Positions 1 through 35,607 of a stretch of DNA of 35,607 bases are shown here, piece after piece. Origin of the DNA: a virus. A program made the position numbers and the translations under genes. The notes beneath the pieces were generated by a model. That model did no database searches. It worked only from the letters and a program-made list of their open reading frames with translations, and was not told the DNA's origin. The stretch covers positions 1 through 35,607 of IMG/VR virus record IMGVR_UViG_3300035698_013372; one strand, given 5' to 3'. Each line of letters opens with the position of its first letter. Within the stretch, counting starts at the first letter, position 1.

Positions 1-127
1 AACATTAATAAATCCATCAGATAATTATATATTTAATGATACAACAAATATAAATATAAACTTTACAAGCAAATGTACTGATAATAAAGGCGTTGACTAT
101 TTAAAGATATATACAAATAAAACAGGT
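1..127. repeat. Left copy of 127-bp terminal direct repeat (circular junction)
   Basis: Bases 1-127 are identical to the last 127 bases of the window. The length equals a common assembler k-mer, and an open reading frame is continuous across the join, so the most economical reading is a circular or circularly permuted genome whose ends overlap. A genuine short terminal repeat is less likely, because the sequence lies in the middle of a coding Ig-like domain and has no special structure. Confidence 0.9.
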
Positions 128-778
128 AGTTGGGCAGCAACAGCAACTAATGACTCTCCTACTAATAATACTAATTGGGTAACAGAAATAAGTGATTGGT
201 CCGACGGTGATTACTTATGGGGAGCATGGTGTAATGATACAAGTAGCAACAGTGATGTTTCAGCTAATAGAACTATTACTGTTAATATAACAGCTATTCC
301 AGAAGAAAAATCAGGATTAGTTAATACAACTGTAGGTGCAACACCTTTTTATACTAATAATACAAACCCTAGACATATATATTTAAATAAAGATGAGAGT
401 GAATTAGTAACATTTTGGGTTAATGCATCAGGTTCAGTTAATGGAACATTTGAATTTTTTGCTTATGTAAATTTAACTTCAAATACAAGTATTAATAATA
501 TAACAAATATTTGGAATGTTACAATTATTGAAAAAATTACTAATGATACATGCACATATTCAGGATCAGGAACATGGAATATTGATTGTTCAGATGATTG
601 TGCATTAGAAGCTACAGATTTAAATGGAGAAAATGTAATAATAAATCAAAGTGAATCAACAGAAGGTACCATAACATTTAATGGAAATATTACAAATACA
701 GGAAATATAACATCAAGTGGTTTTGATAATTCAAATAAATGTATTATAACTTGCGATTCAGGAGGATGTTTTAAATGA
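1..778 (+). CDS. C-terminal part of the giant surface protein (gene continues from the right end of the window)
   Basis: This segment is open from base 1 in the frame that continues the reading frame running off the right end. The 127-base overlap is shared, and new sequence starts at base 128. It encodes the rest of the second Ig-like domain (WGAWCND and NRTITVN strands, to about base 300), then a beta-rich, N-x-S/T-dense C-terminal domain with a Cys-rich end (residues CSDDC and CIITCDSGGC). The stop TGA at 776-778 overlaps the ATG of the next gene (ATGA), which shows translational coupling and that the stop is real. Residues 1655-1870 of the joined protein come from here. Function is discussed with the main part of the gene at 30646. 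Confidence 0.85.
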   Translation, partial: TLINPSDNYIFNDTTNININFTSKCTDNKGVDYLKIYTNKTGSWAATATNDSPTNNTNWVTEISDWSDGDYLWGAWCNDTSSNSDVSANRTITVNITAIPEEKSGLVNTTVGATPFYTNNTNPRHIYLNKDESELVTFWVNASGSVNGTFEFFAYVNLTSNTSINNITNIWNVTIIEKITNDTCTYSGSGTWNIDCSDDCALEATDLNGENVIINQSESTEGTITFNGNITNTGNITSSGFDNSNKCIITCDSGGCFK

Positions 779-1932
779 CAGAATATATACCATATCAAGA
801 ACAAAAGACAGGAGCTAACTTAACAGGAAGCTCAGGCGGTGCAAATAGAACTATTGTATTAGCAAATTTAAATGCTATATTTGCACAAATGCGAATAATT
901 ATAGATCAAGCTATATTGCAACCTACATTAGATTATACTCTAAATACAACAACAAATACTATAACTTTTGTTAATAATGTATGGAATGATCAAATAATAA
1001 TAATTGATTATTTTACAGTTGTTACAACAAGTTCTGCAACAGGAAGTGATTATTGTACTACACTTGATATAGTAAGATTTGCAGGATTAGGAGTTGTTAT
1101 AGAATTAGAAACATTAGGAACAGGTGATTCATCTGAAAGATCATTTGATGCTAATCATGGAAATGTAATTGATGGTTCATATGTTATAGAATATGGTGCA
1201 GCAGATAGTAATGATACAACTGCAATGATTGATGTTAATGATTATGCTTTAGATAAAGATTCTGGAACATTATATTTAACAGCAGCAGGTCTTGCTAAAC
1301 TAAGCACAAATAGATTATATATTAGTTATACATATTCACCTAAACAATCTGATACTGTATTAGACACATATTTAGCTAGTGCATCAAGAGAAATTGAGAA
1401 ATTAACAGCTGATACATTTTTAACTTCATCAACATCGACTGAATATTTTGATGGTTATAATTCAGGTTATCCACAAACTGATATGCCGTTTGGTACACAA
1501 ATTGAGAATCCTGCAGAATTTATGTTAAAAGGTAAAGGATTATTAACTGTAGCATCAGTTGAATTTTTAGATACAACAGGTGCAGTAGATAGTACAGTTG
1601 ATTCAGATTATATAACTTTTGATAGTTTTGGAAGAATTATATTAACTAATGCAACAATTCCAAATGGTAAACGTAATATAAAAATAACTTATACACATGG
1701 TTATACTTCAATACCAAGTTTAGTTGTTGAAGCAACTGCATTACTTGCAGGTATGATGGCGTTAGTAAATATATCAGGTGGTTCATATAAAGATATAAGC
1801 ACATATCAAATAGGACGTAAATCATTTTCAATAGGACAAATCTATATTAACATAGATAATTCTATAGGACAGATGAGAAAGAGAGTTGATGACATAATAA
1901 GGTCATTAGGCTATAAATATTGGTGTGCATAA
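775..1932 (+). CDS. Head-tail connector / adaptor protein with inserted beta domains (gp6-like)
   Basis: Predicted head-tail adaptor that would sit under the portal ring. The family signature is in the helical parts: LASASREIEKLTADTF near residues 200-215, and the C-terminal HGYTSIPSLVVEATALLAGM with a following helix, as in gp6-like connectors. Unlike typical 100-200-residue connectors it is 385 residues long. The excess is three beta-rich segments (about residues 15-85, 120-190 and 250-310) with a recurrent pattern of a Y-D/T-y-turn followed by an I-x-V/I-x-Y strand. I infer these are decorative Ig-like insertions. The ATG overlaps the stop of the giant surface gene. It is followed by two more connector/tail-completion genes, which supports the call. 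Confidence 0.65.
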   Translation: MTEYIPYQEQKTGANLTGSSGGANRTIVLANLNAIFAQMRIIIDQAILQPTLDYTLNTTTNTITFVNNVWNDQIIIIDYFTVVTTSSATGSDYCTTLDIVRFAGLGVVIELETLGTGDSSERSFDANHGNVIDGSYVIEYGAADSNDTTAMIDVNDYALDKDSGTLYLTAAGLAKLSTNRLYISYTYSPKQSDTVLDTYLASASREIEKLTADTFLTSSTSTEYFDGYNSGYPQTDMPFGTQIENPAEFMLKGKGLLTVASVEFLDTTGAVDSTVDSDYITFDSFGRIILTNATIPNGKRNIKITYTHGYTSIPSLVVEATALLAGMMALVNISGGSYKDISTYQIGRKSFSIGQIYINIDNSIGQMRKRVDDIIRSLGYKYWCA

Positions 1933-2001
1933 GTATTCCGTATAATTAATCATTAGTTAAACAACGAATATAGTGTATTTAACAATGATTTAATATGATA
2001 C

Positions 2002-2009
2002 TTTATATA
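2002..2009 (+). promoter_or_regulatory. TATA-like box upstream of the head-closure gene
   Basis: TTTATATA lies in an 84-bp gap after the connector gene. It is only about 20 bases from the GTG at 2026, shorter than the 28-base spacing of the portal-gene promoter, so promoter function is less certain than for the three copies of the longer motif. An imperfect hairpin (about 1952-1987: CATTAGTTAA pairing with TTAACAATG) lies just upstream. Confidence 0.35.
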
Positions 2010-2025
2010 CAAACGGGTGATAAAT

Positions 2026-2415
2026 GTGGTAACAGAAAGATCAACAGGAGATAAAGCAGATTCATTTAGAATAAGTTGGACAGACTATTTAACAAACTTT
2101 GCTACTACTGTAACTCTCAGAAAAAGAACAGAAACATTAGATAGTAATAAAAGAGTAACTGCTGTAGCAACAGCTACTTCAACTATTAATGCAGATATAC
2201 AATGGATATCTAAAATTAATATAAAACATTTTAATTTAGGTGAGATAGAAGTTGGTGATGGTGTATTATTTGTTGAATATAATGCAGATGTAGATTTAGA
2301 AGATGAACTTGATTATAATAGTAAAAGATGGCGTATTATAGAACAAGAAGAAGGAGAGCAAGTAGGTGGTAAAGTTGTTTATAAAGCTTATCTAATAAGG
2401 AAAAATCCACAATGA
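2026..2415 (+). CDS. Putative head-closure / stopper protein
   Basis: A 129-residue beta-rich protein in the position of an SPP1 gp16-like head-closure (stopper) protein, between the connector and the gp10-like tail-completion gene. The C-terminal half has the style of that family: VGDGVLFVEYNADVDLEDELDYNSKRWRIIEQE, i.e. a value declared in a loop and a closing W-x-I-I strand. I chose GTG at 2026 because GGTGAT at 2015-2020 makes a good Shine-Dalgarno at normal spacing. A GTG at 2017 in the same frame would bury that site. The gene ends in an ATGA-type overlap with the next start. Family placement is by position and weak motif, so the exact role is inferred. Confidence 0.55.
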   Translation: MVTERSTGDKADSFRISWTDYLTNFATTVTLRKRTETLDSNKRVTAVATATSTINADIQWISKINIKHFNLGEIEVGDGVLFVEYNADVDLEDELDYNSKRWRIIEQEEGEQVGGKVVYKAYLIRKNPQ

Positions 2416-2858
2416 TGAAATTTAAAGTTGAAATTAAAGGGTTTGAAAAAGGTAAACGTAAAACTATTGATAAAGGTAAAAGAGTTCTTCAAAAAAGTAT
2501 GTTTAAAATGGAAGAACTTGCTGTTGATAATGCACCTTTTGATAAAGGATTTTTAAGAGCAAATATAAGAACAACACCTAAAACACTTAGTAATAAATAT
2601 GTATTAACATCAGGAGCACCATATTCAACTGATTTAGAATATGGTAATACTCCACGTGATGTTAAGTTTGTAGATATAGAGAAATGGGTTGAACGTAAAG
2701 GAATTGCAACAGGACAAGGTGTATATGCTTTTACTAATTATGTTGTTAAAAAAATAAGAAGTGAAGGAGTAAATGCTCATCCATTTATGCGTCCAGCACG
2801 TGATCAAGTAAATGCATTTTGGACACCTATATTTATGAAAGAAGAATTTGGTCAATAA
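2412..2858 (+). CDS. HK97 gp10-like tail-completion protein
   Basis: Tail-completion / head-tail joining protein of 148 residues. Family hallmarks are visible: a basic N-terminal helix, APFDKGFLRANIRT (the conserved 'a-P-v-d-T-G-x-L-r-x-s-i' region) near residue 40, APYSTDLEYGN near residue 75, and HPFMRPARDQ near residue 123. Members help join the tail to the head and normally lie just before the tail terminator, as here. The start overlaps the previous stop (ATGA). A second ATG three bases downstream is equally usable. A promoter-like motif follows the stop, so the tail genes may be transcribed separately. Confidence 0.8.
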   Translation: MMKFKVEIKGFEKGKRKTIDKGKRVLQKSMFKMEELAVDNAPFDKGFLRANIRTTPKTLSNKYVLTSGAPYSTDLEYGNTPRDVKFVDIEKWVERKGIATGQGVYAFTNYVVKKIRSEGVNAHPFMRPARDQVNAFWTPIFMKEEFGQ

Positions 2859-2860
2859 TT

Positions 2861-2878
2861 AAGTAGTATTTATATATA
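2861..2878 (+). promoter_or_regulatory. Virus promoter motif, copy 1 (before the tail genes)
   Basis: The 18 bases AAGTAGTATTTATATATA are repeated exactly before the portal gene, with 16 of the 18 before the protease gene. The TTTATATA core is a textbook archaeal TATA box. By the spacing at the portal gene, transcription would begin near 2901, leaving a leader of about 40 bases that contains two copies of CCAAGAGGA, the second serving as ribosome-binding site for the gene at 2943. Confidence 0.75.
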
Positions 2879-2942
2879 AGATATAATATTAAATATATAT
2901 ATTCCAAGAGGAATCAATCTTTTAAACATCCAAGAGGATAAC

Positions 2943-3647
2943 ATGACTGACTATATAATAGATCCAGAGGACATCGTAGTTGACTTCCTAAGAGTTCATC
3001 TAACTGATCCTAGAGCAAGAGCTGAAGCAAGTGGAACTAATAATTTTACAGCAACAGCAGCACAAACAGATTTTACTATTACTCCAACAAGTGGTTCTGT
3101 TTCAACAATAAAGACAGTTACTGTTAATGCAGCAAGTCAAACTAAATGGAAAGATTATTATTGGGATTATCAAAATTCAAAAATAACATTTTTTACGGCT
3201 TCAACATTAAATGATGCAGTTGTTGTTACTTTTAAATATGGAACAAGTAATTGGATATATCCTGATAAACCAAATGATACACTTACGGCAACATCATACC
3301 CACGTATATCTATATTTAGTGTTTCAGGAAGTGGAAAAAGATTAGGACAATATGAAGCACCTGTCGAAGGGAGCGTAGTTTTACAAGTTGATATATGGGC
3401 AAAAGAAAATTATATTGCGACTATAAATAGTAGAAAATATTCAAATAATTATTTAGGAAGATATTTAGGAAATCAAATAACTAAAGCATTTGAAGATAAT
3501 GAAAATGATTTATTTCCATTACTATATAATTATAATCCAATTAGCATTCCAAGAGAAGGACCATATAGTGAAGATCAACAAGCATATCATACTATATTAG
3601 AAATTAATTTAAAAGGATTAAAAATAGGAAGAATCGAGGTAACTTAA
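2943..3647 (+). CDS. Tail terminator-like protein with N-terminal beta insertion
   Basis: A 234-residue protein in the tail-terminator slot, between the gp10-like protein and the tail tube. Such proteins cap the growing tail tube and bind the connector. The C-terminal part fits: PRISIFSVSGSGKRLGQYEA, EGSVVLQVDIWAK, a helix ending in LGNQITKAFE, and a final YHTILEINLKG strand. Residues about 30-100 form an extra beta-sandwich-like segment (FTATAAQTDFTITPTSG through VVVTFKYGTSNW), resembling the insertions in the connector protein. The Shine-Dalgarno AAGAGGA lies seven bases before the ATG. The family assignment rests on position plus fold-like pattern. Confidence 0.6.
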   Translation: MTDYIIDPEDIVVDFLRVHLTDPRARAEASGTNNFTATAAQTDFTITPTSGSVSTIKTVTVNAASQTKWKDYYWDYQNSKITFFTASTLNDAVVVTFKYGTSNWIYPDKPNDTLTATSYPRISIFSVSGSGKRLGQYEAPVEGSVVLQVDIWAKENYIATINSRKYSNNYLGRYLGNQITKAFEDNENDLFPLLYNYNPISIPREGPYSEDQQAYHTILEINLKGLKIGRIEVT

Positions 3648-3649
3648 AA

Positions 3650-4615
3650 ATGGTAACATCAGAAGGATTATTAGGACAAAGAGAAAGATTTTTATTAATG
3701 GAAGAAGATACATACGGAGAAGCAATATCCTTAACACCTAGTGGAATTATTCCAGGATATGACGTTATCGTAAATCCAACATTTACACAAGGGTTTCAAG
3801 AACTTAAAAATAATGGAACAGATGTAAGAACAATAAATAAAAGAATTGCTGGACCGTTAGGATTAACATATAGTTTATCATGCTATCCTACAACATTTCA
3901 AATGCTTAAATATATGTTTGATATAGATTCAGAAACTGGAGCAGATCCATATACTCATACACTTTCAGTAGGTAATACACTTAAATCATTTACAGGTGAA
4001 TGGTCAATGCGACATTCAACAGATCCAATGGTAATAAAAACTACTGGTAATGTAATGACAGAATATAAATTAAATTTTAATAAAACTACAGGAGAAGGTA
4101 ATACAGGTTTTGTTACTGCAACGTCAAAATATGTTGCACAAAATTATACTACACCTAGTCTTGAAGCAGGAGATTTTACTATAACTGGAGATCCATTTCA
4201 ATATAGACATTCAACAATGACACTTGCTTCATCTGATGTAGTTGAAATTAATAGTGGTGAAATATTATTTACACAAGGTATTACACCAAACGATTCAAGA
4301 TATGCAAATACATCACTTGCAAGAACAATAGGAACACCAATTGCAACAGTATTTAGAATATCAGGAAGAATAAATGTGAATCTTTTAAGTACAACACTTC
4401 CTGCATTATGGGAAACTGCAGCTGCTATAACTGGAACAAATACGTTAGTATTTCAACAATCTGCAAGTAATAAAATAACATTTACATTATCTGGAGTATA
4501 TTGTGAACCAGTTCCTTTAACAGGAACAAACATAGAAGGTGTTAATACAGGAGATTTTATATATACTGCAACTGGAGTAGTAGTTGTTGCAATAGATAGT
4601 TTAGAAAACTGGTAA
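3650..4615 (+). CDS. Major tail tube protein
   Basis: Predicted tail tube subunit of 321 residues. The N-terminus (RERFLLMEEDTYGEA) followed by repeated beta strands matches the tail-tube style of long-tailed archaeal and bacterial viruses. So does its position two bases after the terminator gene and directly before the tail assembly chaperone with its frameshift. Segments such as GPLGLTYSLSCYPTTFQMLKYMF, the YTHTLSVGN turn and a second tube-like half (residues about 175-320) suggest a duplicated tube domain. GAGGTAAC precedes the ATG as ribosome-binding site, overlapping the upstream gene's end. Confidence 0.7.
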   Translation: MVTSEGLLGQRERFLLMEEDTYGEAISLTPSGIIPGYDVIVNPTFTQGFQELKNNGTDVRTINKRIAGPLGLTYSLSCYPTTFQMLKYMFDIDSETGADPYTHTLSVGNTLKSFTGEWSMRHSTDPMVIKTTGNVMTEYKLNFNKTTGEGNTGFVTATSKYVAQNYTTPSLEAGDFTITGDPFQYRHSTMTLASSDVVEINSGEILFTQGITPNDSRYANTSLARTIGTPIATVFRISGRINVNLLSTTLPALWETAAAITGTNTLVFQQSASNKITFTLSGVYCEPVPLTGTNIEGVNTGDFIYTATGVVVVAIDSLENW

Positions 4616-4626
4616 GAGGTAATAAA

Positions 4627-5013
4627 ATGGATAAAAATAAATTTTTTATGACTGATGAATGTAAAAACATAGATATTAAAGGACAAGTTTTTAAATATAA
4701 ATTAGTTAATACAGGTAATGAACTTGATTGGGTCGACGATTACATGGAAGATGTTTCACAAACAAATGATAAAGGTGAAAAAGTTATTATCAAAAAACAA
4801 AACCTTGGAAAATTATCTATATGTAAATTAAGAAATATTATGGAACTTCCATTTACTAAAGAAGAATTAGAACAAATAAGTGGAGTTAAAAAAGATTTTA
4901 AAGATTATACAAATGAAGAAAAAGATTTATTATTTAGAAATCTTGATCCAACAATATTTAATGAATTGGTAACAAAAATTGATAAAATAAATCATCATAA
5001 AAAAAAAGATTAA
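4627..5013 (+). CDS. Tail assembly chaperone, short (G-like) form
   Basis: A 128-residue acidic/helical protein between the tail tube and tape measure, the standard place for the tail assembly chaperone that coats the tape measure before tube polymerisation. It ends in HHKKKD just after a run of nine A bases, and an open frame in -1 follows (next feature). Motifs such as KLSICKLRNIMELPFTKEELEQISG fit a small helical chaperone. The Shine-Dalgarno AAGAGGT lies six bases before the ATG. It has no obvious similarity that I recognise beyond context and frameshift, but the arrangement is characteristic. Confidence 0.75.
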   Translation: MDKNKFFMTDECKNIDIKGQVFKYKLVNTGNELDWVDDYMEDVSQTNDKGEKVIIKKQNLGKLSICKLRNIMELPFTKEELEQISGVKKDFKDYTNEEKDLLFRNLDPTIFNELVTKIDKINHHKKKD

Positions 5014-5252
5014 TTCAATATATACATGATGTTTCAGATAATCAAAAAGTATATTTAAATAAAACCGATTTATTATATTTAGAAATGGTTAAAGCATGGA
5101 ATAATGGTATTAGTACACATGAATTTAGAAAATGTTTAACTTCAGATATTAAATTTATATCTGATTATAATAAAGCAATATTCAAAAAACAAGAAAAATT
5201 GCAGCATGAACAGAAAGTGCTTGAAGCAATGCAAAATTTACCAAGAGGTTAA
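4627..5252 (+). CDS. Tail assembly chaperone, frameshifted long (GT-like) form
   Basis: A -1 slip in the A-run at 4999-5007 joins the first 127 codons to an otherwise startless open frame beginning at 5007 (reading RLIQYIHDVSDNQ) and ending TAA at 5250-5252, giving about 208 residues. The extension is well formed: it is helical, has no internal stops, contains LLYLEMVKAWNNGISTHEF, and ends four bases before the tape-measure ATG. No usable start with a Shine-Dalgarno exists for the extension alone. This is the lambda G/GT arrangement, in which the long form recruits tail tube protein to the tape measure. The slip site and open frame are seen directly; the efficiency is unknown. Confidence 0.8.
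4999..5007 (+). promoter_or_regulatory. Programmed -1 ribosomal frameshift site (nine A bases)
   Basis: The zero frame reads CAT AAA AAA AAA GAT TAA, so the slippery run ends one codon before the stop. Moving back one base after the last AAA gives AGA TTA ATT and an open frame to 5252. Re-pairing of AAA on AAA is perfect in -1. I do not see a strong stem-loop directly downstream in this AT-rich stretch. Confidence 0.75.
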
Positions 5253-5256
5253 TAAA

Positions 5257-6072
5257 ATGGCAGAAGTTGGAGAAATAACAATAACAGGAAATATTGATGA
5301 TACTGAAATTACTGCAGGTTTTGATAGAATTACTGACCAATTAAAAGAAATGGAAAATCAATTTAATCAAGTTAATCAACCTATGGCAAGAACAGCAGGG
5401 TTTGCTTCAAAATTAGGTAAATCTCTTATAGCAATTGGAACAACAGGTGTTGCTGCATTAACAGCACTTGCTACTAAATCACCAGTTCTTGCAAGTACAT
5501 TTGCAAAAATGGAAGTAGGTATGCTTAAATTATCAAATACTGTTGGTAGACTATTTAAACCTGCATTTGAAGGTATAAACGATTTAATATTAAATGTAAA
5601 TGAAGCATTATTAAATCATGGTGATGCAATATCAACTATTGCAACAACTGTAGGAACAGGATTTGAAGATATTGGAAGTATTATTACTGGACAATGGAAT
5701 GAAATAGAAAATATTATACCTAAAGGAGTAGGTGTTGCATTAGGTATTAAATTAGGAGCACCATTTGGATTACCAGGTATGATGATGGGTGCAGCACTTG
5801 GTTATATTGCAGGTGATCTTTTATCACAACCTCAAGGTCAAGAAAGATCAGAGATAGAAACTAATTTTGCAGAATTTGTAACTCCACAAGCGTTAAAAGA
5901 TACAGGTATAGCTCCTGTTGAAGGTGTTCCACTTGGTTCATTATATTTACCAGCTGTTGATTTAGCTATAAATATGTTTCATAAAGTTATAGATGTAATT
6001 GTAAATAACAATGATGAAAAAAATAATGCATTATATACTCATAATTCAAATGGTAGGGTGGTGACTGTATAA
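5257..6072 (+). CDS. Short tape measure protein
   Basis: A 271-residue protein directly after the G/GT chaperone, hence the predicted tape measure that sets tail length. It has an N-terminal amphipathic helical region with Gln/Asn-rich heptads (DRITDQLKEMENQFNQVNQ), hydrophobic helices (LIAIGTTGVAALTALA and LPGMMMGAALGYIAGDLL) and a polar tail, as in tape measures. It is very short: at about 1.5 angstrom per residue the tail would be near 40 nm. ATG at 5257 is chosen because CAAGAGGTT sits seven bases upstream; an in-frame ATG at 5206 lies inside the chaperone extension and lacks such a site. The stop overlaps the next start (TAATG). Confidence 0.65.
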   Translation: MAEVGEITITGNIDDTEITAGFDRITDQLKEMENQFNQVNQPMARTAGFASKLGKSLIAIGTTGVAALTALATKSPVLASTFAKMEVGMLKLSNTVGRLFKPAFEGINDLILNVNEALLNHGDAISTIATTVGTGFEDIGSIITGQWNEIENIIPKGVGVALGIKLGAPFGLPGMMMGAALGYIAGDLLSQPQGQERSEIETNFAEFVTPQALKDTGIAPVEGVPLGSLYLPAVDLAINMFHKVIDVIVNNNDEKNNALYTHNSNGRVVTV

Positions 6073-7073
6073 TGGCATATTTAAAATTACAAGATTATGA
6101 TGGTATATCAACTGTTTCACGTGCAAGAACGTCAAATGTATCAACTATTATAGTAGATTCAGCACATGGTTTAATAACTGGTGATACTGTTACTATTTCA
6201 GGACTTAGTGGATCAGATTATAATGATGATGATGTTTCTGCCACAGTAACAAATTCAGTTACATTTACTTATGCAAATACCGGTGATAATGAAGGAACTA
6301 CAGGTGATACAGGAGGATTAATATTTGCAAATTATACATTTCCATATAATCCAAACTCAATTGAATTTGGAACTAATAAGTTTGTAGACCAAAGAAATTT
6401 ACCATATTCATTTACATTTTTAGGATTTTCTTCATCTATTAAAAGTAATATAAATATAGGAATTAATGGACATTTTGATGGTAGCACAAAAAATAGTGCT
6501 TATAGAAGTCTTGTAAAAAAGATTAATTCACCAATTATGTTACGTTTATACTTTGAAAATTCACATGATAAATTTTATATTTGTACTGGTATGACTGTTC
6601 AAAAAGTTCCTACAGGAACAAGACCTTTACATACTGATTATGTCAGTAATTTATTTAGTCCGTTTGGTATATTATTTGATGATACACAACAAAGTGGTTT
6701 GTTAGATGGTAGTGATTCCAATGATGGTGATATAACAACACCAATTGAAAAAATTACTGGAAGTGTATCAAGTGGTTCTGCTGTTACTATAAAAGATAAA
6801 AATAATAATGGTTTTACGTTTACACCTGATGCAACAGGAACAATGACATATTCACTTATCAAAGTTCTTAGTGCAGACAATACAACATATTTAGTTAATT
6901 ATATGTATGTAGATATTGATGGAACAGAAAAAATAATACAAAATGCAAGTACAAGTGGTGATTTAATGTTAAAATTAGAACCTGGTGAAAGTTTAAATGA
7001 TATATTTACAGGTGGAACTATTACTAATATTACACCAACTTTTTATTTTAGAAACGGATGGGCGAGTGATTAA
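6072..7073 (+). CDS. Distal tail-like protein with inserted beta domains
   Basis: A 333-residue protein after the tape measure, the usual place for a distal tail protein linking tube and tip. The N-terminal core (MAYLKLQDYDG) is interrupted by a recognisable beta module (residues about 15-78) with the pattern AHGLITGDTVTISGL ... VTFTYANTGD ... GDTGG, which occurs widely as an inserted domain in virus tail proteins. The core then resumes: FPYNPNSIEFGTNKFVDQRNL. A second beta-rich segment fills about residues 215-330. The TAATG overlap with the tape measure implies coupled translation. The distal-tail role is inferred from order and from the PYNPNSIEF-type strand. Confidence 0.5.
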   Translation: MAYLKLQDYDGISTVSRARTSNVSTIIVDSAHGLITGDTVTISGLSGSDYNDDDVSATVTNSVTFTYANTGDNEGTTGDTGGLIFANYTFPYNPNSIEFGTNKFVDQRNLPYSFTFLGFSSSIKSNINIGINGHFDGSTKNSAYRSLVKKINSPIMLRLYFENSHDKFYICTGMTVQKVPTGTRPLHTDYVSNLFSPFGILFDDTQQSGLLDGSDSNDGDITTPIEKITGSVSSGSAVTIKDKNNNGFTFTPDATGTMTYSLIKVLSADNTTYLVNYMYVDIDGTEKIIQNASTSGDLMLKLEPGESLNDIFTGGTITNITPTFYFRNGWASD

Positions 7074-9125
7074 ATGACAAATGGTTATGTAATTAATATA
7101 GGAAATGGAAGTGTTAAACAATGGGTTTCATTTTCATATGAACATACTCTTAATGCCATGTCAAACTGTCAAATAGCGTTAGACGGTGTTACAAGTGCGT
7201 ATTCAACTGAATTTGATGTTGATAGTGAGATATACATCTATAAAAATGGAACGCTTAAATTTAGAGGTATTATTATAACTAAACAAGATTTAACAGCAGG
7301 TGGAGCAGTTCTTGCAGCAAATGGTATTGAATTAGAATTAGCTGATAATAAAGCACCTATGGTTGGTAGTTTAACAATAAGAAGTTGGTCATCAACTGCA
7401 GATCATACAATATTATCAACACTTGTTACAGCTGTATCTGGCTGGACTATTGATACAAGTAATTCAACTTCTTCAACAGTTAATTCTTTTAGAGTATCAT
7501 CTTCCGAAAGTGTTTGGAATAGTGTTATAAAATTAATAGAACATACTGGTAAAGATATAAGAATAGATCAAACAAATAAAAAAGTTTATTTATATGATGA
7601 ACTTACAAGAGATAGTAAATTTTCATTTATTGAAGGTAAAAATGCAAACGGTATATCTAGAACAAAAATGCGTTCAAAAGCAGGAAAAGTAATTGTTTAT
7701 GGTAAAGGTGATGGTGATAATCAAATTGTTGGTTCAAGTGGTGCTTCAACTCCTGTTTATACAATTATTGATAGAAATATAATAACAAATGATCAAGCAG
7801 ATGTAAGAGCATTAGTTGAATATAATAAACTTAATCCAGAAAATAAACGATATAGATTATCTCCTATATATGCTATTGATGCTATTCGTAATGGTGATGC
7901 TGGTAATATATCTAATAATTCAGCAGGTATTGATGAAGAAGTTGATATAGTTAGAATAATAACAACAGTTAATAATAATGGTGTTGAAAAATTAAATCTT
8001 GAAGTAACAAATCCTACTTATAGATTAGCAAGTAAAAATTCTGCTGAAGGAAATACATTTAATCAAGAGGCTTATAATCAAAGTCAATCATCAATGCAAG
8101 GTAATACTAATGAAGCAAAATGGTTACTTGGTAATAATACAAAAAATGGAGTTCCTTTACGAATACCATTTTATATTGGTTCATCATTTTTAGATGAGAT
8201 AGATGCTTTAAGAATAGATTCAATGACTTTAGATTATGATTTAGATCCATATAGAAAAGGTGCTGGAGATGTTAGTGAAACTCAAAAAGATCCATCATTA
8301 GAAGGTGATGCAGCATCACACGGACACGATCCGTTTGAAACTAGCACTGGACATGATCATACAAATCCAGCAACTGTAAGTGCAGCATCAGCTGTAGGTG
8401 GTTCAGAAGGAAGTGATAATTGGTCAGAAAATGTTGGAAATACATGGGATCTTGTTGCAACTGAAGGATTTTCAGGAACGTTTGGTGTTATTTGGGCAGA
8501 AATAAAAATTGAAGCTTCTGAATGGAGTGGGACTGATACTATAGGTATTAAAGTTGAAAATGATGGAACTCCTATTATACAAGAAATAGGATTAGTATTT
8601 GATACAACTAAAGATCCAATATATAGAGTTTATACTATTCCAATATTTGGAAGTGCATCAGATGATATTACTTTATATTTATATAGTATAGGAGAATTTA
8701 ATTATGCAGGTTATTTAAAATTATATGGTGATAACCAATACCATACACATAATATTGGAACTTATGATTCAAATGATAAATTAACAACATTAGATGATGA
8801 TAATGATAGTCCATCATTAACAGGTGGTAATGCAGCATTGCATAAACATGATGTTTCTATAGGTGATGATATTACTGATGAAGCAAGTGTTAATTCATCA
8901 GAGATTGATATATATTTAGATTTTTGGAATACAGGAACAACATCATGGGATAATAAACATAGTGTATTAAATACTGGAACAACATTAGATGAAGATGTTG
9001 ATATAACAAACAGTGATACATATCCTGATGCAACAGGATGGTGGAGAGTAAGAATTGATCCTAGCAGTTCAACACCTGATTATGTTCAAGGAATAGTAAA
9101 AATAAAGCATAGTTTAGACAATTAA
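7074..9125 (+). CDS. Tail-tip hub / receptor-binding protein with His clusters
   Basis: A 683-residue protein. Residues 1-330 look like a tail hub (gp27/gpD-like): IYKNGTLKFRGIIITKQDL, WNSVIKLIEHTGKDIRIDQTNKKVYLYDE and SKAGKVIVYGKGDG are typical of hub and tail-associated proteins. The C-terminal half is fibre-like: HGHDPF and GHDHT near residue 420, YHTHN near 560, LHKHDV near 587, and then a jelly-roll-like tip. HxH motifs in trimeric tail fibres are known to coordinate metal along the axis (T4 gp37), so a metal-stabilised trimeric needle is plausible. The ATG directly follows the upstream stop. The hub call is from context and motif style. Confidence 0.55.
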   Translation: MTNGYVINIGNGSVKQWVSFSYEHTLNAMSNCQIALDGVTSAYSTEFDVDSEIYIYKNGTLKFRGIIITKQDLTAGGAVLAANGIELELADNKAPMVGSLTIRSWSSTADHTILSTLVTAVSGWTIDTSNSTSSTVNSFRVSSSESVWNSVIKLIEHTGKDIRIDQTNKKVYLYDELTRDSKFSFIEGKNANGISRTKMRSKAGKVIVYGKGDGDNQIVGSSGASTPVYTIIDRNIITNDQADVRALVEYNKLNPENKRYRLSPIYAIDAIRNGDAGNISNNSAGIDEEVDIVRIITTVNNNGVEKLNLEVTNPTYRLASKNSAEGNTFNQEAYNQSQSSMQGNTNEAKWLLGNNTKNGVPLRIPFYIGSSFLDEIDALRIDSMTLDYDLDPYRKGAGDVSETQKDPSLEGDAASHGHDPFETSTGHDHTNPATVSAASAVGGSEGSDNWSENVGNTWDLVATEGFSGTFGVIWAEIKIEASEWSGTDTIGIKVENDGTPIIQEIGLVFDTTKDPIYRVYTIPIFGSASDDITLYLYSIGEFNYAGYLKLYGDNQYHTHNIGTYDSNDKLTTLDDDNDSPSLTGGNAALHKHDVSIGDDITDEASVNSSEIDIYLDFWNTGTTSWDNKHSVLNTGTTLDEDVDITNSDTYPDATGWWRVRIDPSSSTPDYVQGIVKIKHSLDN

Positions 9126-9129
9126 AAAA

Positions 9130-9732
9130 ATGAAATATTCAAAAAAATTAATGGAAAAATTTGGAAAAACCGTTCATACATCAAAATTAGATTTTGGATT
9201 TATCAAAAAACTTATAAACTGGATAATAAATTCAAAATATAGAAAAAGTGTTCGGTTGACAACATGGTTAAAAAATCAAATTTATGTTAATCATTTTGAA
9301 CTTGAAGAATTATCAAAAAATTTAAAAGGTTTAACAAATGATATAACAATATTAAATATACTTAAATGGGTTCATTCAAATATAACTTATAAATCAGATA
9401 CATCTGTTTGGGATATGACTGAACATTGGAATGAAGCTGTTACAACATATAATACAAAACAAGGTGATTGTGAAGATGGTGCTATATTAATATATATATT
9501 AGCACGTTTAGCTGGTATATCACCATATCAAATAACAATAGCATGTGGTGATGTTAGAGGTGGCGGACATGCTTATATAATGTATAGTGCAGATTATGAT
9601 GGCATTGATAGATATATTGATTGGTGTTATTATTATGATTCAACAAGAATATCAAATAGAAAAATTAAAGATGTTCATTATATCAAAGAATGGTTTAGAT
9701 TTAATGAAAATAGTAGTTATAAAATGAGGTAA
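9130..9732 (+). CDS. Transglutaminase-like cysteine peptidase
   Basis: A 200-residue protein of the transglutaminase-like fold. The Cys-His-Asp triad is visible in order: GDCEDGAILIY (Cys near residue 114), GGGHAYIMY (His near 143) and YYYDSTRI (Asp near 166). A helical N-terminus precedes it and no signal peptide is seen. Virus proteins of this fold cleave cell-wall or surface-layer cross-links; the pseudomurein endopeptidases of methanogen viruses use the same triad. It sits at the end of the tail module, next to a holin-like gene, so it could be either a tail-borne entry enzyme or the lysis enzyme. No clear Shine-Dalgarno precedes the ATG, so translation is probably coupled to the tail-tip gene five bases upstream. 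Confidence 0.75.
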   Translation: MKYSKKLMEKFGKTVHTSKLDFGFIKKLINWIINSKYRKSVRLTTWLKNQIYVNHFELEELSKNLKGLTNDITILNILKWVHSNITYKSDTSVWDMTEHWNEAVTTYNTKQGDCEDGAILIYILARLAGISPYQITIACGDVRGGGHAYIMYSADYDGIDRYIDWCYYYDSTRISNRKIKDVHYIKEWFRFNENSSYKMR

Positions 9733-9737
9733 TAAAA

Positions 9738-10010
9738 ATGAGAGAATATGAAATTATTAGTATAACAATTGAAAATTGTATTCGTGTAGAAATTGAATTT
9801 TTAGATGATAGAAGTAGACAACAATTTGTTTATCCATTAAATAAAGGATGGGAAATAGAAAATACAATTGATAATGAACCTAAATTCATAAAAAATATTA
9901 AACAGAGAGTAGAAAATGATGAATTTAGTAAAAACATTATGTCAAAAGCAAAAATTACAGCATTAAAAAATAAATTTCAAGGAAAAAAATTTACAAAAAA
10001 TAAGAGGTAA
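9738..10010 (+). CDS. Small basic protein, unknown
   Basis: I do not recognise this 90-residue protein. The N-terminal half is beta-like (YEIISITIENCIRVEIEFLDDRSRQQFVYPL), followed by a helical lysine-rich tail (ITALKNKFQGKKFTKNKR). It has a good Shine-Dalgarno (ATGAGGTAAT) that overlaps the end of the transglutaminase-like gene, and it is followed eight bases later by the holin-like gene. The placement suggests a role in the late tail/lysis cassette, but no motif supports a particular function. Confidence 0.65.
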   Translation: MREYEIISITIENCIRVEIEFLDDRSRQQFVYPLNKGWEIENTIDNEPKFIKNIKQRVENDEFSKNIMSKAKITALKNKFQGKKFTKNKR

Positions 10011-10018
10011 AAACAAAA

Positions 10019-10297
10019 ATGGATATAACAATAGAAATAATGAAAAAATTAGGTTTATTTGTTGGTATTCCTGTAGCAAGATCAGTTATAGGTTGGGCAC
10101 AAGCAGCATTAAAAGATAGTAAAATAACAAAGTTTGAATTTAAGAAATTAATTGAAACTGTTGTTCGTGTTGGTACAATGTCAGTAATGTTATACTTTGG
10201 TGCAAATGAGATAGGAATTGATATATCAGTATTAGGCGCTACAGCTGGAACCTTTTTAGCAGATGTAATATTCAAAGGAATAAAGCATTTAAAATAA
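10019..10297 (+). CDS. Holin-like small membrane protein
   Basis: A 92-residue protein with two or three hydrophobic segments: LGLFVGIPVARSVIGWAQAAL (residues about 11-31), VRVGTMSVMLYFGANEIG (about 49-66) and ISVLGATAGTFLADVIF (about 69-85). A short charged linker (KDSKITKFEFKK) lies between the first and second, and the C-terminus is basic (KGIKHLK). Size, topology and place as the last gene of the rightward unit, next to a cell-wall-type peptidase, fit a holin. GAGGTAAAAAC before the ATG is the ribosome-binding site. No family motif was recognised, so the call is by topology and context. Confidence 0.55.
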   Translation: MDITIEIMKKLGLFVGIPVARSVIGWAQAALKDSKITKFEFKKLIETVVRVGTMSVMLYFGANEIGIDISVLGATAGTFLADVIFKGIKHLK

Positions 10298-10330
10298 ATT
10301 TTTTTTTATTTAAAATATATTTTTTTCTGC
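10298..10330 (+). terminator. T-tract terminator at the end of the rightward unit
   Basis: Directly after the last rightward stop the strand reads runs of nine T, then seven T (10299-10307 and 10320-10326), the T-tract type used by archaeal RNA polymerase. The two genome-long transcription units converge here, and the tiny leftward gene at 10310-10402 ends in the same block. Confidence 0.55.
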
Positions 10331-10402
10331 AAATATTGTTCTTAAATAAAGAATTATTATAAAAAACATAAATAATAATCCCATGATTGTTAAATTATCC
10401 AT
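10310..10402 (-). CDS. Tiny single-pass membrane peptide
   Basis: A 30-residue frame, MDNLTIMGLLFMFFIIILYL followed by RTIFAEKNIF. Its ATG overlaps the stop of the upstream gene by eight bases (ATGGATAA). It is nearly all one hydrophobic helix with a basic residue after the membrane segment, like small virus holin or toxin-type peptides. The Shine-Dalgarno is weak (GGAAAA), so expression would depend on coupling. Low-complexity AT-rich sequence can give such frames by chance; the overlap and sound topology are the only support. Confidence 0.4.
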   Translation of the reverse strand: MDNLTIMGLLFMFFIIILYLRTIFAEKNIF

Positions 10403-10673
10403 TTTGTTTTCCAAATGTGTTTTGTGTTATTGTTTCAGTTACATTTAAAACAATGGTTTTATTTGAAATCTCACTTTTAATAAATTCAAAATTATAAGTT
10501 GGTATATATTCACCCTCAGATAATTCTCTAAAATATTCACACTGCACAAGATATTTATAACACCCATTATACTTTTCTTGTTCTATTTTTAAAGGAATTA
10601 CTTTAATAACTGCATACCAAAAACTTTCTAAAGCTTCTTTTGATATTTCAATATATCCTATTTTTGTATTCAT
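10395..10673 (-). CDS. Small unknown early protein
   Basis: This 92-residue soluble protein is not recognised. It is a mix of beta and helix: IGYIEISKEALESFWYAVIKV, then a Cys-containing central stretch (GCYKYLVQCEYFRELSEGEY) and a terminal strand (TIVLNVTETITQ). GAAGGTGAAAT supplies the Shine-Dalgarno. It is one of the last genes of the leftward unit, downstream of the lipoprotein. Early-unit small proteins in this position often act on host processes, but nothing in the sequence shows which. Confidence 0.65.
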   Translation of the reverse strand: MNTKIGYIEISKEALESFWYAVIKVIPLKIEQEKYNGCYKYLVQCEYFRELSEGEYIPTYNFEFIKSEISNKTIVLNVTETITQNTFGKQNG

Positions 10674-10714
10674 TTTTATTTCACCTTCTTTTTTATATTA
10701 AAAATAAAAAAAAA

Positions 10715-10939
10715 TTAATTTGGTATTATACCACAAACTCCGTCGCCATGTTCATCTGCATATATACCGTATTTTGTTCCGTTTGGACTAACCCATTCAA
10801 CTATATAATTAATATTGATTGCGTTGTTTTCAGTTTCATTTATCACTTCTGTTCCATTAGAAACTCCAACAGGTCCTACACATCCATTAAGAATTAGTAT
10901 GCTCATCATAACTAATCCATACATTAATTTTTTATTCAT
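10715..10939 (-). CDS. Small virus-encoded lipoprotein
   Basis: A 74-residue protein with a textbook lipoprotein signal: basic N-terminus (MNKK), hydrophobic stretch to residue 17 and the lipobox L-N-G-C with Cys20 as the modified residue. The mature part is about 55 residues, with sequons NGT and NET and a C-terminal beta hairpin (YIVEWVSPNGTKYGIYADEHGDGVCG). It would be anchored on the outside of the host membrane. The ribosome-binding site GGAGGT is embedded in the end of the upstream zinc-knuckle gene. In tailed viruses, early-expressed small lipoproteins commonly block superinfection; that role is inferred here from location and timing only. Confidence 0.8.
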   Translation of the reverse strand: MNKKLMYGLVMMSILILNGCVGPVGVSNGTEVINETENNAININYIVEWVSPNGTKYGIYADEHGDGVCGIIPN

Positions 10940-10940
10940 T

Positions 10941-11090
10941 TTATTTTACCTCCGTTATATTATTTTTTTTTCTATTTAATCTTTTTTTAATAATTGATGC
11001 TATTTTATGCTTACAACTACTACGAACTTTACATCTATAACACATAGATAATTTATCAAACTCCTTTCCAAAGCACTTATTTTTTATCAT
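10941..11090 (-). CDS. 49-residue zinc-knuckle-like protein
   Basis: A small frame encoding a protein with four cysteines spaced as C6, C17-x-x-C20 and C26 (NKCFGKEFDKLSMCYRCKVR then SSCKHK), followed by a basic helix. This is a plausible zinc-binding knuckle. Its 3' end contains the GGAGGT site of the downstream lipoprotein gene, and that stop lies one base before the lipoprotein ATG, so the two are coupled. No Shine-Dalgarno precedes its own ATG. Instead a TATA-like sequence (GTATATAAT on this strand, near 11110-11118) sits at the spacing expected for a leaderless transcript. The function is probably nucleic-acid or protein binding. Confidence 0.7.
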   Translation of the reverse strand: MIKNKCFGKEFDKLSMCYRCKVRSSCKHKIASIIKKRLNRKKNNITEVK

Positions 11091-11095
11091 TTTTT

Positions 11096-11185
11096 AGCTG
11101 TTTTTTATTATATACACGTGTTTATACGTTTTTTTATTTATCATTTAAATTAAGTGTGTTTCCGTAAGTGTAACATTAAAATAAA
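11096..11185. repeat. Left copy of 90-bp direct repeat, with leftward promoter
   Basis: This intergenic block recurs at 15632-15720. The last 43 bases (11143-11185) are identical and the remainder is about 80% identical. It brackets, with its partner, the leftward genes from 11186 to 15353. On the minus strand this copy contains a TATA-like GTATATAAT about 25 bases before the ATG of the 49-residue protein. The shared core includes GTTTCCGTAAGTGTAACA. Confidence 0.85.
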
Positions 11186-11926
11186 TTAATGTTTTATCTC
11201 TTGTTCAATGCGTATTTCTTTTGGTTTATTGATATTACGTTTTATATCATTTATTTTATCTGTCTCTTCTTTAGTTGGTTGTTTAATATTACCTTCTTCT
11301 TGTCTATGCAAACCAATATTTGTTCTTGTTTGAACTTGATCAAATATACTAAAATAGTTCACATCATTTATCATTTTAGAATTATATATTAAATGATTAA
11401 CATCCTTCCCTTCAAATTCTTTTTGCATTTCTTTTGCTAAATTAAACATTAATATATTAAGAAATTCTTTATATGCTTGATCCATTAAAACAACAGTAAG
11501 CATCCATTCTTTTATTGATTTCAACATTTTAACTGCTCTATTTACATTAAATTTCCGTGTGATAAGAGTTTTTGATTTATCATTTAATGTTCCTGTATAT
11601 AAATAATATTTCATCCAATCACGTAATGCTTTATTATATGCTACATCAAAACGTTTAACCATATAATTAACTTTACCTTTTGGTATTTTTTTAACTTTCA
11701 TATGTCCAAAAAATTTATCAAGCAAAGCAAGTGCAGGAACAAATATTCTATATTTAAAAATATAATGAACATTATAAAATGTATCAGCATATTTTTTAAC
11801 ATTTTTTATACCATAGATATTATGTTCAATCGTAGTATATCTTTTTTTTAATTCTTTCAAGTTTTTTACTGTAGGATGATTTTTACTTGAATTACATATC
11901 ATTTTTATTATCTTCCACATTTTCAT
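11186..11926 (-). CDS. Unknown 246-residue helical early protein
   Basis: Not recognised. The protein is basic and almost wholly helical, with aromatic-rich segments (YADTFYNVHYIFKYRIFVPALALLDKFF near residues 46-73 and LRDWMKYYLY near 101). A central helical block (RAVKMLKSIKEWMLTVVLMDQAYKEFLNIL) is followed by a polar, charged C-terminal tail rich in Glu, Lys and Asn from about residue 205. There are no clear membrane spans or catalytic motifs. The ATG overlaps the stop of the upstream 56-residue gene (TAATG), with GAGGTG as ribosome-binding site. It ends directly at the 90-bp repeat. DNA-binding or scaffolding roles are possible but unsupported. Confidence 0.7.
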   Translation of the reverse strand: MKMWKIIKMICNSSKNHPTVKNLKELKKRYTTIEHNIYGIKNVKKYADTFYNVHYIFKYRIFVPALALLDKFFGHMKVKKIPKGKVNYMVKRFDVAYNKALRDWMKYYLYTGTLNDKSKTLITRKFNVNRAVKMLKSIKEWMLTVVLMDQAYKEFLNILMFNLAKEMQKEFEGKDVNHLIYNSKMINDVNYFSIFDQVQTRTNIGLHRQEEGNIKQPTKEETDKINDIKRNINKPKEIRIEQEIKH

Positions 11927-12096
11927 TATTGTTCACCTCTACTAAACATATCATCAACTGTGCATACACAAAATTTATATTCATTTTTATCATCAGTAAC
12001 AAAACGAATACCATATTGTGTTTGTTTATATAATATACCATCATTCTCAATATATCCATATTTAAATATATTTTTACCATTTATATTATATTTCAT
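11926..12096 (-). CDS. 56-residue unknown early protein
   Basis: The supported frame begins ATG at 12094-12096 after a strong GGAGGAAAT site and encodes MKYNINGKNIFKYGYIENDG, ending FSRGEQ. It is beta-rich and contains a CVC pair. Its stop overlaps the next start as TAATG, and the GAGGTG for that gene lies in its last codons, which fixes this frame over an overlapping one. The 'DDGILYK'-like phrase (NDGILYKQTQYGIRFV) resembles the start of the Sm/SH3-like protein at 14782-14997, so the two could be distantly related small beta barrels. Confidence 0.7.
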   Translation of the reverse strand: MKYNINGKNIFKYGYIENDGILYKQTQYGIRFVTDDKNEYKFCVCTVDDMFSRGEQ

Positions 12097-12445
12097 TTTT
12101 TATTTCCTCCTCTTTATTATTTTCATGCCATTTTTTAACTTCACTTTCATATACTTTAAATATATCAGGAGCCATTCTAATAAGTGGATTATATAATCCA
12201 TCATAATATTTCTCTAATATATATACCATCCTCATATTTATCTGAAATATTTTAGAAGGAGATATTTTATATTTTTTATAATCAGATTTTGTAATATCTC
12301 CTTCTAAAATATGTACTTGATAATGCTGCATTAAATCATACAAATGCATAAAGCCTGTTAAACAGCCTTTAAATATATCACATTTATATGGCCAAGTCAT
12401 TTCTTTATATACACCATTTTTTTTACTTGTATATTTTAATTTCAT
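12086..12445 (-). CDS. Unknown 119-residue early protein
   Basis: Not recognised. Mostly helical, with two Cys in the first third (YKCDIFKGCLTGFMHLYDLMQ), a His-containing stretch (HYQVHILEGD), a helical core (SPSKIFQINMRMVYILEKYYDGLYNPL) and a highly charged end (KKWHENNKEEEIKNEI). GAGGTGT upstream of the ATG is a good ribosome-binding site. Its 3' end overlaps the next gene by 11 bases and carries that gene's GGAGGAAAT site, so the set is a tight operon. Confidence 0.7.
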   Translation of the reverse strand: MKLKYTSKKNGVYKEMTWPYKCDIFKGCLTGFMHLYDLMQHYQVHILEGDITKSDYKKYKISPSKIFQINMRMVYILEKYYDGLYNPLIRMAPDIFKVYESEVKKWHENNKEEEIKNEI

Positions 12446-12463
12446 TTTTTAACACCTCTTTTT

Positions 12464-12691
12464 TTACCAATATATATATTTTTCAGTTCCGTTCATTGTA
12501 TAATTTTTTTGGTCATCTTCTGAATTGTTTTCAACTGGTTGTTGTAATTCTAAATGTTCAACTGCTTTCCATAAAGTTGAATATTTATTTCTATTGTTAG
12601 TAACCAATCTTTCACCAATTTCTTTACACTTTTTATAAAGTGTATTATTTCTTATAAAATACCCATATTGTGTTATTATTTCTTGTTTCAT
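12464..12691 (-). CDS. Unknown 75-residue early protein
   Basis: Not recognised. Helical N-terminal two-thirds (ITQYGYFIRNNTLYKKCKEIGERL, then YSTLWKAVEHLEL) with a polar acidic tail (ENNSEDDQKNYTMNG). GAGGTAAAT precedes the ATG. The mix of a small helix-turn-helix-sized core and acidic tail could suit a small regulator or a DNA-mimic-type inhibitor, but I have no motif for either and leave it as hypothetical. Confidence 0.6.
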   Translation of the reverse strand: MKQEIITQYGYFIRNNTLYKKCKEIGERLVTNNRNKYSTLWKAVEHLELQQPVENNSEDDQKNYTMNGTEKYIYW

Positions 12692-12712
12692 TTTAATTTA
12701 CCTCGTTTTATT

Positions 12713-12967
12713 TTATTTTTGTTCGTAAAGATCACTAATAATATTTTCCTTAGGAGCCCATATTTTCCACCATTTTCTTTGGTATCCTGAACAAGTATGT
12801 TCTTTATCTTTGTATTTACATTTTGTCAAATGATGATTCCAATAAGGTGAATCACCATATTTCTTAACTGATTTTGTAGGGTCACAATAAAAATTTGTTA
12901 CCTTTGTTGTTCCTATCATATCTTTTTCCTTATAAAACCAATAATGTTTACAGTTTTTACATTTCAT
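12713..12967 (-). CDS. Cys/His-rich zinc-binding early protein
   Basis: An 84-residue protein beginning MKCKNCKHYWFY with a C-x-x-C-x-H knuckle, then FYCDPTKSV near residue 28, NHHLTKCKY near residue 47 and HTCSGYQRKWWKIW near residue 58. Five Cys and several His are placed like a small treble-clef or zinc-ribbon domain. The GGAGGAAAT ribosome-binding site is strong. It is the first gene after the helicase, behind an 81-base gap with a TATA-like box, so it may lead its own transcript. It probably binds DNA, RNA or a host protein. Confidence 0.7.
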   Translation of the reverse strand: MKCKNCKHYWFYKEKDMIGTTKVTNFYCDPTKSVKKYGDSPYWNHHLTKCKYKDKEHTCSGYQRKWWKIWAPKENIISDLYEQK

Positions 12968-13014
12968 TTTATATTTCCTCCTTTTTTATTTTAATATACA
13001 TATAAAATCACTAC

Positions 13015-13030
13015 CCCTTTATATATATAT
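13015..13030 (-). promoter_or_regulatory. Possible internal leftward promoter
   Basis: On the minus strand the gap after the helicase gene reads AAATATATATATAAAGG, a TATA-like box. The expected start point would be near 12990, just before the GGAGG site of the zinc-binding gene. In such AT-rich sequence the motif alone is weak evidence. Confidence 0.35.
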
Positions 13031-13048
13031 TTATTTCTGTTTTTGTTT

Positions 13049-14746
13049 TCATTCATTTTTTAACCAATTTTCTTTCTGATCCCAAGTAGTTTGTAACTTA
13101 ACGTTTCTCCAAACTCTTAAAGATCTACCAAGTGTCCCTTGTGTAATAAACGATGCATAACCCGTTATTTGTCCTGAAAATTGTTTTTGTGTTAATTTAG
13201 TTTCTGCTGCTTGATTTAAATTATCATAATAATTACTATATGCTTGATATAATTCTTCCTTTTTTAATACATTATCATTATCACCTTCTTCAAGCACATC
13301 TTCTATAAATTTCTGTAAGTCTGAACTATTACGTGTCATATACGATCTATTTTCTTCATCAGTCCATTTATACATAAAATTATTATTTAATAATAAAGTA
13401 TGTAATCCTTCTAAAGCATATTGTGCAAACCCTTCAATTTCTTCTTTATTTAACAAATTTTTTTCAGCATAATCTCTTATCATATTTTCTTTTTTTATAA
13501 CAAAAGGAAAATTTATTATCAACCATCTACCATAAAATGGTAAATCTGCATAGTTATCTGATGGTGGTATTGTATTACATGAAAATATTAATGTTGCCTC
13601 ATTATAAAATGATTTTGAGTCCATAAATTTCTTTTCATGTGTTTGATAACCATCACCTGTAAGCTCTTTAAGAGGCCCTCCTTGAATTTTAACAAATGAT
13701 AAATCATCTGCTATGTTCGCAAATTTACCTTGCAAACTAGATGGTGCATTTTTATTATATATTAATTTATGCAATGATTCAGTTGAAAAATTATCTCTAC
13801 CTAACAATGAATAAAAAAATTTTAAAACTGTTGTTTTACCTGTATCTTGTGGGCCTTCAAATATAACTGCACGTTTATATCCATTACTTCTATAAAGTAT
13901 ATATCCTGTTATTTCTTTTATTGTTTTTGCATCCTCATCAGATACTACATTTTTAATATATTCTATAATTTTTGGACATTTTGCATTAGAATTATAATCA
14001 ACTTTAAGTTTTGAAAGAAATATATATTCAGGATTATGATTAAAAAATTCCTTTTTTATAATATCATAAATACCGTTATTAAAGCATATATATCTTTTAT
14101 CAGCTGTTTTTAAATCATCACCTATTATTGTTGTTTTACGCTTAATTTTATTTATTACACTTTTCACTATTGTATCTTGACAATATTCTAATAAATTAAA
14201 TTCAATATTTTCTTGTATTACTGCATGTCCTTTTGGATGATATATACCATTATCATACCAAAATATATTATCATTACCTTTTTCACTATTACTTATCACT
14301 GTTTGGCAATGATATTTATTTATCATGTATCGTGATAATTGTTCAATTGCATATTGTTTATCACGTGTACTCATTTTTTGTTCTTTAAATAAATTAAATA
14401 TTTGAGAGGGATCACAAATCATATCATCTTGTATATAATTCCAAACTACATTTTTTCCACATGCTTTAAAAATTGCAGCACGTAAATTATATATAATATC
14501 TTCTTTTATTATATTATTTACAAATGAATTTTCATTTTCTTTAATAAAAATTTCTACATCACGTTCTTGTGAATATTCTTTAAATAAATCAATTTTATGT
14601 ATTTTTGAACGCTTTTTAACCATAGTATTTAAAATAATATGTTCAATTATTAAACCAGTAGCATTAACAAAAAATTTTTTAACAACTTCAATTGCTTTTA
14701 CATCAGTTATTAATTCTGTAATATCTCTTTTTTCTACATTTATCAT
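13049..14746 (-). CDS. SF3 replicative helicase (D5/P4-type primase-helicase family)
   Basis: The main replication protein, 565 residues. The C-terminal half has the superfamily 3 helicase set: Walker A GPQDTGKTT (near residue 300), Walker B FANIADDLSF (near 348), motif C LIFSCNTIPP (near 388) and the arginine-bearing GRWLIINFPF (near 407). Upstream, residues about 195-290 match the D5-type N-terminal region (CFNNGIYDIIKKEF and VSDEDAKTIKEITGYILYR). The C-terminus (LKKEELYQAYSNYYDNL, LTQKQFSGQI) is winged-helix-like. The first 190 residues show no primase motif I can identify. GAGGTGT precedes the ATG. The gene lies beside the putative origin, so it probably melts and unwinds it as a hexamer. 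Confidence 0.9.
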   Translation of the reverse strand: MINVEKRDITELITDVKAIEVVKKFFVNATGLIIEHIILNTMVKKRSKIHKIDLFKEYSQERDVEIFIKENENSFVNNIIKEDIIYNLRAAIFKACGKNVVWNYIQDDMICDPSQIFNLFKEQKMSTRDKQYAIEQLSRYMINKYHCQTVISNSEKGNDNIFWYDNGIYHPKGHAVIQENIEFNLLEYCQDTIVKSVINKIKRKTTIIGDDLKTADKRYICFNNGIYDIIKKEFFNHNPEYIFLSKLKVDYNSNAKCPKIIEYIKNVVSDEDAKTIKEITGYILYRSNGYKRAVIFEGPQDTGKTTVLKFFYSLLGRDNFSTESLHKLIYNKNAPSSLQGKFANIADDLSFVKIQGGPLKELTGDGYQTHEKKFMDSKSFYNEATLIFSCNTIPPSDNYADLPFYGRWLIINFPFVIKKENMIRDYAEKNLLNKEEIEGFAQYALEGLHTLLLNNNFMYKWTDEENRSYMTRNSSDLQKFIEDVLEEGDNDNVLKKEELYQAYSNYYDNLNQAAETKLTQKQFSGQITGYASFITQGTLGRSLRVWRNVKLQTTWDQKENWLKNE

Positions 14747-14781
14747 TTTATTTCACACCTCATTTTATAATTTATTTTATT

Positions 14782-14997
14782 TTATCTTGCATTATCAACA
14801 CGCTTTGAACGATTAATATATGATATTACTCGTTTTCCTATCATTAATATATCACCTGTTACCATTGTTTTAAATTTATACATAAATTCATCATTACTAA
14901 TAATATATCCATGTATAACTTTAACATCATTTCCATCTTTAAAAACAACCTTATATAAAATTCCATCATCAACTTCCATGTTTATTTTATTTTCCAT
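14782..14997 (-). CDS. Small Sm/SH3-like beta-barrel protein
   Basis: A 71-residue beta-rich protein: DDGILYKVVFKDGNDVKVIHGY, then IISNDEFMYKF, TGDILMIGKRVISYINRSKR. The pattern of a strand, G turn, strand, D/E-F strand, G turn and I-x-K-x-x-I-x-x-I-x-R end is reminiscent of Sm/Hfq-like or SH3-like barrels. An ATG two codons upstream (15001-15003) lies too close to GGAGGT; the second ATG has about eight bases of spacing and is preferred. It is second gene of the early unit, just before the helicase, so nucleic-acid binding is a fair guess. Confidence 0.65.
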   Translation of the reverse strand: MENKINMEVDDGILYKVVFKDGNDVKVIHGYIISNDEFMYKFKTMVTGDILMIGKRVISYINRSKRVDNAR

Positions 14998-15020
14998 TTT
15001 CATTTACCTCCTATTTAATC

Positions 15021-15353
15021 CTATATTGTTTCTGCTTGTAATTGAGATATATTATCTAATAATCTTAAAATCATTGCATTAAACTTTTCTCCTCTAATAT
15101 TAAGTTGCATTAATTTAATATATGTATTACTTTCTATATTTAAAGTTACTTCTTCTTTATTTTCTTCAGAAGTAATATCTAACATAGTTGTATCACAAGC
15201 AAATATAAGACCTTTATATATTTGATAATACTTTTTTTCTTCTAACTTCCGTAAGTAATCAAATAAATATAGAAATAATGCGTTAAAATCATCTTCAATG
15301 TTTATATATTCACATAATTTATTATATGTAATAGTTGATATTTTTATATTCAT
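15021..15353 (-). CDS. Duplicated VapB-like / ribbon-helix-helix-type regulator, first early gene
   Basis: A 110-residue protein made of two related halves. Residues 1-39 (INIKISTITYNKL-type strand and turn, then DDFNALFLYLFDYLRKLEE) align with residues 69-107 (VTLNIESNTYIKLMQLNIRG then EKFNAMILRLLDNISQLQAE). The unit 'v-x-l-n-I-x-x-x-T-Y-x-K-L ... g-e-x-F-n-x-x-I-x-R-L-L' is the pattern of archaeal VapB-type antitoxins/RHH proteins, here in tandem so one chain may form a pseudo-dimer. GAGGTGT lies before the ATG. As the first gene behind the leftward promoter in the 37-bp inverted repeat it is well placed to regulate both divergent promoters. No toxin gene is adjacent. Confidence 0.65.
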   Translation of the reverse strand: MNIKISTITYNKLCEYINIEDDFNALFLYLFDYLRKLEEKKYYQIYKGLIFACDTTMLDITSEENKEEVTLNIESNTYIKLMQLNIRGEKFNAMILRLLDNISQLQAETI

Positions 15354-15386
15354 ATTTACACCTCTTTTTATTTTATTTTATAAATC

Positions 15387-15423
15387 TATAAATCATAGGT
15401 TATATATAAATGTATGGATTTTT
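15387..15423 (-). promoter_or_regulatory. Leftward early promoter in left arm of 37-bp inverted repeat
   Basis: These 37 bases are the exact reverse complement of 16314-16350. On the minus strand the arm reads CCATACATTTATATATAACC then TATGATTTATA, with a strong TATA box. The predicted start point is near 15380, about 25 bases before the first early ATG. Confidence 0.75.
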
Positions 15424-15540
15424 GCCTCTTTTATATTACTATGTAAGTAATAATAAATTGAAAAACTGTCATTTTTCACTGTTTTTTGATATATTTCACT
15501 GTTTTTTCGATATTTTCCACTATTTATGTTTTTTCTTAAT

Positions 15541-15622
15541 ACATACACAACATACCTTTTTTTTCAATTTAATATTTTATCAACATACACAACATACCTT
15601 TTTTTACAATTTAATATTTTTA
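15541..15622. repeat. Tandem 42-bp iteron-bearing repeat
   Basis: Two consecutive copies of a 42-base unit: ACATACACAACATACC followed by a T-tract and CAATTTAATATTTT. The iteron starts are at 15541 and 15583. Each iteron is itself a doubled AACATACA, so protein binding could occur at 8-base steps. Confidence 0.8.
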
Positions 15623-15631
15623 GCTGTTTTA

Positions 15632-15720
15632 AGCTGTTTTTTTATTATACATATATAAGTATGTTTTTTTATTTATTATTTAAATTAAGTGTGTTTCCGT
15701 AAGTGTAACATTAAAATAAA
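15632..15720. repeat. Right copy of 90-bp direct repeat
   Basis: Partner of the block at 11096-11185. Bases 15678-15720 match it exactly (43 bases) and the rest matches with several changes and one base less. This copy lies inside the origin region. Read leftward it also contains a TATA-like ACTTATATATG, but no gene follows at leaderless spacing. Confidence 0.85.
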
Positions 15721-15862
15721 GTATGTTTAATATGTTGTTTTTTACAAATTATTATTTTCTTAAACATATAAAATATATATTGTTTGATAGTTATGATTTT
15801 TTTAACATACAAAACATACATTATTTTAGAAGTTTATGTAATTTCTATTAATTTCTATTATT

Positions 15863-15914
15863 TTACTTACATAGTAAGTTTAACATACATAACATACACA
15901 ACTCTACAACTTAT
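15863..15914. repeat. Left arm of 52-bp perfect inverted repeat
   Basis: Exact reverse complement of 16097-16148, checked base by base. The arm begins with the palindrome-like ACTTACATAGTAAGT and contains one iteron (15883-15898) followed by ACTCTACAAC. The arms are separated by 182 bases containing a further iteron at 15995. Confidence 0.9.
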
Positions 15915-16096
15915 ATGTATTTAATTTTTTTATTAATTTTTATTCATTTAAAACCATAAATTTCCTCTTATTTTTACTACTTATAAGTTTCTCAACATAC
16001 ACAACATACATAACTTTACAGATTAAATGTAATTATTAAAAATATAAAATAATAGAAAAAATAATAGGGAAAATATATATATAAAATATAAACGTA

Positions 16097-16148
16097 ATAA
16101 GTTGTAGAGTTGTGTATGTTATGTATGTTAAACTTACTATGTAAGTAA
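16097..16148. repeat. Right arm of 52-bp perfect inverted repeat
   Basis: Exact reverse complement of 15863-15914. It contains the inverted iteron (16113-16128) and ends with ACTTACTATGTAAGTAA. The bases just outside both arms do not match, so the repeat ends sharply. Confidence 0.9.
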
Positions 16149-16313
16149 TTTTATTGATTTTTATTGAATTTATTGATAAAATATTGAATTATTACATAAA
16201 AATATATTAAGGGCACATTTTACTTTTGAAAATTAAAACCGAGCGAATTATTAGATAATATTATAATTTAAAAAAATATTATTTTATTAAAAAATAACTA
16301 ATTTAATTTTGAT

Positions 16314-16350
16314 AAAAATCCATACATTTATATATAACCTATGATTTATA
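16314..16350 (+). promoter_or_regulatory. Rightward promoter in right arm of 37-bp inverted repeat
   Basis: Mirror copy of the leftward promoter. TTTATATA lies at 16327-16334 and is followed by AACCTATGAT; the portal-gene promoter has TTTATATATAACTTATGAT, so the two share a downstream element as well as the TATA box. The predicted start is near 16357, leaving a leader of about 43 bases before the first rightward gene. Confidence 0.75.
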
Positions 16351-16361
16351 AATATCATACA

Positions 16362-16383
16362 TAAGATATGTATATACATCTTA
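16362..16383 (+). promoter_or_regulatory. Near-palindromic operator candidate
   Basis: TAAGAT and ATCTTA ends flank the self-complementary core TGTATATACA, with one two-base offset. It sits just downstream of the predicted rightward start point and upstream of a ribbon-helix-helix gene, an expected place for an autoregulatory operator. It has no copy at the leftward promoter. Confidence 0.45.
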
Positions 16384-16399
16384 AATAGTGGTTATATAA

Positions 16400-16582
16400 A
16401 TGGAGACTAATCTACACAAAATAACTATTTTAATTGAAAAAAAACAAATTTTATATTTGAAAAGTATTGGTATAGGTAGATCTAAATTTATGAGACAAGC
16501 TATTAGTGCACATAAAAAAGGACAATTTATATATAAATATATAGATGAAGATGATATAGAAAAATATGAGGATGATATATAA
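16400..16582 (+). CDS. Ribbon-helix-helix (CopG-like) regulator
   Basis: A 60-residue protein with the RHH layout: strand KITILIEKKQ (residues 7-16), helix ILYLKSIGI, then RSKFMRQAISAHKKG (residues 27-41), in which the conserved 'r-S-x-F-i-R-x-A-I' phrase is clear. A short acidic tail follows (DEDDIEKYEDD). Such proteins bind operators as dimers. It is the first rightward gene, with a near-palindrome between promoter and ATG. The stop overlaps the small-terminase start (TAATG). The Shine-Dalgarno is weak (AGTGGT). Confidence 0.75.
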   Translation: METNLHKITILIEKKQILYLKSIGIGRSKFMRQAISAHKKGQFIYKYIDEDDIEKYEDDI

Positions 16583-16992
16583 TGGTAACAGGAGTAGATA
16601 AACAATCACCGTATAAAGGATTAAGTTTAACTAAACAGAAGAATGCTTTCTTAAATGCATTACCTTTAAATAATTATCATATAACTAATACTTGTAATGA
16701 AATTGGTATTACTCGAGGTACATTTTATAAATGGAAAGAAAAAGATAAAAAATTTGTTGCAGTATTAGATAAGATGAGAGATGCAGAAATTGATATATTT
16801 GAAGACGCTTTTAGGGATTTGATTAATGAACGTAATCCTCAAGTTGTTATGTTTGCTTTGAAAACAAGAGGTAAACACCGAGGCTACGTTGAGAAACAGG
16901 AAATTGAACATTTTGGTTTGGCTGGAATAAAAATAATATATGAAGAGCCTGAGAAAAAAAACGTAATTAATGTAACTAAAAAAGAAGTGTAA
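16582..16992 (+). CDS. terS: Terminase small subunit
   Basis: A 136-residue DNA-packaging protein of the HTH-bearing terminase small-subunit type. Residues about 18-50 form the HTH (TKQKNAFLNALPLNNYHIT then CNEIGITRGTFYKWKEKDKK). The helical middle has the family phrase DIFEDAFRDLINERNPQVVM followed by FALKTRGKHRGYVEKQEIEH near residues 88-113, and a short C-terminal strand region ends the protein. It would recognise virus DNA and feed it to the large subunit, which is encoded five bases downstream. Translation is coupled to the RHH gene. Confidence 0.85.
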   Translation: MVTGVDKQSPYKGLSLTKQKNAFLNALPLNNYHITNTCNEIGITRGTFYKWKEKDKKFVAVLDKMRDAEIDIFEDAFRDLINERNPQVVMFALKTRGKHRGYVEKQEIEHFGLAGIKIIYEEPEKKNVINVTKKEV

Positions 16993-16997
16993 TATCT

Positions 16998-18410
16998 ATG
17001 GAAAAAGAAAATATACTAGAAATAAAATTAAAACCTACTCTAAAACAAGATTTATGTTGGCAAAAGTTAAAAGATAATGTCACAAAATTTATACTGTTTG
17101 GAGGAGGTGCAGGTGGTGGAAAGTCTTGGATTGGTTGTGAATGGTTATTAATAATGTCTATTCAACATCCAGGAACAAAATGGTTTTTAGGAAGAAATGA
17201 ATTAACAAGAATATTAAAATCAACATACATAACATTTATAAAGGTATGTAAATATCATAATATACCAGAAAATATTTGGAAATTTAATGGACAACTTAAT
17301 TATATAGAATTTTGGAATGGAAGTAGGATAGATTTAATAGATGTAGCATATAAACCAAGTGATAGATTATATGAACGTTTTGGTTCAATGGAATATACTG
17401 GAGGATGGTTAGAAGAAGTAGGAGAAATTGATTTTGGTGCGTTTGATATATTAAAATCTAGAATAGGACGACATTTAAATAAAGAAAAAAATATAATGTC
17501 TAAAATGTTACTTACTTGTAATCCAAAGAAAAATTGGGTATATACAGAATTTTATAAAAAAGAAAAAGAAAATATATTAGAAGAATATTCGTGTTTTATT
17601 CAATCGTTATATAATGATAATCCATATACAGCAAGTGAATATGAAGAAAATTTAAATCATATAAGTGATCCTATATTAAAAGAAAGATTAAAAGATGGTA
17701 ATTGGGAATATGATACTGATCAAACAGCAATTATGGAATATGAGGCTATAACTGATATATTTTCAGGTAAAATACAATGTGAATCAGAAGGTAACTTTTA
17801 TTTATCAGTTGATGTTGCACGGTTTGGACAGGATAAAGCAGTTATAATACTATGGCAAGGGTTTTATATACGTAAAATATGGTATTATAATAGAAGTAAA
17901 TTAACATATTTAGAAGATAAAATAATTAAAGTATGTGAACAATATAAAATACCTTTAAAAAGAGTAATAATAGATGAGGATGGTGTGGGTGGTGGTATTG
18001 TTGATAATTTAACAGATGATAATAATAAAGATAATAGTTGTAAAGGATTTGTTGGAGGATCATCACCAATTAAAGAAGAAATAGAGAAAGATCAAGAAGG
18101 TAAACGATATAATTATAGAAATTTACGTGCACAATGTTTTTTTAAGTTAGCTGAGTATGTTAATAAGCGTAAAATAGGATGTTATAGTGAATATGAAACT
18201 GAAGTTAGGAAATGGGTAATTGAAGAGTTGGAAATAATTAGAAGAAAGGATGATGTTACTAATGAAAAAACATTACAAATAATACCAAAAAATGAAATGA
18301 AATCAATATTAGGTCGTTCACCAGATTTTGCTGATGCAATAATGATGAGATTTTATTTTTGTTTTTTTAAGGAACCTGAGAAAGTTAAGTTTGCAATAGC
18401 ATGGGCTTAA
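16998..18410 (+). CDS. terL: Terminase large subunit
   Basis: The packaging motor and nuclease, 470 residues. The ATPase domain has Walker A GGGAGGGKS (residues 35-43) and a Walker B-type TGGWLEEVGEID (near 134-145), with the coupling motif LLTCNPKKNW near 170. The C-terminal RNase H-like nuclease has three acidic sites: LSVDVARFGQDKAV (near 274), VIIDEDGVGGG (near 328) and RSPDFADAIMMRF (near 445). Length and order are standard. The ATG follows the small subunit after five bases and has only a weak Shine-Dalgarno, so coupling is likely. Confidence 0.93.
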   Translation: MEKENILEIKLKPTLKQDLCWQKLKDNVTKFILFGGGAGGGKSWIGCEWLLIMSIQHPGTKWFLGRNELTRILKSTYITFIKVCKYHNIPENIWKFNGQLNYIEFWNGSRIDLIDVAYKPSDRLYERFGSMEYTGGWLEEVGEIDFGAFDILKSRIGRHLNKEKNIMSKMLLTCNPKKNWVYTEFYKKEKENILEEYSCFIQSLYNDNPYTASEYEENLNHISDPILKERLKDGNWEYDTDQTAIMEYEAITDIFSGKIQCESEGNFYLSVDVARFGQDKAVIILWQGFYIRKIWYYNRSKLTYLEDKIIKVCEQYKIPLKRVIIDEDGVGGGIVDNLTDDNNKDNSCKGFVGGSSPIKEEIEKDQEGKRYNYRNLRAQCFFKLAEYVNKRKIGCYSEYETEVRKWVIEELEIIRRKDDVTNEKTLQIIPKNEMKSILGRSPDFADAIMMRFYFCFFKEPEKVKFAIAWA

Positions 18411-18414
18411 TACA

Positions 18415-18624
18415 ATGAAAATTAAATATGGAGTATTAGAAAGAAAAGTAATAGAGAATGGAAACAGAATATCAATTATAAAACATACACATTATAAAGA
18501 TGATTATTACAGAGTTATAGAGACAGTATATGAATATGGTATTAAAACAATTATACAATATGTAGGGATAAACCCTTTATATGATATTTATAAACGTTGG
18601 GTGGAGGACAATAAAAAAAAATGA
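18415..18624 (+). CDS. Small unknown protein after terminase
   Basis: Not recognised. A 69-residue beta-rich protein: KIKYGVLERKVIENGNRISIIKHTHYKDDYYRVIETVYEYG, then a short helix and a basic end (RWVEDNKKK). It starts four bases after terL with no separate Shine-Dalgarno and ends in an ATGA overlap with a tiny basic frame. Position suggests a packaging accessory, without motif support. Confidence 0.6.
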   Translation: MKIKYGVLERKVIENGNRISIIKHTHYKDDYYRVIETVYEYGIKTIIQYVGINPLYDIYKRWVEDNKKK

Positions 18625-18761
18625 GAACATATAATTATAAAAAAATAAAGAAAGAAGAAAAAGAAAAGAATAAACATAGATTTAAATCAAAAAAAAAAGA
18701 GGTTATATATAAAAATGGGAGTACAGGAAATATCGAAGATACTGAAAAAAAGTTATCCTAA
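18621..18761 (+). CDS. Tiny Lys-rich protein (tentative)
   Basis: A 46-residue frame whose ATG overlaps the preceding stop (ATGA). About 40% of residues are Lys or Arg in the first 28 positions (YNYKKIKKEEKEKNKHRFKS then KKKE). It overlaps the start of the winged-helix gene in another frame. Poly-A-rich sequence easily yields such frames, so this may be no more than a coupling leader for the next gene. Confidence 0.3.
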   Translation: MRTYNYKKIKKEEKEKNKHRFKSKKKEVIYKNGSTGNIEDTEKKLS

Positions 18762-18999
18762 TTATTTAACAGCTAAAGATATAGAAAAAAAAACATTATT
18801 ATCAAGAGCAAATGTGTATAGAAGTTTAAAAATATTAAAAAAATATAATGATGTTCAAATAAAAGTAATATGGGGTGAAAAAACAACATCAAGTTGGAAA
18901 ACGTTATATAGACAGGATAAAAATAATATGTTATTAATATGTGAAATATCAGAAGAGATATCGGAGGAATATAAAAATGACAAAAAAAAATGTACATAA
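18715..18999 (+). CDS. Winged-helix DNA-binding protein
   Basis: A 94-residue protein with a clear winged helix: ISKILKKSYPNYLTAKDIEK (helices 1-2), KTLLSRANVYRSLKILKKY (recognition helix, residues about 27-45), then a basic wing (VQIKVIWGEKTTSSWKTLYR). The 'yLTa-x-d-I-x-x-k-T-x-L-s-r-x-n-V-y-r-S-L-k-x-L' pattern is common in archaeal regulators of the TrmB/MarR-like group. GAGGTT and a TATATATA-like stretch precede the ATG. It could regulate the middle/late genes that follow. Its end overlaps the nuclease gene by 23 bases. Confidence 0.75.
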   Translation: MGVQEISKILKKSYPNYLTAKDIEKKTLLSRANVYRSLKILKKYNDVQIKVIWGEKTTSSWKTLYRQDKNNMLLICEISEEISEEYKNDKKKCT

Positions 19000-19300
19000 T
19001 AACATTGTTAATAACCTTGAGCATAGATTAGGAAATAAATCTTATGTACTTAGTGTTCAAACTGAAGTAAAATATCCTGGAGGGAGAACTGACATTCAAT
19101 ATCAACAAATTAATAGATTAGTTTATTTTGAGATTAAGAGTAATTATAATAAAAAATCATTAAAGCATGCTAAAGTTCAATTATTAAGATGGTCTAAATA
19201 TGCACATAAACATAATGGTGGGATAGATTGTTATGGTGTTTATTACACTCCTACTAAGATTAAAATCATTGCAAAGAACGGACAACTAAGAGGTGAATAA
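18977..19300 (+). CDS. PD-(D/E)XK-like nuclease (VRR-NUC / resolvase-like)
   Basis: A 107-residue protein with the small nuclease core: an N-terminal helix containing NNLEHRLG, then TEVKYPGGRTDIQYQ (Asp in GG-R-T-D), VYFEIKSNYN (the E-x-K pair), and a helix KHAKVQLLRWSKYA with the conserved Gln. The final strands are CYGVYYTP and IKIIAKNG. Only one domain is present, typical of Holliday-junction resolvases and VRR nucleases, so it may resolve branched DNA before packaging. ATG at 18977 is chosen because CGGAGGAATAT lies just upstream; an in-frame ATG at 18941 lacks a site. Confidence 0.75.
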   Translation: MTKKNVHNNIVNNLEHRLGNKSYVLSVQTEVKYPGGRTDIQYQQINRLVYFEIKSNYNKKSLKHAKVQLLRWSKYAHKHNGGIDCYGVYYTPTKIKIIAKNGQLRGE

Positions 19301-19301
19301 T

Positions 19302-19586
19302 ATGAAGAAGAATGTCGAGCAAGTGATAACAGATTCAATCAATAAATTAGCTAAAAATAATCCTAAATTAGCAGAGAAAATAATAGATGATGGCACATTC
19401 ATTTCATCAATATATCTGGAAATGGATTATCATATACCAGGCACTAATACAACAAATAAAGCTGGATCATATTTGATAATAGATTTCACATTAAAAGCGA
19501 AGGATATATCATACAAAAATTATCAGGCACATACTACTGCATTATTATATTCTTTTTTTAGTATAGAGAGATGGTATGAATGTTAA
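19302..19586 (+). CDS. Unknown 94-residue protein
   Basis: Not recognised. An N-terminal helix (VEQVITDSINKLAKNNPKLA) is followed by strands (FISSIYLEMDYHIPG, AGSYLIIDFTLKAKDISY) and a C-terminal helix with aromatic end (LLYSFFSIERWYEC). AGAGGTG lies nine bases before the ATG; a GTG at 19293 in the same frame would overlap that site and is rejected. It directly follows the nuclease gene and overlaps its last codon region by position only. A nuclease partner or inhibitor is conceivable. Confidence 0.6.
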   Translation: MKKNVEQVITDSINKLAKNNPKLAEKIIDDGTFISSIYLEMDYHIPGTNTTNKAGSYLIIDFTLKAKDISYKNYQAHTTALLYSFFSIERWYEC

Positions 19587-19629
19587 TACAAAAACAAATA
19601 GTAGTTAATAAAAAAAGGAGTGATGACAA

Positions 19630-20100
19630 ATGAACAAAAAAATTATAGAGATATTTGAAAATAGAGGATGGGGATTGTATGAACATTCACAAGACTTCCC
19701 TGAGATGATATATACAGGATATGAAAATATCATACTGGAAGCAGGGATTAGTTATGTGCCATTACCATTAACACATGACCCAACAAACCCTGAAGTAGTA
19801 ATTACTAATATCCAAAAACGAGTAATGGATTACAAGAATGATGATATACTATTAAATAGATTACCATACTTTCTTGATTTAGAGACAACAGAAACTACAG
19901 AAGTAAAAGTTAGAGGAGTATATCTGATAGATTCTGTTATATATGAAGTGGGTATGATAAGTTTGGTTATAGACTCTAGATTCAGAGAAATGTCTGATAT
20001 CTATACCAAAGAAGTGTATGACATGAAGAATCCTAACATTGTTATTGATGAAGATGCAATGAGTACACTTGAAAAACAAATAATGAAAGCTACGAGATAA
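19630..20100 (+). CDS. Unknown 156-residue protein
   Basis: Not recognised. It begins with a helix and aromatic-rich turn (IEIFENRGWGLYEHSQDFPE), then alternating strands (VRGVYLIDSVIYEVGMISLVIDS) and ends in a helix (MSTLEKQIMKATR). Codon use is slightly less AT-biased than neighbours (for example ttccctgag, ccattaccattaacacat). A strong AAAGGAG site precedes the ATG. The next two genes have similar sites, suggesting a block of well-expressed middle proteins. Confidence 0.65.
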   Translation: MNKKIIEIFENRGWGLYEHSQDFPEMIYTGYENIILEAGISYVPLPLTHDPTNPEVVITNIQKRVMDYKNDDILLNRLPYFLDLETTETTEVKVRGVYLIDSVIYEVGMISLVIDSRFREMSDIYTKEVYDMKNPNIVIDEDAMSTLEKQIMKATR

Positions 20101-20160
20101 AACCAAAAAAATTAAATAAGGTGAGTTATTTATCAATATTAAAAAGGTGGAGGAACCAAA

Positions 20161-20670
20161 ATGGATGAAAAAGTAGATAAAGCAGAAGAAATTAATAAAA
20201 ACCAAATACCAGAAGGGTTAAAAGAAAAAAACATTAAAACAACATTTAAGAAGTTAAGTGGTATAATATCAGAAAAACTTGAACAGATAAAAGACTTAGC
20301 AACTTTAGAAGTTTTAATGCCAGTTGAAGCTAGAATGCGTGAACGATTGAAAACATTGAAAGTAATGACAAGCGCAAATAGTATTAAGATACGAGGACAT
20401 TGGAAAACAATTGCTCCTCAAATGCATGTATCTAATCTAAATGGTAAAAAAATAAGTAATGATGAATATGAAATATCTTTTTCAGTATTTGAAGTTGATG
20501 AAAAAGGTGACAAAGTTCTTCATGAAAACAAAGCGGACTATGAATTACCAAATGGAGAGATAATAAGGAAAACTACTTCAGCTGAATATAGAATTAGTCA
20601 TGAAGTTGTAGAAAGAATTATGACAGGGAAACCTATTATAAGAGAAGTAGTAGATGTTGATAAAATATAA
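20161..20670 (+). CDS. Unknown 169-residue protein
   Basis: Not recognised. A charged N-terminal region with a helix (TTFKKLSGIISEKLEQIKDL, then VEARMRERLKTLKVM) precedes a beta-rich second half (IKIRGHWKTIAPQMHVSNLN, YEISFSVFEVDEKGDKVLHE) and a final helix. GGTGGAGGA gives two overlapping ribosome-binding matches. The position, just before a coiled-coil protein and the capsid operon, suggests either replication/repair accessory or capsid-related function. No active-site motif is visible. Confidence 0.6.
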   Translation: MDEKVDKAEEINKNQIPEGLKEKNIKTTFKKLSGIISEKLEQIKDLATLEVLMPVEARMRERLKTLKVMTSANSIKIRGHWKTIAPQMHVSNLNGKKISNDEYEISFSVFEVDEKGDKVLHENKADYELPNGEIIRKTTSAEYRISHEVVERIMTGKPIIREVVDVDKI

Positions 20671-20683
20671 GGAGGAAATAAAA

Positions 20684-21184
20684 ATGGTTAAACAAGAAGT
20701 AAAATTAACTTGGGATGGAGAAACAATAAAGCATGTAACGTCAATACCAGACATAAAAGTTACACCAAAAGATATGCTTAATGCATTAGATCAAGCTGAA
20801 GGTCAGTTTGAAGAAATGAAACAACAAAAGGTTAAACTTGAACAAAACTTAGAAGTTGTTAAAAAAAATCTTGTAAATATAAAGGATTTTATTAAAGAAA
20901 GAACACCTTTTAAGGATAAATGCACTGAAATACAAATACAGAAATTAAAAAACTGTATTATTAAAATAAGTGATGAATGTAAAGTAAAAGCAATTGAGAT
21001 ATCGGATGCAACAATAAATAAAGATTCGAATGCATATACACTTGAACAAAAAAATAATATGTATTATGTGAATTATCAAAGATTGTTAGCAACAAATGAA
21101 ATTGTGGCAAATAAAATAGGTGCTAAAATAATATCAAAACATTTGTTTGAAGACCCTATTTTTGATAATCCATTTGTAATTTAA
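20684..21184 (+). CDS. Coiled-coil protein before the capsid genes
   Basis: A 166-residue protein with a beta-like start (VKQEVKLTWDGETIKHVTSI), a long coiled coil (MLNALDQAEGQFEEMKQQKV, then KLEQNLEVVKKNLVNIKDFI, residues about 31-75) and a helical C-terminal half. ATG at 20684 has an excellent AAGGAGGAAAT site; an in-frame ATG 30 bases earlier lies within the upstream gene and lacks one. It closes the middle block and is followed by a T-tract terminator and a strong promoter. Function unknown. Confidence 0.6.
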   Translation: MVKQEVKLTWDGETIKHVTSIPDIKVTPKDMLNALDQAEGQFEEMKQQKVKLEQNLEVVKKNLVNIKDFIKERTPFKDKCTEIQIQKLKNCIIKISDECKVKAIEISDATINKDSNAYTLEQKNNMYYVNYQRLLATNEIVANKIGAKIISKHLFEDPIFDNPFVI

Positions 21185-21200
21185 TTTTTTATTTTTTTTG
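21185..21200 (+). terminator. T-tract terminator before the portal promoter
   Basis: Right after the stop the strand reads six T, A, eight T (TTTTTTATTTTTTTTG). This separates the middle genes from the capsid unit, whose promoter follows within ten bases. Confidence 0.6.
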
Positions 21201-21207
21201 AAAATCA

Positions 21208-21226
21208 AAGTAGTATTTATATATAA
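21208..21226 (+). promoter_or_regulatory. Virus promoter motif, copy 2 (capsid operon, leaderless)
   Basis: AAGTAGTATTTATATATA followed by ACTTATGATATCATTATG. The TTTATATA box (21216-21223) is centred about 28 bases before ATG at 21248, the classic archaeal spacing, so the portal mRNA probably starts at or beside its own start codon. The extended 34-base stretch recurs almost unchanged at 23501. Confidence 0.8.
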
Positions 21227-21247
21227 CTTATGATATCATTATGTTAT

Positions 21248-23500
21248 ATGGTGCCTTTTAGTAAACTTTTTAATAATATTAAATATCTTAGTGGTATTAA
21301 TTCTCAACCTTCTGTAATTAATAAACAATCATTTGGAGTATCTAATTTAGGAGTTAGAACAGAAATTGATTATGAAACAGTAAGGGAAGCAGTATATCCA
21401 CAATGGTTTTTTGCAACTAGATTAGGCCAGCCTCGTAGAGTTGATACAAACAAAATAAGAACACTTGCTAAATCAGCATGGGTTCAAATGGTATTAAATA
21501 CATTTAAACGTGAGATATCAACTATAGATTGGAAAATTGTTCCTGTTAATGAAGATGATGGTATTGATCATACTGATGATATAAATAAAGTAACTGAGTT
21601 TTTATCAGATATAAATAATAATCAACAAAGTATAAATGATGTTAATTCTGAATTAATAACTGATGTAGGAGAAATTGATGCAGGTGTATTTAATTATGTA
21701 TATTCAGAAGATTCATATACTATAGGAGAAAGTCCAACATATGATGCAAGAGGATTAGAAATAGGAACACAACAAGGACTTGTTATAAAACCATTAGGAC
21801 AACGACGTTTAATGCAAATAAAAGCAGTTGATGGTGGTAGTATGTTAAAAAATGTTGATATATTTAAAAATACATTAAATTATTTTCAATATTCATTTAA
21901 ACATCCAACTAAAAATCCTACTCGGTTTACTAAAGAAGAGATATCTTATTTAGTAATGAATAAAAAATCATATAGTATATATGGTTTTTCACCAGTTCAA
22001 TCAATACAACAAGTATTAGAACTATTAATACAAGGAACACGATATAATAAAGACTTATATACAAATAATGCAATACCAGATTTTATTGCTACACTTCCTG
22101 ATTTACCACCTGATGATTTAGAAAAGTTAAAACAATCATGGTTAAATAAATATCAAGGTAAACCTCATCAAGTAGGATTTATTAATTGGGCAGTAGGATT
22201 ATTTCAAAAACTTAATGATAGTAATAGAGATTTAGAATGGTTAGATGGACAAAAATGGTATTTTAAGATAGTATTTGCAGCTTTTGGAGTAAGTCCAACT
22301 GAAGCTGGTTTTTTTGAGAATGCAAATCAATCAAATGATGAAGGTCAAGCTAGAGTTACTGTAAGAAATGCTATTAAACCATATTTAACTATGCTTGAAC
22401 ATATACATACAATTAAAACAGTACCAGAAATATTACAAAATGAGAAATCAGGATTAAAATATAAATTTTTTCCAAAAGATCATATACAAGAGAAACTTGA
22501 ATTTGAACAATATAAATGGGAAATAGAAAACGGTTGTTTAACTATAAATGATTATAGAGCATTACAAGGTAAGGAACCATATGAATGGGGAGATGAACCA
22601 TATAAAAAACCAGGACAACAAACATCATTTAATTTTGGAGGTAATCCACTTAATAATCCTAATAATGAAGAAGAAGTTCCAGTTGATGATGACGACGACG
22701 ACACTAATAAAACATATAAAAAAAAAGATAACCTCGTAGAAGAAGGAGAAGAGATGATTGAAGAGTCAGATGATTATAGTGAATTTTTATTTAAAACATT
22801 TAATGGATTTGAAAAAGCTATATTAATAGAAGTAAATAAGTTAGATTTAAATAAATCATATAAAACAACAAAAACAATTAATAATTTTATAACAAATGTA
22901 TTTGGTATTATATATACACAACCTTTTGCAAATAAAATAAAAAGAATAGTTAAAGAAAGTTTATTAAATGGATTATTATCATCTGAAAATGAATTAGAAA
23001 TGGATATAGGTTTTACTGATTTATATAAACAAGAAAATAATAGATTAGCTCAACAACAATTAAATGGTTATACTATAAATGGTGCTCCTTGGCCAGGAAT
23101 TAAAGGTGTTAGTAAAGAAATACAAGCAAAAGTTATTAAAATTGTTCAAACAGGAATAAATGAACATGGCACAATATCAGATATACGTGAAAAAATATCA
23201 GAATCGTTTGATGTATTTAGTGAATCAAGATCAGAAGTAATTGCAAGAACAGAAACAAATAGAATAGTTAATGAAGGAAAACTATTAGGTTATAAAGAAA
23301 GTGGTTTACAAGGTGGCAAAATAGTTAAAGTAGCAATGGATGGTAGAACAACAGAAATTTGTATAAACATGAATAAAAAATATGGTGATAAAGCAATACC
23401 ATTAGATGAGATGTTTGTAGATGATACAACACAAAAGGTATTTTCAACACCTCCTTTTCACCCTAATTGCAGAACCACAATATCATTCAGAACATCATAA
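21248..23500 (+). CDS. Portal protein fused to a MuF-like minor head domain
   Basis: A 750-residue fusion. Residues about 60-440 are an HK97-type portal, seen in WVQMVLNTFKREISTIDWKI, SPVQSIQQVLELLIQGTRYN, DLEWLDGQKWYFKIVFAAFG and GVSPTEAGFF. An acidic linker (VPVDDDDDDTNK, near 480) separates it from a MuF domain (about 510-750) with SRSEVIARTETNRIVNEGKL, then CINMNKKYGDK and the metal-binding end PPFHPNCRTT. Portal forms the DNA gate; MuF proteins are minor head proteins, often ejected. ATG at 21248 is preferred for the leaderless spacing; an in-frame ATG at 21230 lies only about ten bases from the TATA box. Confidence 0.85.
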   Translation: MVPFSKLFNNIKYLSGINSQPSVINKQSFGVSNLGVRTEIDYETVREAVYPQWFFATRLGQPRRVDTNKIRTLAKSAWVQMVLNTFKREISTIDWKIVPVNEDDGIDHTDDINKVTEFLSDINNNQQSINDVNSELITDVGEIDAGVFNYVYSEDSYTIGESPTYDARGLEIGTQQGLVIKPLGQRRLMQIKAVDGGSMLKNVDIFKNTLNYFQYSFKHPTKNPTRFTKEEISYLVMNKKSYSIYGFSPVQSIQQVLELLIQGTRYNKDLYTNNAIPDFIATLPDLPPDDLEKLKQSWLNKYQGKPHQVGFINWAVGLFQKLNDSNRDLEWLDGQKWYFKIVFAAFGVSPTEAGFFENANQSNDEGQARVTVRNAIKPYLTMLEHIHTIKTVPEILQNEKSGLKYKFFPKDHIQEKLEFEQYKWEIENGCLTINDYRALQGKEPYEWGDEPYKKPGQQTSFNFGGNPLNNPNNEEEVPVDDDDDDTNKTYKKKDNLVEEGEEMIEESDDYSEFLFKTFNGFEKAILIEVNKLDLNKSYKTTKTINNFITNVFGIIYTQPFANKIKRIVKESLLNGLLSSENELEMDIGFTDLYKQENNRLAQQQLNGYTINGAPWPGIKGVSKEIQAKVIKIVQTGINEHGTISDIREKISESFDVFSESRSEVIARTETNRIVNEGKLLGYKESGLQGGKIVKVAMDGRTTEICINMNKKYGDKAIPLDEMFVDDTTQKVFSTPPFHPNCRTTISFRTS

Positions 23501-23504
23501 ATCA

Positions 23505-23522
23505 AAGTAGTATTTATATATG
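23505..23522 (+). promoter_or_regulatory. Virus promoter motif, copy 3 (protease/capsid)
   Basis: AAGTAGTATTTATATATG starts four bases after the portal stop. The predicted start point near 23545 leaves about ten bases of leader, which includes the AAGGA ribosome-binding site for the protease gene. The extra promoter would raise capsid mRNA relative to portal mRNA. Confidence 0.75.
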
Positions 23523-23555
23523 AATTATGATATTATAATTCAAAAGAAGGAAAAA

Positions 23556-24449
23556 ATGGAAAAAGCAACACATAACCCATATAATATTGAGATGTTTGCA
23601 CCAGTAATTAAAAGTGCAAAAGGTAAGTATTTAGCAATTCTTTCAGATACTTCTATTGATAGAGATGGTGAAAGAGTAAGTAAAGGTGCATTAGAAAATG
23701 TAGCTCAAGAAGAAGGATATATTGCTGGATTACTTGATCATGAAAATAAAGTTTTAAATCAAATAGCACAATGGACTAATATTCAAATAAAAGATATAGA
23801 CGGACATACTGCATTAATAGCAGAACCTAAATTTTTTAAATCAAATCCAAGTGCCGAAATTATAAAAGGAATGCTTGATGAAGGTGCTAAAATTGGTATT
23901 TCAATTGGTGCTATTGTTAAAAATTATGATGATGAAGAGTTTGATGGAAAAACTATGAGAACATTTACAGAATTAGAGTTACTTGAAGCAAGTTTTGTTT
24001 CTATACCAAGTAATAGGCATAGTCGTATAGTGGCTGTTGCTAAATCATTTAACCATAAGGAGGAAATAAAGATGAAACAGGAAGATGTTGATAAAGCAGT
24101 AAAAGAAGCTGTTACAAAAACAAATACATTATTAGTAGAAAAAGATGCAGAGCTTGTTGCACTTAAAAAAGAACTTAATGAAGCACAAGTTGTTATCAAA
24201 GAAATAGAAGATAATGCAGAAAAAGACAAAGAAGAAGTAGTAGTAGTAGAAGAAGAAAATACAGAAGAAGCAGAAGAAAAAGCAGCTAAAATTATTGAAC
24301 TTGAAGCAGAAATTAAAGATTTAAAAAGTAAATCATTTGAGAAACAAAATTTTAGTGAAGAAGGCGGAGACAAAACAAACACATTATCAGAGGAAGATAT
24401 TAATAAAGCTTTTGAAAGTGGAAAATTACCAGTAGGTAAAATTAATTAA
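23556..24449 (+). CDS. Prohead protease with C-terminal scaffold domain
   Basis: HK97-type (S78) maturation protease of 297 residues. The first 170 hold the fold: IKSAKGKYLAILSDTSIDRD, LLDHE with His near residue 62, GISIGAIV with Ser near 116, and LEASFVSIPSN after it. From about residue 173 comes a Glu/Lys-rich coiled coil (LVALKKELNEAQVVIKEIED) ending in a capsid-binding-type tail, i.e. a fused scaffold. ATG at 23556 follows GAAGGA at good spacing; an in-frame ATG at 23520 falls inside the promoter. An internal start yields the scaffold alone (next entry). Confidence 0.88.
   Translation: MEKATHNPYNIEMFAPVIKSAKGKYLAILSDTSIDRDGERVSKGALENVAQEEGYIAGLLDHENKVLNQIAQWTNIQIKDIDGHTALIAEPKFFKSNPSAEIIKGMLDEGAKIGISIGAIVKNYDDEEFDGKTMRTFTELELLEASFVSIPSNRHSRIVAVAKSFNHKEEIKMKQEDVDKAVKEAVTKTNTLLVEKDAELVALKKELNEAQVVIKEIEDNAEKDKEEVVVVEEENTEEAEEKAAKIIELEAEIKDLKSKSFEKQNFSEEGGDKTNTLSEEDINKAFESGKLPVGKIN
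24072..24449 (+). CDS. Nested scaffold protein from internal start in the protease gene
   Basis: Inside the protease frame, AAGGAGGAAATAAAG directly precedes an in-frame ATG. This is the strongest ribosome-binding type used in this genome and matches those of the capsid gene and the coiled-coil gene. Translation from it gives a 125-residue acidic coiled-coil protein equal to the scaffold part. Lambda C/Nu3 has the same arrangement. The upstream codons it replaces read as an unremarkable FNHKEEIK linker, which suggests the site is maintained for its own sake. Confidence 0.75.
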   Translation: MKQEDVDKAVKEAVTKTNTLLVEKDAELVALKKELNEAQVVIKEIEDNAEKDKEEVVVVEEENTEEAEEKAAKIIELEAEIKDLKSKSFEKQNFSEEGGDKTNTLSEEDINKAFESGKLPVGKIN

Positions 24450-24468
24450 ATAACAGGAGGAAATAAAG

Positions 24469-25524
24469 ATGAAAGCAGCATTTAATTCATTCGAAAAAGG
24501 ATTTAGTATTGAAAAATGCCAATCAAGATTCGATGTTGGACATATTGAAAAAGACAGCTTTGGTGGATATTCAAAAGAATATTACAACCCAATGAACAAA
24601 GTTGATTTAAGAATAGATATTGCAAAAAAGTTTTATCAAACTAATAAAGTATCTATAGATTCACAGACAGGCGGAGAAGGAACAGCAGGTAGAGCATTAA
24701 TACCAGTATATCCAGATCCAAGTATTGTTGATAGAACAGCAAGACAAACTCCATTAAGATTAATGGTTCCAAGAAGAGCAGTTCGTGGTATGACATATGA
24801 TTATATTCCATTAACAGCTAAAGGTGGTGCATTTTGGGCAGCAGAAAATGGAGCTCTTAGTGCAGTTGAGGATACATATGACAGAATATCTGTTGGTATA
24901 AAATTCCTTTATGCTAAAGGAACAATTTCAGGACCAGCAATTGCAGGTATGGCAGGATTTATAGATCCAACACAACTTGATTTAAGTGTTAAAACAGTAT
25001 CTATATTTGAAGCAGAAGAAGATGCTTTAATTAACGGCGATGCTACAACAACTGTTTATGAACCTAGTGGTTTAATTAAATCAATTAGCACTAATACAAC
25101 TAACAGATCAGGCGGACTTCCAACATTAGCTTTAATAAGAGCTGAATTAGCAACTACATTTAATGCTAACGGAATGGTTACTGTGGCTGTAACAGATGCA
25201 ACTACACATAACTACATAAAAGGTTTACTACAAGATTTCCAAAGAAATATAAACCCTTCACAAGATATGTTAGGTTTTGGTATTCCAGGTTCATTTGGAT
25301 TTGATGATGTATTATTCATTAAAGACAGATTTATGCCAACAGCAGCTAATTCAAAGAGAATATTATTCTTAGATATGAGATATATATTCTTCCCAGTATT
25401 ACAGGACTTAACTTACGAAGAAAAGTTCAGTGAAATTGATGGATTTGTTTATATGCTTAAGGAATATTTAACAATAGTTCATACATTTGAAGCAAGTTCT
25501 TCACAGATGTATGGGATTGCATAA
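24469..25524 (+). CDS. Major capsid protein (HK97 fold)
   Basis: A 351-residue capsid subunit directly after the protease/scaffold gene. The N-terminal 60 residues are helical and charged, a likely delta region cut by the protease. The rest has the fold's usual series: LIPVYPDPSIVDRTARQTPL, MVPRRAVRGMTYDYIPLTAK, FWAAENGALSAVEDTYDRIS then VGIKFLYAKGTISGPAIAG (E-loop and spine region), a P-domain helix (ALIRAELATTFNANG) and C-terminal strands (DGFVYMLKEYLTIVHTFEAS). AGGAGGAAAT precedes the ATG. Codons are richer in C than neighbours (ttc, aac), as expected for a highly expressed gene. Confidence 0.88.
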   Translation: MKAAFNSFEKGFSIEKCQSRFDVGHIEKDSFGGYSKEYYNPMNKVDLRIDIAKKFYQTNKVSIDSQTGGEGTAGRALIPVYPDPSIVDRTARQTPLRLMVPRRAVRGMTYDYIPLTAKGGAFWAAENGALSAVEDTYDRISVGIKFLYAKGTISGPAIAGMAGFIDPTQLDLSVKTVSIFEAEEDALINGDATTTVYEPSGLIKSISTNTTNRSGGLPTLALIRAELATTFNANGMVTVAVTDATTHNYIKGLLQDFQRNINPSQDMLGFGIPGSFGFDDVLFIKDRFMPTAANSKRILFLDMRYIFFPVLQDLTYEEKFSEIDGFVYMLKEYLTIVHTFEASSSQMYGIA

Positions 25525-25538
25525 GGAGGTTAATAAAA

Positions 25539-25820
25539 ATGGTAGTAGTAGTAGAAACATTCAGAAAAATGGCAGTTGTTGGTGATTTAAAAATAATCAC
25601 TATACAAACAAGTGCAGCATGTGATACTGGTCATACTATTGACCTTTTAACTGATGCAACAGATGGTAGAGGTATAGTTATGACTCAAATCCTTAATACA
25701 TTAGTGCAAGATGACGCAGGTGCAGATGAAGAAGCAACATGGGCTCCATCAACAGGTATTATTACTATGGGCACACTTGCAGGATCAGGTATTCATAACA
25801 TAACTATAATAGGTTATTAG
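25539..25820 (+). CDS. Small beta-rich capsid-associated protein, paralogue 1
   Basis: A 93-residue beta protein beginning VVVVETFRKMAVVGDLKIIT, with a central TDATDGRGIVMTQILNTLVQ and ending GIHNITIIGY. It is about 65% identical to the next gene, so the pair is a tandem duplication. Small all-beta proteins directly after the major capsid gene are usually decoration or cement proteins on the capsid surface. AAGGAGGTTAAT supplies a very strong ribosome-binding site. The decoration role is inferred from position and fold pattern. Confidence 0.7.
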   Translation: MVVVVETFRKMAVVGDLKIITIQTSAACDTGHTIDLLTDATDGRGIVMTQILNTLVQDDAGADEEATWAPSTGIITMGTLAGSGIHNITIIGY

Positions 25821-25830
25821 GTGATAAAAG

Positions 25831-26109
25831 ATGACAGCAGTAGTAGAAACATTCAGAAAAATGGAGGTAAGTGGTGGTTTGAAAGTAATTACTATTCAAA
25901 CAGATGCAAATTGTGAAACTAAACATACTATTGATCTTGCAACAGATGCAACAGATGGTAGAGGTATGGTTATGACTGAGATCTTAAACACACTTGTTCA
26001 AGATGATGCAGGAGCAGATAAAACATGCACGTTTACACCTTCAACTGGTATAATTTATATGGGTACATTATCAACTGGTATTCATAATATCACTGTAATA
26101 GGGTATTAA
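25831..26109 (+). CDS. Small beta-rich capsid-associated protein, paralogue 2
   Basis: A 92-residue sister of the preceding protein: TAVVETFRKMEVSGGLKVIT, a shared TDATDGRGMVMTEILNTLVQ and the end STGIHNITVIGY. The differences lie in loops (residues 24-30 and 64-80), where this copy has cysteines (NCETKHT and KTCTFTP) that could cross-link. AGGTGATAAAAG is the ribosome-binding site. The two may form hetero-oligomers at different capsid positions. A T-tract follows the stop. Confidence 0.7.
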   Translation: MTAVVETFRKMEVSGGLKVITIQTDANCETKHTIDLATDATDGRGMVMTEILNTLVQDDAGADKTCTFTPSTGIIYMGTLSTGIHNITVIGY

Positions 26110-26199
26110 TTTTTTTATTTTTATTTTTTTTAGTAATGACTGTATCATGTGCATCGAGAACATGATGATATTTAAACGAACTCGGAGGAAACAATAAAA
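26110..26199 (+). terminator. T-tract followed by hairpin in gap before the next virion gene
   Basis: The gap opens with T-runs (26110-26131), then a 7-bp stem ATCATGT (26144-26150) pairs with ACATGAT (26160-26166) around a 9-base loop. The strong CGGAGGAAAC ribosome-binding site lies 20 bases further on. Partial termination or an mRNA end with a protective hairpin for the downstream gene would both fit. Confidence 0.5.
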
Positions 26200-26997
26200 A
26201 TGGCAGGAAAAGGATTTAGAACAAGCCCAGTAGGCGGAATAGCAGCTCCACCATATACAAACGGGCCTTACACATTTAGTGAAGACATAACATTTAACGG
26301 TAATTTAAGAAAATCACCAGGTATGTATTATTTGGAAGAATATTTCTTACAACGACCTGGATTGAATGCAGAACTTTCATCTACAGCAACTGATATGCCT
26401 TTAAATAGAAATTTTGAATTATCTGGTACAAGTGCAGTAACTTCAAATGTATCATTTAGTGGAACAGAAGCTGGAATAGTTTTAGCAACTGCAGGAGCAG
26501 ATGGTGATTCAATGGCTATTATACCACATTTAGATAGTTTACAAACATCATGGGCAGGTATAAAATGGGGAACAGAGAATCAAGTTATTTGGGAATGCGC
26601 AATTAGAACAGGTGCTAGTATAGCAACATTAACAATTTGGGCAGGGTTAAAATTAACTCAAACACCAGTTGTAGTAACAGATGCTGATGCAGCATATTTC
26701 AGATACAGCACAATTGGTGCAGATACTAATTGGCAAGCAATAACAAGCATTGCAAATACAGATGTATCAACTGATACAGGCGTTGCAGTAGCAGCAAGCA
26801 CAACAGTTAAGTTTAGAATTGAAATTGATTCAGATAGAAAAGCAACTTTTTACATAGACGACGTTCAAGTTTATAAAAGCACAGCTTTAACAAATGATAT
26901 TGATTTTATTCCATACATTGCTTTACAATCAGGAGATGGTACTGCAGATGGTATGACTGTATGCTATGAAAAGATCAGTAGAATACTGTTTGAATAA
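26200..26997 (+). CDS. Beta-sandwich virion surface protein
   Basis: A 265-residue protein. The first 70 residues are extended and Pro/Gly-rich (SPVGGIAAPPYTNGPYTFSE), then comes a jelly-roll-like domain: VSFSGTEAGIVLATAGADGD, SWAGIKWGTENQVIWECAIRTG, SIATLTIWAGLKLT, VKFRIEIDSDRKATFYIDDV, IPYIALQSGDG. This reads as a concanavalin-like fold, which I associate with virus head-surface proteins near capsid genes. It likely decorates the head or forms a short head fibre. Function in glycan binding is possible but unproven. It is expressed from its own strong ribosome-binding site after a terminator-like gap. Confidence 0.6.
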   Translation: MAGKGFRTSPVGGIAAPPYTNGPYTFSEDITFNGNLRKSPGMYYLEEYFLQRPGLNAELSSTATDMPLNRNFELSGTSAVTSNVSFSGTEAGIVLATAGADGDSMAIIPHLDSLQTSWAGIKWGTENQVIWECAIRTGASIATLTIWAGLKLTQTPVVVTDADAAYFRYSTIGADTNWQAITSIANTDVSTDTGVAVAASTTVKFRIEIDSDRKATFYIDDVQVYKSTALTNDIDFIPYIALQSGDGTADGMTVCYEKISRILFE

Positions 26998-27071
26998 ATT
27001 ATTTTTTTATTTTACATTAATTGTCTGAAAACTTGACGGAACAGACATAAAACAAGCAAGGAGGATATAAG
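26998..27071 (+). terminator. T-tract plus hairpin gap (second instance)
   Basis: After the stop come ATTATTTTTTTATTTTA and, 20 bases later, a 6-bp stem TGTCTG (27022-27027) with CAGACA (27042-27047). Then AAGGAGGAT precedes the next ATG. The plan is the same as at 26110-26199 but the stem sequence is different. Confidence 0.45.
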
Positions 27072-27572
27072 ATGGCAAATGCATTAGATAAATTAGATAT
27101 GATGGGTGTGAATATGCACACCGCAAGGGTTTTAACAAATAGTTTATGGCCACAATATAAAGCACTTGAAACTACGGTTACTTTTGCTGGTGGAACAACA
27201 AATGCTATTGGTGATTTTAACGGATCAGGTAATCCAGTAACAATGTTTACAGTTACAGGAACAGTTGAAATGTCAATAATAGCTTTATGTGAAACTACTC
27301 TTACTGGTGGTTCTGCAACAATTGAAGTAGGAACAGCATTAAGTACAGCTGGATTGATTGCACAAACAACTGGCACTGATATTGATATAAACGAAATATG
27401 GGCTGCAGCAGCACCCGCAAGTAGTGTAGAATTAACAAGTGTAACAGGAAGATATATTGTAAATCAAGATGTTAAATTAACAGTTGGAACAGCAGATGCA
27501 ACAGCAGGCGTAATTAGATTTATAGTTAAATGGGCACCAATAAGTGCTGATGGAAAAGTTGAAGTAACATAA
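27072..27572 (+). CDS. Beta-rich virion protein, decoration-like
   Basis: A 166-residue protein with an N-terminal helix (DKLDMMGVNMHTARVLTNSL) then continuous strands rich in Thr, Ala and Gly (VTMFTVTGTVEMSIIALCET, GRYIVNQDVKLTVGTADATA, GVIRFIVKWAPIS). The strand pattern looks like a capsid-decoration or minor spike protein. It has a strong AAGGAGGATAT site and follows a T-tract/hairpin gap, like the gene before it, so the two seem to be separate high-level units in the head module. I do not recognise a specific family. Confidence 0.6.
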   Translation: MANALDKLDMMGVNMHTARVLTNSLWPQYKALETTVTFAGGTTNAIGDFNGSGNPVTMFTVTGTVEMSIIALCETTLTGGSATIEVGTALSTAGLIAQTTGTDIDINEIWAAAAPASSVELTSVTGRYIVNQDVKLTVGTADATAGVIRFIVKWAPISADGKVEVT

Positions 27573-27594
27573 ATAATAGTGGAGAATATTTAAA

Positions 27595-27864
27595 ATGACA
27601 AGACCAACAATAGCGACGGTCCATCAACAATTGAATGATAATATTGAATTTTCAAAAGAAAGATTTGATAAGCTTGATACACAATTATCAATATTAAATG
27701 GTTCATTTAGAAATAGTGTTTTAACAATAGAAAAAGTTCAAACAATTCAAAATGAATGTCCAGCACGTAGTGCATTTACAAAAGGACGAGTAGCAGATTA
27801 TTTGTTTAAAAGTATCACAATAATAATTGCATGTGCAGCAGTTGTAATTGCTGTTCAATCATAG
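27595..27864 (+). CDS. Coiled-coil protein with C-terminal membrane segment (XhlA/holin-accessory-like)
   Basis: An 89-residue protein: an amphipathic helix (HQQLNDNIEFSKERFDKLDT), a polar loop with one Cys (TIQNECPARSAFTKG) and a C-terminal hydrophobic helix (SITIIIACAAVVIAV, residues about 72-86) ending in QS. The layout resembles XhlA-like membrane-associated proteins of tailed viruses. Its place among head/adhesin genes, rather than the lysis cassette at 9130-10297, is odd. It could anchor the neighbouring signal-bearing proteins at the membrane. The Shine-Dalgarno is modest (GTGGAGAAT). Confidence 0.6.
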   Translation: MTRPTIATVHQQLNDNIEFSKERFDKLDTQLSILNGSFRNSVLTIEKVQTIQNECPARSAFTKGRVADYLFKSITIIIACAAVVIAVQS

Positions 27865-27876
27865 GAGGATTAAAAA

Positions 27877-28221
27877 ATGAAATATAAAAATATTACAGAC
27901 AAAGTAAAATATTTAAAAATTAATAATGAATGGTTATCAATAACCCCAAGTCAAGTTTTTAATTTAGAAATGAATATAGTTGAAGAGGGTTTTAAGTTAA
28001 TTGAAGAAGTTAAAGAAAAGAAACTTGTTAAAAAAGTTGATAAGGTTGTTGAAGTTGATAATGTTGAAGTTTCAAAATATAAAACTGAAGAAGAACTTAA
28101 AAAGATGAAAAAAGATCAACTTAATGATTATGCAGCAAAAATAGGTTTTAGTAATGAAATTAAAACATCATTAAAAAAATCAAAAATGATTGAAGTAATT
28201 TTAAAATTACAATCAAAATGA
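27877..28221 (+). CDS. Small protein with C-terminal HeH/LEM-like helix-extended-helix domain
   Basis: A 114-residue protein. The N-terminal 45 residues are strands (VKYLKINNEWLSITPSQVFN), followed by a Lys/Val/Glu linker and a C-terminal KTEEELKKMKKDQLNDYAAK with IGFSNEIKTSLKKSKMIEVI. The latter is the helix-extended loop-helix (HeH/LEM/SAP-like) pattern often found at the ends of small structural or terminase-linked virus proteins and able to bind nucleic acid or protein. TAGGAGGAT is its ribosome-binding site. The stop overlaps the next gene's ATG (ATGA). Confidence 0.65.
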   Translation: MKYKNITDKVKYLKINNEWLSITPSQVFNLEMNIVEEGFKLIEEVKEKKLVKKVDKVVEVDNVEVSKYKTEEELKKMKKDQLNDYAAKIGFSNEIKTSLKKSKMIEVILKLQSK

Positions 28222-30644
28222 AAATAGACGGTATGGTTAAAGGAATATGTAGTTTGGTTATATTACTTTTTTTATCGACTATAATTATTGCATGGACACC
28301 ACAAGGTAATATTGATTTAAGAAATTATTATACAATTATTAATGGAACAAATATTAGTGCAACTGCATTTTATCAAAATGGTAATTTAGTATTAGATAAT
28401 ACATCTTCAACAGCAGATGGAAACTATTCAAGTTTTGCAAATTTTTCATTTTATTCAGATACTGCTACTACTTGGGATGGTGAAACCAGCCAAGCTAACT
28501 TGAATGTTAATTATTCAAATACTACAAAATATTGGGGAATATTTGAATTTGCTTCTGATTTAAATAATTATATACTTTTAAATTGGTTAAATATTACTGG
28601 CAGACCTACATTTTTATCTAATTTTACTGATGATTTAGGTGATAGAGGATATGATAGTTTATCTAATTTTACTGATGATTTAGGTGATAGAGGATATGAT
28701 AGTTTATCTAATTTTACTGATGATTTAGGTGATAGAGGATATGATAGTTTATCTAATTTTACAAATAATATTGATTTAATAAATAGCTCTTATGGAAATG
28801 CCACATATCTTAGAGTAGCAGTTGAAGCATTATCAAGTGCTGACGATTACCTCTCCGTCAATTCTTCAACTGGCGATGTTCAGATAGATTTCAATGAGAC
28901 CAAATTAGAAGTAACATATTATAATGCTAGTTCTACTTATGTTGTGACTGGGACTGGTGCAGGGACTTTAGCGAACATTCAAGAGTATGATATTATACCT
29001 TATAATGTTACTGAGACAAATTCAGATTTTGAATTAATAGTTAATTTCACAGGGATAACAGAGTTCACCACACTTTTAGTAAGGCATAAAACTGATACTG
29101 ATGCAGGACATATTGCTGCAATTCAAATATGGGATTATAATTCTTCATCTTGGGAGGGGTATGGTCATTTAACTGAATCAATTACCTATGATATGAAAAC
29201 TTTAGGTGTTTATGATTCAAGTGACCATGTAAATGGAGGGGTTGTCCAGGTAAGATTTTATCAAGATGAACGTCCACCAAATACAGCCCATGTCCATCAG
29301 TTTGATTGGGTGGAGTTAAGTAAAGGTTTTGGGACACCAGTTGGTCAAGAGATAGATCCCTTATCAGTTCATAGCAATGGGAATACTCCATTGACAGGTA
29401 ATTGGGATGCAAAAAAGAATATTACTGCTGATACTTTTTTAGGAGATTGGAATGGTTCTATTAAATATAGATTAGAAAATTGGGATAACTTTACAGGAAT
29501 ACCAACTGCTACACCAGCAGACGGTGATACTTTAAATTTTAGTACAAGTAATCAAATATATAATTGGGTTATAGGATTAAGTTATTTTGATAATATAAAT
29601 AATTTTACTGGAACTTTATCAGATGGACAATTATGTTCATATGATGGAACAACAGGAAGAATTAATTGTACTTCTGCTGGAGGAAGTGCTGGAAATGCTT
29701 GGAGTGATGCAGTAAATTCAAATATAATACCTGATAATCCAAATATTTATAGTTTAGGTAATAGTACATTACCATTTAAAGATGGTTATTTTAATGGAAC
29801 AGTAACATCTACTACAGGATTTACAGGAGATCTTACAGGAACAGCAAGCACAGCTACATTATGGGCTAGTGTATCATCATTACAAAGTAAATGGTTTTCA
29901 GACGTTGGTAATATATTAACATTTGATGAACCTGAATTTAATGAATCTATTGAAGCTTATGGATATACTAATTTAACATTAGCAGATGTTCTTGCTGGTA
30001 TAGGTAATTGGACTGCTGCTGATAACAGTGCTATTTGGAATAGTGCATTTACTAATATAATTAATTTTACTGGAACATTAACTGATAATAAATTATGCAT
30101 TTATGATGCAACAACTGGATATGTTAATTGCACATATACAGATAAAGATACTAACCTTACAGGTGCTGATGTTGCAGGATTTGTTGGTAATTGGACTGCT
30201 GCTGATAACAGTGCTGTTTGGAATAGTGCATTTACTAATATAATTAATTTTACTGGAACATTAACTGATAATAAATTATGCATTTATGATGCAACAACTG
30301 GATATGTTAATTGCACATATACAGATCAAGATACAACATATTCAGATGGTAATGGAATTAGCGAATCAAGTGAAGTGTTTAGTGTAGCAGGTGGTGACGG
30401 TTTAACTCAAGAAGCAAGTGGATTAAAAGTTACTGCTGATGGTATAGGTGACACTCAACTTGAATATAATACTGGACAACCTTTAACAATTACAAGTGAT
30501 GTAGTTCATGATAATTTAAATATATCAACAAACTTAGTAGTTGATAATATATTGTTTGAAGATGATATAACAAATCACAAAATGTATGATAATTCAACTT
30601 GTATAATTTTGGAGAGCAATACAGTAACACAAATATGGTGTTAA
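28218..30644 (+). CDS. Giant signal-bearing surface/fibre protein (808 residues)
   Basis: The N-terminus has a basic segment and hydrophobic run (VKGICSLVILLFLSTIIIAW, residues 7-26), a signal peptide or anchor. The ectodomain is dense in N-x-S/T (NFT, NWT, NVT, NGT). Three exact 15-residue repeats LSNFTDDLGDRGYDS lie at residues 133-177. A compositionally distinct beta domain occupies about 200-395 (ITEFTTLLVRHKTDTDAGHI, VVQVRFYQDERPP), and a 61-residue repeat (GNWTAADNSAIWNSAFTNII) occurs twice near 596 and 657. The end resembles a fibre tip (TSDVVHDNLNISTNLVVDNI). Coupled by ATGA to the HeH gene, and 1 base before the next giant gene. It could be a fibre or an exported host-surface protein. 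Confidence 0.7.
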   Translation: MKIDGMVKGICSLVILLFLSTIIIAWTPQGNIDLRNYYTIINGTNISATAFYQNGNLVLDNTSSTADGNYSSFANFSFYSDTATTWDGETSQANLNVNYSNTTKYWGIFEFASDLNNYILLNWLNITGRPTFLSNFTDDLGDRGYDSLSNFTDDLGDRGYDSLSNFTDDLGDRGYDSLSNFTNNIDLINSSYGNATYLRVAVEALSSADDYLSVNSSTGDVQIDFNETKLEVTYYNASSTYVVTGTGAGTLANIQEYDIIPYNVTETNSDFELIVNFTGITEFTTLLVRHKTDTDAGHIAAIQIWDYNSSSWEGYGHLTESITYDMKTLGVYDSSDHVNGGVVQVRFYQDERPPNTAHVHQFDWVELSKGFGTPVGQEIDPLSVHSNGNTPLTGNWDAKKNITADTFLGDWNGSIKYRLENWDNFTGIPTATPADGDTLNFSTSNQIYNWVIGLSYFDNINNFTGTLSDGQLCSYDGTTGRINCTSAGGSAGNAWSDAVNSNIIPDNPNIYSLGNSTLPFKDGYFNGTVTSTTGFTGDLTGTASTATLWASVSSLQSKWFSDVGNILTFDEPEFNESIEAYGYTNLTLADVLAGIGNWTAADNSAIWNSAFTNIINFTGTLTDNKLCIYDATTGYVNCTYTDKDTNLTGADVAGFVGNWTAADNSAVWNSAFTNIINFTGTLTDNKLCIYDATTGYVNCTYTDQDTTYSDGNGISESSEVFSVAGGDGLTQEASGLKVTADGIGDTQLEYNTGQPLTITSDVVHDNLNISTNLVVDNILFEDDITNHKMYDNSTCIILESNTVTQIWC
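28614..28763 (+). repeat. Exact 45-bp tandem repeat inside the fibre gene
   Basis: Three identical 45-base units (28614-28658, 28659-28703, 28704-28748) and the first 15 bases of a fourth. No synonymous change has accumulated, so the expansion is recent or kept uniform. Each unit adds 15 residues with one NFT sequon. Confidence 0.95.
30003..30327 (+). repeat. 183-bp-period repeat inside the fibre gene
   Basis: About 140 bases starting GGTAATTGGACTGCTGCTGA recur at 30186 with a period of 183 bases. Within the unit almost the only change is Ile to Val (attt to gttt). Each copy has NWT, NFT and NCT sequons. Confidence 0.9.
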
Positions 30645-30645
30645 T

Positions 30646-33600
30646 ATGGCAGGTAAGTATAAAAGAATTTATTTAGCAAGTGCAGGGATTGTCACTATTA
30701 TTGGATTGTTTAGTTTACTTTTAACATTAGGATTAGAAATAACAAGCGATGGAGATAAATATTGTGCTGGAACATTAGAAGATCCTTGTGTTTCTTATAT
30801 AACAATAAAAAATCCTACAGCAAAAAGTATATATATTTATAATAAAGAAGATATTAAATTAGATTTTTCTCCTGATATTAAAGAGTATAAACTATATGTT
30901 AAATACTATGGTAAATGGGTATATACTAATTTTACTATGGAAACAAGATTAGGTAATGTTCCTAAAGATAGAATATATATATTTGTATTTCCTCGTTATT
31001 CTACTAAAGAGTTTAAGTTAGTTGGATATAAAAATAATCCTGATGATGATATTAAATGGGGTATTGGTTTATCAAACGAATATTTAGATCCTGTTTGGTT
31101 TAGTAAAGAAAAAATAAAGAATAAAATTGAAATTGAAAATCTTAAAACTTTAATAATAGATGATGATTATAAATATAACATTAGAACAGAAGGTTATGAA
31201 AGAAAGGATAATAATAAAATTTTAAATAAAAAATTTTTATCATATAATTCATCTAAAAAACAATTATTAGTTGAGGATGCTGAATATAATGATTTACTTA
31301 AAATAAGTTTAACTTCACCTTATAATAATTATGTTAGTGAAGGAGATGATGTTAAAGTAGCAGAGTTTTTACTTGAAGATTATAATATATCATCAAATAT
31401 ATTTGATAATATATATTTCTTTGATAAAAAAAATGATTATAAAAATCATAATAGAACTTTTAATTTAAAGTATGGAACAGATTATTTAGTTGAAAGATGT
31501 GATATTGTTGATAGAAAAAATTCTTCAATGCAATATTGTATGAATGTTACTAAAACTAATTGGACGTCGTTTAACGCGTTATCTGAACTTCCACATACTA
31601 ATATATCAATAGGATTATTTACTAATACAACAATAGAAGAAAGCGTTGAATGGGTTCCTGTTATACAAGGTTTTGATATTATAGAATGGGCAGATTGGAC
31701 TGTAACAAGTGGAACCGCACATGAATTTTATAACAGTGGTATGAGAAGTAATGCAATAGCTAAAATAAATAATACACATTATTTAACTACTTTTAGTGGT
31801 AGTGGTGATAATGGATATGCTGTAGTTTTAATTGTTGATGGTGCATCTATTACAAATGGAGTGGTGAAAAATTTTGATGCAAACGATGTAGAATATAATT
31901 CATTAGCTAAAATAAATGATACATATTTTTTAAATACTTATCGTGGAGCAGGAGATGATGGTCAAGCTAAAGTTTTAATGGTTGATGGAACAACAATTAC
32001 TGATGGAACTACACATGAATTTTATAATGCTAATGTAGTTTGTAATTCAGTAATTAAAATAGATGATACTCATTATTTAAATACATTTGGTGCAAGTTCT
32101 GATTATGATGGTTATGCTGTAGTTTTAACTGTAAGTGGCAGTTCAATTTCGCATGGAACAACACATAGATTTTTTAATGGTGTTTCTAATGAATGGGAGA
32201 TAGGTAATTCATTAGCTAAAATAAATGATACACATTATTTAAATGTATTTAGAGGAGATGATGATGATGGTTATGCTGTAGTTTTAATTGTTGATGATAC
32301 AACAGTTACAAGTGGAACATTATATAAATTTGCTGATAATGGATATCAAAATTCAGTAGCTAAAATAAATAATACACATTATTTAAATACTTATCAAAGT
32401 GGAACTGGAAAAGCTATAATTTTAGTTGTTGATGGAACAACTGTTACAAATGGAACTAGCTATGTATTAAATGCTAACGCATATGAAAATTCATTAATTG
32501 AAATAGATGAAAGTCATTATTTAAATGCTTATGCAGGAAGTAGTTCTACTGGAACTGGAATTGTTTATAAGGTCGCTGGTACAACAGTAACAGCTAATAC
32601 ACCACATAGATTTACTGATGGTTATGCAAGATATAATTCATTAGCTCAAATAAATGATACATATTATATAAATTCTTATGATGATGGTGATTCTGGATAC
32701 GGTATAGTTTTAGTTGTATATATGCCTGAAGAAGAAAAACCAGTAGCAACATCAGTAACACCAACAAATAATTATATATTTAATGATACAACAGCTTTAT
32801 CTATAAATTTTACAGGTAAATGTACTGATAATGTTGATGTTGATTATTTAAAGATATATACAAATAAAACAGATAATTGGGAAGCAAGCGCAAGCACTGA
32901 TTCTCCTACTAATAATACTGAATCTACATTAGAAGTTAGTAATTGGTGGCAAAGTGGTGATTATTTATGGGCAATATGGTGTAATGATTCAAGTAATAAT
33001 ATTGGAGTTTCAGATAATAGAACTCTTACTGTTAATGTAACATCTGATGGTTCAAGTACAATTAATAATGCACAATTAAGTTTAGCATTAGATGAAACAA
33101 GTGGAACAGATGTTACTGATGATGCTGCTAATAGTTGGGATTTTACTAATGTTGGTGCAACAGTTAATGTAGCAGGAGCATTTGATGATAGTACAGCATA
33201 CAGTTTTACAACAAACGATTATTTAAACTATTCATCAGGAGATAATTTTGGTAATGCAGCATTTACAGCAGCAGTATGGATTAAACCAGATACTGTTGGT
33301 AGTAGTGATCAAAATATAATGTTTAATAATGATGATGCAGGTGTATGGGTAGGATGGGGCTTAAATATAGATGATACTGCACAAGTTAGATTCACATCTG
33401 GTGTTGCTGCTGATAAAGGTTCAACAGTTTTAAAAGTTGATGATTGGGTTTGTGTAGTTGTAGAATGGACAGATAATAAAGTTACAACTTGGGTAAATGG
33501 TAGTGTTGATTTAGCTAACGCTACTACAAATGGAATGACAACTGGTGATTTAATTATAGGAGCTAGAAGAGTTGATGCAGGATTTTTTGAAGGAGATATA

Positions 33601-35607
33601 GATCAAGTTATGTATTGGGATTATTTATTAAGTAGTGCACAAGTAGCAGAATATTGTGCTGGAGTAGATCCATATGCAGCAGTTCCAGCAGAAACACCAT
33701 CAATTAACTTCGATTTAATATATCCAGTAACAACTGATGTAAATGTTACACAAGGTGAATTTTTTAATGTTACTGTAAATGTTACTTGTTTAAGTGAAAA
33801 TTGTGGAGGAATTGATGTAAGTTTAGATCCACAAGAAGTTTTAGATTTACAAAATGAAAGTAATTATTCTAATAATAGAATTTCTACTAAAATAATATAT
33901 GAATCTGATAAAAAAGAAGATATTACAAAAGTAGAATATAGTAAAGAAATTCCAACTTTTGATAATCTTAAAGCAAGTGTTGTTTTAACAGATAAAAAAA
34001 CTATACTTACTCTCAATAAATGGGATGATGAAGTATCTTTAGATATAAGTTATACACCTAAAAAATCTTTATTTGAAATATCAGATTCTCATATTTCATT
34101 TAATAATAATAAAACTACTTATGAAACTAATAAAGAAAGAGTTGATATTTATCCTATAAATATAACTGATGAAGGTGGAATAGAATTTGATGTAATATTA
34201 AAAAGTAAACCTTCATCTAATGTTTTATTTTTTAATATTAATTCAACTGATTTAGACTTTTATTATCAACCAGAAATTCTTGAAGAGCATGAAACTTATT
34301 TACAAAATGTTTTAGATATTATTTTAGATGAAGAACCTAAAACAGTTTTAGATTTTGGTGGTGGAAGAGGAGAATTAGCAAAACAATTAATTGAAAATGG
34401 AGTAAATACAACAGTAGTTGATATTTCACAAGAAGCATATGATAATCGTGTAGTTGATGATTTTATTTTAGGAGACATTTTTGATGTATTACCTACATTA
34501 AATAATGATTCTTATGACTTAATTATTGATGTTGGAGTATTAAAATATATTGATAAAGAACGAGCTGATGAATTAATATATGAAATAAATAGAGTATCTA
34601 AAAAAAGTATTCATTTTATAGGTGAAGGAAGTTGGGCTCCAGATGATGTTGCTTATGAAAAAAGTGATTATGATTTTTGGAATTCTAAATTTATAGAGAA
34701 TGATGATGATGTAGATGTATATCAATTACATGGAAGAACTTATAGACCAGAAAATGTTGTTGGTTCTTATGCTGTTTATCATAGTTCAAAAAGAGATAAT
34801 CAATATAAAACAGGTAAAGTATTTCATATTTACAGACCTTTAATAACAGATGGTAATAATAATTCAATTTGGGGAGTATTAAATATTACAGATTCTATTT
34901 TATCAATTACAGTTGATCAGGAATGGTTAAATAATGCTATATATCCAGTTATAATAGACCCTGGATTTGGATATGCGAGTATTGGAGGAAGTACTGCTGG
35001 TTTTCCTTCAGTAGGCTCAGGCTCTGCAATTGGTTATTTATTTTCTATTTCTGAAGATGGAACAGGAGATTCAATATCCGCTTATATTATTAGAGATGGT
35101 TCTGTGGATGATTTAAATGTAACATATGGTCTTTATAACAGTTCAAATGGTTTAATAACAGATGGAACAACAGCAGAACAACAAAATGTAGGAACTTCCT
35201 TTTCTTGGGTTAAATTAAATTTTGGAACTTCACCAGATATTGCAACTGGAAATAATAGAATAACAATATTTTCTAATGCTGAAGCTCCACCACATGGTGA
35301 TCCAATTTTACAGATAAAGTATGATAGTGGAGATGCAAATCAAAGATATGAAGATACAGGACTTACATATCCTAACTTTCCTGCAACATTAGGTAGTGAT
35401 TATATAGGTACTGAAAAAGGTTCAATATATTGTAATTATTCAGTAGCAGAAGTAGGAGAAGATACAACATCACCAGTTGCAACATTAATAAATCCATCAG
35501 ATAATTATATATTTAATGATACAACAAATATAAATATAAACTTTACAAGCAAATGTACTGATAATAAAGGCGTTGACTATTTAAAGATATATACAAATAA
35601 AACAGGT
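30646..35607 (+). CDS. Giant multidomain surface protein, 1870 residues across the join, with embedded methyltransferase
   Basis: Open from ATG at 30646 to the window end (1654 codons) and continuing in frame from base 128 to 778. Order: N-terminal membrane/signal helix (YLASAGIVTIIGLFSLLLTL, residues 8-27); a beta region with CAGTLEDPC; seven repeats of NSLAKINDTHYLNTF type (about 346-692), a likely seven-bladed propeller; Ig-like domain 1 (701-802); LamG-like domain (805-1009); a beta surface domain (1019-1211); a class I methyltransferase (1212-1366); the rest of the surface domain from RPENVVGSYAVYH to IDPGFGY (1367-1443); a beta domain; Ig-like domain 2 (from 1610). Many N-x-S/T sequons suggest N-glycosylation outside the cell. 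The start follows the previous stop by one base. Confidence 0.85.
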   Translation, partial: MAGKYKRIYLASAGIVTIIGLFSLLLTLGLEITSDGDKYCAGTLEDPCVSYITIKNPTAKSIYIYNKEDIKLDFSPDIKEYKLYVKYYGKWVYTNFTMETRLGNVPKDRIYIFVFPRYSTKEFKLVGYKNNPDDDIKWGIGLSNEYLDPVWFSKEKIKNKIEIENLKTLIIDDDYKYNIRTEGYERKDNNKILNKKFLSYNSSKKQLLVEDAEYNDLLKISLTSPYNNYVSEGDDVKVAEFLLEDYNISSNIFDNIYFFDKKNDYKNHNRTFNLKYGTDYLVERCDIVDRKNSSMQYCMNVTKTNWTSFNALSELPHTNISIGLFTNTTIEESVEWVPVIQGFDIIEWADWTVTSGTAHEFYNSGMRSNAIAKINNTHYLTTFSGSGDNGYAVVLIVDGASITNGVVKNFDANDVEYNSLAKINDTYFLNTYRGAGDDGQAKVLMVDGTTITDGTTHEFYNANVVCNSVIKIDDTHYLNTFGASSDYDGYAVVLTVSGSSISHGTTHRFFNGVSNEWEIGNSLAKINDTHYLNVFRGDDDDGYAVVLIVDDTTVTSGTLYKFADNGYQNSVAKINNTHYLNTYQSGTGKAIILVVDGTTVTNGTSYVLNANAYENSLIEIDESHYLNAYAGSSSTGTGIVYKVAGTTVTANTPHRFTDGYARYNSLAQINDTYYINSYDDGDSGYGIVLVVYMPEEEKPVATSVTPTNNYIFNDTTALSINFTGKCTDNVDVDYLKIYTNKTDNWEASASTDSPTNNTESTLEVSNWWQSGDYLWAIWCNDSSNNIGVSDNRTLTVNVTSDGSSTINNAQLSLALDETSGTDVTDDAANSWDFTNVGATVNVAGAFDDSTAYSFTTNDYLNYSSGDNFGNAAFTAAVWIKPDTVGSSDQNIMFNNDDAGVWVGWGLNIDDTAQVRFTSGVAADKGSTVLKVDDWVCVVVEWTDNKVTTWVNGSVDLANATTNGMTTGDLIIGARRVDAGFFEGDIDQVMYWDYLLSSAQVAEYCAGVDPYAAVPAETPSINFDLIYPVTTDVNVTQGEFFNVTVNVTCLSENCGGIDVSLDPQEVLDLQNESNYSNNRISTKIIYESDKKEDITKVEYSKEIPTFDNLKASVVLTDKKTILTLNKWDDEVSLDISYTPKKSLFEISDSHISFNNNKTTYETNKERVDIYPINITDEGGIEFDVILKSKPSSNVLFFNINSTDLDFYYQPEILEEHETYLQNVLDIILDEEPKTVLDFGGGRGELAKQLIENGVNTTVVDISQEAYDNRVVDDFILGDIFDVLPTLNNDSYDLIIDVGVLKYIDKERADELIYEINRVSKKSIHFIGEGSWAPDDVAYEKSDYDFWNSKFIENDDDVDVYQLHGRTYRPENVVGSYAVYHSSKRDNQYKTGKVFHIYRPLITDGNNNSIWGVLNITDSILSITVDQEWLNNAIYPVIIDPGFGYASIGGSTAGFPSVGSGSAIGYLFSISEDGTGDSISAYIIRDGSVDDLNVTYGLYNSSNGLITDGTTAEQQNVGTSFSWVKLNFGTSPDIATGNNRITIFSNAEAPPHGDPILQIKYDSGDANQRYEDTGLTYPNFPATLGSDYIGTEKGSIYCNYSVAEVGEDTTSPVATLINPSDNYIFNDTTNININFTSKCTDNKGVDYLKIYTNKTG
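31681..32720 (+). other. Seven-repeat propeller-like domain
   Basis: Within the giant gene, seven copies of a roughly 45-50-residue unit: N-S/A-x-A-K-I-N/D-x-T-H/Y-Y/F-L-N-T/A-Y/F, a Gly/Asp loop, then x-A-x-V-L-x-V-D-G-T-T-x-T-x-G-T. Six of seven carry an NDT or NNT sequon or its DDT variant at the same place. Seven blades of this size fit a closed beta-propeller. Confidence 0.75.
33058..33672 (+). other. LamG/concanavalin-like domain
   Basis: Residues about 805-1009 of the giant protein match the LamG_3 style: a start LSLALDETSGTDVTDDAANS, then FTAAVWIKPD, VKVDDWVCVVVEWTDNKVTT-like strands, TWVNGS and the end GARRVDAGFFEGDIDQVMYW. Such domains bind glycans. Confidence 0.75.
34279..34743 (+). 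other. Class I SAM-methyltransferase domain inserted in a surface domain
   Basis: Residues 1212-1366 of the giant protein. Motif I is KTVLDFGGGRGELAKQL (Asp1236, glycine loop). The acidic end of strand 2 is TTVVDIS (Asp1259). Motif IV is SYDLIIDVGVLKYI (near 1291). Strand 5 is SKKSIHFIGEGSWAP. All expected Rossmann elements are in order and intact in frame. It starts right after YYQPEI and ends at RPENVVGSYAVYH, phrases that are normally close together in the surrounding family as I recall it. Confidence 0.8.
35481..35607. repeat. Right copy of 127-bp terminal direct repeat (circular junction)
   Basis: Identical to bases 1-127. It encodes the first part of Ig-like domain 2 of the giant protein. 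The paralogous Ig-like domain 1 near 32758-32880 is only about 80% identical at the DNA level, so it is not the source of this exact match. Confidence 0.9.

Follow-up and report, generated by a model that had tools for sequence, protein, structure and literature searches.

A probable programmed −1 frameshift at a run of nine adenines in the predicted tail chaperone genes of a tailed virus associated with Nanoarchaeota

The stretch of DNA analysed here (the window) is a whole virus record of 35,607 bases. An exact 127-base repeat stands at its two ends (1-127 and 35481-35607), which fits a complete circular assembly, and the contig is probably circular; a third copy (83%) lies at 32748-32874. 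The window carries genes of a head-tailed virus (Table 1), with tail genes in the order tail completion, tube, G, T and tape measure, and the same order, with overlapping frames between the tube and tape measure genes, is found in the related loci L008 and L015. The names tube and tape measure are based on gene order and weak matches. The tube product has no named family match in PHROG or Pfam, and its homologues at the same place are 69-73% identical in L008 and L009 and 32% identical in L015. The tape-measure-like protein has weak matches to PHROG tape measures (best named one 8.9e-4) and a homologue in L008 (52%), and genes of similar length occupy the same place in L015 and L031 (273-285 aa in L008, L015 and L031). 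Matches of terL by tblastn were mainly to Bacteroidota and Arthrobacter phages, with a best identity of 45%, while searches against phages found no match to positions 1-25000 of the window (megablast) or to the tube, major capsid and tail proteins (tblastn).

Table 1. Positions of the tail chaperone locus and of other virion genes in the window
Feature	Position	Strand	Basis
Neck protein	2412-2858		PHROG
Probable major tail tube protein gene	3650..4615	+	Position directly upstream of G; name inferred from gene order
G, predicted tail assembly chaperone, 128 aa, frame 0	4627..5013	+	Conserved in relatives; AlphaFold model match
TAA stop in the −1 frame, closing T upstream	4998..5000	+	Direct reading, script
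A9 run (exactly nine A), putative slip site	4999..5007	+	Direct reading
In-phase heptamer A_AAA_AAA, X_XXY_YYZ type	5001..5007	+	
T, −1 frame extension, 83 codons and stop (TAA 5250-5252)	5001..5252	+	
TAA stop of frame 0, end of G	5011..5013	+	
Tape-measure-like gene, short (271 aa)	5257..6072	+	Weak PHROG matches; homologues in relatives
terL	16998-18410		tblastn to annotated terminases
Portal joined to Mu F-like domain	21230-23500		Pfam
SU10-like capsid protein	24469-25524		Pfam

In frame 0, G ends as CAT AAA AAA AAA GAT TAA, with the stop one codon past the A run, as had been described in an earlier reading of the letters by themselves (the sequence-only reading). The same reading had described a −1 frame that runs up to the tape measure, and this too holds, since T ends at 5252 and a gap of 4 nt separates it from the tape-measure-like ATG at 5257. 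Its description of T as startless stands in part: the TAA at 4998-5000 closes the frame on the upstream side, but an ATG lies inside T at 5085-5087. Because the −1 frame is closed by this TAA and frame 0 by the TAA at 5011-5013, a switch from G to T is possible only within the 13 bases 5001-5013, an interval that is essentially the A run.

No significant sequence match was found between G and any named chaperone family in PHROGs or Pfam. Comparison of the AlphaFold model of G (pLDDT 89.7) with viral models by Foldseek returned three tail assembly chaperones and one tape measure chaperone as the top four matches (E 6.6e-4 to 1.4e-3; best TM 0.62). Against the PDB, Z was at least 2 for five chains among 993 aligned, in three entries, and G was aligned with YqbN (3klu; Z 7.8, rmsd 3.5, 99 aligned), with the HK97 tail assembly chaperone gp13 (2ob9; Z 5.7, rmsd 4.4, 89 aligned) and with 5ir0 (Z 4.9, rmsd 4.8, 90 aligned); YqbN is from a phage-like element of Bacillus. 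The model thus predicts a tail assembly chaperone fold for G, with middling scores and a match at the level of the fold only. The model of T is all-helical (pLDDT 87.6), and a fold search with it gave no match at E 0.001 or better.

Relatives of the locus were drawn from viral and genome collections. A tape-measure query found the first (L008) and alignments of two or three rows then found others; single-sequence scans with tube, G and terL found no relatives. G and T were located by profile searches in every record long enough to hold both, repeat loci of the same contig were removed (L009 = L012; L010 = L013; L011, L014 and L016 = L008; L026 = L015; L032 = L031; L033 = L038), and L028, which ends before G, was left out, giving 19 distinct records including the window. 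L030, whose G frame is broken, was omitted from the alignment of G and retained in the counts; at 5971-6335 of that record G is divided over two frames, through error or decay. Statistics on 17 lineages omit L013, which is close to L012, and L027, which is close to L015.

T lies in the −1 frame of G in all 19 records, and G and T share one frame in none. An in-phase heptamer of the form X_XXY_YYZ is present within the short G/T overlap in every record, while an out-of-phase heptamer is absent in five of the 19. The sequence-only reading had proposed conservation of the frames in relatives as a check and an A8 or A10 run giving a single frame as the case that would speak against it; the two frames are kept throughout, with T always at −1, and relatives with A10 retain both. 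These results also bear on the idea that the run is in truth A8 or A10, with G and T in a single frame that has been disrupted by assembly or sequencing error or by decay of the gene. Homopolymers are error-prone and the record is metagenome-derived, but an identical −1 layout recurs in 19 of 19 records, six of which have no long homopolymer, making this explanation extremely improbable. Three loci outside the 19 (L039, L040 and L041) belong to a different and more distant provirus type from the same archaeal phylum. In their provirus-like regions (L039 11407-11911, L041 12409-12923 and L040 11210-11724) a T-like frame follows G in −1 without a canonical heptamer, and a CCT CAG AAG stretch just ahead of the stop is common to all three.

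The slip sites themselves are varied. Runs of A9 or A10 occur in 13 of the 19 records (11 of 17 lineages): A9 is followed by G in the window and in L030, which also has A_AAA_AAG, and by C in L015, L023, L027, L031 and L038, and A10 is present in L008, L012, L013, L017, L019 and L024. The other six records, each a separate lineage, have short sites, namely A_AAA_AAA within A7 in L018, A_AAA_AAC, with an A run of six, in L020, L021, L022 and L025, and C_CCT_TTA in L029. A tree of the tail-completion and tube proteins places the short sites at three separate positions, with L029 next to L023, L018 next to L017 and the window clade, and the four A_AAA_AAC loci next to L024; a few nodes of this tree have support below 0.6, including the one that joins L017 to the window clade. 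An A9 run alone is not rare, as there are seven runs of at least A9 in the window genome, which has 28% GC. Runs of A9 or longer at the G/T overlap were observed in 11 of 17 lineages against 0.005 expected, and L008 has an A10 run, yet AAA makes up only 52% of its lysine codons. In-phase heptamers occur in 2-14% of comparable coding stretches of the same loci; the background product for their presence in 17 of 17 lineages is 10^-22 when lineages are treated as independent, an overstatement since the lineages are related.

Sequence comparisons also suggest that T is under purifying selection. In six pairs of the window, L008, L012 and L015, for which synonymous sites are near saturation, pN/pS was 0.31-0.59 between the internal ATG and the end of T, compared with 0.44-0.94 over the 25 preceding codons, so that this latter stretch has weaker support than the remainder. 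Conservation of T nevertheless extends back to the slip site and includes the stretch before the internal ATG, and a K-[KR]-L-[IV] motif stands directly past the slip site in the −1 frame in most of 17 aligned T sequences. It is conceivable that T is a separate small protein, made without fusion from the ATG at 5085 or from a non-ATG start, and L008 and L012 do have an in-frame ATG at the corresponding position of the alignment. Two records (L020 and L022), however, have no ATG, GTG or TTG ahead of a conserved GIS motif, which together with the conservation next to the slip site makes separate initiation of T unlikely as a general rule. By eye there is no ribosome-binding site ahead of 5085, and separate translation would leave the heptamer unexplained. 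We therefore regard an independent T as very unlikely, and the evidence points to T being reached by a shift of frame from G.

The sequence anatomy, the two conserved frames with their constant −1 direction, the in-phase heptamers and the chaperone-like predicted fold of G support the proposal of the sequence-only reading that the locus is a tail chaperone pair with a −1 frameshift of the G/GT type, and the gene order tube, G, T, tape measure supports its comparison with the strategy of lambda. We place the probability at about 0.8 that G and GT are the tail assembly chaperone pair of a head-tailed virus, produced by lambda-type programmed −1 frameshifting that is chiefly ribosomal. From these comparisons we infer that a shift occurs and is mainly the work of ribosomes; its rate and the binding partners of G and GT are likewise deduced. 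Most ribosomes would read G and terminate at 5011-5013, while a minority would slip one base back on A_AAA_AAA (5001-5007), read AGA TTA ATT and go on through T to 5252, yielding a GT fusion about 210 aa long. On the lambda model, G would coat the tape-measure protein and GT would recruit the tube protein through its T part.

A shift made in the RNA is the principal alternative, in which the archaeal RNA polymerase, slipping on A9, inserts one extra A or leaves out two, and some of the mRNAs encode GT in a single frame. The sequence-only reading had allowed for such polymerase slippage. Its attractions are that A9-A10, a length at which bacterial polymerases slip according to PMC5009743 and PMC3711429, is present in 13 of the 19 records, that L008 keeps A10 despite its lysine codon usage and that the window has no stem. 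A homopolymer of at least about eight residues, which is expected for transcriptional slippage, is thus found in the window and the other long-run records but is absent in six, where the A6C, A7 and C_CCT_TTA sites are too short for homopolymer slippage as described. Homopolymers retained without regard to tandem-slip phase would be a further mark of transcriptional slippage, whereas all six short sites are in phase. The direction, moreover, is always −1, and according to PMC3711429 a direction that is not conserved marks transcriptional slippage. Slippage at a second in-frame A9, in the portal gene (22718-22726), would also cost portal protein. Ribosomes fit better than RNA polymerase because the long A run has been replaced at three tree positions by A_AAA_AAC, A_AAA_AAA within A7 or C_CCT_TTA; the short sites, their correct tandem-slip phase at each position and the constant −1 direction favour ribosomes as the common mechanism. 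Frame change by the polymerase is accordingly unlikely as the main mechanism; polymerase slippage is possible as an addition in the A9-A10 lineages and cannot explain the relatives with short sites.

The portal A9 run is followed by GAT and lies in the linker that joins the portal domain to the Mu F-like one, and a slip in either direction there runs into a stop within seven codons. Runs of A10 are present in the portal gene region of L055 and L058. The portal run was considered as a second programmed site, which is not favoured by the comparison: most of the 11 portal loci examined have no run of at least nine A. In the window and several relatives a single frame encodes the portal and Mu F-like domains, which are in separate frames in one record (L051 and L059).

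The remark in the sequence-only reading that no obvious stem follows the slip site was borne out in the window, where the folding z-score over 100 nt was +0.58 and the best stem had a p value of 0.655. Pseudoknot-free folding of the window gave no stable structure of the kind that, in classical −1 PRF, starts about 5-9 nt past the slip site; no SD-like element was seen upstream and an Rfam search of the window found nothing. It is plausible, as had been suggested, that the homopolymer alone suffices for the shift. Median folding z-scores were lower in short-site than in long-run lineages at 60-100 nt and not at 40 nt; two-sided rank tests in eight settings gave p values between 0.010 and 0.59, three of them under 0.05, the stem-only measure gave p 0.12, and two control regions further downstream gave p 0.22 and 0.26. 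These tests are exploratory, because the lineages share ancestry and the comparison was set up once the data had been seen, and a tendency of the short-site relatives toward more downstream structure is to be taken as a lead. The long-run lineages L017 and L038 also fold well. A GCTGAT/ATCAGC pairing that starts 7 nt past A_AAA_AAC is common to L020, L021, L022 and L025, and the folding table of these four sequences holds no pair with changes on both sides. A9-A10 runs and downstream RNA structure may be interchangeable for setting the G:GT ratio, such that lineages with A9-A10 need no stem and those with short sites have one, a proposal that we consider doubtful. In A9-A10 sites without a stem, slippage by ribosome and polymerase perhaps adds up.

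The arrangement resembles lambda gpG/gpGT and HK97-type systems in its place between the tube and tape measure genes, in the −1 direction and in T as a C-terminal extension, and the predicted fold of G resembles HK97 gp13 (2OB9). It differs in that G has no detected sequence similarity to a named chaperone family and in that the tape measure is only 271 aa. The lambda slip site is G_GGA_AAG, in contrast to the A9 run of the window. The window group also shares with haloarchaeal tailed viruses (HVTV-1, HCTV-1, -2 and -5; Hardycor1) an archaeal association and −1 G-T sites. Published reports describe −1 G-T frameshifting for haloviruses, with A_AAA_AAC used by HCTV-2 (PMC5009743) and G_GGA_AAT by Hardycor1 (PMC7911831), and give HF1-like viruses a likely +1 shift (PMC7230728). 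The HCTV-2 heptamer is that of L020, L021, L022 and L025. The haloarchaeal viruses have haloarchaea as hosts, whereas the window group is tied to Nanoarchaeota bins and has mostly A9-A10. Outside viruses, A_AAA_AAT in fucA1 of Saccharolobus solfataricus was shown to cause a −1 shift of about 10% when translated in vitro in an archaeal system, and the review PMC8211752 names it as the one reported archaeal −1 case besides the viral ones, indicating that archaeal ribosomes can use A-rich tandem-slip sites. The window is similar in having an A-rich tandem-slip site; fucA1 differs as a cellular gene with a shorter run, a putative stem-loop and rare codons. Transcriptional slippage in bacteria, in IS elements and type III secretion genes, involves A9-A10 homopolymers of the same length but differs in that direction and phase are fixed in the window group, in which relatives keep the shift without the homopolymer. 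Two Woesearchaeales proviruses have been reported (PMC11705971), and the word frameshift is absent from the part of that text available. No account of G/GT frameshifting in Nanoarchaeota viruses was found in the open-access literature; the strategy is known, and what is added is a virus group for which that literature yielded no account, together with a useful spread of slip sites.

Evidence on the host comes from the relatives. L031 is one of the contigs of a MAG whose title is Nanoarchaeota archaeon, and the tail-completion profile matched six of 371 genomes of the Nanoarchaeota phylum, namely G001 (L031 itself), G024 (L038, close), G350 (a weak match) and, with more distant provirus-like regions, G104 (421 kb contig), G096 (103 kb) and G040 (27.6 kb). 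The search covered the 371 genomes of that phylum and a pattern-limited genome scan. Two relatives thus sit in Nanoarchaeota genome bins, which supports the archaeal association made by the sequence-only reading; since stray viral contigs can end up in genome bins, a DPANN host is likely but not proven. Comparison of window positions 1-18000 with the 371 genomes at the DNA level gave matches in 152 genomes (E up to 1e-3), mostly short and not taken as spacer evidence. The end of an adhesin-like frame at 1-778 (matches 307-534) has about 70-80% identical DNA in many genomes of the phylum, with some of the matches to 307-534 in contigs of more than 100 kb, and host chromosomes probably carry this surface domain too.

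Further features of these genomes were observed. A SAM-dependent methyltransferase domain (Pfam Methyltransf_25, E 2e-7) at 34303-34626 lies within the very large adhesin-like frame from 30646, an unusual location for an enzyme domain. Two adjoining small genes at 25539-26109 are copies about 77% identical, and a 110-nt repeat (79% identical; 11079-11188 and 15614-15723) stands on both sides of a minus-strand gene block. The run of tail genes in L031 is broken up by a minus-strand block at 2033-3709, whose genes by eye are a helix-turn-helix regulator, a methyltransferase-like gene and membrane proteins, and an HNH-like endonuclease frame (by eye) lies among the connector genes of L008 (2005-2757).

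Few cases of programmed frameshifting have been described in archaea. An ordinary annotation would overlook T, and none of the sequence libraries tried recognises G. The short tape-measure-like protein would predict a very short tail. The series of A6C, A7, A9, A10 and C_CCT_TTA sites in these loci is natural material for experiments on the behaviour of archaeal ribosomes and polymerases at A runs. Finally, the relatives of this probable DPANN virus extend the G/GT rule to another group of archaeal viruses.
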